NCBI RefSeq assembly: GCF_051622035.1
Contig: NC_135366.1
Location: forward strand, 8,215,001 to 8,279,000
Direction of reading: 5' to 3'
DNA from: Arctopsyche grandis
Taxonomy: Eukaryota; Arthropoda; Insecta; Trichoptera; Hydropsychidae
Length of the DNA stretch: 64,000 nt
Shown: positions 1-64,000 of the stretch, piece by piece
Layout of the letters: each line of letters opens with the position of its first letter
How positions within the stretch are numbered: position 1 is the first letter of the stretch
Position numbers and translations under genes: made by a program
The notes under the pieces: generated by a model
The model's input: only the letters and a program-made list of their open reading frames with translations
What the model was told of the DNA's origin: nothing
Database searches by the model: none

Positions 1-1
1 G

Positions 2-112
2 GGCTTCAGCCACGAGAACATGTCTACGGTGGGAGTCGGAAACAACTATTATTCGTTACCTGGAAGCACTAGCCGTTATTACCGCCGCGCTCCCTTATAT
101 CAACACTTCTGA
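2..112 (+). CDS. C-terminal end of an unidentified protein (partial)
   Basis: An open frame runs from base 2 to a TGA at 110-112 and gives 36 residues ending in YYRRAPLYQHF. The codon use is less AT-rich than the flanking DNA, which falls at once to about 25-30% GC after the stop, as expected for a coding end followed by a 3'UTR. The tail is rich in Tyr, Ser, Gly and Arg and resembles the cytoplasmic tail of a membrane protein, but no family can be named. The gene continues upstream of the window. Confidence 0.6.
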   Translation, partial: GFSHENMSTVGVGNNYYSLPGSTSRYYRRAPLYQHF

Positions 113-2779
113 TCGCGGTATACATTCAATAGAGGTCGGCCTATACTCACTGGAAAGTGTCTTAATTATTTAGTATAATAGATTTTAGGTCCAAATTTGA
201 AGAAAAATATTTGTCTTACATATATTATTATTACATTAGTTATTTATACACATCACATAAACACACCCCCCCCCCCCCACACACACACAAACACACACAC
301 AGACATATTTAAATATTTATATACATATGCAGTGAGAAGATTAAATGGAGTCATCACAAAAGTCTTATAAACTGTATTATATATATATATTATATATAAT
401 TTTTTGGTCTTTCACTAAACTTCTTTTATGCTTCGATTTTTTAAATTCTATATTGTATGTATGTATATTAATAAATACACATGTTGAAGTATTATTATAC
501 ATAATAAGTATTTAACTAAATTGGCTCTCGATTTTGCTGCTTATCATTGCATACATATATAAATATACAATTAATAAAAATACATTATCAATTTAAGGCG
601 TGTCCGAATATAAACTACGAGCATATGTATTATTATCTTAAAAGACATTGTTATGCGTAACTCATTATATAAAATGAAAAATGCCCATTTGTACATATAT
701 GTAATATGTAATAAATAAGAGGTATATTTTTTTTTTTTTGAGATTTGAAGGAAAGTTGTGAGATTTTGAATGACTCGTCATCGATATAAATTTGATGAGC
801 GGTTAAAATCACACATTTTTCTGTTTTTTTATTATATTTTTGACGACACATACATAAAAATATATAATACATACATACACACACACACACACAGACAAAC
901 ATTCACAGACATATTATTGTACGTATATTATAAAGTGCTCTATTTATTTGTTACAAATAATGAATAAATTGCCTATGACAAATTAACATAATATTAAAAC
1001 TAAACTTATGTACAAACTTAGAGAATTTCAAAAAGTAAATATTATTTAACAAATAAAAGCAATATGCGTTATAATATAGTAATTATTACACTACATATGT
1101 ATAACTATCGACACTTCTACGCATTCATTATAAAGCATGCGTACAATCGTATAATATTAATCATTGTTTCGATTCAAGAAGTGGTGCTTACATATTTTTA
1201 CGATACATAAGTCATTTATATAATGGATAAGTACTGTAAATTTACATTGGTTTTTTTTTTTTATTATTATTATTTGTTATTTAACGTTTATATTATATTT
1301 AAACATAATGTTTGATGAGGATGAAAGCTGTCGATCGTTCGATCGATTCTCGCATGTTTGCCCAATTACTAATATGAAAGCTTTTTTCTAGTGTAACGAT
1401 TATTTTGTATTGTCTTTTGAAATTTGCACTTTGTTTTCAATACTTAATTGCTACAATATATGAGATTCATTGGCGTGTCGACTTTCAGTTGAACATTTGA
1501 ATCTCAATTATTTTAAGAAATTAAACATAGCTTATTGTTAAATTTTCATCTTACTAACTTGTTGCTATTTTTAAATTGAAGAGACTTTATCGCTGAGGGA
1601 ATCAGGTCTAATTGTGCAATTATCGAAATAGTTGTTGACGACTTGGGTGAAAATGTTTTAAGGTTCCTACGGAATTAAAATGTTAGGAATCTTTATTTAC
1701 GATTTATTAATAATAGAGTGTGTTGATATTAGAAATCATTGTAGTGTTTGCGAAGATATTGACTACAACATGTTATGTAAATACAATTTTTTTTCTGTTA
1801 ACGAAAGATGTTTCGAGTTGAGAACATTCTTGCAGTATTATGGTTACCCCAAGAGAAATTTTCTCATCGATGAAATTAATTTTAATCACATATTTTACTA
1901 TGATATTTATATACTGTTCTTTGGTATCGAAACGATGCACATTGATTTATTATTTCCTTGCACTTAAATAGGTTTTTCAATTGTAATCTCTACTTTTACT
2001 CTGCGGATAACGATCGTAATTACGAATTTAAAATCTTATTATTTATCATTTGCAAAAAAGTTATAAATGTAAATGTCGATTATTTAACTTACGTTTATTT
2101 AAAATTATTTTTTTCAATCGTAATTATTGTAATACTCATTTAGTAATAAGAGTATATAAAAAAAAATTGATTTAGCCAAGTCTGGTCTTCCAATTTATCG
2201 ATTAGAATTGATAATATAATGATCAAGTAGACATCATCTGAATCGTTCAGACTATAATATAATATGATTTGAGGAATACATAATATGTATATGTATCAAT
2301 GTGTGATGTACATATATGAAAATGTGTAACGAAATGTATTTATAAATCATCAAATCAATCAATTTTTTTTTTTTGATCTGTTAAAATCAAAATATGTATG
2401 TGTGTATTTAATGTTTTGTTTATCATTTTATATTAACATGTAAACAAGTTTCAGTTTAAGGCATACTTAAATTTATTGAATAGAATACTACTTTTTTTAT
2501 TTTATGTTATCTATAGTTTTAAGATTTTTGTCAAGTCCATACTGCAGTTTCCAAAGAATAAAAATTGTGCTTTTGTCGAGAGATATTTGAAATTATGTTG
2601 ATTTTTTTTTACCGTTTATCATTCACAAATACTTGACAGCTTTATTGGGACTACCGGTTGTGAGAGTAGTCAAATATATGGCTTAAAATTTTTGCATTTT
2701 AAAGGTAACTAGTCTTGAAACGATATTGTTTTAATTATATTATATCTTTGATTATTTAATTTAAATGTTGCTGCTCATT

Positions 2780-2861
<82 letters not shown>

Positions 2862-3534
2862 ATTATATTATGATACATACATTGCATATTGTTATATTAA
2901 AAAAGTAATGATGAAAGTGAAAATAAATAAATAAATAAAGTTAATATTCCAATAAGGTGTCCTTAAAGTGTGTCAAAGTGTGTTTATTAATTTCGAGTAT
3001 GTGCATAATTGAGAATGTAACGTAACTATTAGTATAGAAATTGAGTATGAGTGTATATTTTTGCGGCTTGCAGTCTCATATTAGGATTTAAGTACTGGAT
3101 CAAGTTTTGTTGTGTTGGATTTCTGCTACGGATTTGATTTATTTAGCAGTTCCTTTGAAAACATGGCTGTGATTCTTTCAAATAGGATAAGATTTTTTTC
3201 ATTACTTGCGTTTACTATTTCAACAAGCATCGAATAAATGAGTAATTTTTTAGTGTAGTCATTGTATTTATTGCCTATATAAAACTGCAAGCCTTGAAAA
3301 ATTACCAATTTCAATAAAAAAAAAGTATTTAGCCTTGAAAACGTATTCAAATAGAATGTTAATGTTGTTATTAATATTTTTTTTAACGATAAATCTAAAT
3401 ATCTATGCATAAATAAATGTATATGGTTTTCCAAGTATTGAATAAACAATATACGGAACAATATGAAAAATGTGTGCAATTTTTATTTATCATTCTCGGC
3501 CAGGTGATATTGATCTTTAAATTTTTTACTATAG
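113..3534. other. AT-rich gene-free stretch, probably 3'UTR then intergenic
   Basis: No exon with convincing splice sites or family similarity is visible. The first part is probably the 3'UTR of the gene ending at 112. It holds a C-run with CA repeats (about 265-300), a CA repeat (about 874-893) and a long TA repeat (about 2781-2860). Several AATAAA-like runs occur, for example around 2927-2940. Short ORFs here (such as 1680-1967) look like chance. Confidence 0.5.
2781..2860. repeat. (TA)n microsatellite
   Basis: About 80 bases of uninterrupted TA dinucleotides are visible directly. Confidence 0.95.
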
Positions 3535-4005
3535 GTGATCAATTTTTTGGAAACCTCGGTTTCTGCTCTTGCTCCTTACCCCGAAACGATTGTGTTCACC
3601 AACGAAACTTTCATCTAATGACAGGCTGTAACTCTAATTATGTCTGCCCCGACAGGAGGTTCTACGATACGAAAAGATCCCATCCAATTGGTAATTTGAC
3701 TTTGACTTTCGAATACTGAATACCCTGCGGTTGCAGATGTTCTATCATTATCAAGTTAATTCGTTTTTACACCAGGTGACTGGGGTTTTGGCAATCCTGG
3801 CGTTCATCCTGCGTCACACGATCACCCGTATGGCGGAGATTACGAACAACCATACGATTATAACGTGTCGAATAACGGTCAGTCAAGAAATTTCAACTCG
3901 AAATCACGACCAGGCAATCGGAATGGCGTTCCGTTGAATATCAATGATAAATACAATAAGAAAAATCAATACCCTTATAGTCGTAACAATTTCAAAAACA
4001 CATAA
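3535..4005 (+). CDS. Last two exons of an unrecognised small, probably secreted, Cys-containing protein
   Basis: Exon 3535-3690 follows a pyrimidine-rich tract and TATAG acceptor and ends at a GTAATT donor in phase 1. Exon 3776-4005 follows a CAG acceptor and reads in phase to TAA at 4003-4005. The first exon carries a cysteine cluster (GFCSCSLPRNDC, later GCNSNYVC). The second is Gly/Asn/Tyr/Arg-rich and polar (GDWGFGNPGVHP then many N, R, S and K), suggesting a disordered tail. An AATAAA lies at about 4111. The frame also stays open upstream to an ATG at 3417 through a hydrophobic stretch. The acceptor and the phase-1 junction instead favour an unseen upstream exon, perhaps a signal peptide. 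I do not recognise the family. No function is assigned. Confidence 0.6.
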
Positions 4006-5204
4006 CCGTCTATGTGTGTCAATATGTTTCTTTTTTATTATTTGGCAATCTCTTTTTTGCCATTAATTTTATTTTTATTTTATTTTGTTCTACTATTTTT
4101 TTTGTGATGAATAAAGAGTGTGCAAAATTTTAACGTTTAATTCCATAACCCGAAAATATGCACAATTTAATTTTAATTAACAAATAAATACATGTATGGA
4201 ATTTGGAAATAATTCATTTTTCATTCTTATGTATTAAAAGGAATACTTCAACTACGACTTTGCAGATAAATATTTATGTACGTACACATTTCCATTGAAA
4301 TGTGATACAAAGAAAATCAAGTTCACAAAAACACGTTTATATTCATTTATGCATTGCATTATTGCGTAAGCGTATTTTCCAACTAGTTCTCAATGTGCTT
4401 AGTGTGAATGAGGAGCGGGGATTTACCATTTTATATTATTGATTAGTTATCGTCACGAATCAATATGAACTTTGTGGCACCAATTTTTTAATTAGTAAAT
4501 ATAAAAAATGAATTTCAAAATTAATATACATGGTATTTCAATGCGAATCTGATGCTTGCAATTTAATGGTAAAATTAGAACGATGCAGCTTAAAATTTTT
4601 TTATATTGATGATGAAAACTAGCATAAATGTGTGAAGAATGTAATCAAGTCTTGCATTTTTTGGTATTAGTGCAATTGAATGTAGTGTTTGCCAATAGAC
4701 TTGCATTGCATGTCTGTTGTGGTCAACAGAATGCATTCAGTCATAGCTCGATGCACTAATGACGATGTTATCACTTGATTGACCTTTGGGATTTACTTCA
4801 GTGCTATGTCTTATGAAGTACACATTCGTGGTCATTTAATCGTCACGCAGCACAACAGAACTGTAGTCCTCTTTTTGACATAGTAAGTATTGGTTATTAT
4901 TTCTTTCAAATTATAAAAACTTATCTTAAATGTTTCTGTGAATGTATTTCGAGTTGTATACGTCATTGAAATTAATACAATGCATGTTCAATTAGTATTT
5001 GAGCCAGTTTACCCAAAGTAAATTATTCAATACCGATTTCTAATATGCATACATATGTATGCATAGATATAGAATCTAACGCTCGAAACTTTGCATCAAT
5101 TTTGAAAAGTGCACACAATAAAAAAGTGCATTCTCAGTAGCTGGCTTGCTTATAAGTAAGAAGATCGATTGACATTGTTGGTTTCCTTCCATTTTATTTT
5201 GTCT

Positions 5205-6030
5205 ATGTACGTAGTAAGTAACAATAGATGAAGTTTTGTGATCATGCGAAAATTCGAACTCAAGATTTTGACTGGTTTGAACTCAGAATCGATCACTGAT
5301 CACGTTTTCATGATCTAGAAAAAATGTGTGTGTGTGTATTTTGGGGATTTTTTGAACACCGTTAGTCCTATCGAACTGAAACTTAGTATCGGTTACTGAA
5401 ATTCTTATCGATACGACGTAAATTTGTTTTAAATTGTGAAGTTGACCGGAAATTGTACCTCCCCTTTTATAAGTGTCCTCTTTTTTAAGTTTTCTAATTC
5501 AATTATCTCCCAAACCGTTACCGAACCAGACTGAAAATTTTTTACATGAAATAGAAATTATAATTTTTATACCCCAATATGTTTGAATATTTTTATCTGA
5601 ACCGGAAGTAGTACTTTTATTCCAGAGAATCGATTTGCTTTATGTTTTTTTTAGATTGCTTTTGGTTTATTGAACTAAAATTTCATATCTAGAAGTTTAA
5701 GCTTAATACCAAGTTATGTATAAAATTTGGTAAGCATCCATCAACCGGAAGTGGCAGTTTACTCTTGGTTGATTTTTTTCGACCCCTTAAACATGTGTGC
5801 TCTTCACGAAAAAATTCAAGTGTAATTCTTGTATCAATGTGATTAAAATAAAAAAAAATCACTAAATTTAATAAACCGGAAGTGAGAGAAAAGTAAAAAA
5901 TGTTGTGGTCATGATTCTTTCCACACCCTTGAACGTACCAAGCTGAAAATTTATATTTGTGTTCTTTATGTACTATCATAGAGCTGATAAGGTTTTGGTC
6001 TGAATTCTTAAACCGGAAGTAGCATTTTTT
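5205..6030 (+). repeat. Unclassified dispersed repeat, copy 1
   Basis: The segment 5205-5430 matches the reverse complement of 37480-37710. Both share the run around ATGATCTAGAAAAAATGTGT, the phrase GAACACCGTTAGTCCTATCG and a terminal stretch near CTATGTACGTAG. Downstream, to about 6030, the motif ACCGGAAGT recurs five or so times at irregular spacing (for example near 5600, 5745, 5877 and 6013). That suggests an internally repetitive element. The family and ends are not determined. Confidence 0.55.
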
Positions 6031-6227
6031 TCAAAAACAATACTTCATTATTTTATTTTGACCTTTTATATTATTTTTATTTTCTTGATATTTAATGTGT
6101 ATGATAATTATAGTGATATTAAGTAATAAAAAAAATCGAACAAAATCCGGCAACTGGAAGAAGAACTTTTGTTTTGTGTAAGTTTCCCTACATTTGCGCT
6201 CAATTTGTATCGAAAAAGCTCTCATAA

Positions 6228-6393
6228 GGGCCGGGCCGCACCGTGCAACTTTGTCGGCCGAGTTGTTGCGCGACACGAAAAAATGTATGGAAATGTGTGC
6301 GACAAACAAGTTGACGAGTGTGGGATGTCCCATCTACCTCCATGCATTGCCCTCAACCAAGTTGTTCGCGAGTTGAGCGGTGTGGCCCGGCCC
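6228..6393. mobile_element. MITE with TAA target duplication (PIF/Harbinger-like)
   Basis: The termini are inverted: GGGCCGGGCCGCACCG on the left and CGGTGTGGCCCGGCCC on the right. The element is 166 bp and flanked by TAA on both sides (6225-6227 and 6394-6396). A 3-bp TAA/TTA duplication with G/C-rich termini fits PIF/Harbinger. Its high GC stands out from the flanks. ORFs inside it are incidental. Confidence 0.75.
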
Positions 6394-7058
6394 TAACTGT
6401 TATGTGTGAACGTGTATGTATATCGAATTTTGTTTTGTGACCTTCTTATATTCCTCAAATACATATATAAAATCATGGGTTGGTCACATTCGAATTTTTC
6501 ACAAGGCTTTTATGGTTTTTCATCCTTTCCCCCGCACCTCTCCATTGTTTCGACTGCTTTCTCCAGGTGAATTTGTTTGCAATGCCTCATCTATGTTATT
6601 CTATATCTATGTATGTATGTAATTTATTCAACACGAATTCTTAAGTAAACTATAATTTTTTAAAATTTTTCTTCGAAATTAACTCGTTTGTTTATTAAAA
6701 TGCATTTTATTTCTTGTTTAGAAATTATTTAAAAATATTTTGAAATTTAAAATACAGAAATCACATACCAATACAAATTACAACTAAAAATTAGTATTCG
6801 CATGAGTTGCGGATAAAACTACGATTGTTACCATTTAATAAGTGCGTACATTAATGCATTGGTTGTTGATGACGCACACATTATTTATAATTGAGAAGTA
6901 AATGTGCAAATAAGAATTGATAATTCTTATGGAAATGAGCACAGATCTGATAACAATCTTGCGACCACCTTGGCAAAACGAAAATTTTGTAATAATTTTA
7001 TTTAATTGCATAGGAAATGTAGAGATTGTGTATATGCAATTGCGAAGAGGCTCCAAAC

Positions 7059-7415
7059 CAGAGAGATGTAGTAAGAATAGAGGGGCCCTTACGAATAAAT
7101 AATTGTTGTCAATTTTTTGCGGTACGTCTCTATAAATATGCTACATCGCACAGAATACAATCGGATCAATTTACTTATAAAAATGTATCCCATGTTGTTT
7201 ATTGTGTGTTTTTGAATGTATTGTGGAATTTTTACTGATGCTTGCCCATCTTGCGAGTAATATAAACAAACAGAGAAGTTTTTATCGGACATACGTCGAG
7301 CACTGAGCGTCAAATACGACTGATGCTAAAATTATTTAGATCTGTCCGTGGACAGAGTGTCACTTGACAACAATATAACACCTAAAGCCACTTCTATTAA
7401 TATTACATTTCTCTG
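7059..7415. mobile_element. hAT-type MITE, CAGAGA family, copy 1
   Basis: The element begins CAGAGAGATGTAGTAAGAAT and ends with the inverted partner (TATTACATTTCTCTG). It is a near-identical relative of 40109-40450 and of the split copy 54895-55901, both of which have exact 8-bp duplications. Here the flanks are only similar (CTCCAAAC and ATCCAAAC, with an offset of two bases). It lies about 250 bp upstream of the GD-like protease start. Confidence 0.8.
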
Positions 7416-7673
7416 ATATCCAAACGATAATATAATATTTTGACTGTTTCAAATTTATGAGTTTTCTCTGTACGAATATAAGCAGTCTATTTAGTACTAA
7501 CAGTGGCTAGTTGGAGGCAGAATTAAATAGTTCAAAACGATTAATAATCATAGTCTCAATTGATTTTTTATTAAAAGTTAATATTTTTATCGTTTATTTT
7601 TGTGTGGACTCAAATGTCTTATATAATGACTACCCAATTTTATAATTACCTTTACATATTTTTTTCAGCGACA

Positions 7674-10600
7674 ATGTTTAAAGGAATAGTATTTATAATT
7701 TTATTTATAACATGCGTTGATAATCAATCCACCAGACATGAATCTCCATGTCCTCAAATATTTACATACGACACTTCATCGCCAGAGGTAGGGAAGTGGT
7801 ATGGTACGATATCCGTCAGAAGTGATGTTACATTGTATGGACTATGGATAGATATTATCCTAGATAGAGCAGCGGAATCTATCGGAGTAAGTGAATACGA
7901 TTAAATAAAATATAACTTTCGATATGTATATAATTTTTTCAAACTAATTTAATTTCCTTCTTGAATTAACATCAGAATTCTTTGGGAGATGTTTCAACTT
8001 CCAACAACATGGAATTCAAAATAGAAAATAAGAATCAAGTACTGAGAAAAGGCACTACAATGTCAATTAGAATATTAGTCAGCTATGATGCATTGGAAAC
8101 ACGACCGAACGTAAAATACTTACGGATGAATGGTAGACAAATTTGTGCCGCCACTACAGAAAGCTCCGATGAACATCACCCATCAATTTCGACAGAAAGC
8201 CGGGTCACTAATCAATATTTTACACCGAACAGAAATAACAGAAACGATAATACAAATCATGCAGCACTCCCATTAGGTGCCAATGATTCATCTAATAACA
8301 AGCCAATTCATGATAGGGATCAGACCAGGCGTTTAAATAGTTATAATGAAATGTAAGTATATATGTACATATGTATGTATATAAGAGCTTTAAATTAGTA
8401 TTGTTTCATATGAAATTTCATTTAAATACATTGTAGAAATGGTATCACAAGTTCAATTGGTACGTCAAATGTAAATCGGGGAGAAAGTTTCAATTATAAT
8501 ACCGAAACATCAACTGGAAGATCTTCATCCAGAGAGCAGGATGGGGCAAATAGCAATATTAAGTAATTTTTGTTTTCTTTTGTGTATAATTAAGTGGATT
8601 TTATATTGTTTTATGACAAATATATTTGTAGCAAAAATCTATATGGTAATTCAAATAATAATAATCAACAAAGTAGAGGAACTCAATATGATCCACCGAA
8701 TAATTCAAGGGGAAGTTCTAATAATGGTTATGTAAATCGTGATGAATTAACAGGTGATGCTCATGTAAAGTAAGAAAAATGCATATAAATCACTAAATAA
8801 ACATTAACCCTTTGAACGCTGACCGACCCCATGAGCCTGAAATACGCCAATCAGCGTTGTATTTTGAATATGTAAAAAATAAACAAGAATACTACCCGCT
8901 AAGCCTTTCCAGGTAGCATTTAAAAAAATGCATTGAACATGGGTCGTGTAATCTGTGTCCATGTTTATAAAGACTGGTTTACACCGAAATTTCTGAATTT
9001 ATAACCATAGCAGAATTACCCGATGGAAATCCCTAACTGCTGAGTATTTTAGATTGTGAGCATTACATTTTAACAACAATAAAGAAGATGGAACTAGTTT
9101 TGCAAAAATACATTCATTAATAGACTTTTGTTTATTTTATATAGTTGCAAGATATATTAGAGAGTCTTAACACACCTTTATACAAAACTCTAAATCCTCA
9201 GCGGTAGTTATCTAGGGTTTGTTTGGATTAGCTACAATTTATACCTGCTTTCTATTGGATTTCTAAATAATTCTGGTTGGAAATGTTGGCAAAATTTTCT
9301 TTCAAAAATCTTTCAACAGAAAAGACGTCAGCACTCAAAGGGTTAACTCATTATGTACAGCAAATTATTCCAAATTTAATGATCAATTCTTTCAAGAATA
9401 TGAATGTGTCGTTTGCAGTAACGGTGGAAGTAGGGTGAGTTACAACGGAAGATCTTCAAATCGTGGCCAAACGGATAACGCTTACACTCCTCAACGCCGG
9501 CAGACGTCTACTACAGCTAAACCCTCAAGGACATCGAACAATCGAAATAATGGATACGATTCTGAAGATTATGATTATGCCGAGTGGGTATTAAGCAATT
9601 AAACCTGCTTTGTTTAAAGGCTTTTGTGTCACAGTTCAATCACATCATCATTAATTTAATTGTATGTATATCTAATTTAAGTTCATCGTCGAAGAAAAAA
9701 GATCACAGTAATGATTATTTCGAAGGTGATTTTAGACTACCAGCCGATTCTAAAATTGATCCAACTCCGTTACCCAAAACTGATACAGACAGTCGTGTAA
9801 GTATATATTATATTAGTGTTGTACCCAATAAAATATCATCGCATGGGTGTTGGCATATTAAGTTATTAAATAAAAATAAATGTGTTGGTCCTTCGATCCG
9901 CACGTGGTAGAATTTTTTCTAATACCTTTAATTTAATTGTTTAATATGAAAAAAATGGTAAAAACTACTACCTACCTACATAAAAACAATATAAAACACC
10001 ATTAGAAAAATTAATCAATTAAATAAATTTTCAATATATGGCGCTAAATGCTCGGAGACTTGCCTAGAGGAAACATTGGTAGCAAACAGTATATATACAT
10101 ATATATAGAACCTTTTTTCTTTTGTTATTATATTCGTACGTATTGTTAGCAATGTTTTAGCTGTGACGTACATATGTATATCGAACCGAAACGACTATTA
10201 TAGTATGACGAGGGTTATCTTACACAGAATAGCTATATTATATATATATATATATATGAATAGTGGGTGACCGAAAATGTTCATTTACTATGCATACATA
10301 TGAAAAACGGTTAGTATATATACATATCAGTGGGGTCTACGTGATGAGACAGAATGTTAAATTACAGAAAACACAAATATCGGAAGGCGAAGATCGAAAA
10401 TCGAAAGATCTCAAGTCAAAAGATCAAAAAAAAAGGTGCATGGTAAACGGTACATACTTACGTACATACTCACTTAATTTGCGCGAGCAGGGTACAACAG
10501 GAACAAGAGGAACAGGCTTTTCCTCCCGTATTCTGCGCGCGCACATTAATACGGGAGGAAAAGCCTGTTCCTCTTGTTCCTGTTGTATCCTGCTCGCGCA

Positions 10601-13600
10601 AATTAAGTGAGTATGTACCGTTTACCATGCACCATTTTTTTTTTTGATCTTTCGACTTGAGATTTTTCGATTTTCGATCTTTGCCTTCCGATATTTGCGT
10701 TTTCTGTAATTTAACATCCTGTCTCGTCACGGAGACCAATATCAGTGGCGTGCGGCAAAAGTCTCTCTCCCCCCGTCGTACATCCTCACCTAATTTGCGC
10801 GATCAGGATACAACAGGAACAGGCTTTTCCTCCCGTATCCTGCGCGCGCACATTAAACAAGACTGTATGACAAAAAAAGAGATAATTTCACAGCATGCCA
10901 CTGATATATATATATATATATATTATATATACATAGTACCGTTAACCATGCACCCTTTTTTTTCGATCTTTTGACTTAAGATCTTTCAATTTTCGATCTT
11001 TGCCTTCCGATATTTGCTTTTTCGACCTTTTCACTTTTGGTGTCGTGAGGTAGACCCATGATTAGTGTTTTTACCCGGCTTCGCTCGGTATTTGTAATAT
11101 AAACCGCTTAAACATGACTAATCTAATAGTAAACATTTTATATAAATTTATTTGAATACTCGTTTGTTTTTTTATTAAATTGATCGTTACAGAATCTACG
11201 ACCCAAACAAACATACATACAAAAAGGTTTTTTCGAAATTATATATTAGATATGATAGACATGTATAATATATTTTCAGTTGTGATTAATTAAATAATAT
11301 TAGATGTTTAATTTGGACGCAGTTCTATAAAATATAAAAGCAAATTTATAAAATTTAATAATACGCAGTTTTACGCCATTATCAAATTTTATGTTTGCAT
11401 TGCATTCAAAAGATCTTTTTTACAGAATTGCGTTCGCTTTAGGCAGCTAAATAATAATTATTATTACTGCAGGTTTGCGGTAAAGTAGCTGTTCAACCAG
11501 CTCCGTTAGTCGTCGGTGGTCAAACAACAATCCACGGGCAATGGCCATGGCATGTCGCCCTATACCAGACACAAGTATGTGCATATTACAAAATGTTTTG
11601 CATAACATGATAGTAATTACATATGCATATGTATTGTTTATTTTTTACATTTCTTTGTAGACGGTAGATAGTAAATATATATGTGGCGGTTCATTGATTA
11701 CAACTTCTCATGTTATTACTGCAGCACATTGTGTTACTCGTAAGAATTCTTCACGTTTAGTAAATGCACAAACCCTTACAATTTACCTCGGTAAATATAA
11801 TTTGAGGAAGTCATCGGATGCTGTCCAAATAATGTTGGTGAGATGAACGGAATATGAATTATAAAATTGATAGGTTTTAAATGTCTTTATTATACTATAT
11901 ATGTATGTAGGTGCGAAAAATATTCGTTCATCCTGAATACAACGCCACTAATTTCTACTCCGATGTGTCAGTATTGAAGCTGAATAAACCGTCTGACTAT
12001 ACAATTTACGTGCGTCCAGTATGTTTGTGGAAAGAGTCTGAAAGCGGTCTATCGTATGTTGTAGAAAAGGAAGGCACGGTATGTTGAACAGTCGAGTGTG
12101 GTTTTCAATTATAATTTAACATATACTGATTATTGTGTCATATTCAGGTTGTAGGTTGGGGTTTTGACGAAGATGGACATGTCACAGAAGATCTGACGTT
12201 GGTAAAGATGCCGATTGTCAAACAGTCAACCTGTCTTTGGTCGTTTAGTGAATTCTACAGTCATTTCACATCTGAAAAATCATACTGTGCTGGTTTTGAA
12301 AATGGTAGGTTGATTTTGTCCTTAAGCGACTGCACACTAATAAAGATTATGGATTCAAATCTTGGTTAGAATCTAAAAAAAAATCTTCAATTTTCTCAAT
12401 GATTACGAGTAAGTCTATCACTGTTGGTAAGATTTGAATCCAGATCCAGACAAATCCAGAGCTGCTGCCTCATGTTAGAATTGACCAATTTATACAACAT
12501 TTAACCCTTTGAATGCTGACCAACTCCGATCGGCGTTTTGCCAACAAGTCCATGGGTCTAAAAAACGCAGATAGGCGTTGTATTTTGAGCATGTACGAAG
12601 TAAACAAGAATGCTATCCGATAGGCTTTTCCAGGTAGCATTGAAAAAAAATGCATTGAACATGGGTCGTGTAATCCGTGTCATTCCTTTGTCAACGTTTA
12701 TAAAGATTCGTTTACACTGAAATTTTTGAATTTATAACCATAGCAGAATTACCCGATGAAAATCCCTAACTGCTGAGTATTTTAGATTGTAGCTTCGCAT
12801 TTAGATTGTGAGCATTACATTTTAACAACAATGAAGAAGACGGAACTAGTTTTGGAAAAATACATTCATTAATAGACTTATATTGTTACAAGATATATTA
12901 TAGGCGGTAGTTATCTACGGTTTGTTTGGATTAGCTACAATTTTTATACCTGCTTTCTATGGGATTTTTAAATAATTCTAGTTAGAAAAGTTGGCGAAAT
13001 TTTCAGCTTTCAACAGAAAATACGTGAGCACTCAAAGGGTTAAATATTGCGACAGTTCCAACAAATCTTTCTCACGAATTCAGTTAGTCTGCATCAGGGA
13101 AATGTAATAATAGAAGTGGCTTGCGGTATGGCTATTGCCATACTTAATTATTTTCCACCACAGTCGTGCTTGGTGTTCAACGTATGTCTGATAAACATTT
13201 GTTCATATTACTTGGAAGATAGGGAAGTGCATCGTTAAAAATTGCACAATTCACACCAAACACGACTGTGGCGGAAACTAATTAAGTATGTCGATAGCCA
13301 TACCGCAATCTTACAACACCATTACGCCTAAATCCACTTCTATTATAATTACATTTCTCTGGTCTGCATATGTCGATTGTTACAAATATCATGCTTGTGT
13401 TTGAATGTAAAAAGTTATATTACATACATTTTTATAATGCAGAATATGATTTGTAATTTTATAAATCTGGGGTATGTCTATAGTATCGATTTTTGACCTG
13501 TCATGGCACTTTAGCATAAATAAACTAATACAGTATTGATTTTTTGATTAGGTACGTCTGTATGCAATGGAGATTCTGGTGGCGGTATGGTTTTTCCAGA

Positions 13601-13760
13601 TAACAGTGACCACGATTCAACTTCAACATGGAGATTAAGAGGACTCGTTTCAATAAGTGTGGCCAAACAGAATGAATATCGTTGTGATCCCTATCACTAT
13701 GTTGTGTTTACAGATTTGGCACAATTTTTGGATTGGATCAAAGAAAAATTAATAGAATAA
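7674..13760 (+). CDS. GD-like (gastrulation-defective N-domain) serine protease, secreted
   Basis: Eleven coding exons splice in phase to 648 aa: 7674-7886, 7976-8352, 8437-8562, 8632-8769, 9419-9583, 9682-9796, 11473-11574, 11661-11837, 11911-12078, 12148-12304, 13552-13760. The start follows a TTTTTCAG acceptor at 7668, so a 5'UTR intron is likely. Residues 1-18 form a signal peptide. Residues 25-155 match the GD N-terminal domain (SPCPQIF; later MNGRQIC). Residues 160-378 are a long Asn/Ser/Arg-rich linker. Residues 379-648 are a trypsin-fold domain with H435 (TAAHC), D489 and S588 (NGDSGGG). The S1 position equivalent to 189 is Ser, and the activation junction PLVVGG lacks a basic P1 residue. 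Family members act extracellularly in proteolytic cascades, and Drosophila gd acts in dorsoventral patterning. Orthology to gd itself is not established. The introns carry several MITEs. Confidence 0.93.
8808..9342. mobile_element. piggyBac-type MITE with TTAA duplication, copy A
   Basis: The element is 535 bp, begins CCCTTTGAACGCTGAC and ends GTCAGCACTCAAAGGG, with TTAA at 8804-8807 and 9343-9346. It lies in intron 4 of the GD-like protease. A copy of the same length, with many shared internal runs such as TTTATAACCATAGCAGAATT, sits in intron 10 of the same gene. It has no transposase ORF. Confidence 0.88.
10333..10738. mobile_element. Palindromic Mutator-like (9-bp TSD) foldback element
   Basis: The two arms are near-perfect inverted repeats about 190 bp long, from GGGTCTACGTGATGAGAC to GTCTCGTCACGGAGACC. 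They share internal runs such as TGGTAAACGGTACATACTTA and TTTGCGCGAGCAGG. The exact 9-bp duplication ATATCAGTG is at 10324-10332 and 10739-10747. The long terminal repeats and 9-bp duplication fit the Mutator-like superfamily. It has no coding capacity. Confidence 0.85.
10743..10903. mobile_element. hAT-type MITE, CAGTGGCGTGCGG family, split copy
   Basis: The termini are CAGTGGCGTGCGG and GCATGCCACTG. The left five bases are duplicated at 10328-10332 because the palindromic element inserted within them. The flanking 8-mers are ATACATAT and ATATATAT. The interior (TTTGCGCG, CAGGATACAACAGGAACAGG, TTTTCCTCCCGTAT) is shared with the centre of the 9-bp-TSD palindromes. A sister copy lies at 37221-37371. 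Confidence 0.65.
11062..11250 (-). mobile_element. Non-autonomous Helitron
   Basis: Read on the minus strand it begins TCTAATATATAATTTCGAAA after an A. It ends with a hairpin-forming CCGAGCGAAGCCGGG and CTAA followed by T, as expected for an A/T insertion of a Helitron (5' TC, 3' CTRR). Its ends match the plus-strand copy at 56395-56568. Confidence 0.72.
12505..13039. mobile_element. piggyBac-type MITE with TTAA duplication, copy B
   Basis: The element begins CCCTTTGAATGCTGACC and ends GTGAGCACTCAAAGGG, with TTAA at 12501-12504 and 13040-13043. It is 535 bp and lies in intron 10 of the GD-like protease. The interior matches copy A over long stretches, with small indels. Confidence 0.88.
13095..13361. 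mobile_element. hAT-type palindromic MITE with exact 8-bp duplication
   Basis: The termini are CAGGGAAATGTAATAATAGA and the inverted TTATAATTACATTTCTCTG. GTCTGCAT is duplicated at 13087-13094 and 13362-13369. The inner arms also pair (TTGCGGTATGGCTATTGCCA against its inverted partner near 13290). It has the same ends as the CAGAGA family at 7059 and 40109 but a different interior. It lies in intron 10 of the GD-like protease. Confidence 0.88.
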
Positions 13761-13978
13761 TTGATTTTCAAATGTATCTATAATAGATAATATAATTTAT
13801 TTTGTATTTAGCATTTTCATTGTTGATTTCAACTACAAACTATTACTAAAAACCAAAAATAATTATTTAGATTTATTTTCACAGCGTGAAATAGGAATAT
13901 CTATTTCTGTACTTTTTATTTAAATAATAATTTAAAATGAACTAACAACTTTAATAATTCAAAATCCAATTGAGTATT

Positions 13979-14650
13979 TTAATAGTGATGATCATCCCAC
14001 CTAAATACACTTCCTGGGGTAGGTATTTTGTTGGAAACTTGGGCCTGTTCACTGTAATGCATATGAAATAAACATTCAATCGAATGGACATTTAAAAAAG
14101 CAGTGTCAATAAACTTGTATATGTGTTTAGTTCATACCTTTTTTTGTCACTGGATTCTATAAGCTTTGCGTTAACATCGATTGGAGGCTGGACTTCTCGT
14201 CTTGCATCACGTGCATAATAGTAATTTGCAGATGCCCTGTAAAGAAATTAAAGCGATAGTTTGAGGGTAGGTATGTATAAAAGTATATTTATTTGGATGA
14301 CAAATATGCAAATGGCTGGGTGGGTTTTTGAAAGGTTCGTAATAAGTCAATAACTTCCCAATTTGAAGGTAACTAACTTGTGTGAGGGCCCATCTGGAAG
14401 GACTGGTTGAGGTTGTGTTCTTGCAGCTATTCCGAGGCCATCAAAACGAAGTGCGTTGGTATATTTTCGCTGCAAATAAAATTTATTAAATATAATTAAA
14501 CATAACCTCGACACCAAATATTATATAAGTTTTACAATTGTGAGATTTCGAAATCTACATGGGAATAAAAATATAACTTACGCCCAGAAGAAATTCTCTT
14601 AAATACTGTAAAATAGGAGAAACATCCCGATATTGGATTTTTGGAGGCAT
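13979..14650 (-). CDS. NDUFA7: NADH:ubiquinone oxidoreductase subunit A7 (B14.5a)
   Basis: Four exons on the minus strand (14582-14650, 14378-14469, 14138-14236, 13979-14051) splice in phase to 110 aa, close to the roughly 113 aa of mammalian NDUFA7. The family signature is clear: RTQPQPVLPDGPSHK in exons 2-3, then NYYYARDARREVQPP, matching the conserved GPSHKLS-NYY-RDGRREV block. The product is an accessory subunit of mitochondrial complex I on the matrix side. The N-terminus has no classical cleavable presequence, as usual for this subunit. It ends convergently with the GD-like protease, with only 218 bp between the stops. A foldback transposon starts about 130 bp upstream of its ATG. Confidence 0.93.
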
Positions 14651-14784
14651 TTTAACGCGAATTCCCACGATATCGAGTTAATAAACGTCAAACAGACAGC
14701 TGGTTTGGTCGTAACACGCACTTTGATGTGTGCATAGTCGATTGAAATTTTCTTTTTCTTTGCTGAATTTTAATGTGGTAAATC

Positions 14785-15055
14785 GGTAAACGGACTACTA
14801 GTCATATGTAAACCAGTCACAGGACAACCGGTTGCTCTAGATCGGTCACATGTAATCACCCGTCACACTAAAAATGGTCACGAGAAAACTGGCCACACCC
14901 TAAAACTGGTTACACCCTAAAATCGGTCACGAGAAAACTGGTTGACCGATTTTAGGGTGTGACCAGTTTTAGTGTGACGGGTGATCACGTATGACAGATC
15001 TAGAGCGAGCGGTTGTCCTGTGACCGGTTCACATTTGACTAGTAATCACCGAACC
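14785..15055. mobile_element. Foldback element with 8-bp duplication, copy 1
   Basis: Its ends are inverted repeats (GGTAAACGGACTACTAGTCA; the right end reads GACTAGTAATCACCGAACC). The exact 8-bp duplication GGTAAATC is at 14777-14784 and 15056-15063. The arms contain repeated GGTCAC units (CCGGTCACAGGACAACCGGT-like blocks). It belongs to the same family as 21608-21811. The 8-bp duplication fits hAT or a similar class. No ORF is present. Confidence 0.85.
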
Positions 15056-15514
15056 GGTAAATCAGTCAAATTACTCATGAGATGGATAAAAATACTGCGA
15101 TGACAGTAATATTTTTATAAAAAATCATATAGTTGATGAGATATAAAAGAACAGATTGGTGCATAAAAATATTTATGCACCAATAACAATTTCCAGCGAA
15201 TAAGAACGCCATTGGACGCACATAGGGGCTCTAAATAATAATGTTTCAATCTCAAATCTGAACAAACCATTAAAATAACAGCATTTAAATTATATGAGGA
15301 AAGCAAGAGTAGGCAGTATAAATGTGGTTGAGATCGGAGAAGTATTTAGGTCCAAGAGTTGAACAGAAAGAAAATGTTTCAGAGCGAGGGGCTGACTATC
15401 TTATGTAGGTTCATAATACCTTGGTTTCTTGCGACCAGTGCATCGGTGATGCCACAATTGAATATTTATGAATTGTATGTAATATTTAATATGAATATTA
15501 TCATATATATTACA

Positions 15515-15546
15515 TATTCACATTTGACTAGTAATCACCGAACCTA
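15515..15546. repeat. Terminal fragment of the GGTAAACGG foldback family
   Basis: The run TTCACATTTGACTAGTAATC and the following CACCGAACC repeat the right terminus of the foldback elements at 15055 and 21811. No left arm is present, so this is a solo end. Confidence 0.6.
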
Positions 15547-15636
15547 AAAATTATCGTGATAAATAATGGTCGTTAAACGTTTGATCGTGGTCCTCTTTTA
15601 CAATGACCATTCCATCAGTTCACGCTTAAAGATTAG

Positions 15637-15949
15637 ATGGCTTTAGTTTGTCGTCCACTGTCTTTTGCCAAATTTCACGTATTTACGATAATATGCAGAC
15701 ATTTGAAACAAAAATCTATAAATGAAAAGTCTTACAATGCTTTCAAGAAGCTTTCGGTAAAATAACCTCACTTTTGCCGAATACGCATTTAAATACGAAC
15801 AATGGGACGAGGCTTATTGGAATGGTTTAAAAACTTTAGGCGTGTCTACATCACAAATAATTCCAATATTAATAAAATATCTAAGATTTAATGTACTGAA
15901 ACAAGATATGTATGGTATCTGTCCTCAGAATTATGTATTTAGAATTTAA
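15637..15949 (+). pseudogene. Small gene broken by a +1 frameshift (unidentified, about 100 aa)
   Basis: An ORF starts at ATG 15637 (MALVCRPLSFAKFHVFTII) and runs 42 codons to TAA at 15763. It is basic and amphipathic, like a mitochondrial presequence. The next frame is then open from 15764 to TAA 15949 with protein-like composition (EYAFKYEQWDEAYWNGLKTL and a final YGICPQNYVFRI). One base fewer in the AAAA run at 15759-15762 would join the two parts without a stop. An ATAAA signal follows at about 15959. This is either a recently disabled gene or retrocopy, or an assembly error in a homopolymer. No family is recognised. Confidence 0.5.
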
Positions 15950-16235
15950 GAAAAGGAAATAAATGTAAAATCAATACACTTTTAATAGTTTCATTATACA
16001 TTCTAAAGTTTTTACAAATATTTTTTGATTTAATTATTAATTTTTATTTTTACAAATATACAAACATTTTTTTTTACAATTTTCACACTTGTAAGTGTCA
16101 AAAGATTGTTGACTAGATATTAAAAATTTACACATTGTCTCACCATTTTTTGGTTACATTCATGAAAATATTTTCATTTTTAAATCATGTTAAAAAAACT
16201 GTATTCATATAAATAAATTTAAAGTATATAAAATT

Positions 16236-19200
16236 TTAATACTCGAGAGTAACGCATTTCGTTTTCAAGTATTCATTAAGAGCTTCTTGTCCTGAAAAAA
16301 CAATGTTTATAGTTATTTAATCATGTATTTTTTTGGGAATTAAGAATTTATTAAAACGATGATTTACCTAAATCTTTGCCAAAACCAGATTGTTTGAATC
16401 CTCCAAATGGAGCAGCGACATCAGTTTTATTGTAAGTATTAACAAAAACAGTTCCAGCCTCTATTTTTTCTGCAAAGTACATTGCTTTCGATATGTCTTT
16501 GGTAAAAACTCCACTAGCAAGTCCAAATTCAGTGTTGTTCGCCCTTTTAATCACGGCATCCAGATCACTATAATTTAAAAAATATAGTTTAATGGTTTAT
16601 ACTCCATTTTAAAAATAAAAAAGTAAATGATGTGGAAAACATACGATCCATTGAATTTGGATATTATCATGATTGGTCCAAACGATTCTTCTTTTGCGAT
16701 GAACATGTGATCATCAACATTGGAGAAGACAGTAGGTTCAAAGAAATACCCTTTTCTATTAACACGCTTTCCTCCTAGCTCTAATTTAGCTCCTTCTTTA
16801 ACACCGATTTCACAATACTGTAAAAATAGAATTAAAGATAGTTTTTACAACTGACATAATTTCAGTATAAATTAGTAGTTCGTTCAATTTACCTCAACTA
16901 ATTTGTCTAAATGTGCTTTGTGATTTTGTGGACCGTGAGCAGTACTCCTATTCAGTGGATCTCCAATTATCATTTTCTTGGTTTCTTCCAGTACCTTTGC
17001 GATAAATTGATCATGAATTGATTCTTCAACAAACAATCGACCGGCGGCTATACAATTTTCACCCTTATTGAAAAAGACTGATGACATTCCCTATAAAATA
17101 AAATATATAGGTATAACTGATACAAAAATATGTATGCACTAAATTATAGAATAAACATTGAAAAAACCTTACAATTCTAACAGCCTTATCAAGATCACAA
17201 TCGTCAAATATAACTAAAGGTGATTTTCCACCTAATTCTAAAGAAACTTTCTTCATATTTGATTGGGCACAAGATTTCATGATTATTTGTCCTATAATAA
17301 TATGAGACAAATTATAAATTGATAAAATGTAATTTACCGTATTGATTATGATTTTTTTTATTACTTACCAATTTCAGTACTGCCGGTGAAGCCTAGTTTC
17401 CTGATTTGAGGATGCTCAGCCATTGCTTGACCACAAACAGAACCACTGCCAGGGAGAATATTTATCACACCTGGTGGAAATCCAGCTTTTACACTCAGTT
17501 CAGCGAATTTCAGCGCTGTTAATGGTGAAACCTTCACAAAAAATATATAGATTATATATACATGTATGTATAATTACATAAAATTTGCATGAAAAAATTT
17601 TCATCGAGAGTATACCTGAGCTGGTTTCATGACAACGGTATTTCCTGCAGCCAAGCAAGCTGCCATTTTCCAAGATAGCATCATAAGTGGATAATTCCAA
17701 GGTGTTATTAATGCACATACTCCAATTGGTTCTTTTTTCGTGAATGAAAGGTTTCTATTCGGTCGGGCGTTACTTATCGGTATTGTGGAACCTTGAATTT
17801 TATCAGACCATCCAGCAAAGTAACGCCATGTTTCAATGGACATGCCAATGTGAGTTTTTAAAGCTAATGTATACACAGCACCCGAGTCAATTGATTCAAT
17901 CGTAGCCAATTCTTCTTTGTGCTGTTCCATTAAATCAGCTAATCTGTAATATTAAAAAAATGAATGGATATATTAGAATACATTTTTATTAGGAAAAAAG
18001 TCAAATATATTATAAAAACATAGGTAATGTAAAAATACTTGTAAAGAAGCTGTCCTCGTTCTCTTGCACTTATTTTTGACCATTCTCCTTCTTCAAACGC
18101 TTGTTTTGCGGCTGATACAGCTTTATCTACATCATTGACTGAAGCACTTTGAACTTTACAAATTTCGGATTCATCACTTGGATTAATTATTGTTAATGTT
18201 TTTCCACTATCCGAATTGACAAATTCACCGTTAATAAATAACTGTGTGGGAAACTTAATATTAATTTTATTTACATTCATTTCACAAGCATCATAAGTGA
18301 TTTCTTTTTTGTCACATTCACCACGTAGTTTGGATATGGTGCATTGTAAAAATTCATCAAATGTGGTATTCATGAACACGTCTTCGTTTTGTAATTCTAA
18401 TTGCACGAGATCTTTGATTTCTTCAACTAATCTTACGACATCCATCGAGCCAGCACCGCATGTGAAAAAATCTGTTTCGCTTTCTATCTCTACTCTTAAT
18501 ATAGAGTTCCACACTTTACGAATATCTTCGACTAACGCTTTTTCTTCACTTGTTAATTCAAGTTTATTAGAAGAAGATCCACTTTTGAAGAAATTTTTGG
18601 CTGCAATCATTTTCCCATTAACTTTGAGTCTTTGAACATTTATCTGAAAAAAAAAAATTTTTTTTTCCACGTTGATACAAGAATAGTACATTAATTAGTA
18701 TAAATATAATTTATTGAAAATTATATGTATATATATTTTTTTATACTAATTAAACATACCATACTTCCATCTAGCGCCGTAATCAGTAATCCATCATTGT
18801 GTACAATTGCAGATTTTTTAAGACTGACGAAATTAAGTGGTTCACCGATAGGTTCACCCTTTTTCCAGATCGAAGAACCATACAATCGTACTTCAATTAA
18901 ATTGTCATCACCATTTTTGACATTCGAGTCCAGATTGTTAGCATTAGTGCGAGGTAGCATAAGAGTCAAAGCGCCCGGTGAGGAATCTAATCCTCTTATG
19001 AAATTGTGTAAATCTTGTGCATTTTTCGACCAATCAATCTGTAAATTGATACAAAAATAAACAACGCTAGAAGTTTTTTCAAAGAACCAAAACTGAAATC
19101 ATTAAGGGCTTTCTAATAAGAAAAGACAGTTGGATTTTACTTGTTAAATATTTTTTTATGACTAAATTCATTTGATTATACTTGAAATAAAAATATCTTA

Positions 19201-21319
19201 TTCAATCCGGGTCCCTTTAAGATTGAATCTCTTAGGTGCGCCAGTGTTTGACGAGAATTAGATAATAAATTGATACTAACCATATGTGTTTCCTGCTTGA
19301 ACAGAGCAATATCATATGTTGCTCCTTCTTTTGGTTGTGGTATTTTTGGAGCTGTTCCATTTGCAATCATATTGACTGATTGAGATAAAGCTTTTATACC
19401 TGAAAACAACACGTAATACAATTACCCACATATGAAATTAATATGAATAATCAAAGTCTTTTAGAATTACCTTCAGGATAAAGAAATCTATTGTAAAGAG
19501 TATCAACAGTATCATCGGGTAGAACAGGGCAAGATTTTTGCAGTAAAATTGGTCCAGTATCAAGTCCATCGTCAGCCCAAAATATGCTCAAGCCACCAAC
19601 TGTATCACCTTCGATAAGTGTCCTGAAGTGTAATAAATATACAATACAATAAATTCATAATGAAATTGGACGTATTATATTAATTTTAAAGTAACATACC
19701 ATGATATGGAGGAAGCACCTCTATGCCTCGGCAGAAGTGATGGATGATAACATATGCTTTTATAAGCAGGGAAGTTAATAACTTCCATAGGAATGAATTG
19801 AGTGCAAAATGGTAATACGTTGAGTTCTGCATTCACCTAAAATTATATTTATAATGAATATGAAATATTAAGTTATGGCCACATTTTTATATGCATTTAA
19901 AACGACAAACTAACAGATTTGTACATTTCTACGACGTCTTGTAAAGCTTTCCCTTTGCTTCTCCACATTTTCACTTTGAAAACGGGGACGTTAAATTTAG
20001 TAGCCACGGTTGCTGTAATTAAATATTAAAAGTCAATAATGTATTTATTAATATAATAATTAAACTATGTAATACAAAAAACATGGGAAGGGGAAAGGAA
20101 ATTCGTTTTTGGGGATTACAATTTTGTGTAGGAGATCGTTCTCTCTCACGGACCCGAAAACGCAAATATCGGAAGACAAAGATCTTAATTCGAAAGATCA
20201 AAAAAAAGGGTACATGGTAAACGGTACATACTCACTTAATTTGCGCGAGCAGGATACAACAGGAACAAAAGGAACAGGCTTTTCCTCCCGTATTCTGCGC
20301 GCGCACATTAAACAAGGCTGTATGACAAAAAGAGAGATAATTTCACCGCATACCACTCCTATATATTATATGGGTTTGATGCAGACAGATTGAACCACAC
20401 ATTAACTGGATGGCTGCTTTAAACGCAATTCTCGACTTCACGAATGAAAAATTGCACATCAGATGACGAGTAACCTTTCGATGTGCACATATGCAATTAT
20501 TAAAATTGAGTTGGATCTTTCTGACGAGTTTTTAATAATTTAATAAGGAAATAATCGGAACTAAAGTATCAGAAACACAGAAGGTATACAGGGTAGGCAT
20601 GTCGGGACTTCGGGTAGATTTCGCTTAGTGTAAGTGCGAGCAGTGCGCACGCATAAGGTACACGTGTCGTTAATCTGTGGTTCAGTCTGTCTGGCGCTTT
20701 TCGATCGTTTGCACCGCATCGATATTATATGTATATACATAGTACCGTTTACCATGCACCCTTTTTTTTTTTATCTTTCGACTTAAGATCTTTCGATTTT
20801 CGATCTTTGCCTTCCGATATTTGCGTTTTCAGGCGTTTCACTTTCGGGCCCGTGAGGTAGACCCGTAGGAGATATGTTAATAAAATAAGTTGAGGAAAAT
20901 TAAAAAATTTCAAGATAAATACCCAAAGGATCTTCACGGTCGTTTTTGTCAGGAACGGTAAAAACTCCGACCACTCGGTGACCATCGTTGATGAGTAGTT
21001 TGAAAAGCTCGCCAGCGAAGGTGCTTTGGCCAATGAGCGCGATTCTCAGCGAACGCTTTGGCGCCTAAATCAATGTCAATGTCAATTTTACTTCATTTTC
21101 CAAATATACATATACGAATCACAGGTTTATTTTATGTTTTTCTCACATACATATGTTATCTTGTGTATCCATTACAATTTAATATACTCAGGTGTCATTT
21201 TATAAAGTTATTCATGCGTTTTTTTTATTAACAAATATTAGAAAATTTGAAATGAAAACAATGTAGTTGAAAACAATTGAATAAAAGTTTACCTCGTCAG
21301 CTATGGAAATTGGCGGCAT
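16236..21319 (-). CDS. ALDH1L1: 10-formyltetrahydrofolate dehydrogenase (ALDH1L)
   Basis: Fifteen exons splice in phase to 931 aa: 21293-21319, 20923-21064, 19915-20012, 19700-19836, 19471-19622, 19281-19399, 18760-19038, 18039-18643, 17616-17943, 17369-17531, 17173-17291, 16893-17090, 16645-16817, 16368-16567, 16236-16291. The domains in order are a formyltransferase N domain (residues 10-200; H120 in [11 protein letters not shown]156 in GLDTG), a formyltransferase C domain (225-318), a carrier domain with the phosphopantetheine Ser S384 ([10 protein letters not shown]), and an aldehyde dehydrogenase (from about 430; E702 in LELGGKSP, C736 in NKGENC). It converts 10-formyl-THF to THF, CO2 and NADPH. 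The ATG at 21319 sits in CAACAATG. An in-frame ATG at 21400 would add 27 residues. Cytosolic or mitochondrial location is undecided. Confidence 0.95.
20137..20864. mobile_element. Longer Mutator-like composite element with exact 9-bp duplication
   Basis: The exact 9-mer GTAGGAGAT lies at 20128-20136 and 20865-20873. Within it, the left arm (about 20150-20340) matches the palindromic family plus part of a CAGTGGCGTGCGG-type MITE. The right arm (about 20735-20864) ends CCCGTGAGGTAGACCC. Between them lies about 390 bp not seen elsewhere in the window. It sits in intron 2 of ALDH1L. Confidence 0.75.
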
Positions 21320-21607
21320 TGTTGATGATGTGTTCAAATGTTCATAAACAAATGAGAAATGAGGAACGAGGAAAACGTGTGCGTTCACGCTAACCGCCAA
21401 GCGATAAATAACGGACCATACATGTTTTCACCTATTTATAACAGTCGTCGGAAAATTTTATATTGTAATGCTTCCTCTATACATATAAATACATGTACAT
21501 ACCCACCAATGTTATGGAAATAAAAATAAAATTAAAACTTTGTTTTAATCGTCGTTCATATCAGATCCATTCCATTTACAATAAATATGTGCATACTATT
21601 TTAAAAA

Positions 21608-21811
21608 GGTAAACGGACTACTAGTCATATGTGAATCAGTCACAGGACAACCGGTCGCTCTAGATCGGTCACACGTGATCACCCGTCATACTAAAACTGG
21701 TCACGAGAAAACTGGTCACACCCTAAAATCGGTCACGAGAAAACTGATTGAAAACTGAGAGCGACCGGTTGTCCTGTGACTGGTTCACATTTGACTAGTA
21801 ATCACCGAACC
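21608..21811. mobile_element. Foldback element with 8-bp duplication, copy 2
   Basis: It has the same termini as 14785-15055 (GGTAAACGGACTACTAGTCA and CACCGAACC). The exact duplication TTTAAAAA is at 21600-21607 and 21812-21819. It is 204 bp, shorter than copy 1 by an internal deletion of the palindrome centre. It lies about 290 bp upstream of the ALDH1L start. Confidence 0.87.
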
Positions 21812-21984
21812 TTTAAAAATTGTGATATTATTTTTTCCACATTTTAGGAATAAGATTAAAATAATCACGCAATAAAAATGTAAAATAACATTAAAAAAGT
21901 AATTCTTATAAATTATCATTTGTATACAGTTAGTATGTAACTGAAGATTGGTTTGGTAACAAGTTATATATCAATATATATATT

Positions 21985-22400
21985 GAGTGAATGCGACAGT
22001 TGCGCTTCGACCAGATAATACGTATTTTAAATCGACAAAATCGAGGTTTCGTATTCTCTAATTTTCTCCTCCGAAACTGGACCAATTTTTAAAAAATTTC
22101 ACCATCAGTATGAGAAAGATATTTTCTATGCAGTTATGTGCGTATTTTTTTTTAAATCGACCGTTAAATAAGCACGCTGGACTCTTTTCGTGGGTATAAG
22201 AAAGAGGCGATTTTATAGATGTTTGGCGGCTCTTAGCTCCTATAAAAAATAACTAATCAAAAAAATAAAAAGATAGAAACATGTCTATGGTAGATATCCA
22301 TAGCATATTAAAAAATAATTTCTCTAGTGCCATAATTGAGGAAGGGAGAAGTGTAATACGTTTGTATGGACAAGGCGCTGGTGTCCAGCCCTCTTAACAG
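21985..22400 (-). repeat. Unclassified 415-bp repeat, copy 1
   Basis: It is inverted relative to 45588-46000 and 56939-57355. Shared runs include AGTGAATGCGACAGTTGCGC, GGTTTCGTATTCTC, CGTGCTTATTTAACGGTCG (reverse strand) and GGGCTGGACACCAGCGCC. The conservation is high, with scattered substitutions. No terminal inverted repeats, target duplication or ORF were found. Confidence 0.75.
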
Positions 22401-22691
22401 TACGTAAAACAAAATTGTTCTTTAAAAATGCTATGTTTATTTAGTTTTTGCAAATAATGATCTTGAAGATATATATACTAGTATTAAAGTAACGTAGTTT
22501 AGGAAAAATATACTGTTCTTGGGAAAATATGGTTTAATAAAATCTTAATCATAAACTAGTTCGATCTATGTATTGTTAAAAATGTTTAAATAAGAGGTAT
22601 GTAAAAATAGATATTTCCAAGGATCAACCTATTGAAAATTTTCATGGTACTAACAATGTTAAGATTCGATTTATCTTATACATATGTATTA

Positions 22692-23409
22692 CAGTAGAAT
22701 CTCGATTATCCGGATTATTGAAAACGAATACAAATTTTACGATTTTGCTGCTTTGAAATTCATAACATAAAAATTTGAAAATAAGACGGAGAAATGAGTC
22801 AGTTGTCTTCAAAATTCAATACTAGTTTGTTTCTTGAAAATTTGATCGTGATTTCAATATTAATTTTTAATATTACCAATATAGAAAAGAAAACGTGTTG
22901 TATTATCATTAAAAGACAAATTAGATATAATCAATGCTTTAAAAAGCGGTGTCTTAGGACGTTTTTTGTCAAATAAACATGGTGTTTGAACATCAACGAT
23001 CTCGGATATAAAAAACAATGTTACAAAATTATGAAGGTTACTGATTCTTAGGTTACGAAAAAATCAGGATATGAAGAAGTCGAAGAGTGTATTTTTTATG
23101 TGGTTCATTCAAAGACGATCGTCTGGACAGCCAATATCTGGTCCATTATTATATGAAAAGTATTCGTGTTTTGGCAGCTTCAAAAAGACTAGCTAACTTC
23201 GAGCAAAAATCCATAATTGAATTTCTTAATAAAGAATAATTTAATATTGATCTTCATGTTATTTTATATGTAAAGGTAGACAAATAAAAATTATTCATAC
23301 TGAATGTACACATCTTTCCCTGTCAATTGTATTTTTTTCGATTATCCGGATTTTTCATTATCCGGACTACCTTCATCCCCAATTAGTCCGGATAATCGAG
23401 GTTCTACTG
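22692..23409 (+). mobile_element. Degenerate pogo/Tigger-like element
   Basis: The terminal inverted repeats are CAGTAGAATCTCGATTATCC (left) and GGATAATCGAGGTTCTACTG (right). The left flank is TA and the right is GA, a decayed TA duplication. From 22885 the plus frame reads KRKRVVLSLKDKLDIINALK, then a stop-interrupted STISDIKNN. That is the psq-type helix-turn-helix of pogo/jerky transposases. Stops and frameshifts follow, so the element is dead. Confidence 0.85.
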
Positions 23410-23593
23410 GATATTTATCCTTAAATAAATTTCTTACAAAAATAAAAATAGCTATTCGGGCTGTATAACTAGTTAAGTTTTAAAACGTTATATTCTTATG
23501 AATAGTTAAATACTGTTTTAGTCTGTCATAAGGGCCAGAATTATTTTTCCCAGGGACCCGGATTGCTCTTGGCGACCCTGCATATGTATGTAT

Positions 23594-23940
23594 GGGTCTA
23601 CCTCACGGGCCGGAATGTGAAATTACCGAAAACGCAAATATCGGAAGGCAAAGATCGAAAATCGAAAGATTTTAAGTCGAAAGATAAAAAAAAGGGTGCA
23701 TGGTAAACGGTACATACTCACTTAATTTGCGCGAGCAGGATACAACAGGAACAAGAGGAACAGGCTTTTCCTCCCGTATTCTGCGCGCGCACATTAATAC
23801 GGGAGGAAAAGCCTGTTCCTCTTGTTCCTGTTGCATCCTGCTCGCGCAAATTAAGTGAGTATGTACCGTTTACCATGCACCCTTTTTTTTTATCTTTCGA
23901 CTTAAGATCTTTCGATTTTCGATCTTTGCCTTCCGAGACT
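23594..23940. mobile_element. Palindromic Mutator-like element with shortened right end
   Basis: The left arm starts GGGTCTACCTCACGGGCCGG. The centre is the shared palindrome and the right arm stops early at CTTTGCCTTCCGAGACT. The flanks are GTATG repeats, so the 9-bp duplication (GTATGTATG on both sides) is compatible but not informative. Confidence 0.75.
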
Positions 23941-25938
23941 GGTATGTATGTATGTATGTACATACTTCGGTGAAGTATTCAATACTTATTATAAAAAAAA
24001 TATAATACTTTGTACCTTTATAACAATTGTCTCACTAAACAAAAATCATCAAAGTTTTGGATTTTTTCTATATTTTTGAAATTGAGAAAAAATAGAAAGA
24101 TAAAAAAAACAACATTATTTATCTTTCTTCTACTTTTCCGATTTCAAAAATGTATTTAATTTAGTTTATAATTACTAATTGGTCATAGTTTTCATGCAAT
24201 AAAAGAATTATTTAAAAAATAGTACGATTTGTTATAGTAGAAGTTTTAAACCAATCACAGTGTTCTTATCAATGGAGAAAGTAGTAAAAATAAATTGCAT
24301 GAAATTTTAAATAAAAAAAATTGTTTACAATATATTCGTTTAAAAGTATGTTTTATATTAAAGTTACATAAATGATCTGTTACTAAAAGTGAAAGGAAAA
24401 AATAATTATACAGGCATATTCAATTGGAAATCAGATAATTGCCTTTGCCATTCGATATACCGATAAATAGGTATCTACATAACTGTACAATCGTTGTGAA
24501 TTCTTTGTGCGGTTTTGATATTGCAATTTAAAAAAAATATCATAGTTATACACAGAATCAATTATGATGAACTCTCGTTTCAAAATTATTATATATGACA
24601 TTTGATAACCCAACTGAACTATCGTTGACGTGCTCGGGTTAAGGCATTGTAGCTCAAATCATTAAGTGTAAATACGAATATCGCGATAATAAAATCAAAA
24701 ATTACTGTAAATATGAGGAATATAAAATAAATTTCGGTATATTTATTTTAAACATGTAATATTCTCACAAGACATAAAATAGTAGTACATATTTTTAAAT
24801 ACGGAGCATATTATATGATTGGACGTTAAAAAATTGTTTGTGCAATGATATAATTACACAACAATTCAAGTTTGTGTTAAGATATATATCGGCCAGCTGT
24901 AAATAATATCTTCTTTGATCCAGTTTCATTTGATTGTATTAACCGGTTAGAACTTGATTCAAAATGTCAATGGCGAAAAACAATAAATTATGACTTTCAA
25001 CAGATTCAGTACATATTTGATCTTGAAAATGAATAGTGACTCTTCATTTCAATCTATTAAAATTTTGAAATATGTACATATTTATATGTTGAGAATTTGC
25101 TGACAATGGTGGGAATTATTTTTATTATAGTAAAATTCACAAGAATTTAAATACCAATAATAGTAGTTAAAATTTTCACTTTATTTATGTATGTATAATT
25201 TGAAGTGTTTTATATATATTCTCGATATAAAATTTATGAAATATAGGCCAAATATTAGCCAGATAACGTTTATTGCTCCATTTAATTGCAACCGTGTCAA
25301 TAAACCAAAACTAGTATTAGCTAGCATGCACGAATTTTTTTTTAGTGAACCATGAGAGAAATTTTTCGACAGAGCTAAATTTTTACGAGTAAGAGGCTTA
25401 TCTATCAGAAAGCCGATTATGATTCCCATGTTTATGTTGCTATGAGAAATTATGAATGACCTTATTTGTATATGTATAATCACAAGTGTTCTCTTTATTG
25501 TTATATTACGGCTATCAAATTATATTGATTTTATTTCAGAAGACAAAGGACATACTCATTGTGGATGAATAAACCTAGAAATATTATTCAGAACTTTTTT
25601 ATTATACTGTGTAAATTTTTAATTTTTAATTTTAATCAATAATAGTCGTATCTTGAAATGGCAAATAATATTTTTAGAGATAAACTTTATTACGACACAG
25701 AAAAAAACAAAATTATGAAATTTGTAGGTGTTATTATCAAATAAAAATATTTATGTAGTTGACATTGAAATTGACCTGTTAATATCTTAATTTATCAAAA
25801 ATAATTTATATTTTGTATGTTAAATTTTAATTAAGCACTTTCAATACTTTAAATAAACAACAAACAGAAGTTTCTATATTTTATTAAAAAGTGAAATACG
25901 TATAAGTTTTGTGACAATACTTCATTCAATAACATATT

Positions 25939-28900
25939 TTACCATCTGGACAAATAAGACAAAATTGGTAACAAAACTAACATCAAAGTTAAATAACTTA
26001 TCAAATGATTTGATCCAATTACTTTATCCGTGGCTGGCAAATGATCGTTGCTGAAAACCCTACCGAAAACACCAAACGTCAGTAATTCTGATTGTGGCGA
26101 ATTCATTGTCATTTTAATAATGTGTTTATCAGATTCATTGTCTGATGATGTCGCAAACATAACTTCTTGTCTATTCAAAGGCATTATAGCTGTTGTTAAT
26201 GTGACCGGGTAATATGCCGAATTCATAGCTTGCGTCGTACTATTGTACACTGGCTTTAAAACAGTGGCCGTCAATTCAATACTGGAAATTTCTATTATAG
26301 ATTTAATTTCGGAATAGTTTTCAAATCTGGAAAAAATACCACGTTGGAATTAGCGTATATTTAAATTGTAATATTTAGATTCCTAATATTATTAATGAAC
26401 AAAAATTACCTATGACCGCATGAGGATAACTCATTTGAAGTGCAAGCCACGAGCAGACATTCATTGACACCACCATTTTTATAATCGAAAGATCTAACAC
26501 CTTCAAATATTACCACCCTGTAAATATAGTGATTTGAAGCATCCTTAAATAGTAAAAATACACTATTAGAGTTAGTAATACATTTAAAATATGAAGATAA
26601 GGTTAAAAGTATCTCAACATACCTTATTTTTGGAAATGAAATTTTTATTTATGGTAATTTTAAACTCGCACGACATGTTACCATGTGTTAAATTTATAGT
26701 TTGATGTTCTAATGTCACATTTATAAGTTCACTTTGATACATTTTCATATTGTAGGAAGTCAAATGTAATTTATCCATTGAAATAATTTTGGGAACATCC
26801 GTTGGTTTGATGTTAGATTTTACAGAATTGTTGATTTTGGGAATCTTTGGGACTTTGGATATCAATACTTCAGTTCTTTCCAGTCCGTTCATGGTTGAAT
26901 TTAATGCTCCAAATTTTCCAGAGTATATTCCACTTCCTGCAAATATAAATTAAACGATTTAACGATCCGACTGAATCAGATTAAGAGAAGTTGAATTCAA
27001 AATATAATATTAATTACCGGTACTGCCGATATGGGGATTATTTGCGCCAGCTGCTAAAAAGTTTACGTTGTGTGTTGCTGCCCAACTTTCTTGAATTTCG
27101 ACAGCTGAATAAAAACAATAAAAGCATTTTTATATTATGTATAAGTATGCCATAAAGAAACTAAATTACTTATGCATATATATTACAAATTATAAAGATA
27201 AAATTAAGTCTACAGTTACATATTTAGAAAGACATCTATTGAATTTCTTGAGTACCATTTGAACAATAATAACAGACTTCCTACATATGTACATATATGA
27301 ATACAATTTTTTCCATCTGTATAAACAGAATCAAATATTTCAATCATTGAGTCTGATACCTGAAAGAGTAGCTACTATTGAGCAAGCAGATCTAAATGAA
27401 TAAATAAAGGCTTGTAGACATTTAAATTTATTGGAAATCTAACAGTAGTATTGGAAATCTTTTCGTATTACTTTATTTAATAATATGTAAGTATATATAA
27501 GTTAACTTTAATTAAGACATATTAATTGTATTTTCAGAGAAATTAATTGAATGGAAATATGTATTTATATGTATAACTACTCAGCTTCTTTAACCCTTTG
27601 CCCGCGGCAATAAATATAGCGAACAAGCCCTGTACGCGGCACCTTTTTCGCGAATTTGGCAATCGAGTTTTCGACCTTAAATACAGATTTTAATATTTAC
27701 TCAAGTAACTAGATATGTTAATTAACACATAAAGTATTATTTTAAATAATAAAATACATAATATATCTCGTAGTTTTGGATTAATTGTCAAATAATCATT
27801 CGACGTGACGTGAATCATGAAGACGTGACGTCACATAAACGAGGTTTCAGTATGGTTCCACAAAAAACTAGTTTTCACTGGTATATATTCATTTTAAGCA
27901 AATTGAATAGATGGCGTTCAACTCTCAGTAATATATTCAACCAATTTTGAACCATAAAACAGTTGAAATAGGCGCATATAAGCCTCAAAATCCCGTGCAA
28001 AGTTTAGAAATTCTATGGAAGACAGCCGCGCTACAGACTTGTCGCCCAAAGTTTCCATAGAAGACGGCCACGGGCAAACGGTTAAAATACATATAATATT
28101 ATTGCTTGTACATATAATAATCAAGTAGACTTCATTGGGTAACTCAGTAGATTTAAATTTTATCTCACCAGTTAGAGATGGAAGTTCCGAAAACCACATA
28201 GTAGGAAATACAACGTTTGTAATATTTTCCTTTTCCACTATTTGAACTGCGGGCTGTTGAAACATCAAATCGAAGCAAATAAAGTGACCAAATCTCACAC
28301 CAAAATCAGTGTCAAAGATACCTAAAGCTTTGTCGAGCGATTCTGTGAAACCAGCTTCTCCGAAAAGATTTATTTTTCGATATCTAAAATGTGTATATAA
28401 GATTTATACAAGCAACAAATTAAAATATATATCACTTATTAAAATATTATTGAATTATAAATTATATTAATTATGAATTATTGAATTATATCACAGCATT
28501 TTGCTTTAGTATAGATTTTACCTTGAGATTATCTTGCCACTACGATCAAAAACAACATTTGTATTGAAAAATATGTCTTCGCCTTCTTTACATTTTTTAT
28601 TTGATGTGTCAGTACAATTGGCAATTTCAGCGACGTTTACAACAATATACATTTTTTCACTCGAAGCAGCACAAGACAGTTGATCTAAAATCTAATTAAA
28701 TATGATTATAAATTAATTGTTTCTATAAATATTACAAAATCTTTTCAACGATTTAATATACATATAATGTTTATACTTCTGAATATTCATCCTTTTTCCC
28801 ACATGGAATAGCATTTTCTGCTTCCGGCGGCACTCTGACAGCTGAAAATTTAGTTGATACACCAAATTCCCAATCTCTATTGAGCGTCGCTTCAGGAAAT

Positions 28901-31733
28901 ACAATTATATCAACTGACTAAAAACAAATCACATAATAACATGTGTAATATGTATATAACATAACAATTAATTTGTAGGATACATAAAAGTCTGATTCTG
29001 TATATAAATACCTCAGCCGAAGCGTTATTGATGATTTCAAGATAATTTTCCAAATTTCTTTGAACGGCATCAAAGGAATTTCCTCTAAACGGATGATATT
29101 CAACGACGGCAGCAATATATTCAAGTGATTCTGCAGTTGACTATAAGAACAAGGTGAAGTAAAAATTATTTTGTTTTTACATACCTCCTTTACGTTTCAC
29201 TAACGATTACAATTCAGGAAAAAGTTTGCCTCTTATCCGATCGTTTTCATACTTTGCCATATTGCTCATTTTGGTCATCAATACAAGTAAATGGATCCTC
29301 CGCCATTACGATAGAGATAAAATATCGTTTAAGAAGCGAAACAAGCCCGAAAATTTTTAATCTCGTTGAAGTCTCGTAGTAATTAATTTTATACATAGAT
29401 GGCAGTAGTAAAATAAAATTATTGGCATTTTTATTCAAAATAATAATTTTATATACAAATTATGTATAGAAGAGGTATTTTTTTAAAAAACTTTTTTTTT
29501 ATATGCGTTTTACTTTTTAAAAGTTCTTAATTGAATAAATTTATGTATATGTTTACAACGCATCAGAAAAATGACATACATACATAGATAAATGAAGGAT
29601 AAAAGATTAATTAATATTCAGCTTCATTAATATTGTTCACATTATGAAAAAGTTATTTTTCCTAGAATAAGTGGTGGTCGTGTAGTAAAACCAGTACAAT
29701 ATATTTACAAATATATTACAGCATATTTACAAATTTAAACATTTTGGACATTGGTCTGGATAATAGAGAGGTGTATTATTAATTTGTTAAAAGATCGAGC
29801 ATACCAATCCCTGATAAACCAGTCTTATGTTAATTTACTCTAGATTGAGTTTAATTTTGCACACCTATTTTCGTATCATATTAAAGATTTGTTTTTTTTC
29901 CTGAAAAAAATGTGAAATGCAACACAAACAGATCCCCTTTTTCGCCTCCACAATATTATCTCGTGTAACTGATATATAATATGTATGCAAATAATCTATT
30001 TCAACAAACGGCACAGTCGCGTATTCCCGACGATATAGAGAATTCACTTTTACATATAAACATCAATGAACATTGCTTTTATTAAAGAAAATTACTTTTT
30101 TAACTCATATGTAAACGTACAAACTCGTTTCTTCAACATGGCTATCTGAAATTAATTTTTATTTATTTAAATACTGAAACCCAAATTAGGAGACCTAGAA
30201 AATGGCCAGGGGTGGGGGCATTCAAATTGAAAAAATAATAAACAAGATCTTATGAAAGCACTAGGTCATGAATTGTAAGGGTTAATTATGGATATCGTGC
30301 AAGTCACTAAAATCTCGATCACGGAACCGAGTTCTCGAGTCTTTTTTACATTTTACAAAAGATTTGGGCGCTGGGGCTTTTTAGTCTTATTAAATAAATA
30401 TAAAATAAAACAATAATTAAAGAAGGTACATACATACATCGGCACAGATATTACAAGAATGATAAAAAACCTTGTAAAAAGCGTAAATTTGACCAATTTC
30501 ATATAAGGTCCTTTCTTTTATGAACTATTATTTCTTTTCTTTTTTTCCCAGTTTATTTAGTTATTATTATTTTAATATTAGATGAAATAAATTATATATT
30601 GCCAAAGAATATTGAGAAAAACGTTGATTTTTTCAATCTCGCTTTTTTTAACCATGGATGTGGATCCACGGGAGATTGAGATTCATGATTTTTTTTGCAG
30701 ATTCGCAACTGCGGGGGGGGGTTGGAATTTCTGAACAATGAGAGGTCAATAAGCAGTTATCTAAAACCAAGACATTTGACTGTACCGAAAGGTCATTTTG
30801 GGACGCCGGTATTAGAGGCGTGAAACCGGGACAATCCCGGAAAAACCGGGACGTCTGGCAGCCCTATATATGTATATATAAATAAATATGTGCATTAAAT
30901 TATTTTTGATAATTAATTGATGTAATAAAAATGACAGCGAAATCATCAGCAGGTTGGACCAATCATAATTTGAAAGGTCAAACCGTGTTGCTGTATGCAC
31001 AAATTTTTCGATAAAAATGAATAGCGATATTGGAAATGGCCATAAAATTTATAAACAACGACAGCCAAGCGGTAGACTATACATATTGATAAGGGAATAA
31101 TTTAAGTGATTGTATATTTTAAATGGTCATTGTTTTTAAACCGGTTGGATTCCAGTCAAATATGTAGGTATATTTAAATTTGTCATAGAAATGGCAAATA
31201 AACTTTGTACGAATAAAATCTGCCAAATTGTAAACATCGTAGTGGTTAGGTTAAATCATAAATCAAATTAAGGCAATATCTGCAATTAAATAGCAAGTAT
31301 CCTAGGTTTCACACTGTAGGTAGTTTTGCTAATTTAAGGTTATGATAAGAGTGACATCATCTGTTGATTTCTTTTTCTAGACTAAAATAAAACTGGCTAG
31401 ATATATAAATAAATATAATAATACACTTTTTATTTTATGTATGCATATGCATGTGTATATATATATAAATATACGTAGTTAAATACTATACGTAAATATA
31501 GCCTTGGTGCACATGTATAGGGAATTTTGATTTTATATTATGTTGAAAAATTTCATATTCAAGTTTTTTAAACATCAAATTTGAAGGGATTCAAATAGGA
31601 TGTCAAAATAGCTAACGTTTTCCTCAAGTATAAATAAATATATTAAGAAAAAAAATGTTATTTTGTTTACCTGCTGTCTTGCATCATTGTTTGCGATCAT
31701 AAAAGATAAAAGCACAAAGAGTAAACTCTTCAT
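25939..31733 (-). CDS. Vanin/biotinidase-like amidohydrolase, GPI-anchored candidate
   Basis: Nine exons splice in phase to 546 aa: 31671-31733, 29012-29140, 28777-28917, 28522-28691, 28169-28383, 27018-27104, 26623-26936, 26410-26543, 25939-26326. Residues 1-18 are a signal peptide. The nitrilase triad is visible: E73 (VDIIVFPEA), K171 (RYRKINLF) and C204 (FICFDL). A vanin-type C-terminal region follows (CLLVACTSNELSSCG). The last 20 or so residues are hydrophobic (LISYLTLMLVLLPILSYL), suiting GPI attachment. Family members hydrolyse amides such as pantetheine or biotinyl amides outside the cell. The substrate cannot be read here. Intron 1 is 2.5 kb, and intron 5 carries a TTAA-type MITE. 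Confidence 0.93.
27594..28081. mobile_element. TTAA-flanked MITE (piggyBac-type), second family
   Basis: The element begins CCCTTTGCCCGCGGC and ends GCCACGGGCAAACGG, with TTAA at 27590-27593 and 28082-28085. It is 488 bp and sits inside vanin-like intron 5, about 90 bp from exon 5. The termini resemble, but differ from, those of the 8808 and 12505 family. Confidence 0.78.
30795..30866. repeat. GC-rich transposon terminal fragment
   Basis: A GC-rich block reads GAAACCGGGACAATCCCGG, then AAAAACCGGGACGTCTGGCAG. The repeated CCGGGAC units stand out in the AT-rich vanin-like intron 1. It resembles the end of a DNA transposon. The partner end is not found. Confidence 0.35.
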
Positions 31734-34700
31734 TGTGAAAATGCTTCGTATGAATAGGTGTGATTGCAATGGGAGAGAACAATAATATGAAACTACTCAA
31801 CGTGCTGCCTGACAAACAGCTACTGTCAATGTAATTATTTTTTATTATTTTTTACTTCTTATATGTTGTGTTGGACAACATTGTGTCTACAATGTAGACA
31901 CAATATTATATCATCGCACACGTTTAAATCACAACAATAAACGATTATTTACGGTGGTTTATCAGTTTTGATTATATCAAAGTGTAAAATCAATGCTAGG
32001 CATTGTTATCATATACGTATAATTATAGTAATTTGCAAATCATTCTAATGTACAATCGTAACTTGTCTCATAGCGATGATAAATTAAGATAATCCATATA
32101 CACTTTTAGATGATCATTTGTTATTCTTCAATGATTTGAGTCACAACTTTGTCTCGTGATATAATTAAAGGATATGATGAATGAGAGTATGAAAATAAAA
32201 AATACTTTTTCCAATGCATGTTATTTATAATTGGACATAATAAAAAAATACAGTAAGTGAAATTGGAACTTTTTTCAATAACATTTACCTCAAAGAATTT
32301 ATTTCATTTAATATATTTTGTATGTATATAAAGCATTTAAGCTATTTTTTTTTTGTTAAATTCAAAATTACAATTTTCATTTTCTTAACACTTACACAGA
32401 AAGCTATGTTTATACATGATTAGAGTAGGGCTATTGTCGAAATCTATAAAATTTTCATTTTGTCTAATTGAACACATCATTTTATTTTTTTTGATCCATT
32501 TAAATTTTATAAAGAACACGTTGTACAACTTTGGGTCACACACACTCTAAAAATACAGTAAAGTAAAAAAAATATTTTTTGAAATTGAAGACAAATTGAT
32601 TTAAAGTGCAATATTTTTACTAATCACAAAGTGTTTAAAATTTAACTATTATATTTGTGTTAATGAAGTATAAACCACTGATAGCACACAGAATAAAAAT
32701 ACACTCTTTTTTAATAATTTCAAAAAACATCTTACATGATAAACATTTATGGTTAAAGGCAAAGTGGGAGAAAATATTCTTATCGTACAACGAAAGAGTG
32801 GATATACTAAAATAACAATTACCGAGATTAAGAAAAGGAGTATTCAAGTTGAAAAATATCATAATGCATCAAGTATCACACAAAATAAAATTGCTTATTA
32901 GTTACTTTTTGAGATGTTTGAGATTACATTGAACATAAACGCTATGTTGATAAATTATCAGTTAAATGCAAATCCTACTCAGTTAAAAGATTACCATTTT
33001 CTTGATAGAAGTTCTTCTCACTTGCCTTTCTAAATGATTCGTTCTGTATGAAATGCTTAAGTATTAAAACTCTCTCTTTTAATCTTAAAATCTAATATGG
33101 CAGTTTTGATAAAAATATAAATTCAATAAAATAGTTCATGTATTAAATTTGTAGATTATTTACTCATAAATTGTTCACATCACTATAATTATCAAAGCAA
33201 ATTTATCAATATAATAAACACATGAAAATATCACGTGAATATTATCCAATATTGGAATTACTTTACAATGCACATATTTTTCAATATATATTTACAAGCA
33301 AAAAATTAAATAAAATAGCAGGTTTTTCAATTTTTGCATCTAAAAGACAGACCGGCTTATAAAATGGAATGGGTAATTATATTACAATTAAAGATTAACT
33401 GTATTATAAGTACATATTTGATTGTAATTAATGAAACGACAAACAAAATGTATCTGGTTATTACAGCAATCCAAATATAGAATCTCAACATCCCAAAATC
33501 TACGAATCAAAATCAAAATCAAAATCCTTGTATATATTATAATACAATATAAAAGTAAAGAAAGAGATGAAGAGAAGTAGTCAGGTAGGAAGTATGTATA
33601 TAATTAAATACTATGTTTATAATTATCTTAACATTAATGAAAAAATTTTATTTGAAATTTAAATACATATGCAAAGCAAGAAGTAATGCCATGTTAAAAA
33701 AAATAAAATTACGTACAACACAAATAATTCATTTATAAAATTAAAAGATACATTTTTATATGTATCTTATAAGCTTATCATAATGTACAGAAGTGTTCAA
33801 ATATAGAAGGACACTATGCATTAATATTTCAAAATATATCTTTATACTTATTTATACAATAATAATATAACATTAAAACAAATAAAAGAAAAGAATAACA
33901 AAGTAGACGTTTTATACATTCACCATAATAATTCTAATAAAAACTGTTCCAAATGAAAATTCCTGGAATTCACTGAAGTACGACATATTAAAAAAAGCAT
34001 GTTATCTCAATAATATCATAAACATTTGGATTGAAACGTTCCTGTCATTTCATGCAAATGTCCCAAATTAGAAAAACAAACATTTATATACGCTACATAA
34101 TTCTAAAATTACGAACCGTTTATAACGTAATTTATAATTTCCATTTAGTGTATATGTTTATAATGCGCAATTTAATATTATAAATTCATGTAATTTAAAG
34201 ATTGTCCAAACAAGAATGTAAGTTTTTGAAACAAGACTGTAAAGACAAAAGTAAAGGGCAAAGAAAAAAATTAAATAATTAAATAACAACAATAGCTTAA
34301 GAAAGTTTTGTACGAAAATTAAAATCGAAAACATCGAGAATATTATGTATATCCGTTATGCTAACTCCAATCAATATCATTTTCGCATACAAGTATGCAT
34401 ATACATACATATGTAATACATTAGAAATATGTGGGTACTTTTTGAAATGGATGATGTCCACTTTATGAATGGGTTTAAAATAATAAAAAAAGATATTATT
34501 TTATGAAGTCTACCACATATCACTAATTAGTATATGTATTTAATGCACAAACCATCATCATTTGAAGGCCTCATTGGGATACACTAGTGACAAAATATGT
34601 TTACTAAAAACCTGCTTCCACTTTTTATTCACTACCACTGTTAGTATCTATATAAATGATAATAATTGTTATGGAATAAATGTAAAAGGTTGTTGAATTA

Positions 34701-35404
34701 GCAGTCTCTTGAAAGAATTTGCATATGTTTTGTTCATTAGTAAAAAATGTTTGTGAGCAAACGTTAAATGTAAATGTGTAAATACATAGTCAAAATTTAA
34801 GTTTATAAAATTAAAAAAGTCAAATAATTCATATTGATTATATCAATGCGAAATATTGAATATAAAAATAAAATTCAAAATACAGTTGTAAGTACAAAGA
34901 AATATCAATCAAATTAATATTTTTTCTATGTCTTACAGTAAATTTATGCTAAAAATGTGTTATTTTCAATGTAACTAGTAATACATACATAAATATATAT
35001 ATATGTTAAGGTATAGTGTTGAGGAATAAAGCAATCTCTTTCATAAGCTAATACATTTTTCAAGAAAAAGACAATTACCCTGTGAATTTTAGTTATGTGA
35101 CAAGAGTATCGTACAAGACTATTTGAGACAGTCAACTTAATCTTCAGAATTGAACTACAATCAATAAACAAAGAAAATTGTGCTCAGTTTATTTTTGTGA
35201 CATTGAGAAGAAAAAAAAAACTAAAAATAATTAAATTTATTCCAGATCAATCATTGTGTGGCAGGAATTTTCTACTACTTTTTGTGTGACATACAAAATG
35301 GTGGACAATTTTCATCAATAAATGAAGAAGTTCAATGAGTCGAAAAAGAAAATGTACATATCATAAATTGGCATGTGAATTTATTATTGATGGTCGAATG
35401 AGTT
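31734..35404. other. Very AT-rich stretch, vanin-like promoter side and flotillin-2 3' side
   Basis: No supported exon is visible on either strand over about 3.6 kb. Much of it may be flotillin-2 3'UTR, since that gene ends at 35405 on the minus strand. No transposon termini were recognised. Confidence 0.45.
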
Positions 35405-38400
35405 TTATTTCGCAGTTCGAACATCGGCCTCAGGTTGTTGAGTAGTGCCGACTTTAGCACCGGGAAATTTACTGAAAACTTTAGAAATGTCAACCCCGGT
35501 CAAAGCTTGTATGGCAGGCGGTAACTGTCCAACCAGCTTCGAAATCTCAGCAGTAGCTCCATCGCCAGGACCACCTCCAATGATAACAATTTCGTCGGTC
35601 TTAGCCAACGGAGCTGATACTTCAGCAGCAATCTACAAAAAAAAAAAAAAAAATGTAATTTCACTTACAACTATTATATAACATGAGGATTAAATAAAAC
35701 TAATATTACCTTTGGTAGCGCATCCAACACCATCGACATTGTAGCAGCTTGACCATATTTCTTGTAAACATTTGCCTTCATTTTCATCCGTTCAGCTTCA
35801 GCATTACCAACGGCAGCAATAGCATCAGCTTCCGCCATACCGATGAGTTTAATCCTTTCAGCTGCAGCTCTAGCCTCTTCAATTGTTTGGGTTCTATTAA
35901 CAAAAATAAAAATTGTAATATTATCATTCAAATACCATAAAATCAAAAAACAAGGACTTTGTAGATAAAACAACCTATTAGTGAAGTAAAAATATTTATA
36001 AGAGATAATGAGAGCCTATAATGTAAATTTTATAAGATATAGTGTGAAAAAGATAAAGTTATAGGCGTTTAAACAATTAAAATCTGACAAAACGAGAGGG
36101 TGGCGAAAAGTCAAACATATAATGTTACTGACCGCTAAACGTCAAGATGTCCAAAATGTTTGCATTTTTAAACGTGTCTATTTCGACTATTTTTCACCAT
36201 TGAACTATCAGAATCGATTTAAATTTCCACCATTGACCAAACCGCGCAAAATGACAAAGTTTCAAAACGATCGGAAGACTGTAGGAATAGATGCTGAATC
36301 GTTAACCAATAGAAAACTCTGGTACATAATAATAACTAGTAAAAAATTGAGATTTGAATTGAAAAATACATACATATATTAAATTTTACAAGGCAATTGT
36401 TTAATTTTTATCTTTATTCAGCTATTCTATATTTTCAACATGACATTTTTGTCAGGCTATTATTGTTTACACATGAAATCCCATAATTAAGATAGTATAA
36501 AGTGAAGTATTTAGCAGCTAAGTAGATACATGAAATGCAAAAAATCAAATTAAATTATATATGGCTTTAATTAGCCATTTAATTAATCATGTAAATTTCA
36601 TTCATTCTATGTACAAGTATGTAAATTAGAAATTTTAATATGTACTATTTATTTATCATTATTATTTTTAAATACTCTGAATTGGAACGTACATATGTAT
36701 GTAGGTATTGTAATATAAAAAAATACTAACTTTTTACCACTGGCTACGCAATTCACTCGGTAAGCTTCGGCCTCTGCGGGCAGACGTATAGTTGAAGTAA
36801 GTTCAGCAGCTCGACGTTGCACTTCCTTCTGCTCGATTTCGATTCGTTTACGTCGTTCGACGATGTCAATTTGAATTTCTTCATTTCGAATACGCTGTCG
36901 CACTTTGGCAGCTTGCAACTCATATGCCAATTGAGCTTCGGCTTTCTGAAATAAAATAAATATTTTCAAATAGAGAAAAAAAATCATTTCATAAACTGAT
37001 TTCAATGAACAAATTCAAAACTATTTGAAGAATTTCTTTAATAATTTGATAACGACCCCAACTGTGACGATTTTGACTAAAAATCGGGTCTACATCACGG
37101 CATCAAAAGTTGAAAGATCGAAAAAGCAAATATTGGAAAGCAAAGATCGAAAGATTTTAAGTCGAAAGATCGAAAAGAATGTATGCATGGTAAACGGTAC
37201 TATGTATATATAATATATATCAGTGGCATGCGGTGAAATTATCTCTCTTTTTGTCGTACAGCCTAGCTTAATGTGCGCGGGCAAGATACGGGAGGAAAAG
37301 CCTGTTCCTCTTGTATCCTGCTCGCGCAAATTAAGTGAGGCTGTACGACGGAGTTTTACCGCACGCCACTGATAAATATACTACCCGCTTTTCATATGTA
37401 TTCATGGTAAACGAACATTTTCGATTTTTCGACTTTTCGATGCGGTGATGGTCACCGCTTCGCCATATATTAAGCTGAAATAAAAAAATTTACGTCGTGT
37501 CGATAACAATTTCAGTAACCGACACTAAGTTTCGGTTCGATAGGACTAACGGTGTTCAAAAAATCCCCAAAATACACAGACAAACACACATTTTTTCTAG
37601 ATCATGAAAACGTGATCAGTAATCGATTCTGAGTTCGAGTCAGTCAAAATCTCGAGTTCGAATTTTCGCATGATCACAAAACTTCATCTATTGTTACTAC
37701 GTACATAGATAAAGTAAAAATAAATATATATTACCGCAGTATTAACTTCTTGATCGAAATGAGCTTTCTGAAGTTTGAACATTCTCGAGTTGTCTTCGAT
37801 TTTGGTGTCAGTTGAGTATTTAACATCCATAGCGACTTTTTCGCACTCGGCTTCCTGGAAAATTAAAAGTAATGTTAGCAACAAAATACCTAAAAAGTAA
37901 TCGACATAATTGTAAATTACATACTCTGATGCCGGCATCCCTGTTGGCTTCGGCAACTCCGGCGTCAGCGTCCCTTTTTACAAGGGCAGTTTGAGCCTTA
38001 CCCAACGACGTCAAATATTGTACTTCATCGACTACGTCCTTTATGGTGAATGAGAGGATCTCGATTCCCATGCGGCCCACGTCTGGTGCCGCCACTTCGC
38101 GCACCAAGGCTGCGAACTGGTCCCTGTCCTTGTACACCTCTTCTACCGTAAGCGTTCCTGAAAAACAATATGTCAAACCAGTCAGTGAATTGCATATTAT
38201 TTGTTGATAATATTTTGTGCAAAACACAGAATTCTCTCGTTTTTATCATTTCATTTCCAAAATTGACAAATTGAGTATGAATTTTGGAATTACAAACATT
38301 AGCACATACATATACACATATTTATAAGAATTGTAAATAGGTTTTTAACCCCTTTTTTCCTATTATGCTGTACATTAACATTAGAATAATATAATACTAT

Positions 38401-41400
38401 GATTACTAACCAAATTAAATTAAATTGTAAAATAGAAAATGATCAGTAGATCAGTAGCTATTAAAAATACATAGATATAAGATGTATTGTGAACAAAATT
38501 TCGTTATACTAAAAAGTATTTAAAAATCAAAATCAAATACACACACATATACAAATAAGTTTACCTTTTAATATTGAAAATTGTTAATCCAACAACGAGG
38601 CCGATTGGAATTGAATATAATATAAACATTGTACAAATAAAAGTGAAAATCGATAGAGAAATACTGCTGCACTAAACAGCTGATTTAATTATACACTGCA
38701 ACATATCTGCAGTCAATGTGCGTCACTATACATATATATAATCAGATAGCACGATATCTTTTAATTGTTACCCTGAATAATTCATTTTGATTAAAATTAA
38801 GGTAACAATGGACCCAGAACTATAACGTAACGTCAGTTACAAGACGAATATAAACTAGCACTGAATATAAATGATAAAAATCAGCAACTTGATTATTATA
38901 TATGTATTAAGGAAGCCATAATAAAATCCCTTAAGAACGATAGTAAAAACCAGTGTTATAATCGAAAGGTAAACGGCAATAAAAAAAGCCACATATTTAA
39001 ACAAGATTGTAATGATGACTTTGGGACAAATAATTGACTAGGGGAGATAACGTTGGCAATGATTTAGGATGCACAAAAATCGCCAAGTCAGAAATTCGTA
39101 TTGCGAACACTGGGAATGGACTGTTAACTGAAATATGTATGTAATTGTCTTAATAGACAGACACGTGTTGATTCTGTATCCAAGGTAACCTTGATTTCTG
39201 TATGGGAGTAGATGCTGTAATTTAATTAAGACCAATGAACGAAACACGGTAGTATTAATAACATTATTAGATATCATGTAGATTAAATTACACTATTGAC
39301 TGACTCAAATATGTATTTTTGAAATCGCGGTTTATCACCTACTTTTATAAATAAATAAATACCATTCAGAACATACATATTAAAAAACACTGGGCAGAAT
39401 TGTTAGAAAATTATCAGAATTTGGAGTAGTAAATGTAGTTGGAACTCTTTCAGCTTGGATAAAAACCATATTGATTTGAATCCGAAAACGATAAGTTAGA
39501 AATATATAAATATTTCCACAACTTAGATGCGACACTAGTTTTTAAAACATTATGAAAATGTATTAAATGACTAGATGACTAGAATAATAAAATATTGGTA
39601 TATTTTTTAAGTAAATGTGGCAATTTTTTGGTTGCAACTTATTGATAATTAAACTACAAACTATAGAAAAGTCATATGAAATAAATAAATAAAATAAAGT
39701 AGGCCAGGGGCTTCATTTGGGCTGCGGTGGGCAGCCGCCCCCCCCCCCCTCTAAATTTGAACAGGACTATCCATGTTGTTATTATTATGAATAAAATGGA
39801 ATTGTAAATAAAATGATAGTATAATAATAACATTATAGTTTTCAACATTTATTTAATGCTAATTTTATATTTTTTAGTTTAAAAAAAATTCAATATATTT
39901 TCAGGAGATTATTTTGTACTTTATAAATATGCGTTTATACCCAAATCCCGTAATATAAATGCTTTAAAAAAATTATCAAAATTCATATGAACTCGTTTTT
40001 TTAATATAATACAACCCCCCCATAGAAAGTCATTCCTTACTGGTCAAAAATTTGCCCCCCCCCTGGGAAATGCTGAAATGACGCCCCCGGCGTAGACATT
40101 ACCTTAACCAGAGAAATGTAATATTAATAGAAGTGGCTTTAGGTGTTCTTTTGTTGTCAAGTGACATTCTGTCCACGGACAGATCTAAATAAATTTAGCA
40201 TCAGTCGTATTTGACGCTTGGTGCTCGACGTATGTCCGATAAAAACTTCTCTGTTTGTTTATATTACTCGCACTAAAAATAGCACAATTCCTTTCAAAAA
40301 CACAAAATAAACAACATGGGATACATTTTTATAAGTAAATTGATCCGATTGTATTCCGTGCGATGTACCGTATTTATAGAGACGTATCGCGTAAAATTGA
40401 CAACAATTATTTATTCGTAAGGGCCCCTCTATTCTTATTACATCTCTCTGACCTTAACATTTTAGTATTGAAAAAAATGTCACAAGAATACTTATAAATA
40501 AATAAATTTATTCAATACAAACATAAACATCGGTTAATGCATTATCTATGATAGGAATATAGATACAATTTTATCTATCATTTGCGTACTATGTAAGTAT
40601 TATATGTACATAAATACATACATCAAACATTTTCCGCCCTCAATGATGAAATATACATATGTATGTACATGTATCAACAAGCAAACGTTGTCAACTCACC
40701 TTTTGACGACGGCTAAAGTAGCTCCTACTGTCAATCCCAAATTTATTGCCCCCATCCAAAGGTACGACATATCTTTACAGTTCCTGCGACACGCGTGTCG
40801 TAGATAAACAATTGTCACCAAGTAATAAATAAACGTACGGACAAATTTTTGCAATTTCTAGGTCAACTGCACATAGAAAAATCAGCGAGTAACGGTTACA
40901 CCGTTGAAAATCGGCCCACGACGATAGACGAAAGTGACGAATGTGAAACCGGTCGAAAATTGCAAACTAGAAACGACTGCAATTAAATATTGGCAATCGA
41001 CTGAAAAAACCGGCGAAATTATTGTTGCACAATGATTTCAACGAGGAGAGTGAAGTGTGAGAAAGTGCGCGCGCAGCAGTTCGTATCCAGAGTTGGACTA
41101 TGGATTGTGGAAGTGGACGCGTTGGTTTTATCAGAGAACCGGTCCCCACCAACTGACTCGTTCGGGCCAAGGCTCGGATAGAAAGAGAAAGAGATCTACG
41201 TCACAGAATTCTGTCAGGGTAACTCCGATTTCGTTTGGGAATTCCCTGTCCTCTCGATGCAACGAACGTCAGCGTTGCAGCATGCATCGTCTTTTTCCTT
41301 TTTATTTTGTAGTGAGGACGTGACCGGTAGGAACGTGGATGTTTTTATGAGGTTAAACTCTCGCCAAAGTACAAGGTACGTACTTGGACTACATATCAAC

Positions 41401-44400
41401 GGTGAGTAATTCGAAGATTAACCTGTACAAGGTAAAAGTTACTAGACGGCGGTCGATATCGTTCCATTCGGAAGGGCGAAGCTACATATGTACATATATG
41501 TATACCTAAATACACCCAGATAAAATCTAGTTTACTAGGCATAAGACGACTTGTAAAGGTTATATGATTTCTTTGTATAATATAAAGACGAGCGCATTGA
41601 TGTATAATACACATAGATGGGCCCTGGCGTGTGTTTTGGTCGGAGATCTTGCCTTCACTAACTGAGGGGTGCGGGCGGTTTAACTAGCGGGGAAGTTGGG
41701 TTTTTTTTCCCTACGACGCAGCGGTACCTACCTACCTACTAAGAGAAACTGTGCATGCGCCATGTATTTTGCATGCGCCAAAAGGGAGACCAGTATAACA
41801 CGTGAGGGCGGATCTAGTGTATTATACATCAATGGACGAGCGTTTTGAGTTCAAATTGTGAGCTCAAACTTTTAAGCTTATACGAGTATAATGGGTCTAC
41901 GTGACGAGCCAGAATGTTAAATTACAGAAAACAGAAATATCGGAAGGCAAAGATCGAAAATCGAAAGATCTTAAGTCGAAAGATCAAAAAAAAAAAAAGG
42001 GTGCATGGTAAACGGTACATACTCGCTTAATTTGCGCGAGCAGGGTACAACAGGAACAAGAGGAACAGGCTTTTCCTCCCGTATTCTGCGCGCGCACATT
42101 AATACGGGAGGAAAAGCCTGTTCCTCTTGTTCCTGTTGTACCCTGCTCGCGCAAATTAAGTGAGTATGTACCGTTTACCATGCACCCTTTTTTTTGATCT
42201 TTCGATTTTCGATCTTTGCCTTCCGATATTTGCGTTTTCTGTAATTTAAAATTCTGGCTCGTCACGGAGACCGGAGTATAATACGCCATTAGCATCGATT
42301 TTTAATGCAATATATGTCTGTATTACTTGATTAAATCGGTAAACCGGTAATGCAATCCCTAATAGAAGACATTTCCTTCTAGATTAGTTACTTTTATTAC
42401 TATGAGTATATTTAAATACAAAAAAAATAATACACATTATTTTAAAACTTTATTAGATAGTTTTTAAATATGAGTACATTGGAACTATTTGCTAATAATT
42501 ATATAATGAGTACATTATTAAGGAGATCTTTACTAGTGCGAATCGTAATACATGTACAAAAAATACGTCTTCATCTATAAGTTTTGCATCTCTTTCTTTT
42601 CTAGTTGCGATTGTGCGAAATTGTGTGACAGATCAAAGCAGTGGTTATTATCGCAGGTGTTACGAATTCGTCTGATTTTCTATGACATATTACGGTTGAT
42701 CGTCAAACGTCCATATGTAATCAATTCTGCTACTGAGAAAATGGGTCAGTGAACTTTCATGTTAACGGATTTGCCTTGAACCACCTGCAGATCAACTCTT
42801 GTTCTACTTATTTTCAAGGATACATCTGGTTTACTACATAAAACAGTTTCGATTGATGTTAGTTTTACGAACATACTATGAGATGGGGCGAATCAAAATA
42901 CACAACTTTTTATAAACCGCATTGAAGCAAATTTTTTACAGCTGCCACGTAAGAATTGTTTGAGAATCCTCGAAAAAGAAAATGACTACTGTTATCACAT
43001 GGTAAATTCTTCATTGAACAGAATGTTGTAACATTAATAATTATAGCACATGACACATTTAATGAGCAAAAATATTGGACCACGAGCGATGTTTGTCAAT
43101 TGCGTACGCACAGTTGTTAACACCGAGCATTCAAGTGCAATCTTTATCGATAAAAGAGACAACTGACGTCAGAGTGTTCCGAGAGCAAACAGACTCACAA
43201 AAAAGTTGGGAACGTCACTGGTTAGTAGTTGCGGTTAAATACATCAATCAAAACAGTGTGATCAAACGAATGACGATTTTGTAATACGTAGGGGGGCACG
43301 TCAAAACACACACTCGTGAAAAACAGGATGTGTGACGCAGTGGGGGCTTACACTGTTCGACAAATGACGACTTTTTTTTTGTTTCAGAGACGAGATATGA
43401 CTTTTCTTATACATAGATCTATGCCCAGTGAACACGAATTTGGTAATAAAAAATGTTGATTGGCTCGAGATTCGGAGATATGTGTTTTTTAAATCGAACG
43501 ATTTTTTGACGATGTCTCAAAATCTGTCAATATCCTGTTCAAAATGAATATTGGAATCTATAGTCGGGTATTTTATCTTTCATTTGTAGTACGTTTCAGC
43601 TTTCAAATCTTTCTAAGTAGTCGTCCAGTTCAAATCAAAAGTCAAAAGTACGTATTTTCACTTGGGATTTTTCCCACTGTTAATACTATTTAATATTGAG
43701 TATTTTCTATTGAAACATGTTTATTGGGATAGTGTTCTGGCCACACTATTTTTTGTTTTCGTTTAAAAGGGTTAATTGGAAGTGTGCTGAATTTTAAATC
43801 GGTAAAATTTCGACCTAAAAGCTCGTACTAGTATTTACTCGTATTTACACGAATCTGAATTGAATTAATAGGGATAATATTTTAAATTGTCTTTATATGA
43901 GAATTAAATAAAATTTCACTTAAAATCATTTTTCGACTATTCTTGTGGATTAATAACAAACATTCTATTGATAACTGGCATACCTCAATACAATAAACGA
44001 ATCATATGGATTTAGCATTGTGGCCAGAGCATACATATATCTGAAAAAAATGTTCTTTTTTTTAATAAATAAGCCGTGCCATACTGGAGACGTAAAAAAA
44101 ATAAAAGTAGAGTATATGTACATAGAGAAACTGAACATATTATAGAAATATCTATGAATCAAATTTTAATAGTGTAAAAGCAAATGGCAATAAAGAACTC
44201 CGAAACAGGTTGATATTTTCAGAAAAAAGCAAATCCATTTATTGTTATGTATGTAAACTATTTTCACAAGCTAAAACTTAATATTGTTAACATGATTTAA
44301 CGATTGGAAAAACATAACGCGTAGTTTAAAAGAACACGAATCTTCGCCAGCTCATTTCAAATCGATGTTAACTTTCCAAAAACGGTTATCAATTAATGGG

Positions 44401-47400
44401 CGTATAGATACAAACTTAGAAAAACAAATAGATTCAGAACGGAGATATTGGCGACCTGTTTTTTATCTTTGTTTGTTTTGATCTGTTTTTCATCAAATAT
44501 GTATGTTTTTTTTTCATCATCGACTTGACGATGGAATATTTTTTTAAGTAATATTTTGAATGACCAATATTTAAAAACAATAAATAGTACGCGATTAAAG
44601 AATCATTAAATTAAATTATTAAAATCAGTACGTCCGTATTTGAAAAACCTATGGGAAAACTGGAGGCAAAAAAATTGGCAGTTTATTTCGATTAATATGA
44701 GACTGCATTACTATGAAACTACTTTGTGGGATAAATTGTTACAGCGCATCAATGCTACAAATAAATCATTATAAAATATGCAGCACAATTTGTTGTTAGG
44801 AACAAGATTGATAAAATCCCTTTCAGAATTTATTCAAAATACGAGAAATGAATTCAATGAAATTGAAAAAGATGCTAACATTCTTACTGAAAATCATAAA
44901 TATAAAGACACTAGACGTAAAAAATGAAAATTGCGATTTGGAGAGATATGCGATCAAGTTAATTTTAGTCAAAAAGAAAACTTTATAATAAATATTCATA
45001 ACATTATCTGCGATGCATTCATTTCAGAAGTATCAAGAAGGAAATCAATTTATGATAGTTTACTTAATTTTGAAATAAATCAAATGTGTTGAAAGAATAA
45101 TAACGAATGTGTTGAAAGAATAATAACGAATTTGTTGAAAGAATAATTTCAAAATATAACAATGATATTGGCACATATCAAAAGCGCAAATATTACAAAT
45201 CCTATCGATAATTATAAATTATTAATTGGAGGTTTAAAAACAAATTATTAATTGTTTCAACGTTTCCAACAATCATTAAAACATCACTTCACCCTACCAT
45301 TTTACGGTAGTAAATTGGCTTCCAACATCGTGTGATTTAACACTTTTAGATTATTTTCTGTGGGGAAGTCGCTGGTCTACGCAGATAAAACAGAGACGAT
45401 GAACGACTTGCAAGCCTTTGCCGCGTTATTGCCAATCATTATATAAGAGTCACGGCGCCCGTATGCCCGATATCACAATTAAACACTAATTATATAACAT
45501 TATCTTCCAATTATGCCAATACTATGACCATTAATAATCACGATTTTATGTGTTTTAATATATTTTCAAGTTCTATATATTAAGAGGGCTGGACAGCAGC
45601 GCCTTGTCCATACAAACGTACTATACTTCTCCCTTTCTCAATTATGGCACTAGAGAAATTATTTTTTAATATGCTATGGATATCCACCATTGGGATGCAT
45701 CTATCGTTTTATTTTTTTGATTAATTATTTTTTATAGGAGCTAGGAGCCGCCAAACATCTATAAAATCGCCTCTTTTTTACACCCACGAAACGAGTCCAG
45801 CGTGCTTATTTAACGGTCGATTTAAAAAAAAATACGCCGATAGATGCACAGAAAGTATCTTTCTCATACCGATGATGACATTTTTTTAAAATTGGTCCAG
45901 TTTTGGAGGAGAAAATAGGAGAATACGAAACCTCGATTTTGACAATTTAAAATACGTTTATTCTGGTCGAAGCGCAACTGTCGCATTCACTCAATATATA
46001 TATTGATATATATATATTGTCGTATTCACTCAATATATACATACATACACTCAATAGATATATCGAAGAAAGGAACGGTAACAAAATTAAGGTTTCGGGT
46101 GTACAGCCTTCTTAAAAAAAAACATCCTTTATTTGAAGTGTCTTTAGTATTTGAAGTTTGTAGCTCACTACATAGTAGTTCCATATATCGTAGGTAAAGC
46201 GGATTTGATTTAAATAACACATAACGTATGTATGTATGTATACAGCCATACAAATACATACGTACAAGGGCTTTAGATTGTCTGAATGAACTACATATTT
46301 AGCCCAAAATGGAAAAGTAAAGTACCTACTAATGAAAGCTAGAAAATTAAGTCCAAAAAAAGAATTAGAATGTGTTAGTCATTGGTAAAAGGGATTCCTC
46401 ACATGAGTACCTTCAGTGTTCACATGCTTATTAGTATTCTGTGATAGTCCGAGTTGGCACGTGGAGCTGCTGCTAGGTCACTTGACCGGAACAGACACTG
46501 TTTGCTTTTTATTACGAGTCACAAGAGACGCATTATTGAATTAACATAATGATTATTATGGTAGATGAGTTGCAAACGATACGCGGAACGTATGCTCAGG
46601 TGTATTCGAAATTCGATTATATTTGTGTTTATAAATTTGATGATTAAAACAAAATTCCATTTGCAAATTATCAATGATTGTATAGAGAGAACGTACAGCG
46701 AGATTGTGCAAATACGGACTATGTTCTTCGGAATTGGCAAAAAAAACACCGCTAATTGAACTCATGTACCGTGACGTCAATACTTTTTACAGGCAAGATG
46801 AACGTTCAAACATGAGAAAATGATTTAAATTTTGTCTGAATAAGCTCTTTCTTTTACTTTTTTTATCATACAAGATGATGTGCCTGGAGATTGAGACATC
46901 CGGAACATGTTGCAGCCACTATGTACATACATAAAGAAAAGACATTCTTATACAGAATCAAGTGCATTGACTGCATTCAGATTAGTTTATCATAAAAATG
47001 TGAAAATGGCTTTTAAATTACACTTGAATAATCCGTGAAGTTTAAACTAGTGCGTCACAGGTTCACGACCACTAACCATTGTCGTTCTTTGACCTCTAAT
47101 ATCCTCGGCTTAAAATTGTCAACAGTTCTTTAATCAACTGACAGGACATATAATTATAACTCCATATAATGACCGACCTTCGCGACTCTCTAAATGGTCT
47201 CAATACACACGAGGACTGAATAAAATCAAATAATAAGTTACATATCATTATATTATCCAGTGCGAAAAGTCTTCCTGACAAAAAAAATGGAATTGTTTTC
47301 AATTGAAGTTGATCGCAAGGAATCATACTTAATTACTCAATTGACCTTCCTTGTTGCTAAGTATGCCTAGTAGCACGCAAGATCGACTATGATACTAAAA

Positions 47401-50400
47401 CTAGACACATTATACAGTTGAAATGCAACGATAATTCACGTACGAGGAAATATGATGATTTTTCCAGTGTAATTATTCGAATGTTTAGTCATTATCGCGC
47501 AAAGGTGATAACTCAACAAAACCGTATTGTTCAGAGCAGCGTTTTACAGATTACAATTACAAAATAATAATTTTACACAATTCAATCCAGTTTTTTAGCT
47601 AAAAATCTTTTATTTTTGACATTTCAATGGGTGGTTTTGGAGAAGAGTTTATCCGTCATTTGAGATTTAAGTTAAAATTTAAAACAAAATTAAAAAAAGG
47701 TATACTCATTTACGTAAAATATCAAAAATATTATGTACATAAATGATGATGAACAGGATACTTTAGTGAAAAATTAAAAGGAATTTATTCGTATCTTTCG
47801 CAGATGTGCGATATTTCAAAAAATGTATAATATTTATGGAAATTCATGCACTGTTTATGTTCGAATTCCGCAAAATCAATAGAAAAAATTGCGGCTCAAT
47901 ATTTAAGCACCCAGTTGAATGAAGACGCGCAAAAAACTTGTTTAACTTTTCTAAAAATGGAATGTTTTAACTATGTATGTGGCTTGTACAGATATACAAA
48001 ATTTTGCGAGCCAAGAAAATAATGGGAAATTTTCACTACAGCTCTTTGCCCCTACATGCATGTAAATAAAGTTATCAGAGTCGTAAAATACAAAATGTGA
48101 AACACAAATCGTGTTGATAAGCCACTGATTTGGATTGTGTTTAATACAATAAATATTAAGCGATTATTTTTTAAAAATCAAATACATACATTTGTATGTA
48201 CACCAGAAATTCTCGAAACTGTGTTTACCGAAACACTCTTTTCGGGCAATTTTTCGCATGGAAACTTTCTTCGCTTTCAAATACGCAGCAATCAAAGTTT
48301 TTTTTCGGCGGAAATATCCCTGCAGCGACCAATTTCGGAAGAATCGATATTGTTAATTTAAAAATTCAAAATTAAATATTAAATCCATCAATTTTATAAA
48401 ATAAAAACCATTAAACCCCTAATTACCCTTAGAACAATCATAAAGCAATAGGTCTCAGCTGAGCATGATCTTTTTAATGTTTGAAAGCATTTGACTCACA
48501 ATGAACAAAGACGTACCCTTAGCAGGTATATTACGGGTTTTTTGTACCTAAGTCTGTTGTATTTTGCATATATACAAGATAACTGTATTTTGTACATAGT
48601 TTAAAAGAATTACGTTTTTTTTACCAATATGCAGAAGAAATAACTAAGATAAAGTTACAAATAACGAAGTGATGATTAGAACAAACACGTATGTCGCAAA
48701 ATTCACAAGCGTTCCGTTTTATGTGACTGCTGGTGTATGTATATTATATTTGTATGTATATATGTATGTACTAGCTGAACCTGGCATGCGTTGCAATGCC
48801 ACAATAACGCATACAATTCCCGTTCCCGTTCCCGTTCTCGTTCCCGTTCCCATTTGTCGGAAAAATGCAGGCAGCGAACACATTTGAAATTATTCAATTG
48901 TTTGTTTATTTTACCCTAACAACGCATTTGAAATGATTGCGTTACAATGCCACTCATTCCCATTTTTCCCGTTTCCGTTCCTGTTTTTTGGGCGATTTTT
49001 TTTACAGTAGGCTTCAAGGACATGCATACAACAAATCCTGAAAGTTCCATCGTAATCGGTTGAGTGGTTTAGGCAGTAATACGAGACATACAAGAAGCCA
49101 AATAGACATTCATTTTTATATATGTATAGATATAAATATTTAAGAACCTACTTATATTCCAATTTATATACAAACATATACTAATTCGTTTCTATGTATC
49201 CATATAATATACTATTATTTGTATGTGCAATACGTAAACGTGAATAAGAAATATAATACAAGGTCTCAAATGCACATTAGATGACAGTCATGATTTCGAC
49301 TGTACGCCCTCGGAATTTGGCTTAATTGGTGGTTGTTTTCAGAGTGAATTGAATTTGTGTATCGAAATAAAGCGCATAAATTTTATTACATGACAACAAA
49401 CAAGTCCAACCGTTGCAGATGTAGTAATTTTCATACGCTGTTGGCAGATATGTATGTAAGTGTGTAATTTTCACCGGGAATAGTTTTAATCGCCTTGATC
49501 TGAATACGGAGACAAAAATGTCAATTCGACATTGAGGACGAGATTTTCAAAGGATTTTCGATAAGATACATATAATTGAATTGTGACTTGTGTGGTACGT
49601 GACGATTTGCAAGTGGTCTTAATTCAAGGCAAATATAACAAATTAGTACCTCGTGATTATATACTTCAGTTAGTGTCAGTGTGCTAAATATTTTGAGGAA
49701 ATATTTGCAACATATAAACTATCTAGAAAGGACTTAATTCGATAAATAAATATTTATACCCATCTATGATTTTAGTAATAATAATATACATAGTAGAGTT
49801 TTGAGAATAAATCAGTTATCAAATTCCGAATAATTGTATTATTGCGCGATAAAATCGATGATCAGTAGTAAGACATGCAAGAAAACGTGATGATAGTAAT
49901 AAAGTCGAAATTACAGATAGTTGGTTGTGTGAAGAGCTTCAGAAATCAGAATGTAACATGCATTCTAAATTTTAAGTCATACGTTAGTAAAATTAACAAT
50001 TATATTATTTATTTATATGGATGGTGAAAGTAGCAATTTTGAGTAATACGAGTAGAAAAAATTGTAATGATGATTAGATTTTTTTTGGCTGACCAGTCAT
50101 AGAATTTAGTTCATTGTTATTACACGTAAGTGAAATCATGAACGTTGAAAAAAAATAACAGCATTAACAATGGGCTGATATGAAAACAAAGTGCTTTAAA
50201 ATTTTCCATCGATGTTCAATAAACGTTGATCCTTGAACTTGAACTAATCTAATATAAATCGTCTAGTTCATATGATTATAAACACTATTGAAAGATGTAA
50301 TGATAACATTATACGTATTATGTTGAGAAAAATAATATAAACATCAATCAGTATTTCTTATATCACAAAGTTTCGTCACATTCGCATTAAAATGCAATAA

Positions 50401-52631
50401 ATTGCAAAACAAACAAATCGATATAATTGCTCCATGACATGTAGTGTTGAAGTCGAGAATATTCTCGTTATTCGCCGAGAATTTTCTTCTTTCTGGGTTG
50501 TAAAACATCTTTAGATGTTTATTAGCTTTTTAGATGATTCTAAAAATTTTTCAGAACCTAATAGGAGTAATAGGACTTTCTAGAATGTCTGAGAGCGTTT
50601 TGAATGACATTTTTTCATTCTGACGACACTGAAACACTACTACCATGAACGTTTTCCGCAAAATTCTCACAGGAATTGCAATGCTTATTAACTCTGGAAG
50701 CAATACATTATACATATTTTTATTGCTTTGGTGAATATATTCCAATGAAATTGTTCCAACTTACTGATTTAATCATTCTTTTAAACTTAAACACACAAGA
50801 TCGTAAGAAAACATTTTATTCATTTCCTCCCTCATCTTTAACGTCCACACGAATTTATCAATTTACTTTCAAAGTTTTCGACGAAATTTTTTAACACAGA
50901 TTTTTTATGAGTTTGGGTATTTTAATTGTTATTTCACATCATTGCGTACTTTTAAAACACATTACATAATATGAAATCGTAAATTTATTAAGTTTAGAAA
51001 CGATAAAAATTGGTAAATAAACAATGCGAGTTACCATTAACACTAAAATTTCAATTGGTTTTTTTTGTTTCCAGATCTATAAATAAGTTGCTTTGAGTTT
51101 TTCTCCGAAATCGAAATCTTTTAACACAAACTACATAATAGGCGTAACATTTCTGTTTTGTTTCGCCAACTGCTCAAAAGTCACATTTGCTTAGCCTCTC
51201 TCTTTACATTTTACATATGAAATGTAAAATGTTAAAAATTATTATTAATTAGGTTTTTGCATTAGTTAATTAATTTTATTCGTGTCTTCCCTCATCTTAC
51301 CGTTCACATGACTTTGCCCATTTTTTGAAATTGCAGCGGAATAGTATAAAAAGCCTTTCAGATGCTCTAAAAAATAATATTATCGAAAATTCTCGGTTTG
51401 GAGAATATTCCCGAGAATTTGACAACACTAAGTACATACGTACATGTATTTGAATTATATGGCTGGGAAATGTAAATCGCAATTAAATTGCCGAAAATGA
51501 AGGGTGCACTTTTTTGTGGTAGTGTGCAGTCATTGCACACAACAAGGACAAACGATCAATGGGCGTGATGACATTGATCGTACATGAGGCCAAAAAGAGA
51601 TAATATTCCAATAATGTCCAATAGTGGTGCACTTCCTATACCCAAGGCCAAAAACGATAATCGGAATTTTCAAGAGGAAAATTCAAAAGAATTTCAAGCG
51701 TAAAATTCAAGGAAAGTTGGAACAAAATTGGCAGGATAAAATTCGAGGAATATATGTATATAGAATAAATATACTTGTAGGATTATATAATACATGAGGA
51801 AAACCAGTTCTAGAACTACATATACACCGAGTTAGGACATCATATACATATATTTCCTTATTTAAATATGATGGATAAAATTTTAAATTTCAAATTAAAG
51901 TAATGTAGTATATCGTAAAATGAAAAGATTTAGAACCGACATAATTAAATACACTTGAAAATAAATAATTAGTTATTTTTGCAAGAATAAAGAAAATCAG
52001 AAATAGTAGTGATATCTATGAAAAATATTTTTAAGCTCATCAAATACTCAAACCAAAGTGGTTTTCATATACATAAAATTATAGACATCTATTATAGATT
52101 TTTCACAACTATCACATTTTCCAGCAAAATTAAAGGCGAAGTTGATTCTCATTGTAAATAACCAAGTGAAGCTAATAAAAAGCTTGTAAAAAGGATTTTA
52201 GCTTTTAAAAAGTACAATACAACGATATTATAATGTATAAATTCACAAATTGTTAAGAAAATTTACCTAATATAGCTCTCAAATGTCCTTCCAGAGTTTG
52301 AAGGACAGTCATTTTGATTTCCTTGACGGTTTTTCCCAAGAACTGTTCTGATGCTGTGCCAAGAAGCTCATCTGCCTTCATAATCTTGCACTGGGCTACT
52401 CCAGTCACCGTCAAAGGGACACCTTGGGCCGTCTCGACACTGTCGCACATCGGGTTTAGGGTCATCACCTACCAAATATAATGAAATCGTTTACAAAAGA
52501 ATATAACAATTAACAAAGAATAAAACGATTAGTTACCTCTAAGGAGAGTCTTTGGACATCGGTTACCAGCCACCACGCCCACGCCCATCCTCCCACAATT
52601 GTTCTTTTTTTTGTAGAACCACAGCAACCAC
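35405..52631 (-). CDS. Flo2: Flotillin-2 (first coding exon not found)
   Basis: Seven exons splice in phase: 52537-52631, 52267-52468, 37925-38157, 37735-37854, 36731-36945, 35710-35893, 35405-35632, giving 424 residues. The first exon seen begins in phase 1 with GGCCGST, the Cys pair used for palmitoylation. The usual first exon (about 17 aa with the myristoylated Gly) is absent downstream to 64 kb. PHB/SPFH domain residues include TVTGVAQCKIM and VREVAAPDVGRMGIEILSFT. The coiled-coil Ala/Glu repeats follow (AEAQLAYELQAAK, EARAAAERIKLIG), then the flotillin tail (PLAKTDEIVIIGGG, LTGVDISKVFSK). The product scaffolds membrane microdomains and forms hetero-oligomers with flotillin-1. A 14-kb intron separates exons 2 and 3 of those seen. 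Confidence 0.95.
37086..37456. mobile_element. Composite Mutator-like element with nested hAT-type MITE
   Basis: The left arm starts GGGTCTACATCACGGCATC and the right arm ends GCGGTGATGGTCACC. It has the same outer layout as 10266-11058 in reverse. The nested MITE (37221-37371) lies at the matching internal point, so the MITE was carried during amplification of the composite. No 9-bp duplication was found at this copy. It sits in a flotillin-2 intron. Confidence 0.65.
37221..37371. mobile_element. hAT-type MITE, CAGTGGCGTGCGG family, intact copy
   Basis: The termini are CAGTGGCATGCGGTGAAATT and TTTTACCGCACGCCACTG, 151 bp. The flanks ATATATAT and ATAAATAT form an imperfect 8-bp duplication. 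The interior holds the GGGAGGAAAAGCCTGTTCCT run seen in the centres of the palindromic elements. Confidence 0.72.
37480..37710 (-). repeat. Unclassified dispersed repeat, copy 2
   Basis: It is the reverse complement of 5205-5430, with about 10% differences by eye. It ends at CTATTGTTACTACGTACATAG beside flotillin-2 exon 37735-37854. No ORF or terminal repeat was identified. Confidence 0.6.
38565..38629 (-). CDS. Candidate alternative first exon of flotillin-2 (single TM, short form)
   Basis: On the minus strand, ATG at 38629 opens a 21-codon reading (MFILYSIPIGLVVGLTIF then NIK) plus AG, followed by a GTAAAC donor. It encodes a hydrophobic helix followed by a basic stop-transfer-like end. 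The phase-2 end fits only flotillin-2 exon 35710-35893 in frame, where Arg is completed and TQTIEEARAAAER follows. Joined to exon 37925-38157 it would shift frame. It could instead belong to an unseen nested gene. Confidence 0.45.
39705..40090. mobile_element. Possible DNA transposon remnant with CAGGGGCxTCATTT ends
   Basis: The left end reads CAGGGGCTTCATTTGGGC. The right end, reversed, reads CGGGGGCGTCATTTCAGC. Both ends carry long C runs on the plus strand. No clear target duplication is found. The right end abuts the hAT-type MITE at 40109. Confidence 0.4.
40109..40450. mobile_element. hAT-type MITE, CAGAGA family, copy 2 (exact 8-bp duplication)
   Basis: It begins CAGAGAAATGTAATATTAAT and ends TTACATCTCTCTG. 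The exact duplication ACCTTAAC is at 40101-40108 and 40451-40458. It is 342 bp, inverted relative to 7059-7415, and long internal runs are identical. It sits about 250 bp from the alternative exon at 40700. Confidence 0.92.
40700..40770 (-). CDS. Candidate alternative first exon of flotillin-2 (single TM, long-range form)
   Basis: On the minus strand, ATG at 40770 opens 23 codons (MSYLWMGAINLGLTVGAT then LAVVK) plus AG and a strong GTGAGT donor. It encodes one hydrophobic helix with a basic end, like the mini-exon at 38565-38629, and ends in the same phase 2. The region just upstream (40771-41400) is clearly more GC-rich than the rest of the intron, as expected for a promoter and 5'UTR. In-frame splicing is possible to flotillin-2 exon 35710-35893. 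Confidence 0.5.
40771..41402. promoter_or_regulatory. GC-rich island, candidate promoter (possibly bidirectional)
   Basis: The block from about 40860 to 41340 is near 50% GC with many CpG, in a 25-35% GC neighbourhood. On the minus side it leads into the ATG mini-exon at 40770. On the plus side a consensus donor GTGAGT occurs at 41402, so a divergent non-coding 5' exon is possible. Overlapping short ORFs on both strands are probably by-products of the base composition. Confidence 0.4.
41595..41834. mobile_element. MITE with exact 8-bp duplication (hAT-like)
   Basis: The terminal inverted repeats begin CATTGATGTATAATACAC on the left. The right end reads GTGTATTATACATCAATG. GACGAGCG is duplicated at 41587-41594 and 41835-41842. 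It is 240 bp. Inside is a repeated GCATGCGCCA motif. It lies next to the GC-rich island. Confidence 0.88.
41893..42273. mobile_element. Palindromic Mutator-like element, exact 9-bp duplication
   Basis: It runs from GGGTCTACGTGACGAGCC to GGCTCGTCACGGAGACCG. GAGTATAAT is duplicated at 41884-41892 and 42274-42282. The arms are nearly perfect inverted repeats over the full 381 bp. The translated Cys/Ser-rich ORFs on both strands are artefacts of the palindrome. Confidence 0.9.
44301..45095 (+). pseudogene. Decayed hAT-like transposase of the TTF-zinc-finger/ZMYM1 type
   Basis: Plus-frame fragments read SLKEHESSPAHFKSM, then INGRIDTNLEKQIDSERRYW, the usual block after a TTF-type zinc finger. Further on, LRLHYYETTLWDKLLQRINA, LSEFIQNTRNEFNEIEKDAN and KENFIINIHNIICDAF match the middle of these proteins. 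Stops and frame changes interrupt it throughout. Termini were not located. Confidence 0.6.
45305..45480 (+). pseudogene. mariner-like transposase C-terminal remnant
   Basis: One frame reads WLPTSCDLTLLDYFLWG, the conserved catalytic-Asp block of mariner transposases. After a frameshift, SLVYADKTETMNDLQAFAAL follows, again as in the family. Stops interrupt it. It is a short orphan fragment. Confidence 0.75.
45588..46000 (+). repeat. Unclassified 415-bp repeat, copy 2
   Basis: It starts near AAGAGGGCTGGACAGCAGCG and ends near GTCGCATTCACTCAATATAT. It is colinear with 56939-57355 and inverted relative to 21985-22400. Confidence 0.75.
48771..49130 (-). mobile_element. Non-autonomous Helitron, second family
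   Basis: On the minus strand it begins TCTATACATATATAAAAATG after A. It ends with the hairpin GGCATTGCAACGCATGCC, then AGGTTCAG and CTAG before T. These are the TC start, 3' hairpin, CTRR end and A/T target of Helitrons. The interior carries CCGTTC-type tandem units (48820-48850). It is 360 bp without coding capacity. Confidence 0.72.
50442..51430. mobile_element. Probable internally deleted DNA transposon (TAGTGTTG ends)
   Basis: The left end reads TAGTGTTGAAGTCGAGAATA and the right end reads GAGAATTTGACAACACTA, which pair with mismatches. Secondary GAGAAT/ATTCTC repeats sit just inside both ends. No target duplication was identified. It may be hAT-like. The interior is AT-rich with no intact ORF. 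Confidence 0.5.
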
Positions 52632-53534
52632 CTGAAATAGAGAAACAACACATTACTTGACAGGAAAATTACAGGAACAGTATTTCGAACATAAATTTAT
52701 TGTGGACATAAACTGTATAAATTTAAAAATACCGCTTCTGAATGTGTAAAATGTGTAATAATAACTTTAAATTAAGAACAATATCATGGTATAATGGAGG
52801 TTAGGTAACGGTTATAAGCTTCCTCTGTGTAATACGTCGAATATTTGTGAGTGACATTATTTCAACGGCAATTATGTTATTAAATAATAATAAAAAAAAC
52901 TAACAATAGTGTGTAGGACGTTTAAGACCCCGTAATTAATTTAAGATTTAATAGAACGAATAAATTTCAAGTTTTGTGAATCGATTGAGAGAGTACGTTG
53001 AATAATATAGTAACTCGTTCCATAAAGTTCTTCACAGTAATGGTGCTGTAATAGTGCAATGAAGGTATAATAAACCACCGTATAGATAATCGGAATAGAA
53101 TATTTTTATTCACCAACGACATTTTAAAATTGGAAGCGTTTTGCATTATGTTATAAAATACATATAATGTGTGATGTCAAAGAAAAATGTCCCATCTCAC
53201 AGAAATATCAAATTGGATTTACAGAATCATCATTATAGCAGAAATTCTGCGTCGATTCGAAAGGGAGTGATAATGTACCTAAGACGAACAAACAAACATA
53301 CATTAAATATATGGAGTTTGAGTCATTCGGATGGTAGAATTTTAGTGGAGAAGACTACAGCAAGATTTGATGGATTTAAATAATAATAATAACTTTTTTT
53401 TCCAGACGCCAGAGAGTATAGTGCAGTCCCCATCGTCCATATAAATAATATTAAATAATAAATACAATAGTATTGAATAATAATAAAAAATAAAGTAGAA
53501 AATATGTAAATAAATAAATAATAATAATAATACG

Positions 53535-54405
53535 AATTTTAATTTATTTACTTATTAAAGGCATAAGGTGGAGTAGTTGCATCCATCGAACATACAATGA
53601 AGAGTGCAGATAAGAAGACGCGGCAGCAAGACGACAATTAGACGAGAAAAATACACGAAGACGTAGAGAGGCCGCTCTCATCTTGAGAATGGCCTCAAAG
53701 TGAGGCACGTGCTCCTTCACGAACATTTGCAACGCGCTGCAACCCCTTGGTAGCCCAAAGAGAGCACGATAGCAGTTGTTATATTGAACATTCATCTTCC
53801 TCATCGTCTTCCACTTGTACATATCTGGTCCCGGTCTCCGTGACGGGCCCGAATGTAAAACGCCCGAAAAAGGAAATATCGGAAGGCAAAGATCGAAAAT
53901 CGAAAAATCAAAAAAAAAGGGTGCATGGTAATCGGTACATACTCACTTAATTTGCGCGAGCAGGATACAACAGGAACAGGCTTTTCCTCCAGTATTAATG
54001 TGCGCGCGCAGAATACGGGAGGAAAAGCCTGTTCCTCTTGTTCCTGTTGTATCCTGCTCGCGCAAATTAAGTGAGTATGTACCGTTTACCATGCATCCTT
54101 TTTTTTGATCTTTCGACTTAAGATCTTTCGATTTTCGATCTTTGCCTTCCGATAATTGCCTTTTTCGGGCGTTTCACATTCGGGCCCGTGAGGTAGACCC
54201 ATCTGGTCCATAGTTCTCCAGTATAGAGGCAAGTACAAAAGGACATAAATAATAGTCTATTAACCTCTATACTGCGGTGGTAAAACCGTCTTGCCAGCTT
54301 ATTTTCCCTTACACAAATAGCTCTCATTTGCCTTTCGATGTCACGGTCATCGTTACTAAAGAAATAGATAGTTACTAAAGAAAACATGCAAAGTGGAAGC
54401 CCCAT
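53535..54405 (-). pseudogene. Non-LTR retrotransposon reverse-transcriptase 3' end, split by a Mutator-like insertion
   Basis: On the minus strand the upstream part reads DDRDIERQMRAICVRENKLA and LLFMSFCTCLYTGELWT. The downstream part reads MNVQYNNCYRALFGLPRGCS. Both are typical of the C-terminal region of LINE-type ORF2. The break between them is the palindromic element at 53832-54200. The frame already differs across the join, so the copy was dead or decayed. An A/T-rich microsatellite-like tail follows at 53385-53545. Confidence 0.8.
53832..54200. mobile_element. Palindromic Mutator-like element inserted in a retrotransposon
   Basis: It runs from CGGTCTCCGTGACGGGCCC to GGGCCCGTGAGGTAGACCC, 369 bp. 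The exact 9-bp duplication ATCTGGTCC is at 53823-53831 and 54201-54209. The host sequence on both sides is one reverse-transcriptase fragment, which confirms the insertion boundaries. Confidence 0.92.
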
Positions 54406-54587
54406 TTATACTGGAATTGTAATCATTCTCAGGTTGTGGACCGCGACCCCCGGTTTTTCGCCCACTGAACTAGCGGTGTAATAAAAGAGACAGAGAAAGA
54501 CTTGCACCTCAGTGAAATTGTTGACGGTCAAGGCTCGGTAAAACTGTGTCAGTCAAGGCAAGTAAGAAATCAGTCGTGCCGGTCGGT

Positions 54588-54707
54588 TCAGTCTGTTGAG
54601 GAAGCACCACGCGAGACTACCACTTCTAACCAAAACCGTTACAGTACACGGTCAAATGTCACTGACATCGGTGGAAAATACACCACGGAAGCATCACTGA
54701 ACATGAC
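54588..54707 (+). promoter_or_regulatory. Candidate promoter and 5'UTR exon of the GMC gene
   Basis: A GC-richer block has several TCAGTC/TCAGTT-type initiator matches (about 54549, 54570 and 54588) and ends at a consensus GTAAGT donor at 54708. The next good plus-strand acceptor before the GMC ATG is at 60708, giving a 5'UTR of 60709-60783. The link between them is inference. A short upstream ORF (ATG at 54703) would terminate four codons into the spliced leader. Confidence 0.4.
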
Positions 54708-54894
54708 GTAAGTACCATTAAATATTACGATTAGGATTATGAACCTTTTCATTGCAAACCGAGCTCGGGCGCAGCCTCGACTCGTCTCGAGTGTCACAAT
54801 GAGGATCAAATAAGGACGCGATTTTGTAATTTTTGTAATGATTTCCATAATTGAATTTTCATGGTCGTCTGCGGTGTAATAGTTCAGTTGTATC

Positions 54895-55901
54895 CAGAGA
54901 AAAGTAATAATAATAGAAGGGCCCTTACGAATAAATAATTGTTGTCAATATTACGCGGTACGTTTCTATAAATACGCTACAACGCACGGAATATAATCGG
55001 ATCAATTTACTTATAAAAATGTATCCCAAGTTGTTTATTGTGTGTTTTTGAATTTTTACCGATGCTTGCCCATCTTGCGAGTGATATATTTTATTTTTTT
55101 TATTTTATTTTATTTAAATAGGCACACATACAGAATAAAATATAAATAGAAAGTTGTATAATGAGACAAAAAATAATAATAAACATAAATAAAAATATAA
55201 TATTCCATTTACAGTGAGCACCACATGGTGATTACAAAAAAAAATTACAAAAACATCAAGATTTAAAAAAAAAGAAAAGAAACAGATAAAGAAAAAGATA
55301 CAGATAAAGTAAAAAAGAAAAAGAAAGACTATAAGGGTGAAGAAGCAAATCAACCACATATTATTTTCTTCACCTTTGTCCTAAAAATACTAAAAGAGTC
55401 ACTAAAGACGGCATATACGAACGATTGCACTATTGAAAGAGGTGTTGCTTTGACAAATTGGTGGATAAAAAAGATTTGTGCATCTGGTGAATCGGGCATT
55501 AACGTTAAAATTAATATCGCTTAAAACAGATGTGTCAAGAATACCATTAGCAATCTTATATAAAATTAACAAATCAGAAACCCTTCTACGCTGAGACAAA
55601 TTTGCAATATGGAAAAAAGAAAGTCTGTCATTATAAGACGATAGCAGTTTTTTAAGACCAGTCTTATAGGATAAATGGCGCAAAAAACGCTTCTGGATTG
55701 TTTCTAAATGCTCAATGTGAGTTTGGTAATAGGGAGACCATATGATTGATAACAAACAGAGAAGTTTTTATCGGACATACGTCGAGCACCAAGCATCAAA
55801 TACGATTGATGCTAACATTATTTAGGAATGTCTGTGGACAATCGTCACTTGACAGTAAATATGACGCCTAAAGCCACTTCTATTAATATAACATTTCTCT
55901 G
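54895..55901. mobile_element. hAT-type MITE, CAGAGA family, copy 3, interrupted by a retrotransposon
   Basis: It begins CAGAGAAAAGTAATAATAAT and ends AATATAACATTTCTCTG. The exact duplication GTTGTATC is at 54887-54894 and 55902-55909. Without the insert at 55087-55746 it has the length and sequence of 7059-7415. Confidence 0.9.
55087..55746 (-). mobile_element. 5'-truncated non-LTR retrotransposon
   Basis: The minus-strand ORF down to 55402 reads IIWSPYYQTHIEHLETIQKR then FLRHLSYKTGL, the end of a Jockey/LINE-type reverse transcriptase, with stop at 55402. The 3' part ends in an A-rich tail (plus-strand T-rich run 55087-55115). TGATA flanks both sides (55082-55086 and 55747-55751), a short target duplication within the MITE sequence. 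Confidence 0.85.
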
Positions 55902-56394
55902 GTTGTATCAGATTGATTTAAAACGCTTCAATAGCGAGACGCTTTGTTATAGCCTGAAAGTATCACATATCGTATGGCAAATATGTATTTTTTTTTATCT
56001 AACCAACCTGCAGCTTAATTGCACATTGAAACTGTATGGAAAATTACATACAGAAATTTAATACAAATTCAAACTTTTTCTATCCTAATATTTCGCCTAC
56101 ACATAGAAAGTGTCGATATAATGAATATGTTCCAATACATAAAAAAAAAAACAACTGAACATCACAAACAAAACTTTGCTATGAATATTTGAGTGGATAT
56201 GTCTATATGTCGAAATTTAAATATTGACATTTTTTTACTTTCACGTGTGTTAAATCTTCAAAAAATTAATTAAATAATTTTTTTTATTAACATTTGAAGC
56301 GTCTAATTTCAAAAATCGATAACTGAATTTTGCACAATAATTTGTAGAAAAACAAATATTTCTTTAACGTATTCTGTTCATTTGAATTATCAAA

Positions 56395-56568
56395 TCTAAT
56401 ATATAATTTCGAAAGAGACTACATATTTGAAGTTTTTTATGAATATTTAAATAAATTTAAATAAAATAAAACTATTCAAATAAATATAATAAAATGTTTA
56501 CTATTAGATAAGCCATGTTTAAGCTGTTTATATTACAAATACCGAGCGAAGCCGGGTAAAACCACTAG
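56395..56568 (+). mobile_element. Non-autonomous Helitron, head-to-tail with a second 5' end
   Basis: It begins TCTAATATATAATTTCGAAA after A and ends CCGAGCGAAGCCGGG, TAAAACCA, CTAG. The next base, 56569, starts TCTTATATATAATTTCGAAA, a second 5' end of the same family with no spacer. It belongs to the same family as 11062-11250 on the minus strand. It is 174 bp. Confidence 0.75.
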
Positions 56569-56711
56569 TCTTATATATAATTTCGAAAGAGACTACGTAT
56601 GTAAGGTTTGGTTGGTAGAATTCGTGACGTTGCTATTTCAGTTCCGATTTCTGTTTCAGTTCCCGATTCCGATTTCAGTCCGGATCTGGATTATTCTTTC
56701 AGTTCCGGTTC

Positions 56712-56839
<128 letters not shown>

Positions 56840-56938
56840 ACCATTCGTTGTGTGTGTAATTCATTTCTGATTAGCTGTCGTTGAGTATTATTTTTTTTTC
56901 GATTCAAATAAATTTAATAAATGAACAAATTAATTTAC

Positions 56939-57355
56939 GAGGGCTGGACACCAGCGCCTTGTCCATACAAACGTATTACACTTCTCCCTTCCTTAATAAT
57001 GGCACTAGAGAAATTATTTTTTAATATGCTATGGATATCCACCATTGGGATGCATCTATCGTTTTATTTTTTTGATTAGTTATTTTTTATAGGAGCTAGG
57101 AGCCATCAAACATCTATAAAATCGCCTCGTTTTTACACCCACGAAAAGAGTCCAGCGTGCTTATTTAACGGTCGATTTTAAAAAAAATAAGAGACACAAA
57201 CATAGAAAATATCTCTCTCATACCGATGATGATTTTTTTTTTTAATTGGTCCAGTTTCGGAGGAGAAAACTGGAGAATACGAAACCTCGATTTTGTCGAT
57301 TTAAAATAGGTATTATCCGGTCGAGGCGCAACTGTCGCATTCACTCAATATATAT
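56939..57355 (+). repeat. Unclassified 415-bp repeat, copy 3
   Basis: It runs from GAGGGCTGGACACCAGCGCC to GTCGCATTCACTCAATATAT, colinear with 45588-46000. No ORF, TIR or target duplication was recognised. Confidence 0.75.
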
Positions 57356-58828
57356 ATCGAAGATATAAAATCTTGTAAATAATACATATACATATGTATC
57401 ATCTCTCGAAATTTTGTTTGATAAATTTATAAAATAAATTAAATAAAACAGAAAATCACGTTTTCCAAATTATGGACATTTTTAGAATTACATTTATACT
57501 GCGAAAATAGTCAAAATCGTAACACTTCGAAGCATGAGTGTGTTATACTTACGCAAATTAAAAATAAGAGTATCGATAAGTCTGTGCACTTTGCGAATAG
57601 GTAAAACGATCTGAAGTTTCTCAATAAGTATGTATGTAGAATGGATTAAGAAACTTCATCGAAAATCTAGAAGCGTAATCGAGTATTCTTGGTATTCGTT
57701 CCAATGACTACAGTAGGAAATATCGATTACGCACATTACCGTTACGAAAATTGAATGTGACTAAAATGGCAAACGGTTCATAATGAATAAAGAACACATC
57801 ACCTAGTGAGCTCAATATGAAAATTCAACACATACTAAATTTAAAGGAAACAAAAATAACATTTCTACATTTGCAGTTTTACCGCGACAATGTGAAAAAG
57901 TTTTAACTGTCCGAATGTCAGGTAGTTTATCACGTGTTTTATGGAATTTTATCGTTGCAAAATTGTATCGTTTGTTGAAACAAAAACGCAGACAGAGAAC
58001 GACTTGGCGAGTTGAAAACGATTCCAGTTAGCACTTTCACGCGTGACTACTTTCATCTTTCACCCAAAGCGAATATTCTAGATGAAAACATTGCATAGTT
58101 AGTAGTTGTCATAAGTGAGGAACGAATGAGTTTGTCGTTTCAACGGTTTTTCGTGAATGGAAGTCAAAAGTCAAAACTTTAAAAAAAGGGGAACAACAGA
58201 AATTATAATACAATATACCTAATGGGTGTGTTAAGGTTTTTCGGCGATAAAATTATAATATAATAGAAGTAGGTTGTGGAATAAATCAAAGAGAAAAAGT
58301 ATATAGGTACATTCCGGAGAAATTTTTTGAATACGACCGCAAAGTCACGTAGACCATAATATATACATACATCAACTTGTATAAATGGGTAAAACTTACA
58401 TACATATATATGTACATGCATATACGTATATACATATGTATTTTTAATATTATTGCATCATTTGATCTTCCTATCAGTACCTACCATTTAAATTTTAAAA
58501 ATAATTTTATCATTTCAAAAAACTTTTCTAAACTACAACATTTAACCTCTTTCGTTTATTAGTAATGTGATAAGGATGGTGATTATATTTGAGTGATCAT
58601 ATGGGGTTTCACTTAAATTATCATTCTCAATTTATTAAAAATTCAATTTAAGCCGATACATTATAGGGGAATATATAATATATTTGGGCCTCGCAGGGAT
58701 GTTTTGTTTTTGGCTGTAGATGCAAGAAATTGCCTACTTTGTATTTTATTATTTGATATTTTTACTTTATCTGCTATGATTATAATGCTACTGTTTTTAT
58801 TTATGATTATGTATAAATGAGTATATAC
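57356..58828. other. Gene-free stretch, nothing recognised
   Basis: AT-rich sequence on the flo-2 intron side of the GMC gene. Only short ORFs without family features are present. Microsatellite-like CATACATATATGTACATG runs occur near 58360-58440. Confidence 0.4.
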
Positions 58829-59429
58829 TAGGGATCCCAAATATTCGTAGACTTCAAATATTCGAATATCGAATAGTAAATCAAGAGCTATTCGAATATT
58901 CGAATATATTCGAAAATTAAAAAAAAAAGGTAATTACATATGTACCAAGCATTAATTTGAGTGAATCATCTTATCATAGTTGCCATTGAATTCCATCTCG
59001 TTTTTACAGCCAATAATAATTTCAATTTTTTATTTTCTTTTTTTATTATGATTTCTTGTAAAAATTTATATTTCGCCGGTGACTTATTAAATATTCGTAT
59101 TACTTTTCTAATGTTTTCTAAAATTTCGTAGAGATTATTATCGATCGAAAAGTGATTTTCTTCAAACATTTCCGTAATTAATGAATAAAAATTCGTTTCT
59201 TCACATGTAGACATTTCATCTTTTTCATTATCTTCATTTTTATCACAATTATCCCCATTATATATTTCATTTTCTTCATAATCGTCATCACTCTTTTCTT
59301 GTTGATTTTGTGTATTTAGTTTATAAAAAAATATATAAACGAATAATATTCGAATAGTTGATGAAATATTCGAATAACGAATGGCTGAAAAATCAGACGA
59401 ATAATTCGAATATTCGATTGGGATCCCTA
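58829..59429 (-). mobile_element. Internally deleted hAT element with transposase remnant
   Basis: The terminal inverted repeats are TAGGGATCCCAAATATTCG and CGATTGGGATCCCTA. GTATATAC is duplicated exactly at 58821-58828 and 59430-59437. The minus-strand ORF encodes an acidic stretch (YEENEIYNGDNCDKNEDNEK), then LYEILENIRKVIRIFNKSPA and LKLLLAVKTRWNSMATMI, which match hAT transposases. The catalytic C-terminal part is missing. The ends are rich in ATTCGAAT repeats. Confidence 0.88.
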
Positions 59430-59437
59430 GTATATAC

Positions 59438-60708
59438 ATATATATTTATTTTTCTCATCTCTCTCTATTTTTTCGACCATAGTGGCACATTAGGGACTCC
59501 TGTAGTGCTACAATGGTCCAAACTTAAATAAATAAATAAATAATTGACCTTCATTTTAGATAGTATTCAATTAAAAATTAAACTGATTATTCACTTGGTA
59601 CACATTAACTCATAAAAACTAATTTTACTAGAAAAAATTCAGAGTTAAAAAAATACAGACAAATAAAATATTGCTTTTGTGACAAATAAAAACAAGTAGG
59701 ATTTAAGTAGATATCACAAAAAAATAATTCGAGTAGTAAAAATAAACATGATTAAAAAATACTAACGCCGTGAATTAATCAATTCCAGTGATAATAATTT
59801 TTCTTATGTGCACTATATTTGTTGAATGTTAGAATAATCGTATATAATAATTGTATATTGCGTGCGTGCGTGCCTACGTGCCAAATGCGTGTGAATGTTC
59901 GCTTACACGCTCCGTCTCTCTTTCTCCCCTTGGAATCGTATATCGTGGAAAGAAACGCGGCATATCACAGGATCGGCCGACATAAACAAAAGAATATATG
60001 AAAAATACGAATTTTCTTTTGCAAAAAAAATTATTAAATTATTATTAATTCCGTTGATCCGAATTGCGATATTTCACCGATTGAACAATTGTGTACACAG
60101 GACACTAGTTTATTTAAAATTGAATAATTTGTTTTTGGCACAATACATTTGTTACATTATTACTTTACATTTATGAAAGTGAATATGGTCAAAATTAAAT
60201 TTCAATTGATTAGCACCCTAAATTACATAAATTTAGAATTCACGCATTAATTTAAAATTCATAATACGTTCTTATCTCACAAGTTATGAACGAGAACGAA
60301 ACGTCGAGTACGGTGACTCGAAGGAAATTACAAAACGAAGAAACATTACGTGCCATCCCTCTCGTTGTACAGTAGAAAGTGTGACCGATGTACGACAACC
60401 GAATTTTAAACGAGTGATTCATACTATTGGAAATCAACAAGATTTGTTAAATTTTAAGAGGCTAACTGAAATCATTAAATTTTTCAACATCCTCGAGGTC
60501 TTAAGTACTGTTGAATAATTATGCGTGCCATCGGTTCGTCAAAGTAGCATCGTTTTGTATGCATTCGATATGTCCCCACCACCACTGCATGCAGCTTTAT
60601 TCCTTCTGTTCTGCGACATAAATTTTAGAAGCTTCTGTATACCCGTCAGAGCAACTTCGTTCGGAATTTGTGCTGCGTTTACATTGTCATTTTCATTTTT
60701 TTTTTTAG
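59438..60708. other. Stretch upstream of the GMC gene
   Basis: No supported exon is visible. The segment 60280-60720 is less AT-rich and may hold promoter elements of the GMC gene, ending in a pyrimidine tract and AG at 60708. Confidence 0.4.
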
Positions 60709-60783
60709 AAACTGTTAAACTATGAAGAAGGATTGTTTCGCTTCGAACTGAATACTATACATTCGAGTGTTAAAAAATACAAA

Positions 60784-63322
60784 ATGAGTGCAATAGTGGG
60801 TGCGGCTACAGCACTTGGTGGAGCGGCTGCGAGTGCATCGTCTCAAGTTGCATGGTTTATTCCCATGTTGGTAGGAGCGATAGCATTCTTTCAGTATGAA
60901 ATGATGGATCCCGAATCGAGAGTTGCTGATACAGAATCCGATGAATTATTGAAGGAATACGATTTTATAGTCGTTGGGTCGGGATCGGCAGGTATGTCGC
61001 AGATCAACAATGCTCTAAGATTAAATCAATGTTCAAAATCTAACGATGATTTGTGTTTTAGGCGCAGTGTTGGCTAATAGATTGACGGAGATGGAAAATT
61101 GGAACGTTTTACTGTTGGAAGCTGGAGGAGATGAAACTGAAATAAGTGATGTGCCACTACTTGCTGCATATTTACAACTAAGCAAACTTGATTGGAAATA
61201 TAAAAGTGAACCACAGGGTACTGCTTGTTTAGGTATAATTTCTGATATATTTTTTATTGTATTTTTAATTTATACCAGGAAGGCCTAACAAGTAACCCCG
61301 ATGTGTCTTCCTGGCCAGGAACATTGTATATTTGATACAAATATTATAAGTATTATACAAAGTACACAAATACATATCAATTAATATCCACAGAGACAAA
61401 TTTGTAAACTTGCAGCATTTTAAACGATCCAGCGAAATTCAGTAAATACATATCAATTAACATCCATAGAGACATCTGTAAATTTGCAGCATTTTATACA
61501 ATTCGGGATTTTATACAATTCGAGATTTTGCGTGTAAATAAGTAAGTTTGCCAATTTGTTGCAACCGTTTCAATGAAAATCAGATAAATTGGCAAACTCT
61601 GATAGGAAACGATCGACTTCACAATTCAAAGTCTGGCCAGCAGAAACCAGTGGGATTTGAACCCGTAACCATTCTGTTCAAAGCCACTATATGCTAACCA
61701 CTAGTCTATTCTGCTGGTTATTATTATATTATATGTATTATACTATTGTAATTGTGCACTTCTATGTATCAGAATGTTTTCTAGTATCAAGTGTGGAATT
61801 TATTTCGAATTGTTGAATTGTTTCAGCTATGGAAGGTGGACGATGTAATTGGCCTCGCGGAAAAGTCTTGGGCGGTTCATCAGTCCTCAATTACATGTTA
61901 TACCTTCGCGGTAATCACAAGGACTACGATATGTGGGAAACGCTGGGAAATCCTGGCTGGGGTTCTAAAGAAGCCTTATATTACTTCAAGAAGTCTGAAG
62001 ATAACAGAAATCCGTATCTAACAGAGACTCCTTATCATTCAACTGGTGGATATTTAACCGTGGGGGAAGCACCTTATCATACGCCATTAGCAGCAGCATT
62101 TGTACAAGCCGGGGTGGAAATGGGTTACGATAACAGAGACATTAACGGAGAAAAACAAACCGGGTTCATGATAGCTCAAGGGACGATTAGACGAGGAAGT
62201 CGATGCTCAACTGCCAAAGCATTCATTAGACCAGCTCGTTTGAGGAAAAACTTGGACGTATCTATGAACGCTTTCGTCACTAAGATATTGATAGATCCAG
62301 TGAGCAAAATAGCATTCGGAGTTGAATTCATCAAAGACAAACAAGTGCATAGGATAAGAGCTACCAAAGAAGTAATAATATCGACTGGCTCTGTTAATTC
62401 TCCACAACTTCTGATGCTGTCTGGAGTGGGACCTAAGGCTGAGCTGATAAAGCATGGTATACCAGTTATACAAGACCTTCCAGGAGTTGGAGAAAATCTG
62501 CAGGATCACATAGCATTAGGCGGTTTAACTTTCATGATAAATCAACCTGTCGCAATCGTTGAATCTAGATTACATACCGTGTCCTCGCTGATGCAATACG
62601 CTGTGTTTGGTGAAGGTCCTCTTACAATTATGGGAGGAGTCGAAGGTTTAGCCTTCGTCAACACGAAGTATGCAAACGCCTCAAACGATTTTCCAGATAT
62701 AGAATTTCATTTCATATCAGGTTCAACGAATTCTGACGGTGGAAATCAATTGAAAAAAGCCCACGGATTAACAGATAAGTTCTACCAAGCAGTATTTGGG
62801 CCAATAAATAATTTGGACACTTGGAGCATATTACCAATGTTACTAAGACCGAAGAGTAAAGGATCGATCAAGCTGCGAAGTAAAAATCCCTACGATTATC
62901 CTTACATATATCCGAATTACTTCAAAGACGAACAGGATCTACACACGTTGAGGGAAGGAGTCAAAATAGCAATAGCACTATCGAGGACGAAGGCGATGCA
63001 AAGATTCGGATCCAAGTTATCTCCTCACGTGTTTCCAGCTTGCGCTCACGTACAGCAATACACAGATCAACATTTTGAATGTATGATGAGGCAGTATTCG
63101 GCAACCGTGTATCACCCAGTAGGGACTTGTAAAATGGGTCCTTATTGGGACAAGACGGCCGTGGTCGATCCTCAATTGATGGTGTATGGCGTGAGGGGTT
63201 TGAGGGTAGTGGATGCGAGTATCATGCCGGATCTCGTCAGCGGTAATACAAACGCTCCTGTGATGATGATTGGGGAAAAAGCGAGCGACATGATCAAGGA
63301 GTTTTGGCTGAGAAATAGATGA
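60784..63322 (+). CDS. GMC oxidoreductase (glucose-dehydrogenase-like, FAD)
   Basis: Three exons (60784-60991, 61062-61232, 61827-63322) splice in phase 1 at both junctions to 624 aa, a usual insect GMC length. Residues 1-40 are hydrophobic and could be a signal or signal-anchor ([15 protein letters not shown]). The FAD-binding motif [15 protein letters not shown] spans exons 1-2. GMC signature 1 is [19 protein letters not shown] and signature 2 is [16 protein letters not shown]. The C-terminal active-site blocks are [12 protein letters not shown] (His) and [16 protein letters not shown] (Asn). It should oxidise an alcohol, sugar or steroid-like substrate with FAD. The substrate is not readable. 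It lies in reverse orientation inside the region between flotillin-2 exon 2 and its missing exon 1. AATATAAAG lies about 210 bp after the stop. Confidence 0.95.
61272..61722 (-). mobile_element. tRNA-derived SINE in GMC intron 2
   Basis: On the minus strand the head reads AGACTAGTGGTTAGCATATAG (A box) and CGGGTTCAAATCCC (B box), with the arms CCAGCAGA and TCTGCTGG closing a tRNA-like fold. The body contains a tandem pair of about 85-bp units sharing ATGTTAATTGATATGTATTT. It ends near the inverted run CCTGGCCAGGAAG, TTAGGCCTTCCTGGT. It is not an intact tRNA gene. Confidence 0.65.
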
Positions 63323-64000
63323 TCTGGACGAGTCACCGGCAATAGTGAAAAATTCGGTGATATTGTGTTATATCGGTGGTACTATGAAAATATGTCTAAC
63401 CGACGTGTGATCGAGGTGTACATACATACATATATTTGTTTTAATTAAGTAATATTTATTACAATACAATGTTGAATGAAGTTGTATGAGATTGTAGTTC
63501 ATAAGTGTACAGAAATAATACTGTAAAATATAAAGAGTCAAATAATTATATTCAGTTTTTTTCTATAGGCAAAATAAACTTTATTCACTTGTTTGAAGAA
63601 ATTTAATTGTAAAAAATAAAAAAATAAATAATACATATTTGTAAATACGACATCTATGTATTTTTTTGAAAAATAGTGTTTAATTACTGAGGTAGTGACA
63701 TCTACAGAAATGGTATGTAAAATTTTTATAGCACATGTCAAAAGAAAATGAGGTGAAAACTCCAAATGACTACATATACTAGTATAAAATATTTATGTAT
63801 GTACATTCAAATAAATGACAGAAGTCTTCCATATAAATATATAATGACCAGGATTTTTCTGTATTTATTTAAGAATACTTGGGAAAGCCGGAATAGCCAC
63901 TGAACCTAAAAGGTTTGTTTGTTAATACAAATATCAAAGATAAAAATGAATAAAAAAAAGAAATACATATAACTCAAAATAGAGGAAAATTAAATAAACA
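63323..64000. other. GMC 3'UTR and intergenic
   Basis: No further exon is seen. Likely polyadenylation signals occur near 63525-63575. The missing flotillin-2 first exon was sought on the minus strand and not found. Confidence 0.5.

Follow-up and report, generated by a model that had tools for sequence, protein, structure and literature searches.

Two possibly related hydrophobic mini-exons in a flotillin-2 intron of Arctopsyche grandis

We describe two mini-exons, A and B, in the 64,000-nt stretch of Arctopsyche grandis DNA that we analyzed (the window). Both sit in one intron of Flo-2 (flotillin-2), whose flanking exons end near 52265 and start at 38157. The exons, their donors, their common phase and the similarity of their hydrophobic peptides can be read directly from the DNA, and the peptide similarity is the strongest sign that the pair is not due to chance. 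The explanation that we tentatively prefer is that A and B are related first exons in this intron, each encoding an N-terminal membrane helix. They are possibly real, related exons, with a flotillin stub as a candidate product; the splicing inference that would connect them to flotillin is weak.

Results

The minus strand of the window carries the 3′ part of the insect Flo-2 gene (Table 1). The assembled Flo-2 protein (425 residues) aligned with the flotillin-2 chain of 9l3g over query residues 1-402 and chain residues 17-417, with an E value of 3.3e-162. A GMC oxidoreductase gene lies at about 60784-63322 on the plus strand, opposite Flo-2 and upstream of its 52.6-kb exon. According to the passages of PMC1891103 on the GMC cluster, this cluster lies inside a large intron of Flo-2 and is oriented opposite to it in fly, mosquito, bee and beetle. 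The window likewise has a GMC gene on the strand opposite Flo-2, here upstream of the window's Flo-2 exons. Those passages are about nested genes, and Flo-2 start exons are not their subject.

Table 1. Mini-exons, Flo-2 exons and the G+C-rich stretch in the window
Feature	Position	Strand	Description
Mini-exon A	40700..40770	minus	ATG, then 21 mostly hydrophobic residues and Lys plus AG; phase 2 donor GTGAGT
Mini-exon B	38565..38629	minus	ATG, then 19 mostly hydrophobic residues and Lys plus AG; phase 2 donor GTAAAC
G+C-rich stretch	40771..41480	minus	Directly upstream of A, without other copy in the window
Two upstream Flo-2 exons	52265..52632 (about 52534-52632 and 52265-52468)	minus	SPFH part
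Flo-2 coding exon	37925..38157	minus	Phase 1; first Flo-2 acceptor reached downstream of A and B
Flo-2 coding exon	37735..37854	minus	Phase 0
Flo-2 coding exon	36731..36945	minus	Phase 0
Flo-2 coding exon	35710..35893	minus	Phase 2; only Flo-2 exon taking A or B in frame
Last Flo-2 coding exon	35405..35632	minus	Phase 0

A sequence-only reading had proposed that each mini-exon consists of an ATG, a hydrophobic helix, Lys plus AG, and a phase 2 donor. All of these elements were found when the minus strand was read directly: A runs from 40770 to 40700 as MSYLWMGAINLGLTVGATLAVVK plus AG, followed by GTGAGT, and B runs from 38629 to 38565 as MFILYSIPIGLVVGLTIFNIK plus AG, followed by GTAAAC. As an alternative first exon should, each has an open ATG frame with a donor, on the same strand as Flo-2 and upstream of Flo-2 exons. 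The shared Lys plus AG, which had been presented as a common design, is present in both, but AAA AG largely restates the donor consensus. Because a phase 2 GTGA or GTAA donor gives a stop right after Arg, A and B read through unspliced are also complete ORFs, 24 codons long for A and 22 for B.

Donors were scored with an approximate fly donor matrix. The donor of A (AAG/GTGAGT) scored 12.9 bits, which is near-perfect and close to the best possible under this approximate matrix. The donor of B (AAG/GTAAAC) scored 6.3 bits, slightly above four Flo-2 donors (4.3, 4.5, 3.2 and 5.8 bits). Upstream of A, the G+C content is 44% over 40771-41500, and the CpG ratio of 1.49 does not exceed the 1.52 measured in a Flo-2 intron stretch. 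The G+C-rich stretch is possibly an internal promoter or a 5′ untranslated region.

The codon score, for the training of which 12 of 13 pieces were found, with the rows listed after the absent one set aside, was 9.9 bits for A, a coding-like value; non-coding stretches reach 8 to 16 bits, and codon usage was dropped as evidence for A because non-coding segments score as high. B, at -7.5 bits, is not coding-like. For A, neither a PDB nor a Pfam match was obtained. For B, one weak PDB match (NADH dehydrogenase subunit 2, E 0.49) provided no meaningful solved-structure match, and a Pfam match to DUF4407 (E 0.095) was below its cut-off. Viral and prokaryote contigs were scanned with Flo-2 parts, and no relative was confirmed there.

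The helices of A and B, AINLGLTVGATLAVVKR and SIPIGLVVGLTIFNIKR, are identical at 8 of 17 positions, a likeness absent from the sequence-only reading. Among all six-frame 18-mers without an internal stop in the window, the two were reciprocal best matches, ungapped, with a score of 36; the next-best match of A scored 23 and that of B 26, and no third copy of the helix exon was seen in this comparison. A score as high as that of A and B was reached in 11 of 20,000 permutations with both ends fixed (p 0.00055). This similarity favors relatedness of the two, in a pair that had been picked by design and not by likeness. A score at this level is not unique in the window, because 256 pairs that reach at least 36 and share no exact 5-mer fall into 163 location pairs; they belong to the 424 hydrophobic, non-simple 18-mer pairs, out of 6,188,264, that do so. 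With simple sequence included, 21,899 of 7,982,606 hydrophobic pairs reach 36. As a possible pair of tandemly duplicated exons, A and B have similar peptides and equal phase, but a DNA match of no more than 9 bases. Since their best local DNA match is this short, any duplication would have to be old. A and B may therefore be old duplicates, or they may be convergent.

Chance expectation was taken from 100 dinucleotide shuffles, with thresholds (donor at least 6.3 bits, hydropathy at least 1.7) set post hoc from B. As the thresholds come from the pair itself, the resulting figures are generous to it. The window contains two phase 2 candidates at B's level, compared with a shuffle mean of 0.63, and at least two occurred in 12 of the 100 shuffles. 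Candidates of any phase number three in the window, a count that 23 of 100 shuffles reach. Two phase 2 candidates on one strand within 2.3 kb were found in none of the 100 shuffles. An A-like exon, with a donor of at least 12 bits, appeared in 4 of 100 shuffles when hydropathy was at least 1.7; with the limit lowered to at least 1.0, the count was 13 of 100. At a donor score of at least 3 bits and a hydropathy of at least 1.3, the window holds 42 ATG-donor combinations of any phase.

The sequence-only reading had joined A and B to the Flo-2 exon starting at 35893. The products computed for this join have 160 aa (A) and 158 aa (B), in agreement with the sizes predicted. The predicted loss of SPFH was found as well: the 160-aa join contains no SPFH domain, and the only Pfam family matched at E values up to 10 was Flot (E 3.3e-08). 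This exon is the only one of Flo-2 in frame with A and B, but the phases of the five downstream junctions (1, 0, 0, 2 and 0 at 38157, 37854, 36945, 35893 and 35632) include 0, 1 and 2, so that a mini-exon of whichever phase could have been joined in frame somewhere. Therefore, phase does not discriminate, and it was dropped as evidence for this join. The join also bypasses three Flo-2 exons (233, 120 and 215 bases) with comparable acceptors. The pyrimidine fraction is 0.71 at 35893, compared with 0.71 at 38157, 0.76 at 37854 and 0.65 at 36945, and the base before the acceptor AG is T at 35893 and C at the other three. As the acceptor at 35893 is not clearly better than the others, nothing that we saw explains the skipping of three exons. 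When A and B were joined to 38157, the nearest Flo-2 exon, the frames stopped at 67 aa (A) and 65 aa (B), with the stop lying 619 bases ahead of the final junction.

Between 40.7 and 30.5 kb, 22 phase 2 acceptor sites passed the strict acceptor filter, which missed one of five real Flo-2 acceptors (36945) and may miss others; a short second exon would escape it. The looser acceptor list spans only 40.7 to 38.15 kb. Within these filters, 35893 was the only strongly coding-like phase 2 continuation (42.5 bits). The next were 35974 (24.1 bits), which overlaps it and continues into that exon, and 38157 (14.4 bits), which is Flo-2 coding sequence out of frame. No coding-like second exon outside Flo-2 was found in this filtered scan. 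Tandem duplication of an entire small gene was considered and rejected, as there was no convincing similar pair of second exons for A and B; the best matches between them (E 0.026 and 0.048) were 7- and 10-residue patches.

Discussion

In favor of A and B as related first exons, we counted the donor of A, the absence of comparable pairs from the shuffles, the peptide match, the G+C-rich stretch and a Drosophila transcript with its own first exon. Against it, we counted the short DNA match, codon usage, the post hoc thresholds, the looser of which shuffles often reach, the many hydrophobic pairs at 36 once simple sequence is included, and the negative homologue searches. According to this preferred explanation, A and B would probably stem from an old tandem duplication, each would be transcribed from an internal promoter, and both would splice to one common phase 2 acceptor. 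By the positive-inside rule, Lys-Arg following a helix puts the remainder of the protein in the cytosol, and the Lys-Arg after the helix of A or B would place the rest of the product there. Splicing to 35893 would give a membrane-anchored flotillin tail of 158-160 aa.

Chance is a rival explanation, somewhat doubtful in our judgment. AT-rich intron sequence often yields a short hydrophobic ATG frame, and AAAAGGTRA in that frame necessarily reads Lys-Arg-stop. The frequency of two phase 2 candidates in the shuffles, the many ATG-donor combinations in the window, the codon score of B and the recurrence of the A/B-level score at other locations all agree with a chance origin; the quality of the donor of A and the register-exact similarity of the two peptides argue against it. 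If A or B is instead a 5′ untranslated exon, transcribed from an internal Flo-2 promoter and spliced to 38157, its ATG would open a short upstream frame. The position of 38157 as the nearest Flo-2 acceptor, the G+C-rich stretch upstream of A and the existence in Drosophila of a Flo-2 transcript that starts with a first exon of its own are consistent with such a role. However, a stop well before the last exon junction predicts mRNA decay, as would apply to this join, and the helix similarity would be left without explanation. We consider this reading improbable.

Two further readings are each unlikely. In one, which is the proposal of the sequence-only reading and a subset of the preferred explanation, A and B serve as alternative starts of Flo-2, splice to 35893 and encode anchored tails. 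The join is in frame, its 160-aa product matches the flotillin family, and no other phase 2 continuation in the scan is strongly coding-like; yet three exons must be bypassed, phase is uninformative, and the anchor would probably sit in mid-wall of the flotillin cage, off the membrane-bound SPFH end. We judge the specific join to 35893 unlikely. In the other, A and B are self-contained micro-ORFs or belong to a nested gene for a small membrane protein whose second exon is short, the latter again a subset of the preferred explanation. Both frames finish Lys-Arg-stop, and short phase 2 continuations exist, for example at 38508, after a 56-base gap downstream of B. In contrast, the filtered scan and the comparison of second exons for A and B gave this reading no partner exon. 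The small nested membrane protein is about as likely as the join to 35893. If A and B are not flotillin exons, they illustrate the useful caution that phase alone cannot assign an exon where the junctions cover all phases.

An alternative Flo-2 start is already known and is poorly conserved, as far as the passages of PMC3578937 on it extend. The Flo-2-C transcript of Drosophila melanogaster has its own coding first exon, and the authors treat it alongside a truncated flotillin-2 that oligomerizes (PMC3578937). In contrast to A and B, this exon contains a microsatellite (THTHTNT insertion), and the passages on it describe no membrane helix; its table row gives two seemingly inconsistent positions for its intron location. 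In the parts of the Flo-2 literature consulted, a transmembrane Flo-2 start exon was not found.

In the sections of PMC11260169 on the flotillin cage, the wall helix has 186 residues, and the cage attaches to the membrane at its wide end, through SPFH1 and lipids; its narrow end is sometimes in contact with another membrane. Full flotillins thus attach by SPFH1 and lipids and not by a transmembrane helix, a point on which those sections contrast them with HflK/HflC. In the 9l3g alignment, the join to 35893 maps to about residue 305 of the flotillin-2 chain; relative to the cage (PDB 9bq2, 9l3g), this would leave the predicted stub with the last portion of the wall helix and the C-terminal region. 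Because its helix would lie in mid-wall, off the SPFH end, the stub would more likely disturb a normal flotillin cage than join it. The fullest version of the proposal, in which two duplicated alternative helix start exons replace SPFH and type-III-anchored tails cap or poison flotillin cages, is decidedly unlikely.

Other features of the window

An interspersed repeat at 40106-40450 lies 250 bases downstream of A, with copies at 7059-7415, 54895-55052 and 55751-55904, the longer of which are 88-92% alike. Within it, in the intron just after A, is the box-like sequence TATAAATA (40371-40378, minus strand). A second family, of near-palindromic interspersed repeats that are 73-93% alike and match on both strands, is represented at 41888-42274; further members lie at about 10333-10740, 20156-20311, 23592-23936 and 53831-54202, and a partial one at 37086-37346 is located in a Flo-2 intron. 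Elsewhere, the minus strand carries a match to the Vanin C-terminal domain at 26014-26277 (E 8.4e-09), and exon-like segments at 16366-21083 belong to a gene that combines aldehyde dehydrogenase with an acyl-carrier-like domain, as seen from matches to Aldedh and PP-binding around 18.0-18.6 kb; we take this gene to be probably 10-formyltetrahydrofolate dehydrogenase. On the plus strand, 7575-7904 matches the N-terminus of the serine protease gd (E 3.3e-08).
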